Part shown: positions 1 to 64,000 of the stretch, in pieces
How positions within the stretch are numbered: the stretch's first letter is position 1
How the letters are laid out: each line of letters starts with the position of its first letter
Assembly: GCF_030145145.1 (NCBI RefSeq)
Contig: NZ_JAQYWD010000030.1
Span: forward strand, 1-64,000
Direction of reading: 5' to 3'
DNA from: Desulfobacula sp.
GTDB taxonomy: Bacteria; Desulfobacterota; Desulfobacteria; Desulfobacterales; Desulfobacteraceae
Length of the DNA: 64,000 nucleotides
Notes under the pieces: model-generated
The model's database searches: none
Seen by the model: the letters and a program-made list of their open reading frames with translations, nothing else
Told to the model about the DNA's origin: nothing
Position numbers and translations under genes: made by a program

Positions 1-307
1 ATCCTTGCATCTGACCTATCCATAATACAGCAGGTGCTATCCTCCCATTTCTGCAATCCGGACACTTACCTGGTTTTCTGAATGTCTTCCTGTTTTTAAA
101 TTGAAATCCGCAATCCAAGCAATAATAGGGTTCCACATGTATTCTTTTTTTCTGTTGCCTGACTGATTTTTCTATGAAAGTCAGATGATGGTAAACATCT
201 TTTTCCATAATTCCAACCGACTGAGAAATATCTCTCGCCGTCAGGGGGCATTTTTCAAGACGACTTATAATTTTCTGCCTGATGGTTTGTTTTCTTTCAT
301 TACTCAT
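1..307 (-). CDS. Small HTH plus zinc-ribbon transcriptional regulator (partial)
   Basis: Reading leftward from an ATG at 307, the frame stays open to the window edge (about 102 residues). The N-terminal half (about residues 5-55) looks like a winged-helix domain with the phrase PLTARDISQSVGI followed by EKDVYHHL. The C-terminal half has two Cys-x2-Cys pairs, CLDC and CPDC, separated by a basic stretch, as in a rubredoxin-type zinc ribbon. This order matches the short predicted HTH/Zn-ribbon regulators (COG3357 type) common in sulfate reducers. The 3' end lies outside the window, so exact length is unknown. Target genes cannot be told; the neighbouring hydrolase gene at 375 has the same orientation and sits upstream of it, so the two might be co-transcribed. 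Confidence 0.7.
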   Translation of the reverse strand, partial: MSNERKQTIRQKIISRLEKCPLTARDISQSVGIMEKDVYHHLTFIEKSVRQQKKRIHVEPYYCLDCGFQFKNRKTFRKPGKCPDCRNGRIAPAVLWIGQMQG

Positions 308-374
308 GCTGAATGATCTTTTAATTTTGTCCGTAGCGGATTGTAATTAAAAATTTGAAGAATTATAGAGCGGG

Positions 375-1040
375 CTATAATAAGGGTTGATTAAGTCTCT
401 TGTGTTTTTCAATGTACTGTTTTACCCGGTGGTTTGGTTGAAAAATACCAAAATGGCCTTCACATAAAATATCTGCTTCCAAGTCCAGAAGTTTTTGCAT
501 TGACAACTGATAGTCCTGTAGGTCAGATAAAAAATTTTCATTGAAGGGGCCGTGTAAGTCTTGGCCAAACAATACCTTTTTCCCTTCTGATTCAACAAGA
601 ACAGATATCGAACCGGGTGTATGGCCAGGAGTATGGATGATCTGGAAATCGTAATTGCCGATTCTGAGGATAGTATCCGAGGTGAATTTTTGATACAATT
701 TGACCGGTTCATATCTTACTCCGTACCAAGATGCTGCTGTCCGCCCATCATGATTCGGCTTTTCAATTGGAGCGGCATCCAATTCATGGGCATAAAATTT
801 AATGCCGGACAATTCTCTACTTAACTGAGCGCAGATACCAATATGGTCAATATGACAATGGGTCAGGATACAATGCTGGATATTTTTAAACAGTATTCCA
901 TGAGAATTAATCTGTCTGATCATATCAAGATTCATGCCTGCATCGATTAGGACCAATCCTTCATCGCTTTGTGTATCTACCATATAAACAGAGCACTCAT
1001 TGTCACCCACATGATAAATATTTTTAATAATTTGTTTCAT
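375..1040 (-). CDS. MBL-fold metallo-hydrolase (glyoxalase II-like)
   Basis: A 221-residue metallo-beta-lactamase-fold protein. The metal motif HCHIDH at residues 61-66 supplies H61, H63, D65 and H66; a second histidine lies in HTPGHTPGS near residue 138, an Asp in FGQDLHG near 160, and a late histidine in CEGHFGIF near 195. These are the ligands of a dinuclear metal site. There is no signal peptide, so it is probably cytoplasmic. Length and motif spacing fit small stand-alone hydrolases of the glyoxalase II group, and the substrate (thioester or other) cannot be deduced. The ATG at 1040 is the first good start after the upstream stops. It is followed on the same strand by the HTH/Zn-ribbon gene, about 68 bases away. 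Confidence 0.85.
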   Translation of the reverse strand: MKQIIKNIYHVGDNECSVYMVDTQSDEGLVLIDAGMNLDMIRQINSHGILFKNIQHCILTHCHIDHIGICAQLSRELSGIKFYAHELDAAPIEKPNHDGRTAASWYGVRYEPVKLYQKFTSDTILRIGNYDFQIIHTPGHTPGSISVLVESEGKKVLFGQDLHGPFNENFLSDLQDYQLSMQKLLDLEADILCEGHFGIFQPNHRVKQYIEKHKRLNQPLL

Positions 1041-1625
1041 TTATAAACGAATAATAAATTTGTGATTTACAGTCAAGCAAGAAAAAATCCTGCCAAGATT
1101 CTGTTGATGTATACTTGCACTGAGCAACCCCGTTTGTCAGGAATATCCCAGTAAAGTATATTTTTGGTATTTGAAAGAATTCCAGCCCATGAATACTCTT
1201 AACACGTATTTGGCCCATAACAGGCCAATAGAGGGCTGCAACCGGAAAGGCTTACTGGTATCCGAAAAGGAGTCATTATTGATGATCAGCCTGGCATGGC
1301 GGGTCTGACTTCTTCAGCGGAGACAATCAGATAAGGTGTTTTGAACCAGGGTGAAAGAGCCATTGAAGCATCAAACCCCTGTATTCTCCACATCTCCATG
1401 AACCCAAATACTCTCTAAATGATCAATTTGATACCTGATCCGGGTCCTGCTTATCTGGTACATCTATTGGGGTTTGATACGGAGAAGCACCAAGCTGGAT
1501 TGACATTCCACGATAAAAAATCTAAGGCGGGCGATGCCCGCAACCCAATTCCCAGATGACATGAGCCGCCCAATTTGCTAAAGATGAAAGTATCCAAACA
1601 ACCATCAAGCAAAAGGAGGCGGCTC
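1041..1625. other. 585-base stretch without a convincing gene
   Basis: Short open frames on both strands here have no recognisable motif. The last part, about 1500-1625, leads into the mobile-type pseudogene and carries a small GC-rich hairpin (GCGGGCGATGCCCGC at about 1527) and a good ribosome binding site (AAAAGGAGG) just before the ATG at 1626. The stretch may include the left end of that element, but I could not define terminal repeats. Confidence 0.4.
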
Positions 1626-2804
1626 ATGAAATCATTTATAGATAGGTTTTCAAATTTGGTCAAGGGAACTATTTCCGGATTTGATCGGTGTATGGTCTTG
1701 TCTGGAAAGAGGGTCATCGTATCGTGCAGTGTATTGCGCTGAAGCCGGGTTCCCTCAGTTGAGACATTATCAAGTTCAATGCAAGCATTTATATTTTTAT
1801 TTTGATGACAGTGAATATGGTTTTATGAATATACGTCTTCAAACCTGGTTTCCCTATCATATTCAGATATGCCTCAATGGGCGGGAGTGGTTGCGCCGTG
1901 GCCTTGAACGAGAGGGAATAAATTTCTCTGTTCATGGTAACAAATTTCTCCATATTGTCGATTATCCAAAGGCCCAGCAATTACTTGATAGACAGCTCGA
2001 CACCCGTTTTAGCAAGCTGCTTAACAATTTTGCTCAAAAAATATTTCCCAGTATGAAGGATATTATGGGGCCATACCTTTCTTATTACTGGACGTTATGG
2101 CAAAGTGAATGGGCCACAGATTTTATTTTTGATACTCCTGCTTCTCTTAAATCAATCATGGATTCCCTATTACGCCATGCCCATATAACCGGGACAAGCA
2201 GTCGTGTTTTACGTTACCTTGATAGGCCCGTAACAAAATCAGGCCAACTGTATGCCAGATCCAAGGACACTGTTGTAACACGTATAACTGATTTTAATGA
2301 TGGCATCCGTCTCCGCCATTGGGTTGACCGGAATTCTGTGAAAATCTACAATGAACAAAATAATCTCCGAGTGGAAACAACCATTAATGATCCCGGAAAA
2401 TTCAAAGTGTTTCGTCATAAACAAGGGCAAGATAAAAATGAACCCAAACAACGCCTTCCCATGCGTAAGGGCGTAATGGATACTCCCTTGCGGGCAGCAG
2501 TCTCCCAAGATGTTAATAACCGTTTAATGGAGGACTTGGTAACCCTACAGGAAAAAACTCCGATTCGTGATCTCTTGGATGGGCTGATTGTTCCTATCAT
2601 TAAAAAGGGTCGCAATTTTCGGGTCAGGGCTTACGGATAAACAATTGTCAGCAAAAGTCAGTCGTCATCTGAAACTGCTCAGGGTTCACGGGATTATCCG
2701 CAAACTACCAAGACAGAACAGATACCAAGTGACAATTAAAGGAATGAAATTGGCAAATACTTTAAGCGCATTATTGGCTGCATCTACCGAAAATCTCATT
2801 AAAT
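1626..2804 (+). pseudogene. Degraded mobile-type hypothetical gene with internal deletions
   Basis: An ATG at 1626 with an AAAAGGAGG ribosome binding site opens a peptide MKSFIDRFSNLVKGTISGFD. The sense then jumps at about 1682 to another frame that runs to 2640 and begins with GVWSCLERGSSYRAVYC. I recall, without having searched, a family of about 450-residue hypothetical proteins in Desulfobacterales genomes in which these two parts are separated by roughly 100 residues, so an internal deletion with loss of frame is likely. After the stop at 2640 the C-terminal winged-helix-like part (SRHLKLLRVHGIIRKLPRQNRYQVTIKG) continues in the frame of the next entry, implying a second lesion near 2590-2650. 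Tyr- and Trp-rich stretches such as LYFYFDDSEYGF are typical of that family. The gene is not functional as written. Confidence 0.55.
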
Positions 2805-3715
2805 TTAAACTGGGCAAAGTCTGCCCCTATCTTGAGAGTGCAGACATGATTGTCGGAGAAAACACCTGTGATGGCAAGAAAAAAGCCTATGAATCTCTGG
2901 GGCATCTGGTTGAAAACCTCTACGTCATGGACCTGCCTCAAATGAAATCAGGTCAGGGGCGCGATCTCCTCAGGAATGAGTATGACCGGTTTAAAAATGC
3001 AGTTGAAAAACTTACCGGTGTTGCCATCACCGCAGATTCTCTTAAGGATGCGGTTAATGTGGTTAATGCCAAACGCTCGGCCCTCCACAGGCTTTCCATG
3101 CTTCGAAAGGCTGATCCGGTGCCTATTTCCGGACTGGATGCCCTTCTGGCAAATCAGGTTTTCTTTTATGACAATCCCGCCCGGTTTACAGAGTCGGTAA
3201 ATAAAATCTGTGAGGAACTGGAAAAAAGAATAGCCAAAAAACAGGGTGTTGCCCGGGAAAAGACTCCCAGAATTCTATTGTCCGGCTGCCCCATGGCTGT
3301 ACCCAACTGGAAACTGCCGTGGATCATTGAAACATCCGGCGCTGTGATCGTGGGTGAAGAGTCCTGCGTAGGAGAACGGGGTGTCAGGAACCTTACTGAG
3401 GATTCAGGGACCACTGTCGATAAGTTAATGGATGCGATAACCGACAGGTATTTTAGAATGGATTGTGCTATTTTTACACCCAATGAAGACCGGCTCAACC
3501 ATATCGTGGAGATGGCTGATACCTATAAGGCTGACGGGGTTATCCATTATGGCTTGCAATTTTGTCAGCCATATATCATGGAATCCATTCCGGTTGAAAA
3601 AGCCCTGGAAGAAAAGGACATCCCCTGCCTGCGCGTTGAAACCGATTATGGAATGGAGGATGTGGGCCAGGTCAAAACAAGGGTGGAAGCTTTTATTGAA
3701 CTGATCAAAGTCTGA
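2588..3715 (+). pseudogene. Chimeric ORF: element C-terminus fused to a truncated 2-hydroxyacyl-CoA dehydratase subunit (HgdB/BcrC type)
   Basis: The first about 72 codons are the winged-helix tail of the upstream mobile-type gene. From about 2805 the sequence becomes a 2-hydroxyacyl-CoA dehydratase / benzoyl-CoA reductase type subunit: KVCPYLESADMIVGENTCDGK (in part) with cluster-type cysteines, then ILLSGCPMAVPNWKLPWII, the Glu-Glu-Ser-Cys segment VGEESCVGERG, and the late HYGLQFCQPYIMES motif. That is the normal order from about residue 90 to the end of an approximately 380-residue family member, so the N-terminal 80-100 residues are gone and replaced by element sequence. The enzyme family removes water from 2-hydroxyacyl-CoA using a [4Fe-4S] cluster and needs an ATP-driven activase, whose broken gene follows 25 bases downstream. 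Function is unlikely. Confidence 0.7.
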
Positions 3716-3740
3716 TAAAGGGTTTAAGAGATAAAAATTT

Positions 3741-4509
3741 ATGAAATACGCTGGAATTGATATTGGTTCAAGGACCATTGAACTTGTGGTCGTAAAAGGC
3801 GGTCGGATAATTGAAAGCCGCCAGACCGATACCGGATTTGACCCGATCACGAAAGCTAGAAGAATACTGGATGGGGTTGATTATGACAAAATTATGGCAA
3901 CCGGATATGGCCGCAATTTGTTTGAAATTGTTTTTGATGATGCGAAAACCGTAACGGAAATTAAAGCCCATGCAAAGGGGGTCCGCTCTTTTTTCAGGAT
4001 GCCCGGACCATACTGGATATCGGGGGACAGGACAGCAAAGCCATTGCTCTAAATGAAAACGGACGGGTTCAAAAATTCGAAATGAATGATCGCTGTGCAG
4101 CCGGTACCGGCAAGTTTTTAGAAATTATGGCAAAAAATCTTGGATTTCCATTGACCAGTTCGGTCCAGCAGCTCTTGAGGCCAGGAAAGATTTGAGTATA
4201 AACAGCATGTGTACGGTATTTGCAGAATCCGAAGTGACATCTTTGATTGCAAAAGGGGCCAATCGGAAAGAAATTGCCCGGGGGCTGCATCTCAGTGTTG
4301 TCAAACGGGCAGCAGGAATGATCAACAGAGTATCGTCAACTGGACCGATTGTTTTTTCCGGCGGTGTGGCAAAGAATCCCTGTATCCGGGAATTGATTTC
4401 TCAAACCCTTAACCGGGAAATTTTTGTCCATGAAAATCCACAGATGATTGGCGCTTTAGGTGCGGCCTTGATTCTTGAGGAAGAAACCCATGTGAATTCA
4501 GCAAAATGA
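3741..4509 (+). pseudogene. 2-hydroxyacyl-CoA dehydratase activase (BadF/HgdC ASKHA ATPase) with two frameshifts
   Basis: The start MKYAGIDIGSRTIELVVVKGG is the phosphate-1 loop of the ASKHA ATPases that inject electrons into 2-hydroxyacyl-CoA dehydratases. Homology stays in frame to about 3990, continues in the next frame as RTILDIGGQDSKAIALNENG and NDRCAAGTGKFLEIM, and from about 4150 moves to a third frame as INSMCTVFAESEVTSLIAKG, ending with VFSGGVAKNPCIRELI at 4509. Each shift is explained by loss of one base: a T in the T-run near 3990 and a G in a GG pair near 4155. The two cluster cysteines (CAAGTG and MCTVFAES) are both still present. The total span of about 256 codons equals a normal activase. 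Either this is recent decay matching its broken partner upstream, or both are homopolymer sequencing errors. Confidence 0.8.
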
Positions 4510-4895
4510 TTCAACATATCAAATATCATCCCCGGTTTCACAAACAGTGTGAAAAACTTAAACGCTCAAACGACAAAGCAAGCAAGGCTGTGGAAAATGC
4601 CTTGGACATCATTTTGGCTTTCAAAAAACATAGAAAAAATTTCAATACCATGGGAGCACTTAGCCATTCCGGTGAGTTGAGGTTGAAAGACGGTATAAAA
4701 TACCGGCTTGGCAATGGTTATCGGCTTGTGCTTTCCATAAGAAAAGAGTGTCTTTTTGTTCTTTGCATCGGCTCCCATGACCAATGTGACAAATGGCTTG
4801 AAAAAAACAGAGGAGAAGAAGTGTTCAGTTTTTCATTGCAGGAAAAAGTCCTGATGAAAAACCTGAAAAAAAAGAAATCTCAACATACACCTTGA
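4506..4895 (+). CDS. RelE/ParE-like small protein
   Basis: A 129-residue protein whose start ATGA overlaps the stop of the activase pseudogene by four bases. Residues about 1-100 show the RelE-superfamily style: a positively charged N-terminal helix (HPRFHKQCEKLKRSNDKASK), then strands with GELRLKDGIKYRLGNGYRLV and LFVLCIGSHDQCDKWLEKN. The short Gly-Tyr-Arg-Leu strand and the late Gly-Ser-His match the general fold of mRNA-interferase-like proteins, but no antitoxin gene lies next to it, so a toxin role is not supported. The last 25 residues are very Lys-rich and may be a frame change. Bases 4900-4990 encode, in another frame, a coding-looking Cys-rich peptide (NCLFCLYCEKELTKEPES), suggesting the true C-terminus was once longer. 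Confidence 0.55.
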   Translation: MIQHIKYHPRFHKQCEKLKRSNDKASKAVENALDIILAFKKHRKNFNTMGALSHSGELRLKDGIKYRLGNGYRLVLSIRKECLFVLCIGSHDQCDKWLEKNRGEEVFSFSLQEKVLMKNLKKKKSQHTP

Positions 4896-5037
4896 TAAAA
4901 ATGGGGTCCCACACTGGAGCCGCAACTGTCTTTTCTGCTTGTATTGTGAAAAGGAGCTGACCAAAGAACCGGAATCGGTAATTTTAATCATGATTCCCAG
5001 GTTTTTTCTTTAACTCTCTGGATTGGGTATGTTGAGT

Positions 5038-5544
5038 CTACATTTTCAGGCTGTTTTTATGTTCAATCATCCGGACAAAACCGGTGACAAGCTGGTCAAT
5101 TATACCGTCATGGTTTCCAATAAATAAAGACCTTGCAAATGTCGAACTCATCCTCATCCATAGCTTGGTGGGGAAAACATTCCAGATAAGATTAATATTG
5201 GTATTGTCATCAGATCCCAGGAAATGACAAATCCCCTCGCCACGAAGATCACCCGTCACATTGAAGGATAAAAACGAATACGGGGCAATATCCTTTATGA
5301 TGGCATCAAAACTGATGCTATAGGAAAGCGTTCCTTTCCAGACGGATCTGATATGGTTTCCTTTTTTGGGGTGATCAAATTGGCCCATCGGTTCAATCTT
5401 TTCCAGGGCATCACACCAGGCAGGCCAGTTCTTATAGTTTAACAACTCATTCCAGGACTGTTCCAAAGGGGCATCAATATTCCAGCAGTTATCAAAGCTG
5501 TAATAATTTTTTTTGTCTATAAAATCATTTAAAAGACTTATCAT
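5038..5544 (-). CDS. SRPBCC (START-like) domain protein
   Basis: A 168-residue soluble protein of the polyketide-cyclase/dehydrase-like SRPBCC fold. The opening segment IDAPLEQSWNELLNYKNWPAWCDALEKIE is the typical first strand plus two helices, followed by alternating strands such as GNHIRSVWKGTLSYSISF and a long C-terminal helix (about residues 140-165). These proteins form a deep hydrophobic pocket and bind lipids or aromatic ligands; no catalytic residues can be assigned. Its ATG overlaps the stop of the upstream exporter gene by four bases, so the two are translationally coupled, which suggests that it handles the same hydrophobic cargo. Confidence 0.75.
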   Translation of the reverse strand: MISLLNDFIDKKNYYSFDNCWNIDAPLEQSWNELLNYKNWPAWCDALEKIEPMGQFDHPKKGNHIRSVWKGTLSYSISFDAIIKDIAPYSFLSFNVTGDLRGEGICHFLGSDDNTNINLIWNVFPTKLWMRMSSTFARSLFIGNHDGIIDQLVTGFVRMIEHKNSLKM

Positions 5545-7853
5545 GAAACCGGTTCTCTTAATTTATGTGACAATAAATAATTTAAGGGTTTAAATGTCAG
5601 GACAATTGCCGGCATAAAGACAAGATCACCGATCAGTGCCATGATGGATGCAGAAGATATCAAAACCCCCAGGGAAAAAACATGGCTGAAAGATGAAAAA
5701 AGCAACCCCAAAACCGAGAAAAAAAGGACGGCTGTAGTGGAAACAAGCGCCCGGGAAGTTTTATGGTATGCTTTTTTTAAGCAGTCATGGATATTGCGGC
5801 CGGCTTTTGGAACACGCATTTCTCTTTTTAATTGGGTCAGGTAATGTATGGAATCATCAACAGATAAACCAAAAGAGATAACAGCTGCAAATATGGTCAA
5901 CGGGTCAAGCGGGATATGAAACCAGCCCATTATCCCGAATATGGTGATAAGGGGAAACAGGTTGGGTATCAGGCTCAGGATCCCAAGTACAATGGATCTA
6001 AGCTGGATCATCATTAGTATCGTAATAACAAAAAGGGCGAATATAAGTGTTCTCACCTGGGAAGAAACCAGGTCCGCGGTCTGGGATCGCAACAGGATTA
6101 ACTGTCCGGACAAGGTAACTTCGGCTTTTTTTGAAAAGATCTGTTCCGCTTCTTTCTTTACCTTCCCGAGGATGATTTCGACCTGATCTGATGTCCGGCT
6201 TTGAATATGGACAATGATCCTTATTTTTTTTGAAATCGGATTGTAATAGGATCGCAATATATTATTCCCACGGCTTTGCGCCTGGATATAATCAAAGGCT
6301 TTTTCAGGGTTGATTCCTCCAGGGGAAAATTTGAGGGCCATCCTGAAAACAAGCGGTGTCAAGGATTCAACGCCCTGGATACCCGGGATGGATTTAATGT
6401 TTTTCTCGTATTGGATGAGGTCATACCAGAATCCTCTTGTTTTAAAATTGTCATCCACTGATTGCAGGATGACTGAAAAAGAGGTGCCTGTGGATATGTG
6501 CTGCTCGATATACGCAAGATCCTTTGCTTCCGTGGTATTTTTTATGGTGGAAGTGGTCAAGTGCTTTACCATTTGAATGTCAGGAATTGCCCATGCCATG
6601 GTAATAATGAAGGCGATCCCCAGCCATACGGATAGCGCCGGTTTATTAAATCCTGTGATCAGACAGTGTTTAACAAACCGATCCAGAAAATCCTCATTTG
6701 TCTTAAAAAAATTAAATTTTTTGAAATTTAAAAGTTTTGGCAAAAAAAAAGCGGTTGTCACCAGTGTCAAAAAAAACGCCAGCATCACCCCCATAGAAAT
6801 GATGATTCCGGCTTGCCGAACCATTGGCACAGGACTCATCGTCAGGCCTAAAAATCCTGTAGATGTGGTAAGAGAGCACATGAAACAGGGGCGTAAAACC
6901 GTTTGGAATGTCTTTACCAGGGCCCTGCCCGTTGGTTCTATTTTCAGTAATTGAAAATAGGCTGAAACGATATGAAAAACCGTTGTTGTTGAAACCACAA
7001 GAATAAATCCAAAACTCAAACTTGTGGCAAGATTCAGATCAATACCAAAAATCCCCATGATCCCCAGAATCCATACCAGGGAAATTAAACTTGTCAGCAT
7101 GACCATCACAGCGGTCCACGGGGTTTTAAAAAGATAAAAAGCGATCAAGCTACCGAACAATAACCCAATGGATCCGAAGATAAGTGCACTTTCCAGATTG
7201 TACCGCTCAAATGCAGCGCGCAGGACAGGAATGCCTGTGGCATAGCAGTGAGGATGTTCAGGAAAATGCATTATCAGGATTTGTTTCATGTGTTTGAGCT
7301 GCTTTTCCAGTTGGAATCCGTTCAAATTTTCATTGTTAATTTTGACAATGACCGCTAGGGTTTTCATATCATCGGAAACCAGACGGCCAAACCCTGGAAT
7401 GATTTGACGTGCTTTGGCAAGATATTTATCATCCCAGAAATCAGAATCGCTGATAATTTTTATAAAATCAGATGATGCCATGGCGCCAAGATCGATCACC
7501 TCTATAATAGTGTCCATGGCTGAAAGTTCCTGATGAATTTTTTTAAACCTTTTTTCCAATTCAGGATCAGAAATGTTAAGGCTGTTTTTAATGGCCAACA
7601 TGACATAATCATCTGTTCCAAAGGATTCAACAAATGCCAGGTAGTCCGTGTAATTTTCAGCGGCATCCGTCGTGAAAGAAACACCTGAGGCATCAATTCT
7701 TACCAGGGATGCGGGTACAATCAATAACAGGGAGAGTATCATCGTGCATCCCATAAGCAGTGTCCGGTTTTGTACCAGGTTTTCTGAAACTTGGCCTGAC
7801 GAGATATGAAATACGGTTAAGCGGTGCAGAAAATTTTGAAGTTTTTTGATCAT
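5541..7853 (-). CDS. RND/MMPL-superfamily exporter
   Basis: A 770-residue inner-membrane protein with the internally duplicated layout of RND permeases: one transmembrane helix (about residues 30-52), a large periplasmic loop (to about 225), five helices (about 225-360), then a helix near 408-425, a second periplasmic loop, and five more helices (about 600-760). The sterol-sensing/MMPL-type helix patterns FGSLIAFYLF and VISFGLSVDDSIHYLTQLKRE are seen; the Asp-Asp in the second is the proton-relay position of this group. Its size fits the COG1033-type predicted exporters, which lack the long docking loops of AcrB. Likely proton-driven export or lipid transfer. It is followed by the coupled SRPBCC gene. 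No membrane-fusion or outer-membrane partner is adjacent. Confidence 0.85.
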   Translation of the reverse strand: MIKKLQNFLHRLTVFHISSGQVSENLVQNRTLLMGCTMILSLLLIVPASLVRIDASGVSFTTDAAENYTDYLAFVESFGTDDYVMLAIKNSLNISDPELEKRFKKIHQELSAMDTIIEVIDLGAMASSDFIKIISDSDFWDDKYLAKARQIIPGFGRLVSDDMKTLAVIVKINNENLNGFQLEKQLKHMKQILIMHFPEHPHCYATGIPVLRAAFERYNLESALIFGSIGLLFGSLIAFYLFKTPWTAVMVMLTSLISLVWILGIMGIFGIDLNLATSLSFGFILVVSTTTVFHIVSAYFQLLKIEPTGRALVKTFQTVLRPCFMCSLTTSTGFLGLTMSPVPMVRQAGIIISMGVMLAFFLTLVTTAFFLPKLLNFKKFNFFKTNEDFLDRFVKHCLITGFNKPALSVWLGIAFIITMAWAIPDIQMVKHLTTSTIKNTTEAKDLAYIEQHISTGTSFSVILQSVDDNFKTRGFWYDLIQYEKNIKSIPGIQGVESLTPLVFRMALKFSPGGINPEKAFDYIQAQSRGNNILRSYYNPISKKIRIIVHIQSRTSDQVEIILGKVKKEAEQIFSKKAEVTLSGQLILLRSQTADLVSSQVRTLIFALFVITILMMIQLRSIVLGILSLIPNLFPLITIFGIMGWFHIPLDPLTIFAAVISFGLSVDDSIHYLTQLKREMRVPKAGRNIHDCLKKAYHKTSRALVSTTAVLFFSVLGLLFSSFSHVFSLGVLISSASIMALIGDLVFMPAIVLTFKPLNYLLSHKLREPVS

Positions 7854-7935
7854 TGAGGTTACAAGATCCGGTATTGATGGAATGTCGATATTTTAAATCG
7901 TTGGAAAGTTTACAAGTGGTGAAAACAGAATCTTG

Positions 7936-8499
7936 TTATTCCCCGAGCATACCTTTTTTAAGTTTCTTATCGGCAGGATTGGAAGACAGCCAGATGCCGA
8001 ACAGTGCTTTCTTAAAAGGCATTCCACTGATTGTATCTTTAAGAGTACCATTTTTAAAAACAGTTATTCCGCCACCCTTAGCATAAACCATTTCAAAAAC
8101 ATCACCTTTTTCTATTTTTTCTGAAAAACAGGCATTAAATGCATCTATCTCAACTTTTATCTCATCTGTTTTTCCGCCTGTTGATTTTTCAAACCCCTCG
8201 ATTGTGGATGCCATCATTTTTTCCGATGTGATCATTCCCGAAATAATTTCAAGCCTTATAGCCATATCTTTGTCAGCATTCATTATGGCTTCTGCATCAT
8301 TTGATTTTTCTTCCAGATATAGCATTCCAACATAAAGCTTTATAAACATTTTGGATCTGATTCCGGCACCATTAAGCATTAATTCCTGGTTCGCAGTTTT
8401 AAGACTATCTTCAATCATAACACCCGCGATCTCTTTTGACGCACCTGCCTCGGACACAAAGGCCAAAACACATAATACGAACACGATCCTTTTCAGCAT
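7936..8499 (-). CDS. Exported chalcone-isomerase-like protein
   Basis: 187 residues with a Sec signal peptide (MLKRIVFVLCVLAFVSEAGA, cleavage probably after about residue 20). The mature part follows the bacterial chalcone-isomerase-like family: early ELMLNGAGIRSKMFIKLYVGMLYLE, a middle MAIRLEIISGMITSEKM, and a late GGGITVFKNGTLKDTISGMPFKKALFGIWLS. In this family the protein is periplasmic and non-catalytic in most bacteria, probably binding fatty acids or other hydrophobic ligands. It precedes the exporter and SRPBCC genes on the same strand with an 82-base gap, so an envelope-lipid role shared by the three is a reasonable inference. Confidence 0.8.
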   Translation of the reverse strand: MLKRIVFVLCVLAFVSEAGASKEIAGVMIEDSLKTANQELMLNGAGIRSKMFIKLYVGMLYLEEKSNDAEAIMNADKDMAIRLEIISGMITSEKMMASTIEGFEKSTGGKTDEIKVEIDAFNACFSEKIEKGDVFEMVYAKGGGITVFKNGTLKDTISGMPFKKALFGIWLSSNPADKKLKKGMLGE

Positions 8500-8858
8500 T
8501 GCATAAGCTCCTTTATTAAATAGTTACTCAACTTTCGGTGTTGGCAATTTACATGGGATGCCCGAAAGTTGATATAGGTATTAACCTGACCGTCTTGGAT
8601 GGCCAATGAAGATTTCTCAATACAAATTTTATTGACAACCATATCAAATCAGGGTGTGCGGTTTAGCTCTCAAACATATACAAACTGCTTACAGATGGGT
8701 CAAGAAATTCTTTTTTTGCACAGACAATCTGGCACAGGGATAATTACTGAACCTGGCCCTATAATCATGGAAAATTCCGGCCGTCACCGATGATACCGCC
8801 AATTGCTCCGGCACTGGGTCTCTGTTTCCCGGACCTCTTTTTCTGTTCATTTTTTTTC
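8500..8858. other. Intergenic stretch between divergent genes, nothing recognised
   Basis: About 360 bases between the start of the chalcone-isomerase-like gene (minus strand) and the promoter of the IclR gene (plus strand). A 64-codon open frame near 8600-8790 has no recognisable motif, no good ribosome binding site and an odd composition, so I do not call it. AT-rich tracts near 8620-8640 may contain the minus-strand promoter. Confidence 0.4.
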
Positions 8859-8888
8859 TTGACATGACATTGGTTTTTTATCTATTAT
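8859..8888 (+). promoter_or_regulatory. Sigma-70-type promoter of the IclR-led operon
   Basis: A perfect -35 TTGACA (8859-8864), an 18-base spacer and a -10 TATTAT (8883-8888). Transcription would start near 8895, about 45 bases before the IclR start codon. No other promoter is visible before the molybdoenzyme genes, which follow without a gap, so this promoter may serve the entire set to 15331. Confidence 0.7.
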
Positions 8889-8890
8889 GC

Positions 8891-8914
8891 AGAACGTTGT
8901 TCTATATACAGAAC
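8891..8914 (+). promoter_or_regulatory. Palindromic operator overlapping the transcription start
   Basis: AGAAC-GTT-GTTCT at 8891-8903 is a perfect 5-3-5 inverted repeat directly after the -10 box, and a further AGAAC half-site follows at 8910-8914. Its position over the expected start site suits a repressor, and the first downstream gene encodes an IclR-family regulator, so autoregulation is the simplest reading. Confidence 0.6.
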
Positions 8915-8940
8915 TATTTATAATAAAAAGGATGACCTGA

Positions 8941-9723
8941 ATGACCATAGAAAAGAAAAAGTCCCTCTACCACCCGTCGTCCCCTGCTGTGGAACAGGCG
9001 GCGCAATTGCTGTTGTGCCTTGGAAGAAACAAGGACAATGAGATGGGTTTGACAACGATCTGTAATGAAATCGGCATCCATAAAAGCAAGGGGTATTCCA
9101 TACTAAATGCATTGACCCAGTATGATTTAATCACAAAAGACCGGCAGGCAAAAACCTATTCCCTGGGACCGGCCCTCATGCCACTGGCGCGAAAGGCAAA
9201 GGAGAAACTGGACATCAATGCCATTGCAAAACATCATCTTCAACAGCTGGCCGATGAAACCCGGGCCAGCGCATTGCTGGGTATCATCTGCAATGATCAG
9301 TTTTATATCGCAGGGAAATATGATGGAAACAAAGGACTTTCCGTCACCGTCAATCAATACCAGTCCCTGCACATCACTCACGGGTCCCATGGAAAAGCCA
9401 TTTTTGCATTCCTTGATGGAAAAGAACAGCAAAGAATCATTGATTCAGATCAGCTGTTTTTTCATGGCGATATTGACGATTTGGACAAAAAAAGACTTGA
9501 GCAGGAACTGAGTTTCTGCCGTAAAAACGGATATGCGGTTGACAATGGCGAAAGCACACCGGGAATCCGGGCGGTCAGTGCGCCTGTCTTTGATCACAAC
9601 AATGAGGTCACAGCCGGCATCGTGCTTGTGGGAACGTTTACGGAAGATAAGTTCGAAGCATTTGGAACAAAGATTGCAACGGTTGGTCGGATCATTTCCA
9701 AACAGGCCGGGGCTCAATTTTAA
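8941..9723 (+). CDS. IclR-family transcriptional regulator
   Basis: 260 residues with the family's two-domain layout: an N-terminal winged helix (about residues 14-75, including TTICNEIGIHKSKGYSILNAL as recognition region) and a C-terminal GAF-like effector domain (about 85-255, with ITHGSHGKAIFAF, ENGESTPGIRAVSAPVFDH-like phrase DNGESTPGIRAVSAPVFDH and the late AGIVLVGTF). These proteins sense small, often aromatic or organic-acid, metabolites and usually repress neighbouring catabolic genes. The gene ends six bases before the first possible start of the molybdoenzyme gene, so it is the first gene of that operon. A strong promoter with an AGAAC palindrome precedes it. The effector is unknown. 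Confidence 0.9.
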   Translation: MTIEKKKSLYHPSSPAVEQAAQLLLCLGRNKDNEMGLTTICNEIGIHKSKGYSILNALTQYDLITKDRQAKTYSLGPALMPLARKAKEKLDINAIAKHHLQQLADETRASALLGIICNDQFYIAGKYDGNKGLSVTVNQYQSLHITHGSHGKAIFAFLDGKEQQRIIDSDQLFFHGDIDDLDKKRLEQELSFCRKNGYAVDNGESTPGIRAVSAPVFDHNNEVTAGIVLVGTFTEDKFEAFGTKIATVGRIISKQAGAQF

Positions 9724-9753
9724 TCATTCATGAAAAAGGGATCGGACAGAAAA

Positions 9754-12195
9754 ATGGGAAAAAGTAAAACCACCATCGTTAAGACAACGACCTGGTCCGC
9801 AGGTCCCGGATGTCATGGGGGGTGCGGCGTTCTTGCCCATATTAAAGACAACCGTCTGGTGAAACTGGAAGGTGATCCAGATCACCCCTGGAACCAGGGC
9901 CGCCTTTGCGCAAGAGCCCTGGCCATGACCCAGTATATCGATCATCATGATCGGTTAAGGGCCCCCCTTAAACGGGTTGGCAAACGCGGGGAGGATCAAT
10001 TTGTAGAAATCTCATGGGAAGAGGCCCTGGATACCATTGAAAAAAAAATGAACACCATCCGGGAGGCGTTCGGTCCCGAAAGCATGATCTTTTCCATGGG
10101 AACCGGTCGTGACATCGGCCCGTGGATCTGTATGCTGGCCTATGCCTATGGCAGCCCCAATGTAATGTTCGCCCTGAGCGGGAATGCGTGTTACAGTCCG
10201 AGAATCGCGGCCCTGGACACCATCCAGGGAGATTATAGTGTTTTTGATGCAGCCCAGTGGCTGCCGGGCCGGTATGACAACCCAGAATACAAAGTGCCGG
10301 AGTGCATGATCATCTGGGGGTATAATATATCCGCCACCTGCCCTGACAATCTATTCGGACACTGGATCATTGACCTGATGAAAAAAGGGACAAAAATCAT
10401 CACCATTGACCCCAGACTTTCCTGGTTTGCCTCCCGCTCTGAGCACTGGCTCCCCATCCGCCCGGGAACAGATGCAGCCCTTGCCCTTGGATTTTTGCAT
10501 GTTATTATCAAAGAGCAGCTTTATGACCAGACCTTCCTTGAAACCTGGACAGATGCCCCAAGACTGGTGAGAAACGATACAGGAAAACTGTTGCGGGAAT
10601 CAGATATGACAGCAGACGGATCAACAGAGAATTTTGTTGGTTTTGATCTACAAACAAAAACACCGGTTATCTGGAACACCATCCGTCAAAAATTTTCCAT
10701 CGAAGATTCAAATATAGCTTTGACAGGAAGTTTTGACATAAGGCTCTTAAATGGCGATATTATTGCCTGTACAACTGTCTGGGATCAATTCAAGGACAGC
10801 TGTGCTGCCTATACGCCTGAAACAGTTGAAAAGATCACCTTTGTCCCGGCCAACGATATCCAAAAGGCAGCCCGATTTTATGCAAAGGCCCAGCCGGCTT
10901 CCATTCACTGGGGTGTCCCCATTGACATGACCCCGGAAATCACACCGTTATGCCATGCCATCGCCGCTTTATGGGCGTTGACCGGCAACCTGGACGTTCC
11001 CGGTGGAAATGTATTTACCCGTGCGGCATTTAATGCGGTTGCCTATGCCCTCCCGGGTGCCGAAGGCGTGATCAAATTAAAGGATCCGGCCCAGGACAAG
11101 CCGCGAATCGGCAAAGATGACTATGGCCCGTTCAATAAATTCATATGGCGATGCCAGACCGACAAGGTCATTGAGCAGATTTTCAGTGAAGACCCCTACC
11201 CGGTTAAGGGATTGTGGATGCAGACCTGCAACCCGTTATCCGGTATTGGCCTTGATCCGAAACTATGGCAAAAAGCACTGGAAAAATTGGATTTTATTGT
11301 GGGGGTGGACCTGTTTATGACCTCATCCCTGAGGTATGCCGACATTATCCTGCCCGCAGCCACTTTTCTTGAAAAAGAAGGGGTCCGGTCCTGGTGGGTC
11401 CCGCTGCAGACGATTAACAAAGCCATGACCGTTGAGGGATGCCGGCCGGATGTTGAGATCAATTTTGAATTGGCCAAACGGTTTGATCCTGATTTTAAAT
11501 GGGAAACCCTCCATGACCTGTTTGATGAGATACTTAAACCCTCGGGCATGAGCTTTGAACAGCTGGCAGAAAAAGGATGGGCCCTGCCCCCGGAAAACCA
11601 TGCGTCCCGGCCCTATTTCCGTCATGAACGAGGGGTGTTGAGATCAGACGGTAAGCCTGGCTTTGCCACGCCATCAGGCAAGTTTGAACTGTATTCAACC
11701 CTGAGGGAGGAATGGGGCCTTAAAGCGGTGCCCTATTTTAAGGAACCCCCCTTTACCCCGGTGTCACGACCGGACCTGTTCAAAACGTATCCGCTGATCC
11801 TGAGTACCGGCAGACGGTCACCGGCGTTCTTTCACGCAGAACATCGCAATATTCCCTGGCTGAGAGCCCTTGATCCCGACCCTGTGGTGGAAATCCATCC
11901 GGATACGGCAAAGAAAAACGATATCTCCAACGGTGAATGGGTGACGGTGGAAAACTGGATGGGAACCGCCAGGTTCAAGGCCAAAGTCACAAAGATTGTC
12001 CCGCCCTGGATGGTCATGGCTGCCCATGGCTGGTGGTTCCCGGAAAAAAAGGAGGACCCGTTGTTCCATACATTTGAATCCAATATCAATATGCTGATCC
12101 CCATGAACGAACAGGGAGAAGACGGCCTGGGGGCACCCATCAAGCATCTTTTATGCAGGATAAGCAAGGAAACCAGAGGGAGTGCCCATGTCTAA
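9754..12195 (+). CDS. Molybdopterin oxidoreductase, catalytic subunit, copy 1 (DMSO reductase family)
   Basis: About 813 residues from the ATG at 9754; an earlier ATG at 9730 is in frame but has no ribosome binding site, while 9754 lies after AAAAAGGGAT and aligns with the start of copy 2. The cluster motif near the N-terminus keeps three cysteines with the usual x3 and x27 spacing (CHGGC, then NQGRLC) but has Gly where the first cysteine should be. GNACYSPR, about 120 residues later, offers a Cys as molybdenum or tungsten ligand. The C-terminal MopB domain starts near residue 680 (LILSTGRRSPAF and EIHPDTAKKN). No Tat signal, so cytoplasmic. It transfers electrons or hydrates an unknown substrate with the partner ferredoxin that overlaps its stop codon. 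Confidence 0.85.
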   Translation: MGKSKTTIVKTTTWSAGPGCHGGCGVLAHIKDNRLVKLEGDPDHPWNQGRLCARALAMTQYIDHHDRLRAPLKRVGKRGEDQFVEISWEEALDTIEKKMNTIREAFGPESMIFSMGTGRDIGPWICMLAYAYGSPNVMFALSGNACYSPRIAALDTIQGDYSVFDAAQWLPGRYDNPEYKVPECMIIWGYNISATCPDNLFGHWIIDLMKKGTKIITIDPRLSWFASRSEHWLPIRPGTDAALALGFLHVIIKEQLYDQTFLETWTDAPRLVRNDTGKLLRESDMTADGSTENFVGFDLQTKTPVIWNTIRQKFSIEDSNIALTGSFDIRLLNGDIIACTTVWDQFKDSCAAYTPETVEKITFVPANDIQKAARFYAKAQPASIHWGVPIDMTPEITPLCHAIAALWALTGNLDVPGGNVFTRAAFNAVAYALPGAEGVIKLKDPAQDKPRIGKDDYGPFNKFIWRCQTDKVIEQIFSEDPYPVKGLWMQTCNPLSGIGLDPKLWQKALEKLDFIVGVDLFMTSSLRYADIILPAATFLEKEGVRSWWVPLQTINKAMTVEGCRPDVEINFELAKRFDPDFKWETLHDLFDEILKPSGMSFEQLAEKGWALPPENHASRPYFRHERGVLRSDGKPGFATPSGKFELYSTLREEWGLKAVPYFKEPPFTPVSRPDLFKTYPLILSTGRRSPAFFHAEHRNIPWLRALDPDPVVEIHPDTAKKNDISNGEWVTVENWMGTARFKAKVTKIVPPWMVMAAHGWWFPEKKEDPLFHTFESNINMLIPMNEQGEDGLGAPIKHLLCRISKETRGSAHV

Positions 12196-12529
12196 ATCAA
12201 ACAAAAACGGGATGCTGATTGATTATGAATATTGTACGGGATGCTTTTCCTGCACCGTTGCCTGCTGCCAGGAAAATGGATGGGAAGCCCCGTTAAGCGG
12301 TATGAAAGTAATGGAAATCGTGCAGGATTTACCAAAAGACAAAGCCTATCTCACCTTCCTGCCCTTCCCCACTGAGCTTTGTGTCTTATGTAACCACCGG
12401 ACCAGACAGGGTCTTGATCCGGCTTGTGTCAAACACTGTATGGCAAATTGTCTGACATATGGACCGTTAAAAGAACTTGCCGGAGAACTTGAAAAAAAGC
12501 CAAGGATGGTTCTCTGGTCGCCACGATAA
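12188..12529 (+). CDS. Dicluster ferredoxin-type small subunit, copy 1
   Basis: 113 residues from the ATG at 12188 (a GTG at 12182 is also in frame), overlapping the end of the catalytic gene by eight bases and preceded by GAGGGAG. It has eight conserved cysteines for two [4Fe-4S] clusters: CTGCFSCTVAC near residue 16, then CVLC followed by ACVKHCMANC. The sequence GMLIDYEYC at the start is shared with copy 2. It is like the first half of DmsB-type subunits and carries electrons to or from the molybdoenzyme. No membrane anchor gene is present, so the pair is probably soluble. Confidence 0.85.
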   Translation: MSKSNKNGMLIDYEYCTGCFSCTVACCQENGWEAPLSGMKVMEIVQDLPKDKAYLTFLPFPTELCVLCNHRTRQGLDPACVKHCMANCLTYGPLKELAGELEKKPRMVLWSPR

Positions 12530-12554
12530 TATTCAATCCAACAAGGAGAATGGT

Positions 12555-14990
12555 ATGAAAGAGGATGGGGTAAAAATCATTAAAACAACGACCTGGTCAC
12601 CGGGTCCAGGCTGTCATGGCGGGTGCGGGATACTGGTCCATGTCAAGGACGACAAAGTGATCAAGGTGGAAGGCGACCCGGATCACCCCTGGAACCAGGG
12701 AAGATTGTGTTCGCGGTGTCTTTCCATGACCCAATACATGTACCACAAGGACCGGCTAAGAAAACCGCTGAAACGCATCGGAGAAAGGGGACAAGGAAAA
12801 TTTGAAGAGATTTCCTGGGATGAGGCCTTTGACCTGATTGAACAGAAAATGAAAAAAATCCGGGAAGATCATGGACCGGAATCCGTCATCTTTCACCAGG
12901 GAACGGGCCGGGATATCGGCGGATGGATCTCCATGCTGGCCTATGCCTATGGAAGTCCCAACTGGATGTTCGGCCTTTCCGGCATCTCCTGTTATACGCC
13001 GCGCCTGATGATGATGTCCATCACCCAGGGGGATTTTGCCGTGGTGGATGCATCCCAGTGGCATGAAAAAAGGTATGATGATCCTGAATATAAAATTCCT
13101 GAAACCGTTACCATCTGGGGTCAGAACCTGCCTGCCACCTGCCCGGACGGTTTCTTTGGTCACTGGTACATAGACCTGATGAAAAGGGGTACCGAGGTGC
13201 TGGTTATTGACCCCAGATGCACCTGGATTGCCTCCCGGGCAAAACTCTGGCTCCAGTTAAGACCGGGAACCGATGCCGCCCTTGCCCTTGGATTTATCCA
13301 TGTCATGATCAAAGAAGACCTCATCAACATGGCATTCGTTGAACGATGGACCAACTCCCCGTTCCTGGTGAGAACGGACCAGGAAAAGAAACGTCTGTTA
13401 AGGGAGAGTGACCTTATAAAAAACGGTCTGGATACCAATTTCATTGCCCACGACCCTGTTTCCGACAGTTTTGTGGTATGGGATTCCGACCACCAGACCT
13501 ATAAAAAGAAAAATATTACCCCGTCCATGGAGGGAGACTTCACCCTGGCCCTTGCAGACGGCTCAACCGCAACGGCAAAAACGGTCTGGACCCTGTACAA
13601 AGAAAACGCTGAACAGTATACGCCCGAAGCCGTATCCAAGATCACCTGGGTGCCGGCAGATAAAATCAGAAAGGCTGCCCGGATCTATGCGAAAAGCCAG
13701 CCATCCGCCCTTCACTGGGGCCTTCCCATTGACACCATCCCGTCAACGGTGCCCACATCCCAGGCCATCAACCACCTCTGGTGCCTGACCGGGAACCTTG
13801 ACAATCCCGGGGGCAATGCCATTGCCCGGTATGCCTATGACGTGGTGACCTATCCCTATCACTCGGGCGGCGCCATTCTCAGCCTTCCCCCTGAAGTCAT
13901 GGATAAACGCATAGGGATCCATGATTATGGGGCAATAAAAGATTTCAGGGCATGGGCCCAGCCCGATAAAGTATTGGAACAGATCTCTTCAGACGATCCC
14001 TATCCCATCAAGGGTATGTGGATACAGACAGCCAATCCCATTGCCTGCACCGGCATGGAGCCTAAAAAATGGCGGGATGCCATTAAAAAACTCGATTTCA
14101 CCGTTTGTGTGGATCTTTTCATGACCCCCACGGCCATGCTCTGTGATGTGATCCTGCCCGCGGCCACCTTTCTGGAAAAAGATTCTTTAAAGGCCTGGTG
14201 GGTTCCCCTGCAGGCCATTAAACGAGTCGTGGAGGTGGACGACTGCAAATCAGACATTGAGATCAACCTTGAGTTGTGCAAGCGCTTCATGAAAGATTTT
14301 CCCTATGACAATACCCAGGAACTCTTTGACACGCTGCTGAAATCTGCCGGTATCACCTATCAGGAACTCACCGATAACACCTGGATGATCCCCCCCAAAG
14401 GCCACCCCAGCAAACCCTATTTTAGATATGAAAAAGGCCTGCTCAGACAGGATAAGAAACCGGGATTCAGAACACCGTCGGGGAAAATCGAACTGTATTC
14501 CTCCTGGCTTGAAAAATGGGAACTGGAGCCCCTGCCCTACCATGAGGAACCGCCCTACAGCCCGGTGAGTACACCGGATCTGTTTGCGGACTACCCCCTC
14601 ATCCTGTGTACCGGCCGGAGAATGGGACCTTTTTTCCATTCGGAACATCGCCAGATTCCCTGGCTTCGGGAACAGCAAAGAGACCCGGTCCTGGAAATCC
14701 ACCCGGATACGGCTGAAAAATACGGCATCGCCCACGGAGAAAAGGTGTGTGTGGAAAACTGGCTGGGAAAAATCACGGTAAAAGCATTGGTGACGCCGGT
14801 GATTCATCCGGATATTGTCATGGCGGAACATGGATGGTGGTTTCCGGAAAAAGAAGGCAAAGAACCCAACCTGTTCGGTGTCTGGGATGTCAATGTCAAC
14901 CAGCTCATTCCCATGGGTCATGAAGGCAAAGCAGGATTGGGAGCGCCCATAAAAAGCATGCTGTGCAAAGTCTATAAAGCGAAAGGATAA
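12555..14990 (+). CDS. Molybdopterin oxidoreductase, catalytic subunit, copy 2
   Basis: 811 residues from the ATG at 12555, chosen because AAGGAG lies just before it; the open frame extends upstream into the preceding gene. It is a close paralogue of copy 1 along its entire length: same three-cysteine motif (CHGGC and NQGRLC, first ligand replaced by Gly), same Cys in SGISCYTPR as probable metal ligand, same GTDAALALGF, and same MopB end (LILCTGRRMGPFFHSEH). Differences cluster in the middle (about residues 270-360) where substrate access is expected, hinting at a different substrate. No signal peptide. It is followed after five bases by its own small subunit. Confidence 0.85.
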   Translation: MKEDGVKIIKTTTWSPGPGCHGGCGILVHVKDDKVIKVEGDPDHPWNQGRLCSRCLSMTQYMYHKDRLRKPLKRIGERGQGKFEEISWDEAFDLIEQKMKKIREDHGPESVIFHQGTGRDIGGWISMLAYAYGSPNWMFGLSGISCYTPRLMMMSITQGDFAVVDASQWHEKRYDDPEYKIPETVTIWGQNLPATCPDGFFGHWYIDLMKRGTEVLVIDPRCTWIASRAKLWLQLRPGTDAALALGFIHVMIKEDLINMAFVERWTNSPFLVRTDQEKKRLLRESDLIKNGLDTNFIAHDPVSDSFVVWDSDHQTYKKKNITPSMEGDFTLALADGSTATAKTVWTLYKENAEQYTPEAVSKITWVPADKIRKAARIYAKSQPSALHWGLPIDTIPSTVPTSQAINHLWCLTGNLDNPGGNAIARYAYDVVTYPYHSGGAILSLPPEVMDKRIGIHDYGAIKDFRAWAQPDKVLEQISSDDPYPIKGMWIQTANPIACTGMEPKKWRDAIKKLDFTVCVDLFMTPTAMLCDVILPAATFLEKDSLKAWWVPLQAIKRVVEVDDCKSDIEINLELCKRFMKDFPYDNTQELFDTLLKSAGITYQELTDNTWMIPPKGHPSKPYFRYEKGLLRQDKKPGFRTPSGKIELYSSWLEKWELEPLPYHEEPPYSPVSTPDLFADYPLILCTGRRMGPFFHSEHRQIPWLREQQRDPVLEIHPDTAEKYGIAHGEKVCVENWLGKITVKALVTPVIHPDIVMAEHGWWFPEKEGKEPNLFGVWDVNVNQLIPMGHEGKAGLGAPIKSMLCKVYKAKG

Positions 14991-14995
14991 AAAAG

Positions 14996-15331
14996 ATGTC
15001 AGAATATGGAATGTTGATCGATTATGAATATTGCACCGGCTGCAGGACCTGTGAAGTGGCCTGTAAACAGGAATATGGCCGGCCGGCCGGGAAAGTTGGA
15101 GGGGTGGAGGTAACAGAATACATCCACACCCTTCCCAATGGCAAATTATTTATTACCAATATCCCCACGTTTACCCGGGCCTGTGTTTTTTGTGCTGGTC
15201 GTGTTAAACAGGGACTTGAACCTGCCTGCGTAAAACACTGCATGGCAAATATTTTGACCTTCGGCAAAATTGAAGACTTACACGACAAAATCCCGAAAAA
15301 AAGAAAGGCCATTCTCTGGACCAAAGGGTAA
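14996..15331 (+). CDS. Dicluster ferredoxin-type small subunit, copy 2
   Basis: 111 residues, paralogue of the copy 1 small subunit: GMLIDYEYCTGCRTCEVAC gives the first four cysteines, CVFC and ACVKHCMAN the next four minus one replacement (ANIL here against ANCL in copy 1), so the second cluster may be ligated through CVFC, ACV and KHC. The start ATG follows AAAAAAG five bases after the catalytic gene stop. It is the last gene of the operon; a strong palindrome lies seven bases after its stop codon. Confidence 0.85.
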   Translation: MSEYGMLIDYEYCTGCRTCEVACKQEYGRPAGKVGGVEVTEYIHTLPNGKLFITNIPTFTRACVFCAGRVKQGLEPACVKHCMANILTFGKIEDLHDKIPKKRKAILWTKG

Positions 15332-15338
15332 TGGTGCA

Positions 15339-15382
15339 CCATTCCTGGTATGGTTGCACAAAAGCAACCATACCAGGAATGG
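15339..15382. promoter_or_regulatory. Perfect 19-bp inverted repeat (hairpin, possible enhancer site and terminator)
   Basis: Arms CCATTCCTGGTATGGTTGC at 15339-15357 and its exact complement at 15364-15382 enclose a 6-base loop. There is no T-run behind it, so a plain intrinsic terminator is not certain. Its inner core ATGGTTGC-N6-GCAACCAT reappears at 15526-15549. It lies about 110-150 bases before a sigma-54 promoter, where activator sites are expected. Confidence 0.7.
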
Positions 15383-15487
15383 CAATACGAATCCACTGGA
15401 TCTTCTTGTTTTCATTCTTCCAAATTTTCCATATCAACACCGCTAACCAATTGTAAAAAAAAGAAAAAATTCATTATACCATCCAAA

Positions 15488-15505
15488 TTGGCATACCGAT
15501 TGCTT
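15488..15505 (+). promoter_or_regulatory. Sigma-54 promoter of the activator gene
   Basis: TTGGCATACCGATTGCTT has the -24 GG (15490-15491) and -12 GC (15502-15503) with exactly ten bases between them, and close agreement to TTGGCAC-N5-TTGC. The start site would be near 15515, about 80 bases before the activator gene, making it likely that the activator controls itself. Confidence 0.75.
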
Positions 15506-15525
15506 ATAAAACCAAAAAGAAAAAA

Positions 15526-15549
15526 AATGGTTGCACTATTGCAACCATT
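15526..15549. promoter_or_regulatory. Second copy of the palindromic core, probable regulator site
   Basis: AATGGTTGC-ACTATT-GCAACCATT is a perfect 9-6-9 inverted repeat. It shares the core ATGGTTGCAC-N4-GCAACCAT with the longer repeat at 15339-15382. Here it lies just downstream of the sigma-54 start site, inside the leader of the activator gene, where binding could limit expression. Confidence 0.65.
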
Positions 15550-15597
15550 GCGTTAAATTATAGGAAAATAGTGCTAAACATTACTGGATAGACACAA

Positions 15598-16941
15598 ATG
15601 AAACAAAAAAAGACAACCAGCCCATTGACTGAGGATACCACCAAAGTCATTCTTGACAGCATCTCCGATGGCGTTTTTACAACCGATTATAATTGGAGAA
15701 TCACATCTTTTAACCGGGCAGCAGAAAAAATAACCGGCATCTCCCGCAAGGACGCCATTGGTCGGCATTGCTGGGAAGTTTTCCGTTCCAACATGTGTGA
15801 AAAAGACTGTGCCCTCAAAAGGACCATGGAAGAAGGCAGGCCCTTCATCAACTCATCCGGATATATTATTAACAATAAAAAGAAAAAAATCCCCATTACC
15901 GTATCCACTTCCCTGTTGATCGATAAAAACGCAGAGGTGATCGGCGGCGTTGAAACCTTCAGGGATCATTCGCTTGTTGAACAGCTGCGAAAAGAACTTT
16001 CAACTAGATTTAAAGTCGAAGATATTGTCAGCAACAGCGATGCCATGAAAAATATTTTTAATATTCTGCCCCAGGTATCAGACAGTGATTCTTCAGTTCT
16101 CATTGAGGGCGAGACCGGTACCGGAAAAGAATTGCTTGCCCGGGCCATCCACAATATGAGCAACCGAAAAAAAAATCCGTTCATTGCCATCAATTGTGGG
16201 GCACTTCCGGATACGCTGCTGGAATCTGAATTGTTTGGATACAAAAAAGGGGCTTTTACCAATGCCGTGAAGGACAAACCCGGTCAATTTGCCCTGGCCG
16301 ATGGGGGTACCATCTTCCTTGATGAAATCGGAGATACCAGCCCTGCCTTTCAAGTCAGCCTTCTCCGGGTTCTTCAGGAGCATGAATTCACCCCCCTTGG
16401 TGCCCTGGACCAGGAAAAAACCAATATCCGAATTATCGCCGCGACCAACAGAGATCTCACAACGCTTGTGGCCCAGAATCAATTCAGACAGGATCTGTAT
16501 TACCGGATCAATGTGATACGACTTACCTTACCACCCTTAAGACATCGAATGGAAGACATTCCCCTTCTGGTGGAGTCCTTTATTCAGAAAATGAATGTCC
16601 GCCAGGGAAAATTTATCCAGGGCATTGACAAAAAAGTCCTTGAGTCCTTTATGAGCCATGAGTTTCCAGGCAATATCCGGGAACTTGAGAATATTATTGA
16701 GCATGCCTTTGTCCTCTGCTCCGAGGGCTATATAAAAGGCAATCACCTGCCCGGGTTTCTATCATTACCGGCCAGTATCAATACGGAGAAAGACAATAAC
16801 CCCGTCAAATCAGCACAGATCAAACTTCTGACCGATGCCTTGGCACGCAATAACTACAACCGCAGTGCTGCCGCCAAAGATCTGGGAATCCATAAAAGCA
16901 CCCTTTTCAGAAGGATTAAAAAACTGGGGATGAGATTATAA
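15598..16941 (+). CDS. Sigma-54-dependent activator (PAS, AAA+, Fis HTH)
   Basis: 447 residues in three domains. A PAS domain (about 15-130) has three cysteines in HCWEVFRSNMCEKDC, a pattern often seen in PAS domains of anaerobe activators and possibly redox or metal sensing. The AAA+ domain (about 143-375) has Walker A GETGTGKE at 171-178, the sigma-54 contact loop as GAFTNA (218-223, instead of GAFTGA), Walker B TIFLDE (238-243) and the arginine-rich RQDLYYRINV. The Fis-type HTH ends the protein (RSAAAKDLGIHKSTLFRRIKKLG). There is no receiver domain, so control is by ligand or redox state rather than phosphorylation. A sigma-54 promoter and two matching palindromes lie upstream; another sigma-54 promoter lies after it before the NifX-like gene. 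Confidence 0.92.
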   Translation: MKQKKTTSPLTEDTTKVILDSISDGVFTTDYNWRITSFNRAAEKITGISRKDAIGRHCWEVFRSNMCEKDCALKRTMEEGRPFINSSGYIINNKKKKIPITVSTSLLIDKNAEVIGGVETFRDHSLVEQLRKELSTRFKVEDIVSNSDAMKNIFNILPQVSDSDSSVLIEGETGTGKELLARAIHNMSNRKKNPFIAINCGALPDTLLESELFGYKKGAFTNAVKDKPGQFALADGGTIFLDEIGDTSPAFQVSLLRVLQEHEFTPLGALDQEKTNIRIIAATNRDLTTLVAQNQFRQDLYYRINVIRLTLPPLRHRMEDIPLLVESFIQKMNVRQGKFIQGIDKKVLESFMSHEFPGNIRELENIIEHAFVLCSEGYIKGNHLPGFLSLPASINTEKDNNPVKSAQIKLLTDALARNNYNRSAAAKDLGIHKSTLFRRIKKLGMRL

Positions 16942-17095
16942 GGCCCCTTTTTTTTGAGTTGCAACGCTTGTAATCGAAATCGTCTTACTTATGCGACTCT
17001 TTTCATTTCCCGGTCGAGCTGCTCAATCTTTATTTTCCAACCTAACCGTTTAATATTTAAAACCATTTTATCAATTCAACCAAAAAACTTTCGTT

Positions 17096-17113
17096 CCGGC
17101 ACATGCTTTGCAG
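17096..17113 (+). promoter_or_regulatory. Sigma-54 promoter before the NifX/NafY-like gene
   Basis: CGGCACATGCTTTGCA has GG at 17098-17099 and GC at 17110-17111 with ten bases between, close to consensus. The start would be near 17123, leaving a short leader with the GGAGGA ribosome binding site for the TTG start at 17146. The activator gene ends 150 bases upstream and is the obvious candidate to drive it. Confidence 0.75.
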
Positions 17114-17145
17114 ATCTATAAGTTCAGACCGAATGGAGGATATCA

Positions 17146-17544
17146 TTGAAAGTAGCCGTAACAATCTGGGGAAATCGAATCTCACCTGTTTTTGATGCTG
17201 CGGGCACACTGCTTGTGGCCCAGATCAAAAACCGGATGATCATCAAAAAAAGCTATACATCCTTTAACCCTGAGACACCTTCCGATCTGATAAAAACACT
17301 GAAACAAATGGGAATTTCCATTCTCATATGTGGTGCCATTTCTACCAAACCTGCAGATTTGATCGTTGAGAATGATATCAAACTCATCTCTTTTGTGACG
17401 GGAAGTGCGTTAAAACTTCTCGAAGATTTTGCCCATAAACAGACCATTGAAAAAGCATTTATGATGCCGGGGTGCAGCAAACAATACTGCTGGCGCCACA
17501 AATCGGACAAAACGACGGTTAAGGGGACAGGCCCTGTCGGCTGA
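17146..17544 (+). CDS. NifX/NafY-type (dinitrogenase FeMo-cofactor-like) domain protein
   Basis: 132 residues starting at a TTG that follows GGAGGA by five bases; MKVAVTIWGNRISPVFDAAG is the usual first strand and loop of the NifB/NifX/VnfX fold, and GISILICGAISTKPADLIVENDI is the central conserved part. Small proteins of this fold bind iron-molybdenum or related metal clusters. No nif genes are near; in this context, after two molybdoenzymes, a role in handling a molybdenum or iron-sulfur species is plausible but unproved. The tail (about 105-132) has CSKQYCWRHKSD, with two cysteines and a histidine that could bind metal. It is under a sigma-54 promoter. Confidence 0.8.
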   Translation: MKVAVTIWGNRISPVFDAAGTLLVAQIKNRMIIKKSYTSFNPETPSDLIKTLKQMGISILICGAISTKPADLIVENDIKLISFVTGSALKLLEDFAHKQTIEKAFMMPGCSKQYCWRHKSDKTTVKGTGPVG

Positions 17545-17752
17545 GCCCTTAACTGATCCGGCACGGGATCGCGTAAAAGATACGTCCATCAAGCCGGATG
17601 GGTATGCCCTTCACTTGGAATCACCTAAAAATTCAACAAATTTTTCTTTACAGCACGCGCTGCAATTGATAATCAAACATATCTATGCGAATGATGATAT
17701 GCTAAATAGTATATCACAACAACCTATTAATGATAACATAGTCGAGGTAATT

Positions 17753-18097
17753 ATGAAGCGTTTAACACCCATTGTTCTTTTGACCGTTTTTCTTTTTTTC
17801 ACTGGCTATTCTTATGCTATGGCCCAGAACACCGGCAAAAAATCTATGGTGCTCAATGGCGGCAATAAGGGAATCGTTAATTTCGAACACCATATGCACC
17901 AGGCCATTGCCAAGGACTGTGCCATCTGCCATTCCTTATTTCCACAAACTCCTGGTTCTTTAGATCAATCAAAAGAGAATGGGACCATCAAAGCAAAACA
18001 GGTCATGAATACAGTTTGCCTCAAATGCCACCGGGACATGAAAAAAGCCGGTGAAAAATTCGGTCCAGTAAGCTGTTCCGGATGTCATACTAAATAG
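17753..18097 (+). CDS. Small periplasmic c-type cytochrome with three haem motifs
   Basis: 114 residues from the ATG at 17753 (GAGGT ribosome binding site); the open frame begins earlier but the signal peptide MKRLTPIVLLTVFLFFTGYSY marks the true start. The mature protein has three CxxCH motifs, CAICH, CLKCH and CSGCH, plus the distal-ligand style FEHHMHQ before the first motif, as in the cytochrome c7/c3 group. It would carry electrons in the periplasm. It lies about 200 bases after the NifX-like gene on the same strand and may belong to the same sigma-54 unit. Confidence 0.85.
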   Translation: MKRLTPIVLLTVFLFFTGYSYAMAQNTGKKSMVLNGGNKGIVNFEHHMHQAIAKDCAICHSLFPQTPGSLDQSKENGTIKAKQVMNTVCLKCHRDMKKAGEKFGPVSCSGCHTK

Positions 18098-18167
18098 TGT
18101 TTAGACGGCTTGTAGAGGAGCTCAAACACGGAATTTCCGGCCAGGCACTATATAGGCTATTTTGTGA

Positions 18168-18181
18168 ACCGGTTAACCGGT
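18168..18181. promoter_or_regulatory. Perfect 14-bp palindrome before the histidine kinase gene
   Basis: ACCGGTTAACCGGT is self-complementary and lies 33 bases before the kinase start. A weak sigma-54-like pair (GG 18144-18145, GC 18156-18157, ten bases apart, poor flanks) sits just upstream. A regulator site is likely; the regulator is unknown. Confidence 0.45.
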
Positions 18182-18213
18182 GGATACGTTTTTAATGTTA
18201 CCAGGGAAAGGCC

Positions 18214-20133
18214 ATGGTTCAAAAACCCACATATGAAGAATTGGAATCCAGGATAAAAACCCTGGAAAAAGAAGCACTGGAGATCAAGGAAGCCGATCGC
18301 GAGACAAGGATTGCCAGTAGAAATCATAAAAGATTCTTAAGATTTTTACCCTATCCAGTGCTGGTTAGGGATGCGAAAGAACGGATTACCTATTTAAACC
18401 CTGCTTTTACAGACACCTTTGGCTGGACCTTAGAAGAGTTGAAAGGTCAGGAGGGGCGGCAATATGTTCCCGAAGTCCTTAGAGATGAGCTGAAAAGCAA
18501 GATCGAAACCCTGCCTGATAAAAAAAGCGTTTTGCAATTCAACACCAAACGGCTGACAAAAACGGGCAAACTTCTGGATGTCATCATCCGGATTGGTATA
18601 GACAAGGATGCGGACAACCATCTGGAAGGACTGATTACGGTCTTGAAGGATGTCACCATGGAAAGACGCAACAAGCGGAATCGCGATGTCATGAATCGCA
18701 TCAGCCATGTTCTTCCCCAGTATCCGGATTTAAGGAAACTGCTTTTTTATGTCAACACTGAAATAAAAGGACTCCTGGGCGCTGAAAGTGCCAATACAAT
18801 TTTATTGGATAAAACGCAGACAGAATTCTATTTTATAAGCGCTGTCCACGATGACCCAGCGACACAGGAACGGATTGAAAAAACACGATTTCCCGTTGAT
18901 GATCTCCTGTCCGGACAGGTGGTAAAGACGGGCAGGCCCCTTATGATCAATGATTTTCCCGGCGAACACAACCAGTATGAATCCAGGGATCTAAAAATCG
19001 GTTATAAAGTCAAAAATTTAATCCTGGTTCCGTTACGCACGAAAGATCGCATTATCGGTATTCTGGCGGCGGATAATAAAAAAGCAGGGGATTTTGATTA
19101 CACGGATTTGGAAACATTGACAACTATTGCCGCTACCGTTGTACTGTCAATAGAAAATGCCCGGGTGTCCAGGGAATTGAGAAAAGCCTATGAAGAGTTA
19201 AAAAGCCTGAACCATGCGAAAGATAAAATGATCAGCCACTTGTCCCATGAGCTGAAAACGCCCGTAGCGATCCTTTTAAGCTCGTTTAAAATTCTTTCAA
19301 AAAAAATGGCAGATCTTCCTGAAGCAACCTGGCAGCCGACCCTGGACAGGGTTCAAAGAAACCTGGAGCGCATTGTTGGGATTGAAGGCGAAGTTTCTGA
19401 TATTGTAGAAAGAAAAGAATTCTATCATAAGAACATTTTTTCCCTCATCCTGTCGCAATGCCGGGATGAGTTCGAATCCCTTATTGCAGAGGAGACCGGC
19501 GAAAAAGGGGTCATCGCCAAAATCAGTCAAAAAATCGAAAACCTTTTTGTTACACAAGATCTTGATATCCAGAATATTTTTCTAAATCATTTTGTTGAAA
19601 AAAGGATCAAGACCATCAAACCGGAGATTAATCGTCGAAATATTTCTCTGATTTCCAGGCTTGAATCTTCTTCCCCGATTCAGATGCCTGTTGAACCCCT
19701 TAAAAAAACAGTGGATGGACTGATTCGGAACGCCATTGAAAATACACCGGATGGCGGGAAAATAGAAGTACTGGTGCATCCGGAAGGCAACGGCATGCAT
19801 TTTGTGGTCAAAGATCATGGAATCGGGCTTACCCGGGAAGCCCAGAAAAGAATTTTTGAGGGCTTTTTTTCCACCCAGGAAACCTTGAATTATTCATCAA
19901 AACGGCCCTTTGACTTTAATGCCGGTGGTAAAGGCGCTGATCTGCTGCGGATGAAAATATTTTCAGAAAAATATCATTTTAAAATTTCCATGACATCCCA
20001 GCGATGCCGGCGAATTCCCGAAGACAAGGATGCCTGTCCCGGCTCCATACAGGCGTGCAGCGAACTCCCGGGACCCCCTTGTGACGGCATGACCATTGTC
20101 ACCTGTTTTTTCCCTTTTCCTGAAAACAGCTGA
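18214..20133 (+). CDS. Cytoplasmic PAS-GAF sensor histidine kinase with Cys-rich C-terminus
   Basis: 639 residues without membrane helices. A short coiled coil (about 5-35) leads to a PAS domain (about 38-150), a GAF domain (about 160-320) and the HisKA box with H345 in SHLSHELKTP. A spacer of about 100 residues precedes the HATPase domain: N-box LIRNAIENTPDGG, G1 VVKDHGIGLT and a G2-like AGGKGADLL. The final 50 residues contain cysteines in SQRCRRIPEDKDACPGSI, ACSELPGPPCDG and TCFFPF, inserted in the last strands of the ATPase fold; I recall similar Cys-bearing ends in kinases of sulfate reducers. The lack of membrane parts suggests sensing of a cytoplasmic signal. No response regulator is adjacent. 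Confidence 0.88.
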   Translation: MVQKPTYEELESRIKTLEKEALEIKEADRETRIASRNHKRFLRFLPYPVLVRDAKERITYLNPAFTDTFGWTLEELKGQEGRQYVPEVLRDELKSKIETLPDKKSVLQFNTKRLTKTGKLLDVIIRIGIDKDADNHLEGLITVLKDVTMERRNKRNRDVMNRISHVLPQYPDLRKLLFYVNTEIKGLLGAESANTILLDKTQTEFYFISAVHDDPATQERIEKTRFPVDDLLSGQVVKTGRPLMINDFPGEHNQYESRDLKIGYKVKNLILVPLRTKDRIIGILAADNKKAGDFDYTDLETLTTIAATVVLSIENARVSRELRKAYEELKSLNHAKDKMISHLSHELKTPVAILLSSFKILSKKMADLPEATWQPTLDRVQRNLERIVGIEGEVSDIVERKEFYHKNIFSLILSQCRDEFESLIAEETGEKGVIAKISQKIENLFVTQDLDIQNIFLNHFVEKRIKTIKPEINRRNISLISRLESSSPIQMPVEPLKKTVDGLIRNAIENTPDGGKIEVLVHPEGNGMHFVVKDHGIGLTREAQKRIFEGFFSTQETLNYSSKRPFDFNAGGKGADLLRMKIFSEKYHFKISMTSQRCRRIPEDKDACPGSIQACSELPGPPCDGMTIVTCFFPFPENS

Positions 20134-20186
20134 AATGGTATTTTCCATTTCTGTATTGCTCGTTCATCTTTCCCTTACCCTGATTA

Positions 20187-21083
20187 TCAAGAGGGTTTAT
20201 CTGTTGCGGTCATACCCAGGTATATGGCCATCAACACAATTATGACCCCCATCCATCCGGGTATCCCTGTTTGCCGATTGAAGAAAAGAACATCCCAGAC
20301 AAAAGAAAGTGCCGGCTGTAACAGAAGAATCAAACCGGCATAGGATGCTTTCACTTTGGGCAGGACATTGGAAATCATTACCCATGCAGCAAACTGAATA
20401 AAAAATCCCAGACAGAACAGCGATGCCAGTGTTATCATATCCGGAACAGCAAAGGACCCACCGGACATATAAATTTTACCGCCCAGAAAAAACGAGCAGG
20501 CCACGGATAATACCATGAGATAATAAAACAGAGAAAAATCTGCTGTATTAGATTGAAGTTGCCGCAGCAAAAGCAAAAACAGACTGTAAAATACTGCGGC
20601 GGCCATGCCGAAAACAATTCCGATAACATAGTTCCGGTTCAACTGATCAATATCCATACCAATAATAAGGAACAGGCCGAAAAATGCCAATGGCAATGAC
20701 AATACAAAAGATATGCCGACCTTCTCCTTGAATACCAGGAAGCCGACAATGGAAAGGATAAATACCTGAAAATTCGCCAGTATGGTGGCAAGGCCCGGGC
20801 CGACATATTGAATGCTCAAATGCCATGCCCAGAGATCCAGGGCAAACAAAAGACCACAGACAACGGCAAGGAAATTTTTTTTCAGGCTTCTGTGTTTAAA
20901 TTCTTTTTTGATCAGGCATGCACCCATGAGGAAAAGACTGCCAAAAAATACCCGGTAAAAAGCCGAGACTGAAGGCGGTACATGCGATATCTTTACCAGG
21001 GCACTGGAAAAACTGATGATAAAAGCACCCATAATAAGGGCGGGAACCGGCCGGGAAAATATTTTTTTGTTCACCCCACTCAA
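20187..21083 (-). CDS. EamA/DMT-family transporter
   Basis: 298 residues with ten predicted membrane helices in two repeats (first repeat about residues 10-145, second about 155-295), the mark of drug/metabolite transporters. The conserved proline-bearing start of the family is seen as ALIMGAFIISFSSALVKISHV and the loop LSIQYVGPGLATILANFQ matches the end of the first EamA repeat. Probably exports a small metabolite or amino acid. It faces the kinase gene tail to tail with a 53-base gap containing a short hairpin (GAAATGG/CCATTTC). Confidence 0.85.
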   Translation of the reverse strand: MSGVNKKIFSRPVPALIMGAFIISFSSALVKISHVPPSVSAFYRVFFGSLFLMGACLIKKEFKHRSLKKNFLAVVCGLLFALDLWAWHLSIQYVGPGLATILANFQVFILSIVGFLVFKEKVGISFVLSLPLAFFGLFLIIGMDIDQLNRNYVIGIVFGMAAAVFYSLFLLLLRQLQSNTADFSLFYYLMVLSVACSFFLGGKIYMSGGSFAVPDMITLASLFCLGFFIQFAAWVMISNVLPKVKASYAGLILLLQPALSFVWDVLFFNRQTGIPGWMGVIIVLMAIYLGMTATDKPS

Positions 21084-21181
21084 ATCCTTTTGGTTTAAAA
21101 AAAGGACCCTAATGATTTAAAAACCGATAGTCAAGTAAAACCTCACCTTTTAGACGTTTTATATGAAAATGCGACAGCAGA

Positions 21182-21363
21182 GCCCCCGATGGGCGATCGG
21201 ATTGGCCCGTTCGGACCCAAAGGCGATCAGCCCATTTGCCCTGCCGGGCGTTAAGAAACGCAGGCTGTTTGAGGACACACCTGCCCGCAGTTCCTGCGCT
21301 TTAGACCGGTAGGACAAATGGGCCGCCGACGGACCGGGGCCGATCCGATCGCCCGTCGGGGGC
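21182..21363. repeat. GC-rich nested inverted repeat
   Basis: Two 24-base arms (21182-21205 and 21340-21363) are complementary except at two positions, beginning GCCCCCGATGGGCGATCGG. Inside them a second pair, CCCATTTGCCCT (about 21231-21242) and AGGACAAATGGG (21311-21322), is complementary at 11 of 12 positions. GC content is far above the neighbours. No open frame fits. It may be a miniature mobile element, a structured RNA or a strong bidirectional terminator after the UroD-type gene. The rest of 21084-21427 shows nothing else. Confidence 0.65.
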
Positions 21364-21427
21364 GGCATAATACCATTTTCGTTATTCGTTGTGTCGGCAG
21401 ACCGAGTCTTTCATTCATTGGTACTGA

Positions 21428-22507
21428 TTATTCATATCGACCGAATTGTTCAGCCGCGTCCATCATGGCCATGACCTTTATGGGGGCTGCGTCTGCAGGG
21501 AATTCACACCCCGGTGTCAGGATAAATCCACCCGGGTTGTCTTTGCCCTCGTCAATGGCATCCTTGCACAATTGAACGACTTCTGCATAGGGTTTCTCAA
21601 GAATGGCAATGGGATCCACATTACCACAGATGATATCATGATCCCCAAACGCTTTCATCTGATCGGGAATAGATGTTTCCGGACCAAAAATCCAAATGTA
21701 TCTGCCGTGCCAATCACAGGCCTCTCTCATTTGAACATAATAAGGAATGTTTAAATTCTGATCGGCACACGGATGCATCAACACGGCACCAATGCCCAGT
21801 TCTTTTATCTTTTGATTCACTTTTAAATTATAGGGATAGACCAGGTCCCTGAAGGTGTCCGGTGAGATCATGCCGTTGGCTTCCAGGGGACCGGCCTGAA
21901 ACGGCATACACTGCTGGGCACCGAATTTATTGGCAAAATACTCCAGGGCATTGATAAACATGTCACTGACCTTGTCCATGAGCATGCGAACCGCATCCGG
22001 TTCCGTAATCACCCAGGTTAAAAAAGCGTTGGTGTCCGCCACCTGGGCAGCCGCTGAAAAAATACTCCCCGCCTGGAAACCGGCCGGCATACCCATTTCA
22101 ACACACCGTTCCGCATTTCGATCGGCAATGGCAAATCCGCCCGGCAAAGGGCCGTCAAATGTCGGGACCTTCAAGGTTTCTATATCTTCAAGGGTTTTTA
22201 CCGGAGACTCTATGACATAAGGTGCCAGTTCGCCGCTTCCATCGGGCATCCCCACCTTCCCGCCAAATTCCCAGGGACCACAGGCCGCATATCCGAAAAG
22301 GGGCGTCTGCTCATATCCATGGAGTCGCATACTGGCAAAATTGGCATCAAAGTAGTTGTCACCATCTGACCAGAATTCACCGGGGGGCATGCCCATGATA
22401 TTGGCCGCATATCCCTGGATAAATGGCACAACAGGAACCCTGTCGGGTTTTTCCTGTCCCATCATTACAGCCATCATTCGTTCAGGCGGTGTCATTGCTT
22501 TTGTCAT
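21428..22507 (-). CDS. UroD-type corrinoid methyltransferase (MtaA/MtvB-like)
   Basis: 359 residues of the uroporphyrinogen-decarboxylase fold. Typical phrases are PERMMAVMMGQEKPDRVPVVP at the start, then HPCADQ (about residue 240) and TPGCEFP (about 330), giving His-x-Cys and a late Cys, the zinc site used by methyltransferase members to activate a thiol or bind substrate; true decarboxylases lack it. Such enzymes move a methyl group between a substrate or coenzyme and a cobamide protein. The corrinoid protein gene lies directly upstream in the same operon and a methyltetrahydrofolate methyltransferase diverges beyond it, giving the three-part set known for O-demethylases such as MtvBCA. Substrate unknown. 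Confidence 0.85.
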   Translation of the reverse strand: MTKAMTPPERMMAVMMGQEKPDRVPVVPFIQGYAANIMGMPPGEFWSDGDNYFDANFASMRLHGYEQTPLFGYAACGPWEFGGKVGMPDGSGELAPYVIESPVKTLEDIETLKVPTFDGPLPGGFAIADRNAERCVEMGMPAGFQAGSIFSAAAQVADTNAFLTWVITEPDAVRMLMDKVSDMFINALEYFANKFGAQQCMPFQAGPLEANGMISPDTFRDLVYPYNLKVNQKIKELGIGAVLMHPCADQNLNIPYYVQMREACDWHGRYIWIFGPETSIPDQMKAFGDHDIICGNVDPIAILEKPYAEVVQLCKDAIDEGKDNPGGFILTPGCEFPADAAPIKVMAMMDAAEQFGRYE

Positions 22508-22619
22508 TTTTGGTTCTCCTTTATGATATGGTTATCGTTGGGGTTTATCTGCATCACATAATTTTAAATTCAGTTTTCCCTGTACACTTATGACCGTTAA
22601 TCCTGGGAATCGGCCAATC

Positions 22620-23246
22620 TCAAAGTGCCATCAGTTTTCTTGCGGTCTCCACGGCCTCCGGGCCATCTCCGCCATACCCGTAAGATCCAATCCGCTCGGC
22701 AAACGCCATCGAGGTTGGTGCCCCACCCACCATCGTTTTGACACCGCTGACCTGTTCTTTCAATTCAGTTACAATTTTTTCCATGGCCGGCATACTGGTG
22801 GTCAAAAGAGAGGATAACGCAGCAATATCGGCATTATTATCCGTAATCGCCTTCACGAATGCCGCCGTATCATTGTCGACACCGATATCCACGACCTTGA
22901 ATCCCGCCCCTTCCAACATCATGGCCACCAAATTTTTTCCCACATCATGCTGGTCCCCTTTAACGGTTCCGATGACGATGATGCCTTTGGGCTGAGCGTT
23001 TGTTCGGGCCAAAATCGGTTTTAAAACGCCCAGCCCGTTTTTCATGGACAAGGCGCCGATGAGCATTTCCGGCACAAACAGGGCGCCCTGGCTATACTGG
23101 CGCCCCAATTCGTCCATGGCGGCAATAAGTCCATCATTGAGAATCCCTGAAACATCCGTTTTTAAATCGAGCTCCTTTTGCACGAGGTCGGCGATTTCTT
23201 TGTGTTTAAAGGCCAGGATTGCGTGATAAATGTCAGCTACTGCCAT
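22620..23246 (-). CDS. Cobamide-binding methyl-carrier protein (MtaC/MtvC-like)
   Basis: 208 residues starting at the ATG 23246, which follows AGGAGA; the frame is open further upstream but without a site. The helical cap domain (residues about 3-85) and the Rossmann-like B12 domain are both present. The base-off/His-on motif DxHxxG is D98-x-H100-x-x-G103 within KGDQHDVGKNL, with later parts SLLTTSMPAMEKIV and VGGAPTSMAFAERIG. It carries the methyl group on cobalt between the UroD-type enzyme encoded downstream and the tetrahydrofolate methyltransferase encoded divergently. The gap to the UroD gene is 112 bases. Confidence 0.92.
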   Translation of the reverse strand: MAVADIYHAILAFKHKEIADLVQKELDLKTDVSGILNDGLIAAMDELGRQYSQGALFVPEMLIGALSMKNGLGVLKPILARTNAQPKGIIVIGTVKGDQHDVGKNLVAMMLEGAGFKVVDIGVDNDTAAFVKAITDNNADIAALSSLLTTSMPAMEKIVTELKEQVSGVKTMVGGAPTSMAFAERIGSYGYGGDGPEAVETARKLMAL

Positions 23247-23286
23247 TGTTCGGTCTCCTATTTTCCGGTTGGCTGCCAAGTCTATT

Positions 23287-23324
23287 TGAGGCATATTCTA
23301 AATACAAAAATTCTTTCTTGTCAA
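23287..23324 (-). promoter_or_regulatory. Promoter of the corrinoid protein/UroD operon with shared element
   Basis: On the minus strand: -35 TTGACA (23324-23319), 18-base spacer, -10 TAGAAT, running into GAATATGCCTCA (23298-23287). The same 12 bases occur at the divergent promoter at 23714-23725, again overlapping the -10. Confidence 0.65.
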
Positions 23325-23688
23325 GAGATAAATTTTAAAAAAATAGTAAAATCATATTTAATTTTTTTTTAAAATACTTATAAATAAAGGCTATTAATAC
23401 ATGTTTATTTTTATTACCGACTTTCTGTCTCATTATAATCTTCTCATATTTGGCAGTAAATATTGCTATTTATTTTTGAATTTTGTTCAAAAAAATTTAT
23501 TAAAATTAAATTTTGAGGTATATTCTATTAAATTAGTAGGCATTTATATTTTCACGATCCATTTAACCGCCCGTGTAACCAATGACAAAATAAACAAAAT
23601 ACAACCCGTATCGCACTTCAATATTGATATTATAGATATTTAATCAACAAAAAATTTGTCAATCATATTTTAAACTTTCAATAATGAC
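23325..23688. other. AT-rich spacer between divergent promoters
   Basis: About 360 bases of very AT-rich DNA. An 80-codon open frame at 23401-23643 is Phe/Tyr/Ile/Lys-rich only because of base composition, has no ribosome binding site and is not called. Nothing else is seen. Confidence 0.4.
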
Positions 23689-23725
23689 TTGACAAAACCT
23701 TTTCTTGTTGATTGAATATGCCTCA
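23689..23725 (+). promoter_or_regulatory. Promoter of the methyltetrahydrofolate methyltransferase operon with shared element
   Basis: -35 TTGACA (23689-23694), 17-base spacer, -10 TTGAAT, then GAATATGCCTCA at 23714-23725, identical to the element at the divergent promoter. The element covers the end of the -10 and the start region, as a repressor site would. Translation starts 78 bases later. Confidence 0.65.
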
Positions 23726-23803
23726 TATATGGATAATTTCAATTCAGCAACGCATAAACAGTTAAATTTGTACAGATAACATTCAAAAATATGGGGCAAT
23801 ACA

Positions 23804-24604
23804 ATGTTTACGGTGATAGGAGAAAGAATCAATACCACTTTGGAAAAGGTAAAAGAAGCAGTAGAAAAAAGAGATGCCGACTACATCACCAATGATGTAA
23901 AAAAACAAACGGCGTGTGGTGCAACCTATATTGATGTAAACGCAGGTGCCAGGATCGGCTGCGAAGCAGACGACATGAAATGGCTCTTAGATGTCATACA
24001 GGGCGCCACAGATCTTCCCCTCTGCCTGGACAGTCCTGATCCAAAGATCCTGGAAATTGCCTATGGACGGATTGATCAAGCCCCCATGATCAATTCAATC
24101 AGTCTTGAAACGGATAGACTCAATGCCATGCTCCCCTTTCTGAAAGGGAAAGACTGCAAAGTCATTGCCCTGTGTATGGATGATTCAGGATTACCGAAAC
24201 ATTCGGATGACATTGTCAATTGTGCAAAAACCATTGTGGAAAAACTTGAACAGATCGGGATGAAACGGGAAGATATTTTTGTCGATCCATTAATTCAGCC
24301 GATCAGTGTTGACGCCAATAACGGGGCAATGGCGGTGGAAGCAGTCAAAACGATCATGCAGGACCTTAAAGGCGTTCACACAACAGGGGGGCTTTCCAAT
24401 ATCTCCTATGGCCTGCCCCAGAGGAAAATCATCAATCGCTGTTTTCTGTTGATGATGATGGCCGGCGGACTGGATTCTGCCATACTGGATCCAATGGATA
24501 ACAAGATCATGGCCGTCTTAAAAACAGGAGAATTGATTGCAGGAAATGACAGTTTTTGTATGAATTTTTTAAAATCGGTCAGGGCCGGTGAGATAAGATC
24601 GTAA
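23804..24604 (+). CDS. Methyltetrahydrofolate:corrinoid methyltransferase (MeTr/MtvA-like)
   Basis: 266 residues of the pterin-binding TIM-barrel family. MFTVIGERINTT is the classical start; DVNAGAR, LCLDSPDP, NSISLE, FVDPLIQPIS and TTGGLSNISYGLPQR follow in order and form the pterin site, as in MeTr and MetH domain 2. It moves a methyl group from a methyl-cobamide protein to tetrahydrofolate (or the reverse), here feeding the Wood-Ljungdahl C1 branch, which sulfate reducers of this type use to oxidise methyl groups. The partner corrinoid protein is encoded divergently and the promoters share a motif. Confidence 0.92.
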   Translation: MFTVIGERINTTLEKVKEAVEKRDADYITNDVKKQTACGATYIDVNAGARIGCEADDMKWLLDVIQGATDLPLCLDSPDPKILEIAYGRIDQAPMINSISLETDRLNAMLPFLKGKDCKVIALCMDDSGLPKHSDDIVNCAKTIVEKLEQIGMKREDIFVDPLIQPISVDANNGAMAVEAVKTIMQDLKGVHTTGGLSNISYGLPQRKIINRCFLLMMMAGGLDSAILDPMDNKIMAVLKTGELIAGNDSFCMNFLKSVRAGEIRS

Positions 24605-24616
24605 GGGGGTGAATCA

Positions 24617-25333
24617 ATGACTTTCCCGGATACAAATCCACACATGCTGACGCAGTTGGACATTGAGGTAACATATCAAGACCTTCTGCAGCAGATGAAA
24701 CCGTCCAGTTGCCAACCTGAAATAGTGACGATGGCAAAAGAGACCCTTGATAAAGTTAAAAACATATGGAAACCCGCAGCAGTCTATAACTGGTTTGAAT
24801 TTCAACAGATGGATACGGATACGTTAGGGTGTATTTTTCAAAACACCGGCAGTTTGTGCCTGATAAATTTCGGGTATGCCATCAAGTTCCTGAAGCATGC
24901 CACCCACGCGCTTATTTCTGTATACACTGCAGGCCATGAACTGGCGCGGGAAGCCGTAAAGGCCTCTGCCAGGGGCGACTTGCTGGAGGCGTATTTTCTT
25001 GATATCATCGGCTTGATTGTCCTTGATAGAACAGGTCAGGCCGTTAAAGCCATTGCTGAAGATCAGGCCAGAGGGTCAGGATGGGGAGTCGGCCCTTTCC
25101 TGAGCCCGGGGTCGGTCCACGGATGGGACCTGGAAGAGCAGACAAGCCTCTGCTCACTCTTACCCCTTGAACGAATCAATGTGCAAATTCAGGACGGCAT
25201 CTTATCCCCGTTTAAAACCGTTTCCTGTCTTATTGGCATGGGGCCTGGATATGAGTCTGATCAAGTTGGCAGCACCTGCCAGGTTTGCTCGAACAGGCAT
25301 GACTGCCAGATAAAACAGGCCCAAACCTGTTGA
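24617..25333 (+). CDS. MetH-reactivation-domain-like protein with C-terminal Cys motif
   Basis: 238 residues. The second half shows the signature of the S-adenosylmethionine-binding reactivation domain of cobalamin-dependent methionine synthase: GPFLSPGSVHGWDLEEQ, then SLLPLERINVQIQDGILSPF and KTVSCLIGMGPGY. The last 20 residues have CQVCSNRHDCQIKQAQTC, resembling an iron-sulfur or metal site. There is no ferredoxin domain as in RamA-type activators. The probable job is to reduce and re-methylate, or otherwise rescue, oxidised cobamide of the neighbouring methyl-carrier; this is inference from the domain and the operon (13 bases after the MeTr gene). Confidence 0.7.
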   Translation: MTFPDTNPHMLTQLDIEVTYQDLLQQMKPSSCQPEIVTMAKETLDKVKNIWKPAAVYNWFEFQQMDTDTLGCIFQNTGSLCLINFGYAIKFLKHATHALISVYTAGHELAREAVKASARGDLLEAYFLDIIGLIVLDRTGQAVKAIAEDQARGSGWGVGPFLSPGSVHGWDLEEQTSLCSLLPLERINVQIQDGILSPFKTVSCLIGMGPGYESDQVGSTCQVCSNRHDCQIKQAQTC

Positions 25334-25371
25334 TAGATAATGGCCATTTGTGATGATCTTGTTTGATTTTC

Positions 25372-25968
25372 ATGGGGAAAAAGATTATATACGGATCCAT
25401 GCTCAATACAATAATAGAAAATAAACCCAAAATACACACACGGGATATAAGCCTTGCCACCTATCCCCATACAGATTCCCGGGTGATTGTTCACGGGGTA
25501 TTAAAAGACCGGCGATACACAAGGATATTTGATGTAACAGGCGCAATGCTGGAACCGGGAATCATGCACCACATTGATGTAACGCTGCTGATAAAGCCTG
25601 ATCCGCTCATGATCGAAGACGCCCAGGCCCGGATGATCCATGTCCCCATGACGGCCTGCAACACCACCCTGGATACCATTGAACAATTAAAAGGGCTTGA
25701 GATTAAATCGGGGTTTTCAAAAAATATCAGCTTGATCATGGGGGGCAGAAAAGGATGTACCCATCTTTGCAACCTGATCATTACCATGGGCCAGGAAATT
25801 GTCCAGGGCTGGCTGGTACACAAAAGAAAGGACAAATCACCTGTTCCAAAGGATCTTGACAGCTTGAAAGAAAAAAATTTTTTAATCGATTCCTGCCGGA
25901 TGTGGACACAGCACGGCCCCAAAATGAAAAGCCTTGAAAAAGCCATAAAAGAACGGCAGTCACTTTAA
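25372..25968 (+). CDS. DUF2889-family protein
   Basis: 198 residues if started at the ATG 25372; the ATG at 25399 gives a form (MLNTIIENKPKIHTRD) that fits the family better, and neither has a strong ribosome binding site. Family marks are HTRDISLATYPHTDSRVIVHG, MLEPGIMHHIDVTLLIKPD, AMTACNTTLD-like TACNTTLDTIEQLKGL and GGRKGCTHLCNLI. DUF2889 proteins occur beside aromatic- and fatty-acid-type catabolic genes and have no assigned activity; the Cys-Thr-His-Leu motif suggests a bound metal or catalytic thiol. It ends the plus-strand operon and meets the DUF1667 gene tail to tail with an 18-base gap. Confidence 0.75.
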   Translation: MGKKIIYGSMLNTIIENKPKIHTRDISLATYPHTDSRVIVHGVLKDRRYTRIFDVTGAMLEPGIMHHIDVTLLIKPDPLMIEDAQARMIHVPMTACNTTLDTIEQLKGLEIKSGFSKNISLIMGGRKGCTHLCNLIITMGQEIVQGWLVHKRKDKSPVPKDLDSLKEKNFLIDSCRMWTQHGPKMKSLEKAIKERQSL

Positions 25969-25986
25969 CAAGCACGGGAAGTGACT

Positions 25987-26364
25987 TTAGGGCTGCACAC
26001 CGACATTTCTTGTGGCAATAATATGGCAGGGAACCCCTGCCGGATTTTCAATCAGACGATCACCAATGGTTACTGGTGCCTTAACCCTCTTGTGCTGAAT
26101 GATATCCATTACCTCAAATATTTTACCCAATGGAATGGCGGTGTCTGTTCTGACACTGACAAGTTCAAAATCACCCTGTTCAACAACGATACTGGAAGCA
26201 ATGGTCCGCATGGGATTGACAATTTCCTGTTCTACCCACGCAATGCCTTTGTCACAGGTGCATCCGCTCACCTCCAGGACTTTTAATGCAGGGGTTTCTT
26301 CAATCAGGGCCTCTACCTGGCAACCATTGGGACAGACGATACACACCAGTTCTTTTTTTAACAT
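25987..26364 (-). CDS. DUF1667 protein (Cys-rich partner of GlpA/B-type dehydrogenases)
   Basis: 125 residues with cysteines C8, C11, C15 (CIVCPNGC) and C35, C37 (GCTCDKG), the expected pattern of DUF1667 proteins. In many bacteria, for example beside glpK in Thermotoga, the gene follows a GlpA-type and a small flavoprotein gene, as here. It probably binds an iron-sulfur cluster and passes electrons on. Its ATG overlaps the end of the flavoprotein gene by seven bases. Confidence 0.85.
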   Translation of the reverse strand: MLKKELVCIVCPNGCQVEALIEETPALKVLEVSGCTCDKGIAWVEQEIVNPMRTIASSIVVEQGDFELVSVRTDTAIPLGKIFEVMDIIQHKRVKAPVTIGDRLIENPAGVPCHIIATRNVGVQP

Positions 26365-27614
26365 TGAACACTCACCTCAAGTTTTTCTGCGGTTTCAATA
26401 TTCTTTGCCTTGACCTTCACCCGGATCATTTCAGCAGGGTGAAGCCTGACGATCTTTTTTCCGGCCACTTTCCGGCCCTTGTCTTTGATCATCACCACCC
26501 CATTGGCCATGGGCCGGGTGACTCTCAAGGATACGGTAAAATCGGTTTTCCCGCTGACCGTCTGGGGCAGAACATATCGAACATCCTGCTTTGCTTCAAT
26601 GGGAATTGAGGCACTGTCACGCACGGTTTTTTGCGTTACATACCGAACCGCACTCTGACCCACCAGGGCTGCTTCTTCTGAAACATGGTCCACAAGGTCA
26701 TGCACATGCAGCACATTGCCACAGGAAAAAATCCCCGGAACACTTGTCATGTAAGTATCATCCACGGTTGCACCGCTTGTTGTGGCCTCAAGATTCACGC
26801 CGGCACCGAGGGACAGCTCGTTTTCAGGGATCAAGCCCACAGACAGCAGCAGCGTGTCACAGGGAACAAATCGTTTTGTTGATTCAATCATTTGAAACGT
26901 TTCATCAACCGAGGCCACCGTCACCCCTGTGAGTCGGTCCGTTCCATGAAGTTCAAAAACAGAGGTGCTTAAAAACAAGGGAATGTCATAGTCGTTCAAA
27001 CATTGCTGAACATTTCTGGCAAGGCCACTGGGCGTTGGTAACAGCTCAAAGACAGCCGCAACGGTTGCCCCTTCCAGGGTCATTCTTCTGGCCATAATCA
27101 ATCCGATATCCCCTGATCCTAAAATAACGACGCGGTTTCCTATCTGTTTATTCTGGAGATTGATAAAGTTCTGGGCGGCTCCGGCCGTATAAACACCGGA
27201 CGGCCGTGTTCCGGGCAAGGATATGGCACCGGCAGTTCTTTCTCTGCACCCCATTGACAATATCACTGCACCGGCCTGGATTTTGACAAATCCCTCTTTC
27301 GAACTGACACTGATCTGTCTATTGTTATCCAAAGACAACACAATGGTTTCAAGCATGACCTCAATGCCCAGTTTATGGAATTCATCAATATAGCGTTGGG
27401 CATATTCCGGACCGGTCAAGGCCTCCCTAAATGTATGGAGTCCGAATCCGTCATGAATACATTGATTGAGTATCCCGCCAAGGATTTTATCCCTTTCAAT
27501 TAAAAGGATGTCTTTTAAGCCGTTTTTCCTGGCAGAGATGGCAGCCGCAAGACCTGCAGGGCCACCGCCAATGATGACCAGATCCCGTTTAATCACTTGC
27601 ATCTTATACAACAT
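26358..27614 (-). CDS. NAD(P)/FAD-dependent oxidoreductase (GlpB-position flavoprotein)
   Basis: 418 residues (possibly starting at the internal ATG four codons later). An N-terminal FAD fingerprint DLVIIGGGPAGLAAA (about 10-25) and a second dinucleotide fold NRVVILGSGDIGLIMARR (about 155-172) define a class of two-dinucleotide-domain flavoproteins; the FAD-ribose motif near the end reads GIFSCGNVLHVHD. The C-terminal about 90 residues are a small strand-rich domain. It sits between the GlpA-type gene and DUF1667 gene with short overlaps on both sides, so the three form one enzyme complex, probably oxidising a hydroxy compound and reducing NAD(P) or an electron carrier. Confidence 0.85.
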   Translation of the reverse strand: MLYKMQVIKRDLVIIGGGPAGLAAAISARKNGLKDILLIERDKILGGILNQCIHDGFGLHTFREALTGPEYAQRYIDEFHKLGIEVMLETIVLSLDNNRQISVSSKEGFVKIQAGAVILSMGCRERTAGAISLPGTRPSGVYTAGAAQNFINLQNKQIGNRVVILGSGDIGLIMARRMTLEGATVAAVFELLPTPSGLARNVQQCLNDYDIPLFLSTSVFELHGTDRLTGVTVASVDETFQMIESTKRFVPCDTLLLSVGLIPENELSLGAGVNLEATTSGATVDDTYMTSVPGIFSCGNVLHVHDLVDHVSEEAALVGQSAVRYVTQKTVRDSASIPIEAKQDVRYVLPQTVSGKTDFTVSLRVTRPMANGVVMIKDKGRKVAGKKIVRLHPAEMIRVKVKAKNIETAEKLEVSVQC

Positions 27615-29073
27615 CCTGACGCATTTTCCCTAGAAACAATTGGGAATCCTTGCTTTTGAGTAAAAAATCTTCAGGGTTATAACCAAATTCTTTTTCCAGG
27701 ATCTGGACGATCCTGGGCAGACAGAATCCCCCCTGGCACCGACCCATCATGGCCCTTGAACGATATTTGATACCATTGATGGTCTGCACACCCAAAGGAT
27801 TAGAAATGGCATCCAGCACTTCTTTTTTGGTGATCTGTTCACACCGGCAGACCACTTCTCCATAATCCGGATTCTGGGACACCAGATCCGCTTTTTGCTC
27901 GTCGGGTAATTGATGAAAATAACCGGCCATACCCGACCGGGTCCCCTCAAAGGTCTCTTTTCTTTTCAATGTCAGCAGCTTGGCAACCATATCCTTGACC
28001 ATCAGCGCAATTGCCGGTGACGATGTCAGACCGGGACTTTCAATTCCAACCAGGTTCACAAAACCAGTGACATCCTCCCGGCTTTCGATGACAAAATCCT
28101 CAAACCCGCCCTTTCCCGGTGACGTCTGCTTGGCACGCAATCCTGAAAAACTCCGGATAAAATCAGCGGTTTTTAAATCCGGTAACAATTCATGTCCTTC
28201 TTTTCTCAACAAGGCCATAATACGGGCAGTACAGGCATAATCCTCGGGATCATCCTGGTATTCATTGCTGGGTCCGATCAGGATATTACCGGAAACCGTA
28301 TTGGTCAAATGGATGCCCAACCCGGCTTTTCCCTTATGGGGTGCGGGATACACCAGAACTTTCAAACTGCCGTCCAGTCGTTTGTCCAGAATCAGATATT
28401 CCCCCCGACAGGGATAAATTTTATAGTCATTTATTCCCAGCATGGCACAGATATCTGCCGAATAAAGACCGGCAGAATTGATCAGTACCCGGGATTGAAA
28501 CCGCTTGCCCGACGCAGTGACATCAAACCCGTCCCCCTGCTTGCTCAAGGCGGTTACCCTATGGCCCAGATAAAAATGACAACCGTTTGCGTAGGCGTTT
28601 TCCGCCAGGGCAATGGTCAAAGAATACGGGCAGATAATCCCGGTGGAGGGAGAATGAAGTGCTTTTATGCCACCGACATTGGGTTGAATTTTTCTCATGG
28701 CATCAGTGTCTAATATGGCAAGGTCTGGAACGCCGTTTGCCTGGCCCTGTTCCTTGAGTATATAAAGGCTTTTGACCTCTTCTTCATCCTGGGCCACTGT
28801 CAATTTTCCCAGATAATTCATCTTTACCTTTAAATCATTGCAAAGATCCGCCATCAAAGAATTTCCCAGCACATCCAACCGGGCCCTTAAGGTCCCCGGT
28901 TTATAGTGTATCCCGGAATGCAGCACCCCGCTGTTTCTTGAACTGGTCCCCATGGAAACATCCAGTTCTTTTTCAATGACAGCGACACGTATCGAGTATT
29001 TGGACAATTCCCTGGCAATGGCATTTCCCACAACACCTGCGCCAATGATTATCACATCATATTGATTTTCCAT
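27604..29073 (-). CDS. GlpA/LhgO-type FAD dehydrogenase with BFD-like [2Fe-2S] domain
   Basis: 489 residues. Residues 1-370 are a DAO-fold flavoprotein: DVIIIGAGVVGNAIAREL at the start, then TSSRNSGVLHSGIHY, the flavin-contact motif shared by glycerol-3-phosphate dehydrogenase and L-2-hydroxyglutarate oxidase. The C-terminal domain (about 405-460) has CRCEQITKKE and RCQGGFC, the four cysteines of a BFD-type [2Fe-2S] cluster. Substrate is an alpha-hydroxy compound; which one cannot be decided, glycerol-3-phosphate and 2-hydroxy acids being the known choices. The next genes in the operon encode its flavoprotein and DUF1667 partners; upstream is 4-hydroxybutyryl-CoA dehydratase. Confidence 0.85.
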   Translation of the reverse strand: MENQYDVIIIGAGVVGNAIARELSKYSIRVAVIEKELDVSMGTSSRNSGVLHSGIHYKPGTLRARLDVLGNSLMADLCNDLKVKMNYLGKLTVAQDEEEVKSLYILKEQGQANGVPDLAILDTDAMRKIQPNVGGIKALHSPSTGIICPYSLTIALAENAYANGCHFYLGHRVTALSKQGDGFDVTASGKRFQSRVLINSAGLYSADICAMLGINDYKIYPCRGEYLILDKRLDGSLKVLVYPAPHKGKAGLGIHLTNTVSGNILIGPSNEYQDDPEDYACTARIMALLRKEGHELLPDLKTADFIRSFSGLRAKQTSPGKGGFEDFVIESREDVTGFVNLVGIESPGLTSSPAIALMVKDMVAKLLTLKRKETFEGTRSGMAGYFHQLPDEQKADLVSQNPDYGEVVCRCEQITKKEVLDAISNPLGVQTINGIKYRSRAMMGRCQGGFCLPRIVQILEKEFGYNPEDFLLKSKDSQLFLGKMRQDVV

Positions 29074-29144
29074 TGAATGCCATCTAACCCTTTTGCGAAG
29101 GCTGATAAACTTTGTTTACCAGCCTTTTTATATGATAACAAGCC

Positions 29145-30581
29145 TTAGCCTTCAATGCCGGCAAGACGTTTGGCCGCTCGCTTTTTGCTTTCAAGATCGC
29201 TTTCCCTGAGAATTGTAACCCGGTGGGCTTCGGGTGACCCCCCCCCGTGAATATCGGAAATGGTGTCGGCAGACTCCATTGCCATCTTTTCCACGAGCCG
29301 GAACATTCTGATTCTATTTTCCACAGGAATCCCTTCAACCGCTTGAAAATATCGCTTCAATACAGGACCGATTTCAGGATGATCAAAATCCCTGTCCGAA
29401 GGCATGTCCGCAACAAAGCCACCCACGATATCAATCATTAAGCGGATACATTCACTCAATTCTTTACCCTCATGAATCTTTGAAGCATTGGACAGGATAG
29501 TATCGATAAAATAAGCCCCGGAAGCCTCTTTCTTGCCTTCATAGGATGACGCAAGGCAGCATCCGTATAATGTTTCAGCCCGGTATATCATATCAATCAC
29601 TTTTTGTTTATGATGGGCAACTTTGGATGTCCCGTTATAGTCCATCAATGTCAATGCGGCACCAATCATACAGTCGATTTTTCCGGCTTTGCATCCGCCA
29701 TGGCTCTGCCTGTGGAAAGAAGAGAATCGAATCACCATCTGCACGGCAAATTCCGTTTCTCCATTCAGGAACACCCTGTGATTGGGGATGAACACTTTGT
29801 CAAATATCAATGTGGGACAATTTTTTGAGTATCGGATGTTTCCACAGTCCACGCCCTCAATCTCACGGCTATCCAGGCTTGAACGACCCACTACATGGAT
29901 GAGGCCCGGGGTATCCGCTGGAATGGCAAAGGCAACGGCATAATCCTCATCTCCCTTTTTAAACGCTCTGGTAGGCAATACGATAATTTCATGGGATGAA
30001 AGTGATCCTGTCTGGTGAACCTTTGCACCACTGACAACAATTCCGTCAGGTCTTCGTTCAACGATTTTCAGATACATCTCATCATCTGCCTGCTGGGTCG
30101 GCCCCTTGGAACGATCCCCTTTCAAATCGGTCACACCGGCATTGGCGGTGAGGTCGTTTTTCTGCATATAGGTTAAAAATTCAAGAAAATTCTGATAATA
30201 GGGGGTCCCGTATTTCTGATCCACATCATAGGTGACAATTGACAGTGCTGAAAGACAGTCAAGGCCGGTACATCTCTGGTGGCATGTGCCCACATGGTTG
30301 GCAATGGCTCTGTTCAATTTGACCCTGTGGACAAGATCATCAATTGATCCGGGCGGGAGTGTGAAACGGTTGACCGGCTCATCAATCAAGGGACTCGTGG
30401 TGACGGCCAGATCACGATATTCATCCATTTCAGCCACTTCGTATGTCGCACCGGTTGCTTCGATACCGGCCCGGAGTCTTGGATTGTCAACAACATTGTT
30501 AATTCTCTCGCCCCCCATATAAACAACCGGATTCAATTTTCTCAATGATTCAATATACTCATCCTTTGTCATCAGTCCCAT
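29145..30581 (-). CDS. abfD: 4-Hydroxybutyryl-CoA dehydratase/vinylacetyl-CoA isomerase
   Basis: 478 residues of the flavin and [4Fe-4S] enzyme that turns 4-hydroxybutyryl-CoA into crotonyl-CoA. The cluster ligands are all at the expected places: C100 and C104 in GTCHQRCTG, H290 and C297 in FHRQSHGGC (Clostridium aminobutyricum: C99, C103, H292, C299). Other family marks are the start LRKLNPVVYMGGERI and the flavin region KVHQTGSLSSHEIIVLPT. It is soluble and a homotetramer in studied cases. Start ATG has AAAGGAAA upstream. It is the first gene of the minus-strand operon ending with DUF1667 and implies a C4 hydroxy acid as an intermediate of the pathway. Confidence 0.9.
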   Translation of the reverse strand: MGLMTKDEYIESLRKLNPVVYMGGERINNVVDNPRLRAGIEATGATYEVAEMDEYRDLAVTTSPLIDEPVNRFTLPPGSIDDLVHRVKLNRAIANHVGTCHQRCTGLDCLSALSIVTYDVDQKYGTPYYQNFLEFLTYMQKNDLTANAGVTDLKGDRSKGPTQQADDEMYLKIVERRPDGIVVSGAKVHQTGSLSSHEIIVLPTRAFKKGDEDYAVAFAIPADTPGLIHVVGRSSLDSREIEGVDCGNIRYSKNCPTLIFDKVFIPNHRVFLNGETEFAVQMVIRFSSFHRQSHGGCKAGKIDCMIGAALTLMDYNGTSKVAHHKQKVIDMIYRAETLYGCCLASSYEGKKEASGAYFIDTILSNASKIHEGKELSECIRLMIDIVGGFVADMPSDRDFDHPEIGPVLKRYFQAVEGIPVENRIRMFRLVEKMAMESADTISDIHGGGSPEAHRVTILRESDLESKKRAAKRLAGIEG

Positions 30582-31048
30582 AATAATTTCCTTTCTTTAA
30601 AAATTAACAAACAAATTTCATCCAATATGGAATTAAGTGATCTTGATAGAATATTTAATATCAAGCAGGGAGGTTTAGTTGAGTAATAAAGATAAAGAAA
30701 TTAAATTTATTACAAATTCATTCCATCTTTAATTTAAAATAAAATAAACATCACAGCCAAAATGAATGTAATGTCTTTCTAAATAATACTTAAATTTCAC
30801 AAACCCACTATTGTACACTATCCATACGCAAATTTTCCCATGAATCAAACAAAAATCGCTGAAAACGATATTTGTTTTTTTGATGCATATTTTTATAACT
30901 ATAAACAAAAATCTTATTTTTTTTACTTTTAGTCCATATAATTTTGGGTATTTTTAAAATATATATGGCCATCTTGTCAAGCACTTTTATAAGCGATTGA
31001 TATAACGACAAAAACAATCCCATCACAAGCATACCTTATAATTTTTTA
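30582..31048. other. AT-rich intergenic region between divergent genes
   Basis: Nothing coding is supported; a 74-codon minus-strand frame at 30808-31032 is Lys/Tyr/Phe-rich from base composition. A minus-strand TTGACA at 30979-30974, followed by AT-rich DNA, could be a distant promoter of the dehydratase operon, with a leader of nearly 400 bases. Confidence 0.35.
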
Positions 31049-31077
31049 TTGACATAACAACTTATTTTTTTTAGGAT
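31049..31077 (+). promoter_or_regulatory. Promoter of the SucCD-like operon
   Basis: TTGACA at 31049-31054, 17-base spacer, TAGGAT at 31072-31077. The start would be near 31084, about 60 bases before the first gene, whose ATG follows AACAGGAA. Confidence 0.6.
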
Positions 31078-31144
31078 TTCTGCCTTGAATATTCAAAAAA
31101 CCTATAAAAAAAATTCATAAATTTGAATTTAACAGGAATTTATT

Positions 31145-32278
31145 ATGAGATTACACGAATATGAAGGCGCAGCTATTTTTGAAAAATTCGGTATCCCCGT
31201 TCCAAGGAGAGGGGTTGTAAGAACCGTGGAAGGCGCTTTAAGGATTGCAGATGAAATTGGTTTTCCGGTTGTCCTTAAATCACAGGTTCTTGTTGGCGGA
31301 CGCGGATTGGCCGGGGGAATCAAGACGGCAGAATCATCTGATGAGCTCGAAAAAAGCGCAGATGACCTGTTGAATATGGAAATAAAAGGACTGCCGGTCA
31401 AAGAACTGATGATCAGTGAACGCGTAAAAATTGCAAAAGAACTTTACATGGGGATCACCATTGATGGGTATTCCGGAAAACCAGTGGCTGTTGTCAGCAC
31501 TGAGGGGGGGGTTCTTATTGAAGAAACGGCAAAACACTCGCCCGAGAAAATCGCCTCTGTAAAAATCGATCCCAAACTAGGATTTTACCCTTACCAGGCG
31601 CAAAAACTGCTGCGACAGCTGGGCCTGGCACCGAAACCATTAACCGCCTGTTCCGATATTCTGGTGCGCCTGTATAAAGTATTTGAAAAGTATGAAGCAA
31701 TCATTGTCGAAATAAACCCCCTGGTCATTCTGGAAAACGGCGGTCTCATGGCCGTTGATGCCGTTCTTGAAATTGATGATTCAGCCCTGTTCAGACTCAA
31801 GAAATCCCTTTCACTGCCCACGGATAATCGGCTGGGAAATTCACTTGAAAACAAGGGAAAAGAAATCGGGGTAACCTATGTTGATCTTGACGGCGATATT
31901 GGATTAATTTCTTCCGGGGCAGGCCTGGGTATGGCATCAATGGATATCATTGGAAACAAATTAAACCCGGCAAACTTCCTTGAAACAGGCGGGGGTATCA
32001 CGGCCGATCTGCTCTACAAATGCATGGAATTGATATTGATGAAAGATCTAAAGGCCATCTTCATCAATATATATGGTGGCATCAATCCAATCCATGAAGG
32101 GGCCAAAGGGATTGTCAAATACATCAAAGATCATCATTTGACCCTGCCCATTGTTGCAAAGGCCCTGGGGAATCACCAGGAAGAAACATGGGAAATTTTA
32201 AGATCCGGTGGTGTTCACGTCGTGACCCAGGCGGCGACTGAAACAGCCGTTGACAAGCTGATTGATCTGTTAAAATAG
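31145..32278 (+). CDS. ADP-forming acyl-CoA ligase beta subunit (SucC-like)
   Basis: 377 residues, close in length to E. coli SucC (388). ATP-grasp domain with KSQVLVGGRGLAGGIK and VEINPLVI, and the C-terminal ligase-CoA domain with SSGAGLGMASMDI and ANFLETGGGITAD. The C4-acid and phosphohistidine loop differs from succinyl-CoA synthetases: the usual NIFGGI followed by (V/M)RCD is here NIYGGINPIHE, and the next VRLxGxN is AKALGNHQ. This suggests an acid other than succinate, or a changed mechanism. It pairs with the alpha subunit 59 bases downstream. Given the 4-hydroxybutyryl-CoA dehydratase gene divergent to it, a role as acid activator for that pathway is attractive but not shown. Confidence 0.8.
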   Translation: MRLHEYEGAAIFEKFGIPVPRRGVVRTVEGALRIADEIGFPVVLKSQVLVGGRGLAGGIKTAESSDELEKSADDLLNMEIKGLPVKELMISERVKIAKELYMGITIDGYSGKPVAVVSTEGGVLIEETAKHSPEKIASVKIDPKLGFYPYQAQKLLRQLGLAPKPLTACSDILVRLYKVFEKYEAIIVEINPLVILENGGLMAVDAVLEIDDSALFRLKKSLSLPTDNRLGNSLENKGKEIGVTYVDLDGDIGLISSGAGLGMASMDIIGNKLNPANFLETGGGITADLLYKCMELILMKDLKAIFINIYGGINPIHEGAKGIVKYIKDHHLTLPIVAKALGNHQEETWEILRSGGVHVVTQAATETAVDKLIDLLK

Positions 32279-32337
32279 TATCAACTGCCTGTTCTCAACA
32301 AATAATTTAAAAAAGACCGTTAAACATAGAGGTAACA

Positions 32338-33210
32338 ATGAGTATTCTTCTTAATGATGATACCCGCGTGATTGTACAGGGGATAACTGGAAAAATTGGC
32401 AGCGTTCAAACCAAATGGATGCTGGAATACGGAACAAAAATTGTCGGTGGCGTGACCCCGGGCAAAGGTGGGCAGACGGTTGAAGGCCTGCCTGTTTTCA
32501 ATTATGTGGATGATGCGGTGAAAGAGACCGGGGCAAACGCATCGGTCTTCTTTGTTCCCGCCATATTTGTTCTGGATGCTTTTTTAGAAACCGTTGATGC
32601 CGGCATTGACTTGATTGTTATTGTACCCGAACATATCCCGGTACACGATGCCATGAAAATGCGGGATTATGCCAAAGATAAAGGAACTCTCGCGTTAGGT
32701 CCCACAACACCGGGCATCCTGTCTCCTGGAAAAGGAAAAATGGGCATTATGCCGGCGTCCCTGTTTGCACCGGGTCGGGTGGGGGTCATTTCAAGATCCG
32801 GCACCCTGTCCTATGAATTTGCCGGTATCCTTTCTGAAAAAAACATCGGGCAAAGCACGGTTGTGGGCATGGGAGCGGATCCAGTGGTACTCTGCAACCT
32901 GCCGGAAATTCTGGAAATGTTTGAAAATGATGCAGATACGGATGCGGTGATCATTGTGGGTGAAGTGGGCGGAGAACAGGAAGAAAAAGCTGCTGATTTT
33001 ATTGCCCATAACATGAAAAAGCCCATTGCATCTTATATTGCCGGTCGATTTTCCCCCCAGGGCAAAAAAATGGGGCATGCCGGTGCCATTGTCCGGGGAT
33101 CAGCCGGCACCTATGACGGTAAAATTGAGGCGTTTAAAAAAGCCGGCGTCACCGTCCTTGAATCCCCTGTTCATGTGAATGCCTGGGCGGAAAAGCATCA
33201 CTTAAGATAA
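32338..33210 (+). CDS. ADP-forming acyl-CoA ligase alpha subunit (SucD-like)
   Basis: 290 residues. The CoA-binding Rossmann start IVQGITGKIGSVQTKWMLEYG and the active phosphohistidine in KKMGHAGAIVRGSAGTYDGK are intact, so phosphate transfer should work. The glycine-rich CoA loop that reads GPNCPG in E. coli SucD is GPTTPG here, and the stretch GADPVVLCNLPEILEMFE differs from GGDPIPGxxFIDIL. The changes go together with those in the beta subunit. Operon partner of the preceding gene; the next gene faces the other way. Confidence 0.8.
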   Translation: MSILLNDDTRVIVQGITGKIGSVQTKWMLEYGTKIVGGVTPGKGGQTVEGLPVFNYVDDAVKETGANASVFFVPAIFVLDAFLETVDAGIDLIVIVPEHIPVHDAMKMRDYAKDKGTLALGPTTPGILSPGKGKMGIMPASLFAPGRVGVISRSGTLSYEFAGILSEKNIGQSTVVGMGADPVVLCNLPEILEMFENDADTDAVIIVGEVGGEQEEKAADFIAHNMKKPIASYIAGRFSPQGKKMGHAGAIVRGSAGTYDGKIEAFKKAGVTVLESPVHVNAWAEKHHLR

Positions 33211-33255
33211 ACGATTCAGCCATTTTTGTCTCTTGAAAAAGCGGTATGATCGTTT

Positions 33256-33582
33256 TCAGGGAGACCATAAATACGCTTCAAGATCAATGGTATGATTTTT
33301 TGAAAAAACAATGCCTTCTGATTGAAGAAGTGCCTTTTGAAGTTCATATCCCTGGTCCGGTCTCAGGGATATTTTTCCCTTTGAATTGACCACACGGTGC
33401 CAGGGCAGATCATATTTTCTGGACATTGAATGCAGAAACCGTGAAATCTGCCGGGCACCGCCGGGGTTTCCTGCAAGGGCAGCTATCCAGCCATAGGTCA
33501 TTACCTTGCCTTTTGGGATATGTTGAATAATATGAACTGCTTTTTGTGCGAAGGGAGTCATCATGAGCCTCAATATTGACAT
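33256..33582 (-). CDS. atl: Alkyltransferase-like DNA repair protein (ATL)
   Basis: 108 residues covering only the DNA-binding C-terminal domain of O6-alkylguanine transferases. The helix-turn-helix and arginine finger (GGARQISRFLHSM) are present, but the active-site Pro-Cys-His-Arg-Val is PWHRV at residues 60-64, Trp replacing the alkyl-accepting Cys, exactly as in E. coli YbaZ. Such proteins cannot remove the alkyl group; they bind and bend alkylated DNA and pass it to nucleotide excision repair. Converges with the SucD-like gene with a 45-base gap. Confidence 0.9.
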   Translation of the reverse strand: MSILRLMMTPFAQKAVHIIQHIPKGKVMTYGWIAALAGNPGGARQISRFLHSMSRKYDLPWHRVVNSKGKISLRPDQGYELQKALLQSEGIVFSKNHTIDLEAYLWSP

Positions 33583-33692
33583 CTGTTATTTTTTCAACTC
33601 TCGTATGGTTGCTTTAAGAACCCCTATCTTTGAAAACAAGGTTACATTGTTTAACCATTTTTAAATGGTTTTTTCAAATCTTCAGCCGGTGC

Positions 33693-34049
33693 TTATACCC
33701 ATAGGGAATGTTCAATTTGTCCATCCGTTTCCGGTTTGACTTCCCTGATTTTTACCCCGCCATGGGTCATTCGCCGGTCCAGGGAGGTTTCAATCTGTCT
33801 TTCAACCAAGTCTTTCAGAACATTCGTGGTTTTATAGGTATCTAAAAGCCACATCGGATCTCTCGGAAGATATCTGTGGCGTTTTAAAGGGGCATCCGGA
33901 GCAATAATCATGGCCCGCTCAATAAGATTTTGTAATTCTCTTACATTGCCGGGCCAGGAATAGGTTTTCAGTCTTTCCATGGCATTTTCAGATAATCGAG
34001 GGGTTTTGGAAAAATTCATTAAGATAGATATAATCGCTTTTTTTTGCAA
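33693..34049 (-). pseudogene. Remnant of a sigma-54-dependent activator
   Basis: About 119 codons. The phrase LSENAMERLKTYSWPGNVRELQNLIERAMIIAPD is the end of the AAA+ domain of NtrC-type activators, but the nucleotide-binding part upstream is missing and the normal Fis-type HTH at the C-terminus is not seen; the tail (RQIETSLDRRMTHGGVKIREV) is not a known HTH. The N-terminal side dissolves into frames full of stops. It sits between the ATL gene and the dehalogenase gene and could be what is left of the dehalogenase's former regulator; that link is a guess. Confidence 0.7.
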
Positions 34050-34187
34050 GGAAAAGCAGGTGAAGAGATTTCATTTTTTCCAATTATTTAATTTTACATT
34101 TTTTTTAAATTTGGTACAATACTTGCTTTTAAGAAAACCGTCAAAACAAGTCAGCAATTTACTTCACGTTCAAAAGGAGACTTTTAC

Positions 34188-35645
34188 ATGGTAACAACTC
34201 TTGCAATGATCATTTTGGCAGGGCTTATTTTGCAAGCCCTCATTGGCATGGCATTTTTTATTTCATCAATCTTTGAACGGGAAAAAAGAGCCACCATCCT
34301 TGGTGGCATACAATTATCCGGGATGATTTTTCTGGCGCTGGGATTTCTTTATCTATATCTCAATGGTCTTTTTAATTCAGGCCCCGGGGGAATCAGCCTC
34401 TTTTTGTTGTTCTGCCTGGGGTTGGGTGGTGTGATCTTTTTTTTCAGAAGCACCCGCCCCAATGAAAAAGCATTAAAAGGCGCAAAAGGCTATGTTGTCG
34501 GTGAGGCAGGCCGCTTTGATGAAAGAGACCATGTTTTCGCAAGGAATCGGTCGCTTCTCCCGGGTTCTGAACAATATGCGGCCTATTACCGTGACCATCC
34601 GGAATGGGAAGACATGGATGCAAAAAGGAGAGAAAAAGGGGGCCCCACGGGTCGTCCCGGGTCTATTGACAGTCCAAATGCTGATGCCAATGTGGCAGGA
34701 ACATTGGCATCGGCATCCTTATCCCACTATCTTTCTGAACCGGATAAATATTCACCTGAGCCGCATATAGCATTAAGAGAAAAAGTGACCCGTAAAAAAG
34801 TTGAAATGGGTCTGGACGAGGCAACGACCAGAATTAAGGGGTATGCAAAGGCATTGGGTGCCTCTTTGGTGGGCGTAACAAAAATAAACCCGTTATGGGT
34901 GTATTCACATCGGGGAGAAATATTTAACAATAACTGGGAAGACTGGGGGAAAACGATTCATGTGCACCATGGGTATGCCATTGTCTGTGTTGAAGAGATG
35001 AATAAAAACATGGTGGGAAGTGCCCCCCATACACCGACCTGTCTTGAAAGTATGATAAATTATGCAAAAGGATCCTACATTACAACACAGCTGGCCGGAT
35101 ATATCGCCAATATGGGGTACTCAGCCACAGCAAATCATTTCCGGCACTATGATACGATATTGCCGCCTTTGGCAGCAGATGCCGGATTAGGAGAGGTTGG
35201 AAGGCTGGGCTATCTCATCACAAAAAAATATGGTCCCCGGGTCAGGCTGAGCATTGTGACAACCGATCTTGAATTGACAGAAGATAAACCAGTGGATATC
35301 GGTGTTGAAGATTTTTGCAAAATATGCAAAAAATGTGCTGTTTGCTGCCCGTCAAAATCTATCCCCCATGAAGAGATGACGGTTGAAAGGGGATTGCTTC
35401 GGTGGAAACTGGATGCCCAATCCTGTTTTGAGTACTGGGGAAAAATAGGAACAGACTGCAATGTCTGTATGAATGTCTGCCCCTGGAGCCATGCGGATAC
35501 CATTCCCCATCAAATTATTAAAACCTTGATCACGAGAAATCAATATGCCAGAAAACTTTTTAATCTTATGGATGATATTTTTTATGGTAAGAAACCCAAG
35601 CCCAAGTCCCCGGAAAAATGGGCTCAGTTTGGCACATGGAAATAA
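34188..35645 (+). CDS. Membrane-anchored reductive dehalogenase (RdhA type)
   Basis: 485 residues. In place of a Tat signal there are three membrane helices (about 3-25, 35-58, 67-87), so no separate RdhB anchor is needed and none is encoded nearby. The rest is a corrinoid/iron-sulfur reductase: early CTP-like H-H-Y substrate region (HVHHGYAIVCV, LAGYIANMGYSATANH), then cluster motifs FCKICKKCAVCCPSKSIP (C-x2-C-x2-C-x3-C) and the later C-x2-C-x3-CP of CNVCMNVCPWS. A halogenated organic compound would be the electron acceptor. ATG preceded by AAAAGGAG. With three helices the catalytic domain should be cytoplasmic if the N-terminus is outside. Known from marine Desulfobacterota, but less studied than the exported type. 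Confidence 0.85.
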   Translation: MVTTLAMIILAGLILQALIGMAFFISSIFEREKRATILGGIQLSGMIFLALGFLYLYLNGLFNSGPGGISLFLLFCLGLGGVIFFFRSTRPNEKALKGAKGYVVGEAGRFDERDHVFARNRSLLPGSEQYAAYYRDHPEWEDMDAKRREKGGPTGRPGSIDSPNADANVAGTLASASLSHYLSEPDKYSPEPHIALREKVTRKKVEMGLDEATTRIKGYAKALGASLVGVTKINPLWVYSHRGEIFNNNWEDWGKTIHVHHGYAIVCVEEMNKNMVGSAPHTPTCLESMINYAKGSYITTQLAGYIANMGYSATANHFRHYDTILPPLAADAGLGEVGRLGYLITKKYGPRVRLSIVTTDLELTEDKPVDIGVEDFCKICKKCAVCCPSKSIPHEEMTVERGLLRWKLDAQSCFEYWGKIGTDCNVCMNVCPWSHADTIPHQIIKTLITRNQYARKLFNLMDDIFYGKKPKPKSPEKWAQFGTWK

Positions 35646-35709
35646 ATACACCATTTAAAAGGACATTTTTTTTAGACTGTTCATCATGCTCAGGAAATAA
35701 AGGATCACT

Positions 35710-37257
35710 ATGAAAACAACTCGAATCAGTGTTACGGGAAAAAAAGTACAGACAATTGAGGCAGACCTGCTGGTTTACTGCCTGGCTCAACCCCTCAAAA
35801 AAAACAGCAAAACAGCCCCGCCATGTGATGCCCTAATACGGCAGCAGGTTAAAACAGCCTTTGATCTTGGGGATTTCTCGGGTAAGGATGGTGAAACGCT
35901 TATGTATTACCCAGCCTTAAAGGAAGAAACCGCTGTCAAGGCCAACAGAATCATGGTGATGGGTATGGGTAAGATCAATCAGGAAACGGATGCCTCAGCG
36001 GTGTTTGAAACCTTGAGGGAATTAGGGGGCCGTCTTGCAGGTACCTGTAAAAAAGTGAATGCAAAAACCATCACCATCTGTCTGCCTGATATCACGATGA
36101 TCAGCCCCGGTAAAACAAGCCAATGTCTTGTTGAGGGGCTTCTTCTGGGAGATTACCGGTTTGAAAAATATAAAGCCGCCACCCGGAAAAAGACAGATTA
36201 TACGGGCCTCAAACTCATTCGTTTCTCTGGTTTGAACCCGGTTAAATCTGTAAGGGCCGGAGTAAAAAAGGGTCAGATTGCCGCCCATGCGGCATGCGAG
36301 GCAAGAAATATGGCAAATGAGCCGGGCAACGGCTGGACATCAAAAGAATTTGCCGCTTATGCCAAAGACCTGGCATCAGAATATGGCTTAAAATTTACCT
36401 GTCTGGAAAAAAAGGATATGGAAAACCTGGGAATGGGAGGGATCCTTGCCGTCAACCAGGGCTCAGCTATTCCACCGAGAATGATTATCCTTGAATATAC
36501 ACCTGAAAAAAAATCCAGCACCCTTCTTCTGGTTGGAAAAGGAATCACTTTTGATTCCGGCGGTATCAGCTTAAAGCCTTCTGCCGGCATGGAAGAAATG
36601 AAATATGACATGTGCGGCGGTGCGGCTGTTCTATCTGCCATGAGGGCTGTGGGAGAAGAAAAACCAGACATCGGCGTTGTTGCGATAATCCCTGCCACCG
36701 ATAATATGTCCGGCAGCTCAGCCGTCCGGCCGGGTGACATTATCCGGCATTTTAACGGGGTGACATCAGAAATTGTAAACACGGACGCTGAAGGGCGAAT
36801 GATCCTGGCCGATGCGCTCGCGTATGGGATCAAGATCTTTAAACCCGACGGCGTTGTGGATATTGCAACCCTGACCGGAGCGGTTATCATTGGTTTAGGC
36901 CATCACCATGCCGGCATGGTCAGCAACAATGATCCATTATCTGACCTGCTGATCTCCGCTGGAAAAACTGCCGGAGAACCCCTATGGCGACTGCCGTTAA
37001 ACAAGGCGTATAAAAAACAGATTGAATCAAAGGTCGCCGACATTAAAAATATCGGGGGTAAATCCGGGGGGAGCATTACAGCGGCAGCTTACCTGGCCGA
37101 ATTTGTGGGCAAAACACCTTGGGCACACCTGGACATTGCCGGAACAGCCTGGAATTTTACTGAAAAAGCCTATATCCCCAAAGGCCCGTCCGGATTTGGT
37201 GTCAGGACGTTTATCCATTTGATACACGCCTGGAAAGGACAGAAGTTTAACCGGTAA
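35710..37257 (+). CDS. pepA: Leucyl aminopeptidase (M17)
   Basis: 515 residues, normal for PepA. The N-terminal macro-like domain (to about 170) is followed by the catalytic domain with KGITFDSGGISLKPS (metal Lys and Asp), KYDMCGGAAVL, and the signature NTDAEGRMILADAL. It releases N-terminal amino acids from peptides, has two metal ions per subunit and is cytoplasmic, normally a hexamer; in some bacteria it also binds DNA. Start ATG at 35710. It stands alone between the dehalogenase and asd genes. Confidence 0.95.
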   Translation: MKTTRISVTGKKVQTIEADLLVYCLAQPLKKNSKTAPPCDALIRQQVKTAFDLGDFSGKDGETLMYYPALKEETAVKANRIMVMGMGKINQETDASAVFETLRELGGRLAGTCKKVNAKTITICLPDITMISPGKTSQCLVEGLLLGDYRFEKYKAATRKKTDYTGLKLIRFSGLNPVKSVRAGVKKGQIAAHAACEARNMANEPGNGWTSKEFAAYAKDLASEYGLKFTCLEKKDMENLGMGGILAVNQGSAIPPRMIILEYTPEKKSSTLLLVGKGITFDSGGISLKPSAGMEEMKYDMCGGAAVLSAMRAVGEEKPDIGVVAIIPATDNMSGSSAVRPGDIIRHFNGVTSEIVNTDAEGRMILADALAYGIKIFKPDGVVDIATLTGAVIIGLGHHHAGMVSNNDPLSDLLISAGKTAGEPLWRLPLNKAYKKQIESKVADIKNIGGKSGGSITAAAYLAEFVGKTPWAHLDIAGTAWNFTEKAYIPKGPSGFGVRTFIHLIHAWKGQKFNR

Positions 37258-37417
37258 TGGCCCGTATTTTCACCTAGGGCAGATGACAAATTGTTTTTTG
37301 CATACTTTTTTGTCCAACCCCTGGTATCTTTTTTAAAAAAAGGGTATGACACATTTTTTAACCTGAGATATAATCAAAAATTCATCAATTGGGTTTGAAT
37401 TGAGAAAGGAGAGGACA

Positions 37418-38524
37418 ATGAAAAAAGTTGGCATTGTAGGTTGGCGGGGAATGGTGGGCTCTGTGCTCATGGAAAGAATGATCGAGGAAAATGATTTCAA
37501 ACGATTTACGCCTCTTTTTTTCACTACCTCCCAGGCGGGTTTAAACGCCCCGGATGTGGGGTTTGATTCACCCCCACTGGTTGATGCATATGATATAGAT
37601 CGCCTGCTGGATATGGATATTATCCTGTCCTGCCAGGGCGGGGCATATACGGAAGCTGTACGGCCCAGGCTTGCCGAAAAAAACTGGGCTGGGTACTGGA
37701 TTGATGCCGCATCCACCTTGAGGATGGATGAAAAAAGCATTATTGTCCTGGATCCGGTAAACCGCAAAGTCATTGACGATGCCCTCTCCGATGGCATTAA
37801 AAATTATATCGGGGGAAATTGTACTGTATCCCTCATGCTCATGGCCCTGGGGGGCTTGTTTGAAAACAATTTAATAGAATGGCTGACATCCATGACATAC
37901 CAGGCGGCGTCCGGTGCCGGGGCTAAAAACATGGAAGAACTCGTCACCCAGATGAAGACCATTGGCAACCTGGCATCCCCTGTGCTTGAAAACCCGGCCT
38001 CCGCTATCCTGGAACTGGATAAAAATGTTATCACCACCATGAGATCCCCTGCCCTGCCCGTTAAAAACTGGGCCGTTCCATTGGCAGCAAGCCTGATTCC
38101 CTGGATTGACCGGGCAATGGACAATGGCCAGACAAGGGAAGAATGGAAGGGGTTTGTGGAAACCAATAAAATCATGGGTCGTTCAGACAATCCCATTCCC
38201 ATTGACGGGCAATGTGTCCGAATAGGGTCCATGAGATGCCACAGTCAGGCGTTTACCATCAAACTGACAAAAGATGTGCCGCTAAACGATATTGAAGCCA
38301 TGCTGGCCGAAAATAATGACTGGGTTAAAGTGGTTCCCAATGTGAAAGAAGACACCATCAAAAACCTGACCCCGGCAGCTGTCACCGGCACATTGACGGT
38401 GCCTGTGGGTCGTATCAGAAAGATGACCCTTGGGGACGATTTTCTGACGGCTTTTTCAGTGGGGGATCAACTCCTCTGGGGAGCGGCTGAACCGCTTCGC
38501 CGAATGTTGAATATCATTCTTTAG
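37418..38524 (+). CDS. asd: Aspartate-semialdehyde dehydrogenase
   Basis: 368 residues from the ATG 37418, chosen for the GAGAAAGGAGAGGA upstream. [21 protein letters not shown] is the NADP-binding start; [17 protein letters not shown] holds the active-site Cys and [16 protein letters not shown] the catalytic-His region of the Gram-negative type enzyme. It makes aspartate semialdehyde for lysine (via diaminopimelate), threonine and methionine. The opposite-strand ABC permease gene ends six bases after it. Confidence 0.95.
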
Positions 38525-38530
38525 CAGGTC

Positions 38531-39436
38531 TTACTTTAGGGCGTATTTCTTTTCAAGGAATGCCACTGATCTTGACAGGGAAAATGTCAGGATAAAATAA
38601 AGAAAGGTGATGGTGATCCAGATTTCAAAGGTGAGAAAGGTGGCAGCCATCAATTCCATTCCCTGAAAGGTCAGTTCCTGGACTGAAATAACCGATACAA
38701 TGGCTGAATCTTTTATGGTGGAGATGAATTGCCCGGCAAGGGGAAATGCCACCTTTCTGAACGTCTGGGGGAGAATCACCAGCAAAAATGTCTTTTGCCT
38801 GGACAGGCCGATGGACCAGGCAGCCTCCCATTGACCCCCGGGGATGGATGTGATGCCGCCCCGGACAATCTCTGATACATAGGCACCCTCATAAATGCCA
38901 AGGGCAATGATGGCGGAAAGAAAGGAATTGATGTGAGCCGGCCCTGCAAACAGGAAGCCTGTAATCTGTCGAAGGGTATCGGAGCCCTCTCTTAACCATC
39001 TATCCAGATAGAGCGCATCCAGAAACTGGCTGGACACAAAGTAATAAAACAGGATGACCAGCACAAGGGAAGGGATATTCCGGATGGTTTCCACATAGGC
39101 CCTGCTGATAAATCGTTGTTCAAACGATCCCTTTGCTCCCATGACACCGGACAGGGTGCCCAGCAAAAACCCCAGGACCGTTGACCAGAAACTGAGTTTA
39201 ACGGTTGTAATAAACCCCTTGACAAAAATATTGGCTGTTAATTTTCCAGTGACAGGATCCCAAAAAAAGAAATATGAGAGCATGGTATCCCATTTCCAAT
39301 GATAGTCAAGGACATGGCTCATCCGGAAAAAAAACAAAGATATGACAGTCATCAATAAAAGAATGGCTGCCACATCAATGAAGGTAAATTTTAAGGGCTG
39401 TTTATTGAACAAGCGCTTCCCATTTTTTGGATTCAA
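38531..39436 (-). CDS. Polar amino acid ABC transporter permease
   Basis: 301 residues of the HisM/GlnP family, with membrane helices and the EAA loop seen in GGQWEAAWSIGLSRQKTFLLVILPQ, followed by ISTIKDSAIVSVISVQEL. An N-terminal extension of about 80 residues (first helix about 15-37, then DYHWKWDTMLSYFFFWDP) is longer than in GlnP. Its start overlaps the end of the binding-protein gene by 35 bases. Confidence 0.88.
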   Translation of the reverse strand: MNPKNGKRLFNKQPLKFTFIDVAAILLLMTVISLFFFRMSHVLDYHWKWDTMLSYFFFWDPVTGKLTANIFVKGFITTVKLSFWSTVLGFLLGTLSGVMGAKGSFEQRFISRAYVETIRNIPSLVLVILFYYFVSSQFLDALYLDRWLREGSDTLRQITGFLFAGPAHINSFLSAIIALGIYEGAYVSEIVRGGITSIPGGQWEAAWSIGLSRQKTFLLVILPQTFRKVAFPLAGQFISTIKDSAIVSVISVQELTFQGMELMAATFLTFEIWITITFLYFILTFSLSRSVAFLEKKYALK

Positions 39437-40196
39437 ACCAGTATGCTTTTTTCTCTTTTAAAAATCCCTGGGCATGCATGTTCAAAATCCAGTTATTAAA
39501 ATAATTAAGGGCATCATGATCTCCTTTTTTAAGGGCAAATCCAATGGGTTCCTTTGTAAAATTTTCCTTGATGGGAACAAATAATTTATCCGGATATTTT
39601 AGGGCATGGAATGCCGGCATGGGAGCAGAAGAAACCACTGCATGAACCCGGCCCAGATTCAGCTCCTGAAGGGCCTGACTCTCGTTTTCAAACAACTTAA
39701 ACGTTGCATTGGGCATATATTTTCTGGCTGCCTGTTCGGCAGTTGTCCCCATCCGTACCGCAATGCTGACATCCTTTCGGTTAAAATCAGCAACGGACGA
39801 AAACCCTTTAGCCATGGTTTTATGGGCCACCATGGACATCCCGGAATAGTCATAGGGATCCGTAAAATTCACTTTTAAATTCCGTTGGGGGGTGATCCCC
39901 ATCCCGCCAATGATCACATCAAATTTGCCGGTTAAAAGTGCCGGGATAATGCCGGACCATGCCGTGGGAATAAACTCAATTTTAACGCCCATATCCTGGG
40001 CCAGTTTTTTTGCCACATCTATTTCAAATCCCACAAGCTTGCCCTGTTTGTCTTTCATGGCCCAGGGGACAAAGGTGGACATCCCCACCCGGATAACCCC
40101 CTGTTTCTGAATTTTTTCGATAATACTCTCCTGGGCAAACGAGACACTTCCCATGAAAAACAATATCATCGCACTTAAGCATAAAATTTTTTTCAT
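39402..40196 (-). CDS. Amino acid ABC transporter substrate-binding protein
   Basis: 264 residues with signal peptide MKKILCLSAMILFFMGSVSF and the SBP family 3 pattern: GVIRVGMSTFVPWAMKDKQGKLVGFEIDVAKKLA, then GKFDVIIGGMGITPQRNLKVNFTDPY (in part). The Arg and Asp of those stretches bind the amino acid's charged groups. It delivers a polar amino acid to the two permeases encoded either side. RBS AAAAAGGAG is clear. Confidence 0.9.
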   Translation of the reverse strand: MKKILCLSAMILFFMGSVSFAQESIIEKIQKQGVIRVGMSTFVPWAMKDKQGKLVGFEIDVAKKLAQDMGVKIEFIPTAWSGIIPALLTGKFDVIIGGMGITPQRNLKVNFTDPYDYSGMSMVAHKTMAKGFSSVADFNRKDVSIAVRMGTTAEQAARKYMPNATFKLFENESQALQELNLGRVHAVVSSAPMPAFHALKYPDKLFVPIKENFTKEPIGFALKKGDHDALNYFNNWILNMHAQGFLKEKKAYWFESKKWEALVQ

Positions 40197-40231
40197 TCGT
40201 TTCTCCTTTTTAAAAATTAATAATCAACGCT

Positions 40232-41005
40232 TTACGGATTGATAAATTTAAGCCTGTTTTCAAAATGCCTGATAATAAACGAAAGAGTGGCCGTAATGGC
40301 CAGATAACATAATGCCACAGTAAACCAGATTTCAAAAGTTAAAAATGTTTCCGACACAATTCTCTGGCCCTGCATGGTCAGATCATAGATGGAAATCGTA
40401 CTGACCAGGGCAGAATCTTTTATCAAGGAGACACTTTGACCGGCCAGCATGGGAAGGGTTTGTCGGAGCATCTGAGGGATAATAATCTTGATATAAATGG
40501 CCGGAACAGACAGTCCGATACTTTGGGCCGCTTCATATTGTCCCCTGGGGATGCTGACAATCCCTGAACGAATAATCTCTGAAGAATAGGCCCCTTCAAA
40601 CAGACTCAAGGCAATGACGGCAGACGTGAACGCCGGGATATTGAAGACCGGTGAAATTACAAAATAGAGCAAAAATATCTGGATCAGCAACGGGGTATTT
40701 CTGATGGTCTCAACATAGATCCATGATATGGATTTGAGCACTGGCGAGGAAGATAAGCGTGCAAAGGCAGACAAAAAACCAATAATAAAAGAAAAAATAA
40801 GACCGAGAAAAGAAATTTTAAGGGTAACCCAAAGACCGTCAAGCAGCAGACCTCTTGTAAATTCACCATTTTCAATGACAAACAGAAAAGGTTTGACCCT
40901 GTACCACTGCCAGTTATATTCAAGATTTCGATATCCGATAATGAATACAACTAAAATAAAAATGATAAATAAAAAGGGTTTGACACCCTTTTTCACCTGA
41001 TTCAT
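40232..41005 (-). CDS. Polar amino acid ABC transporter permease
   Basis: 257 residues, second HisQ/GlnP-type permease with EAA loop RGQYEAAQSIGLSVPAIYIK and IKDSALVSTISIYDL. With the other permease and the binding protein it forms an importer. No ATP-binding subunit gene is found beside the three; the neighbouring genes are asd and, beyond a terminator, amt. Confidence 0.9.
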   Translation of the reverse strand: MNQVKKGVKPFLFIIFILVVFIIGYRNLEYNWQWYRVKPFLFVIENGEFTRGLLLDGLWVTLKISFLGLIFSFIIGFLSAFARLSSSPVLKSISWIYVETIRNTPLLIQIFLLYFVISPVFNIPAFTSAVIALSLFEGAYSSEIIRSGIVSIPRGQYEAAQSIGLSVPAIYIKIIIPQMLRQTLPMLAGQSVSLIKDSALVSTISIYDLTMQGQRIVSETFLTFEIWFTVALCYLAITATLSFIIRHFENRLKFINP

Positions 41006-41054
41006 CGATTAACCTTTGCCGTTTAATAAAGACAAAACATAGCATAAAACAAAA

Positions 41055-41092
41055 AAACCTGCCACCTCAATATACCGCAAAGTGACAGGTTT
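41055..41092 (-). terminator. Intrinsic terminator between amt and the ABC operon
   Basis: Arms AAACCTGCCAC (41055-41065) and GTGACAGGTTT (41082-41092) pair with one mismatch and are flanked by A and T runs on both sides. It ends glnK-amt transcription (minus strand); the T-run symmetry means it could work in both directions. Confidence 0.7.
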
Positions 41093-41112
41093 TTTCTTGT
41101 TACACCGCTTCT

Positions 41113-42519
41113 TTAACTCTGATTGGCCAACTTTTTGGAGGCATAAGAGGGGGCAGACGCATAACCAGCGCCCGGACCACCGGAAACCCCCAGGGATCCA
41201 TGGTTGATGGTTGTAAAATCGGGATATGCATTGCCACCATGTTCTGTGGAATCAAGACCTTCCATCTCTTCTTCCTTAGAGACCCTCAACCCCATGGTTG
41301 CTTCAATCACCTTGAAAAGAATAAATGCCATTGTAAATGTCCAGGCAAAACAGGCGACAATTCCAGTTAACTGAACCGCCACTATCTTAAGGGTCATTCC
41401 ACCCATGTTGAAAAGACCGGCAGCAAGGGTTCCCCAGGCACCACAGACACCGTGAACGGAAATCGCGCCCACAGGATCATCAATTCTGATTTTATCAAAA
41501 AACACAACAGAGAACACAACAATCATACCGGCGATGGCACCGATGACGATTGAACTGGTGGGTGTCACATTGGCACACCCGGCAGTAATCCCCACAAGTC
41601 CAGCCAGGGCACCATTCAAACTCATACCAACCTCGGGTTTTCCAAACATGATCCATGAAACCACCATGGCCATGATGCAACCGGCTGCTGCAGACAGGTT
41701 TGTATTGACAAAAATCATGGCAATATCCTTGGATGCTGCGGTTGTTGACCCGGGATTAAACCCGAACCATCCCAGCCAGAGAATGAAAACCCCTATGGCT
41801 GCCAGAGGAATATTGTGCCCCAGTATGGGTTTGACCCTTCCTTCTTTTGTATACTTTCCCAGACGGGGACCTAACACGATGGCACCGGCAAGCGCTGCCC
41901 ATCCACCCACTGAATGAACAACCGTGGAACCGGCAAAATCGATAAATCCAAGCCCTTCAAGCCATCCGCTGCCATTAAACAGACTCCCCCATGCCCAGCC
42001 GCCAAAAATCGGATAGATCAACCCGGAAATAACGGCAGAGTATATCAAATATCCAGTGAACTTTGTTCTTTCTGCCATGGCGCCGGATACAATGGTAGCA
42101 GCTGTGGCCGCAAAAACGACCTGAAACATCCAGAATGCCAATACCCAGGGATCTCCTCCAACCTTAAAATCACTCAGAAAAAACCCGGAGGTGCCTAAGA
42201 AACCGGTTTTTGAAACACCAAACATAAGGCCGAATCCAATGGCCCAATAGGCAATGGTCCCCATGGAAAAATCCATCAGGTTTTTCATCATGATATTCAC
42301 TGCGTTTTTAGCCCGGGTAAATCCGGCCTCAACCATGGCAAACCCTGCCTGCATAAAAAACACAAGGGCAGCCGCAACAAGGGTCCAGACATAGTCTGCA
42401 TGGGATTGAACCAATGCGATGGCATCTGCATTAGAAGTGATGGTGGGGGCATCATCGCCGGCCCAGACAACAGACAGTGAACAAATCAAATATGCAACGA
42501 TTAAACCAACTTTTTTCAT
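41113..42519 (-). CDS. amt: Ammonium transporter
   Basis: 468 residues with a signal sequence (MKKVGLIVAYLICSLSVVWA) and about eleven membrane helices. The twin conduction histidines are in STVVHSVGGWAAL and SVHGVCGAWGTL; the Phe gate and DSTxxH-like ADYVWTLVAAALVFFMQAGFAMVEAG are also present. It moves ammonium inward and is blocked by GlnK. Its gene follows glnK after 20 bases, the classic operon order, under a sigma-54 promoter. Confidence 0.95.
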   Translation of the reverse strand: MKKVGLIVAYLICSLSVVWAGDDAPTITSNADAIALVQSHADYVWTLVAAALVFFMQAGFAMVEAGFTRAKNAVNIMMKNLMDFSMGTIAYWAIGFGLMFGVSKTGFLGTSGFFLSDFKVGGDPWVLAFWMFQVVFAATAATIVSGAMAERTKFTGYLIYSAVISGLIYPIFGGWAWGSLFNGSGWLEGLGFIDFAGSTVVHSVGGWAALAGAIVLGPRLGKYTKEGRVKPILGHNIPLAAIGVFILWLGWFGFNPGSTTAASKDIAMIFVNTNLSAAAGCIMAMVVSWIMFGKPEVGMSLNGALAGLVGITAGCANVTPTSSIVIGAIAGMIVVFSVVFFDKIRIDDPVGAISVHGVCGAWGTLAAGLFNMGGMTLKIVAVQLTGIVACFAWTFTMAFILFKVIEATMGLRVSKEEEMEGLDSTEHGGNAYPDFTTINHGSLGVSGGPGAGYASAPSYASKKLANQS

Positions 42520-42539
42520 TTTATCTTTCTCCTTTTTAT

Positions 42540-42878
<339 letters not shown>

Positions 42879-42927
42879 TTAACTCTCCTTTTTATATAAA
42901 AATCAAAAACACATTTGCTTTTTAAAA

Positions 42928-42943
42928 TGCAAAACTGATGCCA
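42928..42943 (-). promoter_or_regulatory. Sigma-54 promoter of glnK-amt
   Basis: On the minus strand TGGCATCAGTTTTGCA: GG at 42942-42941 and GC at 42930-42929, ten bases between. The start is expected near 42917, about 40 bases before glnK. NtrC-type activation under nitrogen limitation is expected. The remaining AT-rich upstream part to 43135 shows no further site that I could define. Confidence 0.8.
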
Positions 42944-43135
42944 TCAGCGATATTTGTTCTAAATTTTTAGTTAACTACTTAAATTAAAAGGAAATTTTAT
43001 TCTTATGGATGATTGAACAGCATGACATTTAATAACATTTTTGTTTATTTATTAAATACTAAAATGTTATTAATTTATTTGAACTATCTATTTACTCATG
43101 CATTTTTGTTAAAGGGTAGGGTTTTTAGATGCGGA

Positions 43136-44227
43136 TCAGCTTTCGTTTAATCCCTTTGTCATCAGAATCTGGGTAAGGGTTTTACCGTCTGCATACCCAT
43201 TGACAAATCGGTTGCGGATAAAGGGAAAAGACAATGCCTTTAGTGACACCCGGGGAAACCGGTAAAACCATTTTGAACTCAGGTCATACGCCTTTAAATC
43301 CGTCTGGATGGGTTTTAATTTTTCCAGGTAAAGGTCCCTGGCTGACACGGCAGCGTGTTCTGATTCTAAAATGGACTGGGCCGCCTGCTGACCACTTTTT
43401 ACGGCAAAAAAAATTCCTTCCCCCAGCAGCCGTTCAGCCAAGCCGGCTGCATCTCCTGCAAGGAGAATCCTTTTTGAATCCGGTCGATACTTAAATCCCC
43501 CCGTACAGATGGGATACCCTTTAATCGCCTCAAGCCGGCTGGTCAAAAGCCTTGATTCCGCAAAATCAATGAGTCGCTGGACCTGGGGCCTGGCATTGGC
43601 AGCAAGCGAATAAATCCCGATATTCACATGATCATCTTTTGGAAAGAGCCAATAATAACAATTACGTAACCTTGAAAAATCAAACTCCATTTGATACATA
43701 TCGGGCCTACCAACCCTCACATCCGCTTCAATGGCCAATTGCTTTTCATAAAATCGGACAGTTGAAACACACCGCCTGACAACACTGTTGGCCCCATCCG
43801 CACCGATAAGGTACGATGCCCTGAAGCACCCTGAATCCGTATATATATCCACGGAAAAAGGCGTTTCGCCAATGGATTGAATTTTTTTTATTACTCTGAA
43901 ATCTGCACCAATAGAAATGACCTTTTTCAAAGAAAAAAAATCCAGCTCTTCCCGCCTGGTCATATAACAAAGCGTCCTGTCATCCGTTACAAAGAAAGGC
44001 TTTTTATTGAGCGGTTTGATTTTTATGATACGGCATTTTCTTTTTACGATCGGGGAAATATCATACCGGAACAGGTGATATCCTTTCGGCGTAATCCCGC
44101 CGGCACAGGCTTTTTTCCGGGGAAATTCATACTTATCCAGGATCAGCACCTTTCGCCCCTGTATTAAAAGATCAAAAGCAGCCGCAGTTCCGGCAGGCCC
44201 TGCCCCTATGATCGCAACATCAAACAT
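43136..44227 (-). CDS. Geranylgeranyl reductase-family flavoprotein
   Basis: 363 residues. FAD fingerprint DVAIIGAGPAGTAAAFDLL at the N-terminus, then KKACAGGITPKGYHLF, the LIGADGANSVVRR motif (about 145) and ILLAGDAAGLAERLLGEGIFFA (about 270). It reduces isoprenoid chains of lipids or quinones in this family; anaerobic bacteria often have several. Reads alone on the minus strand, diverging from the binding-protein gene at 44524 with nothing supported in the 296 bases between. Confidence 0.85.
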   Translation of the reverse strand: MFDVAIIGAGPAGTAAAFDLLIQGRKVLILDKYEFPRKKACAGGITPKGYHLFRYDISPIVKRKCRIIKIKPLNKKPFFVTDDRTLCYMTRREELDFFSLKKVISIGADFRVIKKIQSIGETPFSVDIYTDSGCFRASYLIGADGANSVVRRCVSTVRFYEKQLAIEADVRVGRPDMYQMEFDFSRLRNCYYWLFPKDDHVNIGIYSLAANARPQVQRLIDFAESRLLTSRLEAIKGYPICTGGFKYRPDSKRILLAGDAAGLAERLLGEGIFFAVKSGQQAAQSILESEHAAVSARDLYLEKLKPIQTDLKAYDLSSKWFYRFPRVSLKALSFPFIRNRFVNGYADGKTLTQILMTKGLNES

Positions 44228-44523
44228 GACCGTTTCTTATCAGGTCTATCCCCCAAAAACAAGCCGCCCTGAACACATATAGACCCGACGAATCACAGAT
44301 GGGGGATAAACCGCCACCTTTAAAGTATAATCAAATTTTGGAACTGAACGATGTGTTCGGGAGGCAATTGACTTTTTAAGTGTATCTTTATATGGTGTTA
44401 TCCGGGTTGATTGCATCATGGAAAGGACGATGATATCCCCATTAAGCATCTGAGTTTTCCTCTTCAACCTGAAAAACACGACATGCAGAATGCACGTTTC
44501 ATTAACCGTTAGAACAGGAAAAT

Positions 44524-45735
44524 ATGGAAATGACTTCATATGGCTTAAGCTTCCGCTTTATGCGTGCCGGCGTTTTAGCGCAGTTGGGTCAATGGCAGCG
44601 GATGGCACTGCTGCTCAGTATGATGATATTTTTTTTTCAATTGCCCTGTACAGCGGAACAACCCATAAAAATCGGTGTCAGTCTCGGGCTTACCGGTCGG
44701 TTTGACGTCATATCAGGGGCGTTGAACCGGGGGTTTAAATTATGGGAACAAAATGTCAATAATACCGGCGGCATATTGGGGCGGCCGGTACAGGTAATCG
44801 TCAAGGACGACAGGAGTGACCCCGATCATGCCGTCTCCCTGTATCGAGAATTTATAGAAATGGAACAGGTCGACTTTCTGTTTGCCCCGTATTCCAGCCT
44901 GATTACAGAAGCTGTTCTCCCCATTGTGGAAAAAAACGATATGCCCCTTCTGATTGCCGGAGCAGCGGCCGATAGACTTTGGGAAAACGGGTACCGCAAT
45001 GCCATTGGCGTCTATACCCCGGCCAGTAAATTTGCTGTGGGATTTTTGGAACTGCTTGTGTTAAACGATTTGGATAAAATTACCGTGGTATATTCCGATG
45101 ATCCGTTTTCAGTTGATCTGGCCAAAAGTATTAAAAAATGGGCCCGGCGTTTCGGCTTGAACATCGTCGATTTTCAGAGTTTTAAAAAGGGGACCCTGAA
45201 TCTGGAACCTTTGGCGTTAATCACCAGACAAAACAAGTCACAAGTCCTGATGGTGTGCGGGCATATGGATGAAGCCATTCACATGTCCAACGCTTTAAAG
45301 AAAATTGACTGGCGGCCGAAAGCATTTTACGCCTCAGTCGGCCCGGCTCTGCAGGGTTTTTACGACCAATGCGGGCCTGAGGTTGAGGCTGTTTTTGGAA
45401 CATCGCTCTGGGAACCCAGAGCCAACTATCCCGGTGCGCAAGAATTCAATCAGCAGTTCACTGAAACATATGGCACTCCACCGGGATATCATGCCGGTCT
45501 GGCCTATGCAGCGGGCCAGGTCCTGAAAAAAGCCGTGGATGAAGTGGGAAGTATTGATAAAGGTAAAGTGCGCCGGGCATTGTTTGATTTAGATACCATG
45601 ACCATCATTGGACGATTTGGTATTGACAAAACCGGGAAACAATTGCGGCAGCACACGTTCATCATACAATGGCAGAATGGACACAAAGAACTGGTCTGGC
45701 CCGATCAAATAAAAACGGCCGAGCCGAAATTTTAA
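44524..45735 (+). CDS. LivK-type periplasmic binding protein (orphan)
   Basis: 403 residues with an unusual N-terminus: about 28 residues precede the hydrophobic signal MALLLSMMIFFFQLPCTA, and the mature part begins IKIGVSLGLTGRFDVISGALNRGFKLW. This is the type I fold of amino-acid or amide binding proteins (Peripla_BP_6), with HAVSLYREFIEMEQVDFLFAPYSS as second conserved part. No permease or ATPase genes follow. A hybrid kinase with a periplasmic sensor starts five bases after its stop, so the protein probably presents a ligand to the kinase rather than to a transporter. Confidence 0.85.
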   Translation: MEMTSYGLSFRFMRAGVLAQLGQWQRMALLLSMMIFFFQLPCTAEQPIKIGVSLGLTGRFDVISGALNRGFKLWEQNVNNTGGILGRPVQVIVKDDRSDPDHAVSLYREFIEMEQVDFLFAPYSSLITEAVLPIVEKNDMPLLIAGAAADRLWENGYRNAIGVYTPASKFAVGFLELLVLNDLDKITVVYSDDPFSVDLAKSIKKWARRFGLNIVDFQSFKKGTLNLEPLALITRQNKSQVLMVCGHMDEAIHMSNALKKIDWRPKAFYASVGPALQGFYDQCGPEVEAVFGTSLWEPRANYPGAQEFNQQFTETYGTPPGYHAGLAYAAGQVLKKAVDEVGSIDKGKVRRALFDLDTMTIIGRFGIDKTGKQLRQHTFIIQWQNGHKELVWPDQIKTAEPKF

Positions 45736-45740
45736 CCCCC

Positions 45741-48095
45741 ATGCTGACACATCGTTTTTTTAAAAGTTTGCCCATTCAAATGGGTATCCCCGTGGTAACG
45801 GCCATTTGCCTTATCGGTGCAGGAATGTATTTTTTTGTTCTGCGGTCTGTTTCTGACTTTGCTGATGAACAGATCAAAAAATCATTGGCCAATATCGCCA
45901 GTGAAGTGTATGACATCTGCGATAAAAATTTTACAGAGTTGATGCAAACCGGTAAAATGAACGACCGAAAAGCCAAGATCATTAAAAAAGCTTTAACCTT
46001 AGGGGCTATTGAAGAATATACGCAACGAAACAACATCAGTTACGTCCTCACCGATTCTAAAAAAGGGAACTTGCTGCTGCACCAGATCAAACCGAGTTTA
46101 AAAACTTTTATTGTCAAACACCATTCAACGGGAATCTCTGCAACGATTCAATTTGAGGGTAAAAAATATTATTTTCAACATTTTAATTTTAAACCCTGGG
46201 AGTGGCATATCGGCCTTGTGAAGGATACCAGGGATTATGCCCCTCTGATAGGACGGGTAAAGCTTGTCTACACGATTACGGGGTTCCTGCTGTTATTGGG
46301 TCTTATACTGATTCTGTTGTTACAAGAGCGATTTCTTCGCAGACCGTTGAACCAGATTATCCATGCCCTGCGAATGGGGAACCAACCGGAATATAAAGGT
46401 ATTTTTGAACTTGAATTTTTAAGCGACAACATTTCATCAATGATGCATTCACTTGAGGAAAAAAACAAATGGGTAAAAGATCTGTATCTCATTGCCGTTA
46501 CGAACCGGGGTGAAGATTTTTTCAATCGGGTGGCCGATGCATTAGCTGAGGCGTTGGACCTGAATGCCTTGATTTTAAGGTATCAAAAGACAGAAAACGC
46601 GTTCTATTCGGCTGCTTTTTCACGAAACTGTCAAAACGGTGATACCGTTTATGACCCATCTATGGGTTTGCCCAATTATCAGATCGTTGCAGAAAAAAAA
46701 CCAATTGTACTCTCGTCCGGTTCCCATGTGCGATTCCCTGCAGCACAATGCTTATCTGAAATTACAGCGGAAAGCTATGCTGGCGTACCGATTTTGGATC
46801 GAGAAGGAACAATAACCGGCACGATACACGTCTTTGGCAAAGAAAGAAAATTTGTCGAATGGGATATAAATCTGATCAAAACCGTCGGTCAAATCGTGGC
46901 GGTGGAATTTGAATATCTATCAAAAGAAAGAGACAAAGCAGCGCTTGAAATTCAACTCCAGCACGCCCATAAAATGGAAGCCATCGGATCTCTGGCCGGG
47001 GGAATTGCCCATGATTTTAACAATATTCTTTCAGGTATCTTCGGGTATGCCCAGTTAGGTGAAATGCATATTGATGACCATCAAAGAATAAAAAAGTACC
47101 TGGGTCAAATTGTTAAAGGTGCCAAGAGAGCATCCGCCCTGGTTCAACAAATACTTACTTTCAGCCGGCAGGCTGAACACGAAAAAATCCCCACCATGGT
47201 TTCTGTTATATTAAAGGAAGCACTCAAATTACTCCGCTCTTCAATTCCTTCATCCATAGAAATTGAAAATGAGATATTTTCCAATGCCACGATCATGGCA
47301 GACCCAACCCAGATTCATCAGGTGATAATGAATCTGTGTACAAATGCATATCAGGCCATGGGCAATGAGCGAGGGGTTTTGACCGTGGGATTGTATGACA
47401 CAAATGCTTCTGATCAAAAAATGATGTCTGATCTCAACCGGCTGCCTGGGAAATATCTTAAACTCGAAATAAGGGACACAGGATATGGCATGGAAAAAAA
47501 AACAATGAACCGGATCTTTGATCCGTATTTTACGACAAAAAAAATCGGGAAGGGTACGGGTTTAGGATTATCAACCGTTGATGGCATTATTAAAAACCAC
47601 AACGGCTTTATAACCGTGCAGAGTAAAGTTGGTGAGGGATCCGTATTCCACGTATTTTTACCGGCCATTGAAGGGGATGAGGTTTCAGAAGATCCAGAGG
47701 AAAATGAGACAGCACTGGTCACGGGCACAGAAAAAATAATGCTGGTAGATGATGAGCCGGCTATTCTCCAGACGCTGCAAGATATTTTGACCCGACACGG
47801 ATATGACGTCTTAACGTTTACTTCAGCAGAATCTGCTCTCCTCGAATTCATAGAACATCCCCATGAGGTAGATCTGATTATAACCGACATGACAATGCCC
47901 CAGATGACAGGGGATACATTCTCCCGGGAAATTTTAAAAATCAGGGATGATATGCCCATTATTATTTGCACGGGTTACCATGAGATTTTTACTGAAACTG
48001 AAGCCATGAAGATAGGGATTAAAAAGTTTATTCAAAAACCGATTATGGGAACAGACCTTTCTAAAATTATCCGGGAGCTGCTGGATACTCCCTAA
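45741..48095 (+). CDS. Membrane hybrid histidine kinase with GAF and receiver domains
   Basis: 784 residues from the ATG 45741 (the frame is open upstream inside the binding-protein gene). Helix 1 (about 13-38), a periplasmic sensor of about 145 residues containing YYFQHFNFKPWEWHIGLVKD typical of a Cache-like fold, helix 2 (about 182-205), a GAF-like domain (about 250-395), HisKA with GSLAGGIAHDFNNILSGIFG, HATPase with N-box QVIMNLCTNAYQAM and GKGTGLGLSTVDGI, and a C-terminal receiver with LIITDMTMPQMTGD. The internal phospho-His-to-Asp relay lacks an HPt or output domain, so further partners are elsewhere. Confidence 0.9.
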   Translation: MLTHRFFKSLPIQMGIPVVTAICLIGAGMYFFVLRSVSDFADEQIKKSLANIASEVYDICDKNFTELMQTGKMNDRKAKIIKKALTLGAIEEYTQRNNISYVLTDSKKGNLLLHQIKPSLKTFIVKHHSTGISATIQFEGKKYYFQHFNFKPWEWHIGLVKDTRDYAPLIGRVKLVYTITGFLLLLGLILILLLQERFLRRPLNQIIHALRMGNQPEYKGIFELEFLSDNISSMMHSLEEKNKWVKDLYLIAVTNRGEDFFNRVADALAEALDLNALILRYQKTENAFYSAAFSRNCQNGDTVYDPSMGLPNYQIVAEKKPIVLSSGSHVRFPAAQCLSEITAESYAGVPILDREGTITGTIHVFGKERKFVEWDINLIKTVGQIVAVEFEYLSKERDKAALEIQLQHAHKMEAIGSLAGGIAHDFNNILSGIFGYAQLGEMHIDDHQRIKKYLGQIVKGAKRASALVQQILTFSRQAEHEKIPTMVSVILKEALKLLRSSIPSSIEIENEIFSNATIMADPTQIHQVIMNLCTNAYQAMGNERGVLTVGLYDTNASDQKMMSDLNRLPGKYLKLEIRDTGYGMEKKTMNRIFDPYFTTKKIGKGTGLGLSTVDGIIKNHNGFITVQSKVGEGSVFHVFLPAIEGDEVSEDPEENETALVTGTEKIMLVDDEPAILQTLQDILTRHGYDVLTFTSAESALLEFIEHPHEVDLIITDMTMPQMTGDTFSREILKIRDDMPIIICTGYHEIFTETEAMKIGIKKFIQKPIMGTDLSKIIRELLDTP

Positions 48096-48197
48096 AACCA
48101 ATCTTTTTTTATACCCCATGACCCGACCAGGCGGCTTGAACAACTTAACCCGGTGTAATGTCATTATTTTATGGAAGGATCCGTTCCTGAATCATCA

Positions 48198-49223
48198 TTA
48201 AACCGCCTGTGTGTAGGCATGGATAAAGCCTTGAACTGAGTTTTGCGATGTTGCCCAGGACGTCACCAGGCGGACCGCAGAATGCGCCTCGTCTGCTTTG
48301 GCCCAGATATAAAATAAAAATTCATGGGAAAGCGCTTCAATGACGCTGTTTTTCATGACCGGAAAAATCTGATTGGTTGGAGAGTCTATCCAGAAGCGGC
48401 AACCGGTTGTTTTCAGATCATCCACCATCTGTTGTGCCATGGCATTGGCATGCTGTGCCAGTTCAAAATAGAGGTTATCTTTAAAGAGTGCTTCAAACTG
48501 GATGCCCAATACCCGGCCTTTTGCCAGCAAGGCGCCTCTTTGTTTGATGAGATAGCGGTACTCGGCCTTGAGGTCGGCATTACGAAGGACTAACGCTTCT
48601 CCCAGCAATGCGCCGATTTTCGTACCACCAATAAAAAAAGCATCTGTCAATGTGTACATATCTTTTAACGTGACATCCGCGTCCCTGATGGTTAAGGCAG
48701 CCCCTAAACGCGCACCATCAGCGTACAAAAGGAGGTGCCTGGATCGGCAATATTCATGAAGGGTTTGGAGTTCATTTCTGGCATAGACCGTGCCCAACTC
48801 TGTGGGGTTTGAGATGTACACCAGTCTCGGCTTCACCATGTGCTCAAAATGATGGTCTTTCAGTACGGGCTCAATCAGGTCCGGGGACAGCTTACCATCA
48901 TTGGAATCCACGGTAAGCAACTTATGCCCTGTGGCTTCGATGGCGCCGGTTTCATGCGTAGCAATATGACTGGTGACCGCAGCAATACAGGCTTCATGGG
49001 GGCGTAAAAACGCACTGATGGCGATGAGATTTGTCTGGGTACCCCCTGAAATCAAGTGCACGTCAGCTTCAGGGCTTCCAACCCGTTCTTGAATCATGGC
49101 AATAGCCGCCTGGGTATGCCGATCCAGTCCATAGCCGACTTCTTGTGTCATATTGTTTTTTTGCAAAGCTTCCAGAACGTTTGGGTGAGCCCCTTCACTA
49201 TAGTCATTTTGAAAACTGAACAT
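48198..49223 (-). CDS. PLP-dependent threonine-aldolase/beta-eliminating lyase family protein
   Basis: 341 residues. Start FQNDYSEGAHPNVLEAL fits the SDN...HP start of low-specificity threonine aldolases; VHLISGGTQTNLIAISAF, ARLGAALTIRDADVTL and the PLP-Lys in FFIGGTKIGALLGEAL follow. It probably cleaves L-threonine or L-allo-threonine to glycine and acetaldehyde, though specificity is not readable. Single gene; upstream an EamA exporter gene on the same strand ends 107 bases away. Confidence 0.85.
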   Translation of the reverse strand: MFSFQNDYSEGAHPNVLEALQKNNMTQEVGYGLDRHTQAAIAMIQERVGSPEADVHLISGGTQTNLIAISAFLRPHEACIAAVTSHIATHETGAIEATGHKLLTVDSNDGKLSPDLIEPVLKDHHFEHMVKPRLVYISNPTELGTVYARNELQTLHEYCRSRHLLLYADGARLGAALTIRDADVTLKDMYTLTDAFFIGGTKIGALLGEALVLRNADLKAEYRYLIKQRGALLAKGRVLGIQFEALFKDNLYFELAQHANAMAQQMVDDLKTTGCRFWIDSPTNQIFPVMKNSVIEALSHEFLFYIWAKADEAHSAVRLVTSWATSQNSVQGFIHAYTQAV

Positions 49224-49329
49224 TCTCTTCCTTTTTTGAATAACAGCGTTGAAATTTCAACGATATTCATTGTACAGATTTTTGTCAATACAGAATGGCA
49301 CCCAGTCCCCGGCCACACCATGATACCCA

Positions 49330-50253
49330 TCAAGCATCCGGAATTGCCCTCCGGCCGGCCTTGTTGATCCCCATGCGGTTCTGGCTTAACAGTATCCCGC
49401 TAAAAACAAGAAAAGAGGCCATGTACTGGATACTGGTAAATCGTTCTCCCAGTACCAGGGCACTCATGCCCAATGTAAACACCGGGATCAGATTGATAAA
49501 GGCAGTGGCCTGACTGGCAGGAATCTTGCTGACCCCATAATTGTAAAACCCATAGGCACCCAGGGTAACCACACTGCCCAGGTAGAGGATTGAAAAAAAA
49601 GATACCGGCACGATCTGGGTTGGCCATTCTACGCCCGGGAGGAAAAGGGCTGGAAAAAAGAAAACAGCTCCGGCAAAGGCCTGGAGAAATGTGAGAAACA
49701 ACGGGGAGTATCGCGCCGTGAGTTTTTTCAGGCAGATGGCATAGCCCGAGGCACAGACCATGGCCATAAATTCCAGGAAATTGCCCAGCAGGGGGTTGGG
49801 TCCGTGGGGGGAGGACTCAGAAGAGAGGCCCAACCAGAGGGCACCTGCCACGGCAATCAAAAACCCAAGCAGGATTTTACGGGTTAGTTGCTCTTTTAAA
49901 ATCATCCAAGAGGCAATGGCAACCATCAAGGGCATCATGGTGGTGATCATGCCTGCCTGGGCTGCAGTGGTATAGACCAAGGCTTTGGCTTCAAATACAA
50001 AATAAAGGCAGGGTTCACAGATCACCATCAGGATCATGTATTTCATATCCTTCAACCGAAACCGAATATTCCTAAAGGCAAAGGGGAAAAAAACGGCACA
50101 CAGGCTTGCAATTGCCATTCTTCCAAAAATCACCACCATGGGGTCATATGCCCTGAAAGCCAGTTTGAGGACAACAAAGGTACTTGCCCAGAGCGCCATG
50201 GCCAGCACCAGGCATATATAGGGTAGGAGTCTGTTTCTGGATCTGTCCACCAT
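49330..50253 (-). CDS. EamA/DMT-family transporter
   Basis: 307 residues with ten predicted membrane helices in two EamA repeats (about 10-140 and 155-295). LVLAMALWASTFVVLKLAF starts the first and LEFMAMVCASGYAICLKKLT the second. Likely amino-acid or metabolite exporter. The order lyase, exporter, arginase on one strand suggests an amino-acid turnover set, though gaps of 100-130 bases leave an operon uncertain. A short GC hairpin (AATCCCC at about 50330, GGGGATT to 50353) lies upstream. Confidence 0.85.
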   Translation of the reverse strand: MVDRSRNRLLPYICLVLAMALWASTFVVLKLAFRAYDPMVVIFGRMAIASLCAVFFPFAFRNIRFRLKDMKYMILMVICEPCLYFVFEAKALVYTTAAQAGMITTMMPLMVAIASWMILKEQLTRKILLGFLIAVAGALWLGLSSESSPHGPNPLLGNFLEFMAMVCASGYAICLKKLTARYSPLFLTFLQAFAGAVFFFPALFLPGVEWPTQIVPVSFFSILYLGSVVTLGAYGFYNYGVSKIPASQATAFINLIPVFTLGMSALVLGERFTSIQYMASFLVFSGILLSQNRMGINKAGRRAIPDA

Positions 50254-50384
50254 CTATTCCTTCATTCTATTGTGCTATAAAAAGTTGCCCTGTGTAGCAT
50301 TTTCTTGAACCGGATGGAAGTGGAATTTTAATCCCCCCTGCCCCGCGGGGATTCATCACCGCGTTTCATGCCTTCTGACATCCC

Positions 50385-51275
50385 TTACAAAATATTTTTC
50401 CCCAGTGCGGAAAGGACCAGTTCCACGGCAAGCCGGGCTGTCTTATTTGCCTGATCAAGGATGGGATTGACTTCAACGATATCCATGGATGTCAGCTTTC
50501 CTGAATCCGCAAGCGTTTCCATTAAAAGATGTGCTTCACGATAGGTGATACCGCCGGGAACAGGCGTGCCCACACCGGGGGCTTCAATGGGATCCAGGGC
50601 ATCCATATCCAGCGTCAAATGAATCCTTTTCATGTGGACGAATTTCATTAACGCCTTATTGGCCACAGAACTGATGCCCTGTTCGTCGATATTTCGCATT
50701 GTAAAGACCTCAATACCGTTTTTTTTCAGTCTTTGTTTCTCTTGGATATCCAGATCTCTCTGGCCGATCATAACGACATTATCCGGACTGATTTTTGTTC
50801 CTGGCCTTCCAACATTAACAAGGGATTCATGGCCTTCTCCGATCAGTGTGGCCAAAGGCATGCCATGGATATTGCCGCTGGGAGATGTTTCCGGCGTATT
50901 AAAATCACCATGGGCATCTATCCAGATAAGACCCGATGGTTCCTTGTGGGTAACCGCACCCACAGCCCCAATGGAAATAGAATGATCTCCGCCTAAAAAC
51001 AGGGGGAAATGTCCCTTGTCAACGGCTGTTTTCCCCATATCATAGACGGATTGGCAAACTTGTGTGATCTCATTTAAATATTTTCCCTTGAATTGGGTAT
51101 CGTCGGCATCCCTGACCGGCACAAAGACATCGCCCGTGTCAAATACCGTATGCCCTAATGATCGAAGCCGTGAAACAAGCCCTGAATATCTTGCAGCCGC
51201 CGGTCCCATGTCAACGCCCCGGTGGAGTTGCCCAAAATCCATCGGCACCCCGATGATGCTGATCTGTTTTACCAT
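50385..51275 (-). CDS. rocF: Arginase
   Basis: 296 residues. Manganese ligands are complete: H98 in GGDHS, D120, H122 and D124 in DAHGDFN, D223 and D225 in LDMDALDP. The arginine-binding Asn/Ser region NTPETSPSGNIHGMPLA and the VEVNPILD ending point to arginase rather than agmatinase. It makes ornithine and urea. The UrtA-like binding protein near the end of the window might relate to urea, but the two are 12 kb apart and no urease gene is seen. Confidence 0.9.
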   Translation of the reverse strand: MVKQISIIGVPMDFGQLHRGVDMGPAAARYSGLVSRLRSLGHTVFDTGDVFVPVRDADDTQFKGKYLNEITQVCQSVYDMGKTAVDKGHFPLFLGGDHSISIGAVGAVTHKEPSGLIWIDAHGDFNTPETSPSGNIHGMPLATLIGEGHESLVNVGRPGTKISPDNVVMIGQRDLDIQEKQRLKKNGIEVFTMRNIDEQGISSVANKALMKFVHMKRIHLTLDMDALDPIEAPGVGTPVPGGITYREAHLLMETLADSGKLTSMDIVEVNPILDQANKTARLAVELVLSALGKNIL

Positions 51276-51443
51276 TAAATCCTCTCCTGAAAAATAAGTC
51301 CCCAGTTAAACGCTCACCCAAACTTAACCCATTCGTTCCGTTCAATAAAGAGAATCCTCTCTTTTTTCTTGAAGAAAAGGAAAAATATGACAAAACATTT
51401 TTTGAAAAGAAAATGGATTGGGCGGCTCGAGTGATCGGTTAAT

Positions 51444-52601
51444 TTATAAGGCCTTGATCACAACAATGGTAATATCATCATGGTTGGACCGGGAACCCTT
51501 GAATTGATCCACGGATTCAATGACGGCATCGAGTATGTTGGTTGACGAGTGATGGATATGTTTCAAAATAAGTTGCTCAACCCGCTCCTTACCAAAAAAC
51601 TCGCTTTTGCTATTCCGGGTTTCAGTAATCCCATCTGAAATCAGAACCATTATCGACCCGGATTCAATTACCAGTGTTGAATCTTGATAGGTTGCATCCT
51701 TTGTTATACCGAGCGGTAATCCACCAAATTGATGCAGCAAAAACACCGCTCCTTTTTTGTGATCATAAAATATGGCGGGTTCATGCCCGGCCCTTACCCA
51801 TGTAATTTGTTTTTCCCTTGCATTTAAGCAACAGAAAAAAAGCGTCATGAACTGACCGGAATCCCTGACATCAGAACAAAACTGCTTGTTTACATCCGAT
51901 ATGATCTGGGACGGTTCGCCCTCTAAAGAGGCCCTCTGTCTAAGGAAAGCCCTTGCAGAAGCCATTAGCAGGGCTGATGGAATGCCATGACCGGAAACAT
52001 CCCCCACAGCAATGCCAAAATGATCCGGACCCCTCTGGCTCATTTTGATGAAATCATAATAGTCTCCACCGGTTTCGTCACAGTAAATGGTCCGGCCGGC
52101 AATATCAAATCCGCTGATAATCGGATCGGCTTTTGGGATAAGATTTTGCTGAACATCTTTAGCCAGATTCAGGGACTGGCGCATCTTCCTGTTTTGTTGT
52201 GATAATTGCCTTGAGGCCACAAGAAGTGACAAATGGGTTTTAACCCGTGCTTTTACCTCTATTATCTCAAATGGTTTTGTAATATAGTCCACAGCACCCA
52301 GTTCAAATCCAGCTGCTTTATTTTCGGTTTCATCAATGGCTGTAATGAAAATAAACGGTATGTCTTGTGTCCGGGGATCAGACTTAAGCTTCCGGCTGAC
52401 TTCAAATCCATCCATGCCGGGCATCATGATATCCAGGAGAATTAAATCAGGTGATTTTGTCCGGGCATATGTTAACGCACTTTCTCCATCCATGGCGAAA
52501 CCCAGTTTGTAATCGTCTTTTAACGCCTGTACCAGTACATTGATATTTTCTTTAATATCATCAACAAGAAGGACCTTGCACTTATTTAATTCAACACTCA
52601 A
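51444..52601 (-). CDS. Response regulator with PP2C-type phosphatase output (RsbU-like)
   Basis: 385 residues. Receiver domain about 8-125 with phospho-Asp in [15 protein letters not shown]; a coiled linker (about 130-165); SpoIIE/PP2C domain about 190-385 with [23 protein letters not shown] and [10 protein letters not shown], giving the metal Asp residues. Such proteins dephosphorylate anti-sigma-factor antagonists when phosphorylated. The start ATG overlaps the stop of the hybrid kinase gene by four bases, so the kinase is its cognate donor. No STAS or RsbW-type gene is near. Confidence 0.92.
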
Positions 52602-55600
52602 GACAGCGCCTCTTTTTTTAAAATTTCTTTTATTTTCTGAAGATCATCAATGGCTTTTTCATATTGAAAATCCTCAATATGCTTATTTAACTGACTCATT
52701 TCCTTATGCACAACTATCGGTAAAACAAAACGGTTTAACTTTTCAATGCAGTCAATGGATCCGGATGGATCAAATTCTTCCAGAAAATGATAAAGGTCAT
52801 CCAATTGAGATAGAATACTATCAAGAGGCGCCGTTTCCCTGGGGTGATCTCCACCGGCAGACGCTTGAATTGGTTTTAACGTCAAAATCGAATCACACAC
52901 CCGTTGAAAGGCGTTTTCCACCTCACCAAAAAGCGGCTCAATATCCTTAATCCTGTCTTCCCGCACTGCCTTTTCCAACTCCCTTGCGGCACTTACAAGT
53001 CCTGGGGCAGAAATCGTCCCTGCGGCACCAACAAAGGTATGGGCATGATACCTGATTTTTTCCAAATCATTCTCCGCCACAGATATTTTAAGCCCATTTA
53101 AAATTTCCTGCTGATCACCGGGAAAGGCTGTCAGCATTTTTTGAAAGATCTGCCAGCTCAACCCCTGACGTTCCATGCCATCTTCAATATGAATACCGGG
53201 GAGATCCGGCAGATTTTCATCGGACATATCCTGAGCAACCGTATATGTTTTGTCTGTTTCAGGATCGCGTTTGATCCATTTGTCCAGGGTATTGATCAAT
53301 TGCAGCCTGTCGATGGGTTTGCTGATATAGTCATCCATCCCCACCGACAGGCATTCCTCCCGGTCACCGGCCATGGCATTTGCTGTCATGGCAATAATTG
53401 GGAGCCTTTTGGATGTGTTTAATCTGCGTATCTGGCGGGTGGCTTCAAATCCATCCATGAGTGGCATTTGAATATCCATCAGGACAAGGCAATAGCTCGT
53501 ATGTTGAACTGCGGTCACAGCCTCCTGGCCATTTTTCACCGTATCAACTGAAAATCCGGCCTGGGACAACATTTCCACGGCAACCAGCCGATTGGCACTA
53601 TTGTCTTCAGCCAGAAGAATTTTATACCCATCAAAAAAAGCATGTTTGATATCACTCTTTTTCCGTTGATTTAATTTGATTTCCAATCCAACTGCTTCCA
53701 TTACAGCATCCAGTAAAGCAGACTGTTTGATGGGCTTGAACAAAAAGTTTTTAATACCTGCGTCTTTTGCCTCTGAAATAATCGTTTCACGGCCATAGGC
53801 ACTGATCATGATAATGGGGATGTCTTTCAGGCCGGGGTGGGCCAATACTCTTCTTGAAGCCTCAATGCCGTCAATTCCCGGCAGTTTCCAATCCATGATG
53901 ATCATGGATATGTTGGCCTGGTTTTGATCTTTGATCAAAACATCAATGGCGTCTTCTGCACTGGCAACCCCCCTGTTTTGAATACCAAAATTTTCCAGCA
54001 TTCTCGAAATCATCAACAGGCTGGACTGGTTATCCTCCACAACAAGAACGTTCAGGTCTTGAATCGGTTTGATTGCATTTTGATCAAGTTCATCTGCCAG
54101 GGCAACCATATCAAACGGACACGTGAATGAAAAAATACTGCCTTTATCCGGTTCACTTTTTATTCCAATTTCACTGCCCCCCATCAATAAGACCAGCTCC
54201 CGACTGATGGTCAGCCCAAGTCCGGTTCCCCCATATTTCCTTGTGGTAGAACTGTCTTCCTGGGTAAATGCTTTAAACAAGGAACGTTGTTTTTCAATGG
54301 GAATTCCCTTACCCGTATCTTCCACAGCAAACAGCAAAGAAGCGGTGGTTTCACTGGAATGAACCGTTTTAATCCTGATTCGGATTTCCCCGGTTTTTGT
54401 AAATCGAAAGGCATTGCTCAGCAGATTGATAAAGACCTGTCGCAATCTTAATGGGTCCCCTTTTAATCCGTTTGGTACATCAGGAGAAATATCAACGATT
54501 AATTCAATCTCTTTTTCTAACACCTTATCCCGAAATTGATCGGTTACATCCTCAATAACATCCCGAAGTCTAAACGCGATGCATTCAACCGATAATTGTT
54601 TTGCCTCAATCTTGGATATATCCAGGATATCGTTGATCAGATAAAGTAATGACCTGGATGATTTTCGAATGACATTGAGATATTCCCTTTGTTTTGTATT
54701 CAGTCCCATGGATTGCAACAGGTCCCCCATGCCGATGATGGCATTCATGGGCGTCCTGATTTCATGGCTCATATTTGCCAGGAACTGACTTTTAGCCCGG
54801 TTGGCTGTTTCGGCTTTATCCCGGGCGTCAATTAATTCCTGATTCATTTCATTTAACTGGTCTGTTCTCTCATGTATGAGCGTATTCAGCTTGCCGGAGG
54901 CATATCGCCAGGCCACCACCAAAACAATCATTAAAAATATGAACACAACAAGTCCATACAGGATACTGAACCATAGCTTCTTCACCAGAATTTCAATCAA
55001 GCTCATTGAAGTTATGGGATGCCAGGCCAAAAACAGTGCGCCGGATGATGTTGTTTTAGACTCAAAGTTTAATATCCCGCGTCTGGGTATGGGAGCTGCA
55101 CCAACAAGATGAGGATGTTTTTTAACCTTGAAGATGAATCCGTCAGGTGCATTGTCTAAAATACGAAAAAAATGCTTTTTTCTGATGATCTCCCGGGGCA
55201 GTTCTTTGGTGGTGGAGTAAATAATATATTCATTATGGCGGCCAATGGGTTTTTTGCCGGATTTTTTTATTGCCTGGGGCCAGGCTGTTTCATCAAGATA
55301 CTCTTTTTTAAGCAACACTGCCATATCCATTTTCATATGCGGGCCGGAAAATAATTTTTTGATTATTCCGGCAACATCGGCAATATCTGACCCGACTTCA
55401 ATAAAACCAATTATTTCTTTTTCAGGTGTATTGGACTGTGCGCTGAAAATGGGTGCAATGCCCCTGATTCCAGAATATTTTGATGAGGTTTCAAATCCGC
55501 TTACGGCTGCTTTTTTAACCAGGGCCTCCTGGAGTAAGGCTGTCGGTTCATCAAGGGGGCTGTCAATCATGCCTGTTTGATCTATATTGAGAAAAGGAAT

Positions 55601-56038
55601 GACGTCTGTGCCCAGATATATCTGGACATCCATGGGCAAGGGGCCTGAAGACATCCATCCCCATTTATGATTCATCCGATCTAATAATTGTTGTCTGTAT
55701 CGTCTGGTGTTATCTCCATTAGTTGCCATTTCTTCTGAAACATATGCTGTTTTGCTCTTTTCCACCAATGATTTTATCCGGTCATCATCGGCCAGCAAAC
55801 TTGCCCAATGTTCCATTTCAAACGCAATGGATCGAATCTCGGTGGGCAAACCACCCTCAATTATTCTGACATAGTCAAATTCATTCACCGCCCCTTTCAC
55901 CATGGACATGTAGGTAATGATGACAAAACCAAATACACATACTGCGATAATCAGTGTTAAAACCCCAAAAAGCCGTATGGGCCTTTTGGGTTTTTCAGCA
56001 TGGGGCCAGGGTTTAAATTTGTGCTCACATCGTTTCAT
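52598..56038 (-). CDS. Large hybrid histidine kinase (Cache-like sensor, two receivers, HPt)
   Basis: 1146 residues. Membrane helices about 22-46 and 354-379 border a periplasmic sensor of about 300 residues (Cache-like, by size and alternating pattern). HisKA with H425 in [18 protein letters not shown], HATPase about 535-650 ([15 protein letters not shown]), receiver 1 about 675-795 ([18 protein letters not shown]), receiver 2 about 820-940 ([18 protein letters not shown]), HPt about 975-1065 ([13 protein letters not shown]). A C-terminal helical piece of about 80 residues is not recognised. The BarA-like arrangement passes phosphate to the RsbU-like regulator encoded by the overlapping next gene. 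Confidence 0.92.
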
Positions 56039-56132
56039 TTTTTCCCAGACAATATCCGTAATTTTTTTTAAACCATATTCTCATTTACATTATGTGGATT
56101 TAAAAAAAATTTACAACCCGTATTTCTTTTAA

Positions 56133-56276
56133 ACAGCAATTCTCATTTTGGCATTTTCTTGAACGGGTCAGGCTTGTTTTATTGTGCTTTTTATCAAAAA
56201 TCGGTTCTTGAAGAGGCTAAAAGCGCAATAAAGCAAGCCTGACCCTATCCTGATGTTTCATATTTAGAATTGCTGT
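56133..56276. repeat. 144-base hairpin element with nested inverted repeats (REP/MITE-like)
   Basis: Outer arms ACAGCAATTCT (56133-56143) and AGAATTGCTGT (56266-56276) are exactly complementary. Inner arms of 27 bases (56165-56191 and 56219-56245), beginning GGGTCAGGCTTG, pair with two T/C changes that still allow G-U pairs in RNA. The loop is 27 bases. No coding. Likely a dispersed repeat of the kind moved by REP-associated or IS200-type transposases. The rest of 56039-56402 shows no other feature. Confidence 0.7.
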
Positions 56277-56402
56277 CTTTTAAATTTAGTACGCATTCCT
56301 GGTTTTTTCACCCCATGGCACGGGCAGGCAATTGATGGCCAGACCAGTTACCCTGAACCAAACGGGTTGATTTTTCCTTGACATTTTTTGACTGCTCCGT
56401 TA

Positions 56403-56440
56403 CCAATGGAAACTGATATAGTCTATTTAGTTTTCAATGG
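56403..56440. promoter_or_regulatory. Imperfect 38-bp palindrome over the TetR gene leader
   Basis: Left arm CCAATGGAAACTGA and right arm TTTAGTTTTCAATGG are complementary at 12 of 14 positions around the centre at 56421. A TTGACA at 56378-56383 just upstream marks the likely promoter, and the palindrome covers the region between it and the start codon, even touching the ribosome binding site. Good candidate for TetR autorepression. Confidence 0.6.
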
Positions 56441-56449
56441 AGCATGATA

Positions 56450-57031
56450 ATGAACGATGATATTCAAACGCTCATTGTAAAAGAAGCCCAAGCATGTTTT
56501 TATCTTCACGGATTTAAAAAGACAACCGTTGATGAGATTGTTTCCCACCTTAAAATCAGTAAGAAAACCCTTTACAATTATTTTGTTTCAAAAGATGAAC
56601 TGATAAAAGCGGTGATAATTCAGTCAATGGAACCGCTCATTTGTGACATTAACACTGCCATAGAAAACCAATCTTCCATTTTTGATGCGATTCAAGGGCT
56701 GTACAACTTTTCCCATAAGCTTTCAGCAACTATTTCACCGACCATGTTGAGAGATATGCGCCTCATGCCTGAATTCTGGCAGGTGGTTGAACTGGAAAGG
56801 AGAAAAGCGCTGGGCAAACTGTCCGTTATTCTAGCAAGGGGAAAGGAAGAGGGAATAGTAAAACAGGATCTTGACATCGAATTGTTTGTAAAAATTCTTA
56901 TCAATACATTTGATACCTTTGCTCACCCAGATAAATTGCTTGAGATGAACCTGACGCCCTCAGAATTTGCAGACAAGGTGTTTCACATGTATATAGATGG
57001 CATTATGAATGATGGAGGGTCTTTAATATGA
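56450..57031 (+). CDS. TetR-family regulator
   Basis: 193 residues from the ATG 56450; the earlier ATG at 56444 would lie only one base from the AATGGAG ribosome binding site. The HTH spans about 25-50 (TTVDEIVSHLKISKKTLYNYFVSKDEL), and the all-helical C-terminal part is a ligand domain of unknown specificity. The stop overlaps the start of the giant activase gene by four bases (ATGA), so the two are coupled and the regulator probably responds to something related to that protein. Confidence 0.9.
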   Translation: MNDDIQTLIVKEAQACFYLHGFKKTTVDEIVSHLKISKKTLYNYFVSKDELIKAVIIQSMEPLICDINTAIENQSSIFDAIQGLYNFSHKLSATISPTMLRDMRLMPEFWQVVELERRKALGKLSVILARGKEEGIVKQDLDIELFVKILINTFDTFAHPDKLLEMNLTPSEFADKVFHMYIDGIMNDGGSLI

Positions 57032-60000
57032 GCCGGCCCAGACCTGAAAATTTTTCTGATCAGCATCATACAACCCGCGTGTTGCCGTTTTCCGGAAAAA
57101 AATCATTACCGACTGCCGTTTTCCGCGCCGGCATTGATATCGGTTCAACCACCTCTAAAATTATAATTTTTGGACATGATGGTTCTCCCTTGTTTATGGA
57201 TTACCGACGTCATGATACCCGGACAAAACAGTCATTGATTGATGGTTTTCATCATATATTGAAAGCGCTGGGAGATATAACCATTTGCCTTACCCTGACC
57301 GGGTCTGCCGGAATGGGACTTTCTGAACTATTTGGGATTCCGTTTATCCAGGAAGTTGTTGCATCGGCTGAACTGGCACAGGTGCATTATCCTGATGTAA
57401 GGACATTGATTGATATTGGTGGAGAGGACTCCAAATTAATATTTTTTGATGGCCATGGTCGATCCGATATCAGAATGAATGGTAATTGTGCGGGTGGTAC
57501 CGGGGCCTTTATCGATCAAATGGCTGTTTTATTAGGGGTTCCTTTTGAAGAATTCAATGGCCTAGCTGAACATTATCAATGCATCCATCCCATTGCAAGC
57601 CGGTGCGGTGTGTTCGCGAAAACAGATGTTCAGGCCCTGATGAGCCGTGGCGTCTCAGGCCGGGATATTGCTGCATCTGTGTTTAATGCCGTTGCCGTGC
57701 AGACGCTGACAACGCTCTGCAGAGGATTTAAGCCAGGTCCCAAAATCCTTTTTACGGGTGGGCCACTTACCTTCATGCCCATGCTCAGAGATATCCTGGC
57801 AGAAAAAATGACGCTTAACAAATCAGATATTGTCGTGCCGCCGCATCCGGAACTCTTTCCGGCAATGGGTGCTGCAATGGCATCAGAAACCAATACTTTT
57901 GAACGATCGATTTCTCAATTGCTTGCACTGATGTCAGAAGACCATCCGGTTTGTTCACCAGATAATAAAAGTGATGGTGGATTGTTTGCCGATGCGCATG
58001 AATTTGAGGAATGGATGCAAACCCGGTTTACACCTGTGGATCGTATTGATTTAACGGACCTTGACGGCAGAGATGCGTTTGTCGGTATTGATACGGGGTC
58101 AACAACAACCAAGATGGTTCTTGTTGATCGCGAGGGACGTATGGCACTGTCGTATTATGCCTATAATAAGGGCGATCATATCGTTTCCGTTAAAAAAGGC
58201 CTCAACTATTTTGCAGACATGATCCGGCAACAGGATATTGACGTTCATGTAAGGGCGACTGCAGTTACAGGCTATGGAGAGGATCTTATCAAAACAGCCT
58301 TCAAACTTGACCTGGGAATTGTAGAAACACTGGCACATGTCATGGCCGCCAGGCACGTGGCCAGGGACACAAGTTTCATACTGGACATAGGCGGCCAGGA
58401 TATGAAGGCAATGTTTGTTGATCATGGCGGGGTTTACAAGATCGAAATTAATGAGGCCTGTTCATCGGGCTGTGGGACCTTTTTACAGACCTTTGCTGAA
58501 ATTCTTAATCGTTCTGTGGAAAGCTTTTCAGCACTGGCCTGTACCGCTGTGTCACCCTGCGATCTTGGGTCAAGGTGTACGGTGTTCATGAATTCCAGGG
58601 TAAAACAATTTTTACGCGAAGGGGCTGAATTAAAGGATATTGCCGCAGGGCTGGCTTATTCGGTCGTGCGCAATTGTTTAAATAAAGTGTTAAAAATTAA
58701 GAATTTTAATGACCTTGGAGATAACATTGTTGTCCAGGGAGGAACGTTTCTTAATCCTTCTGTTCACAGGGCCTTTGAAAAATTGACCGGTAAAAAGGTC
58801 TATTGTCCTGATATTGCGGGTTTAATGGGGGCATTTGGATCTGCTCTTGCCGGCAGGGATTATTTTTATAAGGAAAAATTGCCATGCAGTTCTCCCATCA
58901 ATCTGGCACAATTTGGACAAGAGGGAAATTATAAAAAAACATTTATTCAGTGTAAAGGATGCTCAAATCATTGCGTTGTGAGCAAACTGCAATTTGACGA
59001 TTCCCGGGTTTTCTATACCGGCAACCGTTGCGAACGTAAATTTTCCAATGGGGGCAAAAACGCTGAAAAAGGCTTTAACTTTGCCGATTATGAAGCAGAT
59101 CTTATTTTTAATCGAACTTTAAAACCGGCAGGTGCTCCCAGGCTTTGTATCGGGATCCCCCGGGTGTTGAATATGTTTGAAAATTTTCCTTTCTGGTGCA
59201 CCCTGTTTGTGGAAACCGGTATGGAAGTAAAACTTTCATCCCAATCAAATGCCGGGCTGTATGAAAAAGGGGTTGATACTGTCATGTCTGACAGTATCTG
59301 TTTTCCGGCAAAGCTTGTACACGGGCATATTATTGAGTTGATGGAAAAAGATATAGACAGGGTTTTTTATCCCATGGTGGTGTATGAACGAGACGAAAAC
59401 CAGGGCGCAAACACCTATAATTGCCCGATTGTTACAGGGTATCCGGCAGTCATTAAAAGTGCCATCGACCCGGAAGGGGGTTATGGTATCCCTTTTGATA
59501 TACCGCCATTGAATTTAAAAGACCGTCACCTGTTTAAAAAAAGCTGTCGACAGTATTTTAAACAATTGGGGATCGGGAACCGGCAGTTTTCCACAGCCTT
59601 TTCAAAGGCCATGACGGCCTATATGGATTTCAGACAGACAATAAAGGATAAAGCCGCGGAAGTTATGGCTAAAGCATCCAGGGAGAACAGGCAGGTTGTC
59701 GTGATTGCAGGAAGACCCTACCACCTGGACCGTTTTATTAACCACGGCGCCGTTGAGATGCTGTCAAAGATGGGGATAGATGTCATTTCAGCAGGATCAA
59801 TACCAACGGTTGCCGATGGTAAAAATGACCAGGTGCTGACCCAATGGGCCTATACCAATCGGATGTATAATGCAGGAAAGTATACGGCCGCTCATCCAAC
59901 CATGGAGATGGTTCAGCTGAATTCTTTCGGGTGTGGTCTTGATGCCATCGCAACAGATGAATTGACGGAAATTTTAAAACATTCCGGAAAAAATCTTACC

Positions 60001-61383
60001 GTGGTAAGAATTGATGAGATTGCAAGCCCGGGGTCCATTCAATTAAGGCTTCGTACCCTGGTGGAAACCATGAAAATAAGACGAAACAACACCCGGAAAC
60101 ATGACCATGCAAGGAAGCAACTCCCCCTGTTTACCCACCAGGACAGGAACAAAAAGATATTGGTCCCCTTTTTCTCAAAACTCTATTCCCCTTTTGTAAA
60201 GTCAATCTCTGAATCAACAGGATACCATTTTGAAGTGCTCCCCCCGTCAGATAAGCAATCCCTTGAACTGGGATTGAAATATACGAATAATGAAATATGC
60301 TATCCGGCAATTATCATTGTCGGTGATATCCTGAAGGCCCTTGAATCCGGGAAATATGATGTTTCAGATGTTGCTGTGGGAATTACTCAGACCGGTGCCC
60401 AGTGCAGGGCAAGCAACTATGTCGCGCTGATTAAAAAAGCGCTCCTGGCAGCAGGATATGATGTACCAGTGATTACGGTTCATCTTAAAACCACCAACCT
60501 GAATGATCAGCCCGGATTTAATTTCAGCAAACTGGCGCTTTTGAAAAAAGGGCTTTATTCTATAGCGTTTGCCGACGCACTGCTTATGATGTGTTATCCG
60601 TTGCTGGTTCGTGAAAAAATCAAAGGCAGTGCCTGGCGCCTGGTTGAACACTATACTGACCTGTGGCATTCAAGCGGTGGAAATGACCCGGATAAAACAC
60701 TCTGCCTTTTGAAAAAAGCAGTGACGGACTTCAATACACTTCCCTTAAATCCAGGACCCTTTCCCCGGATTGGGATTGTCGGTGAAATATATGCCAAGTA
60801 TAATGATTTTTGTAACCATAATGTTGTGGGGTGGCTGACCGAAAATGGGGTTGAAATTGAACTGCCGTGCCTTATAAACTTTTTCACCCAGGGGTTTGTT
60901 AATTTCAAGGTGGACAGAAAGACGAATATTGAAAAGAAAAGTATTCTCTGGCCGTTGTCGGTTCTTCTTGAACGGCATGCAGATAAATATATCCGTCAGG
61001 TGGATCATATCCTGAAGCAGCACAGGTTCTATAAACCGGTTACAACCATAAACGATCTTGCAGAGAATGCCGCCCAGGTTGTTGACCTGTCGATCCAGTT
61101 CGGTGAAGGGTGGCTCATACCAGGTGAGGTGATAAAAATGGCCCAGGATGGTATCGAAAATATCCTCTGTCTTCAGCCCTTTGGCTGTATAGCAAACCAG
61201 GTGATTGCCAAGGGAATTGAAAAAAAATTAAAAGACCTTTATCCTAATCTGAATATACTCTTTATTGATCTTGACGCGAATACCAGCGAGGCGAACCTGT
61301 TCAACAGGCTCCATTTTCTGGTTAAAAACGCCAGAGTAAGCCTGGAATTGGATACAAAAAACAACAGGATAGTATCCGTTTAA
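57028..61383 (+). CDS. Giant double ASKHA activase fused to dehydratase-like domains
   Basis: 1451 residues. Two ATPase domains of the BadF/HgdC type: first about 32-295 (RAGIDIGSTTSKIIIF, GGEDSKLIFF, NGNCAGGTG with cluster Cys, SRCGVFAKTDVQ with the second), second about 348-610 (VGIDTGSTTTKMVLVD, GGQDMKAMFV, EACSSGCGTFLQ, SRCTVFMNSRV). Then a DUF2229 segment with Cys motifs KGCSNHCVVSK and GNRCERKF (about 645-690), and an HgdB-like part with VVIAGRPYHLDRFINHGAVEML. This COG1924/COG3580/COG3581 architecture exists in many anaerobes as a single gene with no fixed substrate. No separate dehydratase gene is adjacent, so its client is unknown; it may act on itself or on the HgdB-like domain. Confidence 0.9.
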   Translation: MSRPRPENFSDQHHTTRVLPFSGKKSLPTAVFRAGIDIGSTTSKIIIFGHDGSPLFMDYRRHDTRTKQSLIDGFHHILKALGDITICLTLTGSAGMGLSELFGIPFIQEVVASAELAQVHYPDVRTLIDIGGEDSKLIFFDGHGRSDIRMNGNCAGGTGAFIDQMAVLLGVPFEEFNGLAEHYQCIHPIASRCGVFAKTDVQALMSRGVSGRDIAASVFNAVAVQTLTTLCRGFKPGPKILFTGGPLTFMPMLRDILAEKMTLNKSDIVVPPHPELFPAMGAAMASETNTFERSISQLLALMSEDHPVCSPDNKSDGGLFADAHEFEEWMQTRFTPVDRIDLTDLDGRDAFVGIDTGSTTTKMVLVDREGRMALSYYAYNKGDHIVSVKKGLNYFADMIRQQDIDVHVRATAVTGYGEDLIKTAFKLDLGIVETLAHVMAARHVARDTSFILDIGGQDMKAMFVDHGGVYKIEINEACSSGCGTFLQTFAEILNRSVESFSALACTAVSPCDLGSRCTVFMNSRVKQFLREGAELKDIAAGLAYSVVRNCLNKVLKIKNFNDLGDNIVVQGGTFLNPSVHRAFEKLTGKKVYCPDIAGLMGAFGSALAGRDYFYKEKLPCSSPINLAQFGQEGNYKKTFIQCKGCSNHCVVSKLQFDDSRVFYTGNRCERKFSNGGKNAEKGFNFADYEADLIFNRTLKPAGAPRLCIGIPRVLNMFENFPFWCTLFVETGMEVKLSSQSNAGLYEKGVDTVMSDSICFPAKLVHGHIIELMEKDIDRVFYPMVVYERDENQGANTYNCPIVTGYPAVIKSAIDPEGGYGIPFDIPPLNLKDRHLFKKSCRQYFKQLGIGNRQFSTAFSKAMTAYMDFRQTIKDKAAEVMAKASRENRQVVVIAGRPYHLDRFINHGAVEMLSKMGIDVISAGSIPTVADGKNDQVLTQWAYTNRMYNAGKYTAAHPTMEMVQLNSFGCGLDAIATDELTEILKHSGKNLTVVRIDEIASPGSIQLRLRTLVETMKIRRNNTRKHDHARKQLPLFTHQDRNKKILVPFFSKLYSPFVKSISESTGYHFEVLPPSDKQSLELGLKYTNNEICYPAIIIVGDILKALESGKYDVSDVAVGITQTGAQCRASNYVALIKKALLAAGYDVPVITVHLKTTNLNDQPGFNFSKLALLKKGLYSIAFADALLMMCYPLLVREKIKGSAWRLVEHYTDLWHSSGGNDPDKTLCLLKKAVTDFNTLPLNPGPFPRIGIVGEIYAKYNDFCNHNVVGWLTENGVEIELPCLINFFTQGFVNFKVDRKTNIEKKSILWPLSVLLERHADKYIRQVDHILKQHRFYKPVTTINDLAENAAQVVDLSIQFGEGWLIPGEVIKMAQDGIENILCLQPFGCIANQVIAKGIEKKLKDLYPNLNILFIDLDANTSEANLFNRLHFLVKNARVSLELDTKNNRIVSV

Positions 61384-61384
61384 A

Positions 61385-61876
61385 TCAGGGGATCACCCAG
61401 GATGCATTGATGCGATGATCCTCCCAGTGAAATTTCGCCCGGCAATGACCCGTCAATTTTAACCATAGCCAGTCCATTTCATCGAATCGGCAGACAATGA
61501 CAGCAAAATTTTTACGGGCCTTTGTGTTATCAAACAGTTTGGACGTCGTGTCCCTCAAAAAATCCGGCAGGCCCGAAGTCGGTTTTTCCGCGGGCAACCC
61601 CGGCGGAATTTCAGCGCAGTAATTGATTCGACTTGTCTGGCGCACCTTTTTCCATTGAGATCCAGCCGTTTCATCGTCGGTATGAACCCAAGCGGTTCCG
61701 GAAAAGCGCAGCTGTATCCATTTTTCAGGATGATAAAATAACCAGCTCACACGGGGATTGTCCCTGATTTGTGAAACCTTGGGTGTTCTGACATCACAGT
61801 GACATATCAATGTCCGGTCTGTTTCTGAAAACCCCCTCAGGATAACAGTTCTAACCTCGGGCTTGTTGCCGTCCAT
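61385..61876 (-). CDS. PNPOx-like (Alr4036 type) flavin-binding protein, N-terminally truncated
   Basis: 163 residues from the only in-frame ATG. PEVRTVILRGFSETDRTLICHCD, then TPKVSQIRDNPRVSWLFYHP and WIQLRFSGTAWVH, are the FMN-binding strands of the pyridoxamine-phosphate-oxidase-like family. Normal members have about 25-35 more residues before this; here in-frame codons upstream (61877-61891) still read PVLTT, fitting the family, but no start codon exists and transposase remnant sequence begins within 15-20 bases. So the original N-terminus was removed by the IS91-type element. Possibly a pseudogene. Confidence 0.65.
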   Translation of the reverse strand: MDGNKPEVRTVILRGFSETDRTLICHCDVRTPKVSQIRDNPRVSWLFYHPEKWIQLRFSGTAWVHTDDETAGSQWKKVRQTSRINYCAEIPPGLPAEKPTSGLPDFLRDTTSKLFDNTKARKNFAVIVCRFDEMDWLWLKLTGHCRAKFHWEDHRINASWVIP

Positions 61877-61887
61877 GGTGGTAAGTA

Positions 61888-62230
61888 CGGGTCGGTAAGT
61901 GTGTCGAAAATCATTTTAAAGAACTGGAACTGGCATGGGAAAATATGTATGCATCCCGCCTAAGCTTCTGGCGTAAATACGTCATGACTGTGATTTACAA
62001 ATACTTGGATTAAAGTGATTTTCATAAAGGGTTTGCCAGGGTCCACTGTAAAGAATGCGGTCATGAATATCTATTGGCAAAGCTATCGATCTTTGCCTGG
62101 AAGGTGATTAACGCATATTTAAAATCTGCTGTTCCCCATGACGATACCGCTACCGGTGCTAGTATAGCTGTACAGACTTACGGTAATTTTTAAATCTCAA
62201 TCCCCATTTACATGCCCCGCCGGTTTGATA
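61888..62230 (+). pseudogene. Remnant of an IS91/IS801-type transposase
   Basis: Frame starting after a stop at 61882 reads CVENHFKELELAWENMYASR and VMTVIYKYLD, a stop at 62011, then DFHKGFARVHCKECGHEYLLA, which is the zinc-binding N-terminal domain of IS91-family transposases (Cys-x2-Cys-x-His). Near 62080 the sequence jumps to SIFAWKVINAYLKSAV and GASIAVQTYGNF, followed after a one-base shift by LNLNPHLHA, the HUH-type catalytic motif. So there is an in-frame stop, a large internal deletion and a frameshift. The left end overlaps the truncated PNPOx gene. Confidence 0.75.
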
Positions 62231-62332
62231 CCCATCGTTAAACTATTTGACCCTGATCAAGTGGCTGGGGAAAAATGAACTTACATCTATCGAATACAAG
62301 GAAAACCAATTCTTATATAGTAAATATTTCCC

Positions 62333-62380
62333 TTGACATTCTCTCTTTTCATATTGTAGATATTGTATATTGTATACAAT
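62333..62380 (+). promoter_or_regulatory. Promoter with GntR-type palindrome
   Basis: TTGACA at 62333-62338 with a -10 TAGATA at 62357-62362 (18-base spacer). The perfect palindrome ATTGTATACAAT at 62369-62380 follows, preceded by overlapping ATTGTA and ATTGTATA half-sites. The TTGTATACAA core is typical for FadR-type GntR repressors. No gntR gene is in the window. The first gene starts 240 bases downstream; the region between (62381-62619) has nothing else recognised. Confidence 0.6.
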
Positions 62381-62619
62381 AATTTAAAGTAAAATTTTTA
62401 TTCAGGCGGCTGAATTCAGAACTCGGTATTTTAATACCCTATAGACTAAAGAATGACCATAAAAAACAAGCCTTGTCAGAGCAAGATAATTTTGAAAAAG
62501 GAATACAATGCCGGTGAAATTTTGCATGTTATTTTCCCTAAAAACCCCCAAATATTTCAAAAGAATATTCTAGGATAGGCACCGGCTTCAACCGTGAGAG
62601 CAAAAAGGAGAGTAAAGCG

Positions 62620-63240
62620 TTGGATAGTTTTTCTGCAGTCAAACAAAATTTAGGATGGCATATTAATCTTGGACATACGGCAGTCTTAGTTATTGACATG
62701 CTGAATGATTTTTTAACTGACGGCGGTAAGATGGTCTTGCCTGGAGGATCGAGTATAGTGCCGCGGCAAAAGGCCGTAATCACAGCGGCCCGATCAGCAG
62801 GTTTACCTGTCGTTTATATTAATGATGCACATCGCTTAAGACTTAAAAGTACTGACCGGGAATTTAAAAAAAGAGGTGAACATTGTATTGAGGGAAGTTG
62901 GGGTGCAGCAGTGATTGATGATCTGACTCCCGAACCCGAAGATATTCTGGTCACCAAACGCCGTTTCTCTGGATTTTTTAACACAGATCTGGATCTGACC
63001 CTCAAGGATGCAGATGTGGATACGCTTATATTCATGGGTGTGGTTACCAACATCTGCGTTCGCTCTACGGTGCATGATGCTTTTTTTCACGGGTATTCCG
63101 TCATTGTAGCAGAGGATTGTGTGGCTGCCACAGGACCGAGAGAACAGGAATCGTCTTTATATGACATTGCCACACATTTTGGTGAGATAACAGATTCTGA
63201 CACAATAATCAAAGCCCTTTCCCAACTAAAAGAAAAATAA
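62620..63240 (+). CDS. Isochorismatase-family cysteine hydrolase (amidase)
   Basis: 206 residues from a TTG at 62620, nine bases after AAAAAGGAG; no ATG fits. The catalytic triad of the family is complete: Asp in VLVIDMLNDF (about residue 25), Lys in VTKRRFSGFF (about 113) and Cys in VVTNICVRSTVHDAF (about 146), the last with the usual cis-peptide neighbourhood. These enzymes hydrolyse C-N bonds of amides such as ureidoacrylate, biuret, nicotinamide or N-carbamoylsarcosine. The next supported gene is a UrtA-like amide-binding protein, which favours a small amide or urea derivative as substrate. Confidence 0.88.
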   Translation: MDSFSAVKQNLGWHINLGHTAVLVIDMLNDFLTDGGKMVLPGGSSIVPRQKAVITAARSAGLPVVYINDAHRLRLKSTDREFKKRGEHCIEGSWGAAVIDDLTPEPEDILVTKRRFSGFFNTDLDLTLKDADVDTLIFMGVVTNICVRSTVHDAFFHGYSVIVAEDCVAATGPREQESSLYDIATHFGEITDSDTIIKALSQLKEK

Positions 63241-63414
63241 TAAATGAAATCCAAAGATCAAGTTCTGGTCATCACCGGCTTTACCCCGGTGTGCGTGTGA
63301 GGCGGGCTTGTGCACAAAAAAAAGCCATGGCTGGGTCTGATCGGCTATTCAATGGGGCCTACATTCAGATATAGACCTCTTTAATCATTGTTTTAAAAGG
63401 AGAAATATTGCATC
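63241..63414. other. Short spacer with possible interrupted small ORF
   Basis: An ATG at 63244 opens 18 codons ending in VCV before TGA (63298-63300), and the same frame then stays open for 26 more codons to TAA at 63382. I cannot decide between non-coding DNA, a tiny peptide, or a UGA-decoded selenopeptide. A small GC hairpin (CACCGG/CCGGTG, about 63272-63290) lies before the TGA. Confidence 0.25.
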
Positions 63415-64000
63415 ATGGAAAGGAAAATTAATGTTCACAAACGATTAACATCTTTTTTTGTACTTCTAGCAGTTTCAATACTTGTTTTGATCGGGTCTTC
63501 AGCTTTAGCAGGTGACAAGAAGTCAATCAAAATTGGCGTGGTTTTACCCATGTCTGGAGGGCTTGAACTATTTGGTCAGCAGGGAATCCAAGGCGCCCAG
63601 ATGGCCGTGGCTGAGATCAATGCCGCAGGTGGCGTCTTAGGGGGCCATAAACTTGAACTAATTGTCGAGGATAACAAGACGGATCCGAAAACGGCGGCAG
63701 AAAAGACAAAAAAATTAATTTTAAAAGATAAGGTCACCGCAGTTCTTGGGCCAATCACATCCGCAAACCGGAATGCCATGCTACCGTTTATCAACAAGTA
63801 CAAGACACCCCTGTTATATGCAACAGATTATGAAGGCGAAGCGTGCAGCCGATATTTGTTCTGCTATAGTGCTATTCCAGATCACTATATTAAACCTTTT
63901 ATCCCTTATCTGACAAAAAACTACGGTAATAAATTCTATCTCTTTGGGGCTGATTATGTTTGGCCACACAAAATGAACGAGGCCATTAAAAAAGGCATCA
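63415..64000 (+). CDS. UrtA/AmiC-type ABC transporter substrate-binding protein (partial)
   Basis: 195 residues to the window edge, starting at an ATG 12 bases after AAAAGGAG. Signal peptide of about 32 residues (VLLAVSILVLIGSSALAG) and mature start IKIGVVLPMSGGLELFGQQG. YLFGADYVWPHKMNEAIKK is the loop typical of urea and short-chain amide binding proteins (UrtA, AmiC, FmdD), which differ here from leucine-binding proteins. The permease and ATPase genes would lie beyond the window. It follows the amidohydrolase gene by 174 bases and is likely in its operon. Confidence 0.88.
   Translation, partial: MERKINVHKRLTSFFVLLAVSILVLIGSSALAGDKKSIKIGVVLPMSGGLELFGQQGIQGAQMAVAEINAAGGVLGGHKLELIVEDNKTDPKTAAEKTKKLILKDKVTAVLGPITSANRNAMLPFINKYKTPLLYATDYEGEACSRYLFCYSAIPDHYIKPFIPYLTKNYGNKFYLFGADYVWPHKMNEAIKKGI

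Follow-up and report, generated by a model that had tools for sequence, protein, structure and literature searches.

Two adjoining molybdoenzyme pairs of Desulfobacula as putative environmental sisters of the Gordonibacter-type catechol dehydroxylases

The window analysed here, a stretch of 64,000 nucleotides from Desulfobacula sp., encodes two successive pairs of a molybdoenzyme large subunit and a small ferredoxin subunit, and it raises the question of what kind of enzyme this could be, given that the first cysteine of the classical cluster motif C-x2-C-x3-C-x27-C is absent from both large subunits. The initial annotation knew of no characterised enzyme with this build and regarded the locus as the best candidate for an undescribed system in the window. 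The genes concerned and their neighbours are the following.

8941..9723, + strand: regulator of the IclR family, preceding module 1 (Pfam IclR_C 2.1e-24)
9754..12195, + strand: large subunit 1, catalytic, with Mo-cofactor domains (813 aa counted from ATG 9754)
12188..12529, + strand: small subunit 1, two-cluster ferredoxin; its ATG 12188 overlaps the 3' end of large subunit 1
12555..14990, + strand: large subunit 2 (811 aa); its ATG 12555 is preceded by AAGGAG
14996..15331, + strand: small subunit 2, two-cluster ferredoxin
15598..16941, + strand: sigma-54 regulator, adjoining the modules in some relatives too; a putative link to module regulation
21428..25968, strand ".": corrinoid methyl-transfer genes about 6 kb downstream of the modules (URO-D-type methyltransferase, corrinoid protein, methyltetrahydrofolate methyltransferase, one further protein and DUF2889)

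All four module genes are intact and lie on the + strand in the order large/small, twice, with the IclR gene upstream. For large subunit 1 we prefer ATG 9754 over ATG 9730, because AAAAAGGG stands upstream of 9754 and no ribosome site is seen 5' of 9730; the residue numbers of this protein are nevertheless counted from ATG 9730. Two four-Cys groups are present in each small subunit (C-x2-C-x2-C-x3-C and C-x2-C-x11-C-x3-C in small subunit 1), and the open reading frame coordinates agree with the earlier statement that each large subunit has its own overlapping or adjoining two-cluster partner. No Tat or other signal peptide was seen in the module proteins when the N-termini were judged by eye, and no membrane anchor or chaperone is found among genes 8941 to 18097, i.e. 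the two-subunit soluble build described at the outset was confirmed. The dN/dS values against locus L038 range from 0.07 to 0.17 across the four genes. Neither large subunit reaches the cut-off of any curated NCBIfam molybdoenzyme family among the 25 listed for each (the best 25 of 26 for large subunit 2).

The loop at the cluster site reads W-S-[A/P]-G-P-G-C-H-G-G-C in both large subunits, the cysteine spacing is C-x3-C-x27-C, and Gly occupies the position where the C-x2-C spacing would place the first Cys; here sequence and alignment bear out what had been claimed. In large subunit 1 the residues are C28-x3-C32-x27-C60, His29, the candidate Mo ligand Cys154, C204 and the FHAEHR motif. The loop is four residues longer than in the four-Cys relatives, so it has been rebuilt and is more than an exchange of Cys for Gly. 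G25, C28, H29, C32 and C60 are kept in every environmental row of the alignment that has a letter there (n=55 rows), so that the altered loop is not a matter of chance. The first cluster cysteine is missing from 119 of the 183 aligned large subunits, and one paralogue (L220:1610-3991) has none of the four cluster cysteines, yet a two-cluster partner adjoins it. Largely common to the environmental and Gordonibacter-like rows are W22, C28, H29, GTGR, C154-x2-PR, D206, G210-H211, R696, F-H-x-E-H-R and H-x-W-W. Position 204 is Cys in all environmental rows with a letter there (of 55), whereas it is Asn in all such Gordonibacter-like rows (of 29). Cys204 is a candidate replacement ligand of the cluster, though only as a suggestion; it may also line the substrate pocket, since it aligns beside a position that we equate with Trp179 of acetylene hydratase.

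The tree was built from 105 of the 183 large subunits, after similar rows had been thinned, environmental rows shorter than 640 aa dropped and most of the distant outgroups left out. One side of a branch with SH-aLRT 100 consists of the 84 rows without the first Cys; the acetylene hydratase row, a Dadh-like row and the four-Cys rows are on the opposite side. No single branch separates the chosen outgroup, which contains long branches, from the rest. The missing first cysteine thus marks a whole clade and, as a family trait, is not a sign of a new system. Inside this clade is an orthologue of Dodh, represented by L223, which is 94% identical to the primer-matched L186 that is itself absent from the tree. 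Both window large subunits are in a separate environmental branch of 55 rows (SH-aLRT 99), and neither is inside the gut sub-branch. Of the 90 environmental-labelled rows, which include one Dodh copy (L224), 83 have letters in a segment at about residues 278-344, as opposed to 0 of the 29 Gordonibacter-like rows.

L186 was recognised as the Dodh orthologue by the published dodh primer pair, each primer matching with 1 mismatch, on opposite strands and about 180 bases apart; G640 closely matches the forward primer only. The label "Gordonibacter-like" rests on these primer matches and on paralogue number and size. L186 carries VWTGPGCHNGCG, with the loop WTGPGCHNGCG, i.e. the first cluster Cys is lost within a W-[ST]-x-P-G-C-H loop as in the window, and it has a two-cluster small subunit of the window type. 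Its identity to the window large subunits is 34-39% in the C-terminal part and 47-48% in the N-terminal part. To our knowledge, no activity has been measured for any environmental member. According to passages of PMC7028382, the assignment of Dodh as DOPAC dehydroxylase rests on induction and gene carriage. In the Gordonibacter type (Dodh, Cldh, Gp Hcdh), as in the window pairs, the catalytic subunit is soluble, measures about 770-820 aa and has a small Fe-S subunit as its partner; active-site residues are shared and, as far as passages of the sources go, there is neither Tat signal nor anchor (PMC7028382, PMC11887054, PMC11585353). The classical Fe-S motif of the catalytic subunit is missing in both, and for the Gordonibacter type this was already remarked on in a passage of a review (PMC11574389). 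The window pairs differ in belonging to an environmental sister branch, in having C204 in place of Asn and in keeping all three remaining cysteines, and most environmental rows differ in the extra segment. Since a Dodh orthologue with the same loop and the same small subunit is in the clade, the pairs are, judged by clade, architecture and motif, environmental sisters of the Gordonibacter-type catechol dehydroxylases. A characterised group with this build does exist, and with the missing cysteine common to the clade that holds the Dodh orthologue, the case for an undescribed system falls as well. A literature search for catechol dehydroxylase and cryo-EM found no such paper.

The Eggerthella type (Dadh, Hcdh, Cadh) is further away. 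Of the six published dadh primers, four hit its Dadh-like member L196 with 1 to 3 mismatches, and the full-length 5' dadh primer and one SNP primer do not. L196 also has C-x2-P-R and FHSEHR, a motif of the F-H-x-E-H-R type that is not found in the acetylene hydratase row. A RLLKESD-like stretch within the inserted segment is shared with the window as well, and among the 40 'other four-Cys' rows this pattern matches the Dadh-like row alone. The inserted segment as such is not a Dadh-only trait, because the same columns are filled in 26 of these 40 rows and also in 4 of the 19 four-Cys rows with H29. Unlike the window pairs, the Eggerthella type has, in passages of the sources, a catalytic-subunit Fe-S motif, a Tat signal, a multi-cluster partner and a membrane anchor (PMC7028382, PMC11887054, PMC11585353, PMC11574389), so the window pairs, with none of these, are not members. 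The four-Cys His29 relatives (the first copy in L051, L132-L134) resemble the window in CHGGCG with its His and in Cys-x2-P-R at the metal; they differ in the full C-x2-C-x3-C-x27-C, and L132-L134 also in their Fe-S partner, which is larger and has further cluster motifs.

The two modules had been described as a tandem duplication. The large subunits are 56% identical and fall in different subclades of the tree, and their sister relationship is rejected (p-AU 0.00055, 59 rows; the group tested was chosen with the finished tree in view). A recent tandem duplication is therefore rejected. Each module is also found alone in other genomes, which likewise speaks against duplication and makes the heteromeric enzyme envisaged from both pairs, at least as an obligate one, unlikely.

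From the observed homology, clade, architecture, motifs, selection and contexts of the relatives we infer activity, direction, cluster type and substrates. The pairs probably belong to the catechol dehydroxylase group, as soluble enzymes of two subunits, and their likeliest job would be the reductive para-dehydroxylation of catechols. A putative cytoplasmic donor would reduce both clusters of the small subunit, and the electrons would reach the large subunit via an incompletely ligated cluster on three cysteines, or would pass directly to the pterin. Two pyranopterins and Cys154 would hold the Mo, which would bind the para hydroxyl of the catechol, the second hydroxyl would tautomerise, oxygen would pass to Mo, and the product would be a 3-hydroxyphenyl compound. 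Catechol binding, tautomerisation and oxygen transfer to Mo were proposed for Dadh in a passage of the eLife 2020 paper (PMC7028382). Each pair would most likely have a catechol of its own as substrate, with aromatic acids, phenylpropanoids or O-demethylated lignin monomers as the sources, and the products would then enter CoA-ester pathways.

The reaction might also run in the other direction. The hydroxyhydroquinone dehydrogenase of Thauera and Azoarcus is thought to work oxidatively, and the 3,5-dihydroxybenzoate operon of Thauera aromatica presumably holds btdhLS. The pairs could accordingly oxidise a trihydroxybenzene or a similar compound, with electrons leaving via the small subunit towards sulfate respiration, and a sulfate reducer does need electrons from its substrates. 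A homologue in that operon belongs to the same wide group, according to a passage of the eLife 2020 paper (PMC7028382); however, Dodh, the closest relative encountered here that carries an assigned activity, is credited with a reductive reaction, and we regard oxidation as improbable.

A reaction that reductively strips a hydroxyl or related group from a substrate other than a catechol, which we judge quite improbable, would have a parallel in the Mo-dependent corticoid dehydroxylase of the same superfamily in gut Eggerthella and Gordonibacter (passage of review PMC11574389), but benzoate-CoA ligase family and beta-oxidation neighbours in several relatives point to aromatic acids. Beside the genome's third copy stand a sodium:solute symporter and a protein of the benzoate-CoA ligase family (646.9 bits, cut-off 375.25), L053 contains such a protein as well (504.7 bits), and a CoA ligase together with enoate reductase and/or acyl-CoA dehydrogenase genes is found in L074, L075, L078 and L114 (family match of the ligase run for L074 and L078). 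Against the catechol reading, no CoA ligase and no evident aromatic transporter is directly beside the window pairs. In 18 of the 26 loci whose large subunit is at least 72% identical to one of the two here, an IclR gene of the same BLAST cluster lies upstream; some of the other 8 begin at a contig end. Counts in 80 focal loci and 40 control stretches were 8 and 0 for TRAP binding proteins, 6 and 2 for enoate reductase (p 0.099), 4 and 0 for the corrinoid protein (p 0.054) and 2 and 1 for the methyltetrahydrofolate methyltransferase, and none in either set for the window URO-D-type methyltransferase and the symporter. These counts are biased, as the queries come from the focal loci, the loci share descent and the controls were drawn from just two genomes, and PAS-HK, meant as a negative control, was also enriched (8/80 versus 2/40, p 0.033). 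An association of the corrinoid/O-demethylase genes with the modules is no more than suggestive.

Kinship with the acetylene hydratase side was borne out, as the best solved relative among 55 PDB matches is 2e7z, the acetylene hydratase of Pelobacter acetylenicus (E 6e-69), which also has Cys at the metal-ligand position. Acetylene hydratase consists of one subunit, whose cluster has four Cys and whose key Asp13 occupies the position of His29 in the window pairs. The window pairs, with His29, three cysteines lacking the first one, and a partner subunit, are not members. This kinship and the missing ligand might suggest a non-redox hydration or lyase reaction, in which the altered cluster is no longer needed for electron transfer; it is very improbable given the His in place of the key Asp, the retained two-cluster electron-transfer subunit, dN/dS well below 1 and the position of the acetylene hydratase row outside the clade on a long branch. 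Transhydroxylase and resorcinol hydroxylase are phenol-converting Mo enzymes, the former with no cluster in its large subunit. A place of the pairs among their relatives is scarcely credible, transhydroxylase being the weakest of the 55 PDB matches (1.8e-5), and membership is excluded because the Mo ligand position (Cys154) is Cys in both window proteins but Ser in those enzymes (part of a table in PMC10100899).

If the pairs are indeed catechol dehydroxylases, reductive catechol dehydroxylation by soluble Mo enzymes would occur widely, in sulfate reducers as well as in Chloroflexota, Acidobacteriota and further environmental bacteria (a spread taken from record titles), and not mainly a gut trait, and the genes would be candidates for the anaerobic breakdown of catechol, caffeate or protocatechuate. 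What stays of interest is how the cluster site erodes step by step within the family, from four cysteines (outgroup) through three in a lengthened loop (window) to none (L220:1610-3991). We speculate that the cluster was dismantled stepwise across the clade, that Mo is reduced without a proximal cluster or via a non-standard one, which might be [3Fe-4S] or might gain its missing ligand from Cys204, found only in environmental rows, and that the pairs, as two ancient adjoining enzymes, would act in an undescribed lignin-monomer pathway of Desulfobacula and relatives with O-demethylation, para-dehydroxylation and CoA activation; taken jointly, these propositions are rather unlikely. The stepwise loss of ligands makes the need for a Mo-adjacent cluster in electron transfer testable across the superfamily.

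A mobile-element origin was rejected, as the 51 plasmid records matched are all below 60% identity, with at most 31.8% among the 20 matches listed. In the same check 23 phage records were matched, and four of the five matches listed are annotated as DMSO reductase.

The two large/small subunit pairs of the window are best read, from sequence, as putative molybdoenzymes of the catechol dehydroxylase type, soluble and with two subunits each, belonging to an environmental branch that is sister to the Gordonibacter-like (gut) proteins within a clade lacking the first cluster cysteine; the general kind is already known. The genes concerned are the following (residue numbers below are counted from the ATG at 9730).

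8941-9723, + strand, IclR gene, intact
9754-15331, + strand, large 1, small 1, large 2 and small 2, in that order after the IclR gene, intact

Plausible ribosome sites precede the start codons at 9754, 12188, 12555 and 14996, and Mo-cofactor domains are present in both large subunits. The initial annotation had described a C-x3-C-x27-C motif and Gly where the first ligand would stand, and this is confirmed in large 1 and large 2. For these large subunits, none of the NCBIfam models listed reached its cut-off. Each small subunit has two four-cysteine groups, C-x2-C-x2-C-x3-C and C-x2-C-x11-C-x3-C, and may represent a four-cluster DmsB-type protein reduced to two clusters. The dN/dS values against the related locus L038 are 0.075 (large 1), 0.17 (small 1), 0.065 (large 2) and 0.09 (small 2).

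Judged by alignment and tree, the absent first cysteine is a trait of the whole clade. Among 183 aligned large subunits, the position is occupied, with the other three cysteines kept, by Gly (103), Ala (8) or Pro (5); further ligands are lost in 3, the region is absent in 5, and the remaining 59 are of the classical four-cysteine (C-x2-C-x3-C-x27-C) or similar types. The cluster members from the window and the named collection (n=90) comprise 80 with the three-cysteine motif, 2 with four cysteines and 8 in which the region is missing or which are different proteins. In a tree of 105 rows, a single branch (SH-aLRT 100) separates the 84 rows without the first cysteine from acetylene hydratase, a row like Dadh (the Eggerthella-type catechol dehydroxylase) and the four-cysteine rows. 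The cluster site was rebuilt, since the loop before C28 is longer than in four-cysteine relatives, by 4 residues in the environmental and 3 in the gut-like branch.

The loss of ligands is graded. Some paralogues of the Gordonibacter-like genomes have lost more: C28 is replaced by Asp in L218, and all four usual cluster ligands are gone from L220:1610-3991 (-) and L192:1480-3879 (-), where C28, C32 and C60 are replaced by Glu, Trp, Ser and by Ser, Tyr, Asn, respectively. A two-cluster partner gene still adjoins the L220 and L218 proteins; none was seen within the short stretch covered at L192. In part of the clade, the proximal cluster thus seems to be dispensable. The graded loss at the cluster site deserves biochemical study, as does the environmental branch itself.

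As for the active site, the 55 environmental and 29 Gordonibacter-like rows largely have in common W22, C28, H29, GTGR (124-127), C154, R158, D206, G210-H211, D399, R696, F701-H-x-E-H-R706 and H766-x-W-W. The Dadh-like L196 shares C154, R158 and FHSEHR with these rows; in the acetylene hydratase row, position 29 is Asp and FHxEHR is missing. An assignment to transhydroxylase or resorcinol hydroxylase is opposed by Cys at 154, the Mo ligand of those enzymes being given as Ser in PMC10100899. Position 204 is Cys in all environmental and Asn in all Gordonibacter-like rows with a letter there, and C204 is the sole cysteine passing a filter for invariant positions limited to environmental rows. It is a candidate for a cluster-completing ligand or for a residue lining the pocket.

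The tandem duplication proposed in the initial annotation is rejected in favour of two old paralogues: in the tree, large 1 lies within a 42-row and large 2 within an 8-row subclade. In a test on 59 rows, forcing large 1, large 2 and their kin together cost 230 log-likelihood units, with p-AU 0.00055, for a group that was named after the tree had been seen. Of the 26 loci that contain a close relative, 4 have both modules in order; the other 22, several of them on short contigs, show one type only, meaning that each module can stand alone. Two related substrates or a heteromeric enzyme had been envisaged; as the modules are found alone, the former is the likelier option, ahead of a complex mixing both pairs.

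A third copy, 67% identical to large 1, is found on contig C41 of the window's own genome (5.66 Mb, 89 contigs), and a search of 58 genomes gave matches at E 1e-100 or better in 19, counting the window's own. Contig C87 of the own genome (L004, L006; region L227) carries more molybdoenzyme reading frames, one of which has the four-cysteine motif and an identity reaching 47% across part of the frame. In L051, a four-cysteine relative and a three-cysteine family member are close together on one contig (4997-7162 and 8001-10427).

The pairs can be compared with the Gordonibacter dehydroxylases, which are described as smaller, without a Tat signal and with an adjoining gene for a small 4Fe-4S protein (eLife 2020, PMC7028382), and are classed as a two-subunit cytoplasmic type (JACS 2025, PMC11887054); Gp Hcdh has two subunits and 770 aa (PMC11585353). 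The assignment of the DOPAC dehydroxylase Dodh is based on induction and gene carriage (PMC7028382), and the same article lists Desulfobacula as one of the genera carrying putative dehydroxylases (eLife 2020, PMC7028382). A Dodh orthologue was sought with the published dodh primers (PMC7028382): both match L186 with 1 mismatch each, on opposite strands and ~180 bases apart. The L186 protein carries VWTGPGCHNGCG, and the two clusters of its partner are arranged as in the window small subunits. Genome G640 encodes a protein 94% identical to that of L186, and only the forward primer matches closely there; its 112 first-look candidates fit a Gordonibacter-like genome with many paralogues. Given this link to known two-subunit enzymes, the earlier suggestion of an undescribed system is unsupported.

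The gene neighbourhoods offer several leads. Next to the third copy, and likewise next to its counterpart in genome G008, there are genes for a sodium:solute symporter and a CoA ligase. Family matches, run on L225 only, gave the symporter family and the benzoate-CoA ligase family (646.9 bits, cut-off 375.25). L074 and L078 both have genes for CoA ligase and acyl-CoA dehydrogenase, accompanied by enoate reductase in L074 and by hydroxyacyl-CoA dehydrogenase and thiolase in L078; L060 and L072 have corrinoid proteins together with an activator-like ferredoxin protein, the latter named by eye. When 80 loci were compared with 40 control stretches taken from two genomes, genes like benzoate-CoA ligase were found in 10 versus 1, TRAP binding protein in 8 versus 0, acyl-CoA dehydrogenase in 5 versus 0 and corrinoid genes in 4 versus 0; the intended negative controls gave 3 versus 0 (aconitase, p 0.11) and 8 versus 2 (PAS-HK, p 0.033). 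The counts are leads, not proof, because the queries were drawn from the loci themselves and the loci are related by descent. The window has corrinoid genes of its own, possibly an aromatic O-demethylase system:

21428-25968, ~6 kb downstream, corrinoid methyl-transfer genes (URO-D-type methyltransferase, corrinoid protein, methyltetrahydrofolate methyltransferase, an unassigned protein, DUF2889)

Downstream of a sigma-54 regulator there is a small NifX-like protein of the Nitro_FeMo-Co type (17146-17544), followed by a class III type multihaem cytochrome (17615-18097); a NifX-like gene after the sigma-54 regulator is also present in L098, L100 and L106. Another observation is an HpaB-family protein (4-hydroxyphenylacetate 3-hydroxylase family; 29145-30581) in an anaerobe, with a glycerol-3-phosphate-oxidase-like flavoprotein and a pyridine-nucleotide-disulfide oxidoreductase as neighbours (26358-30581).
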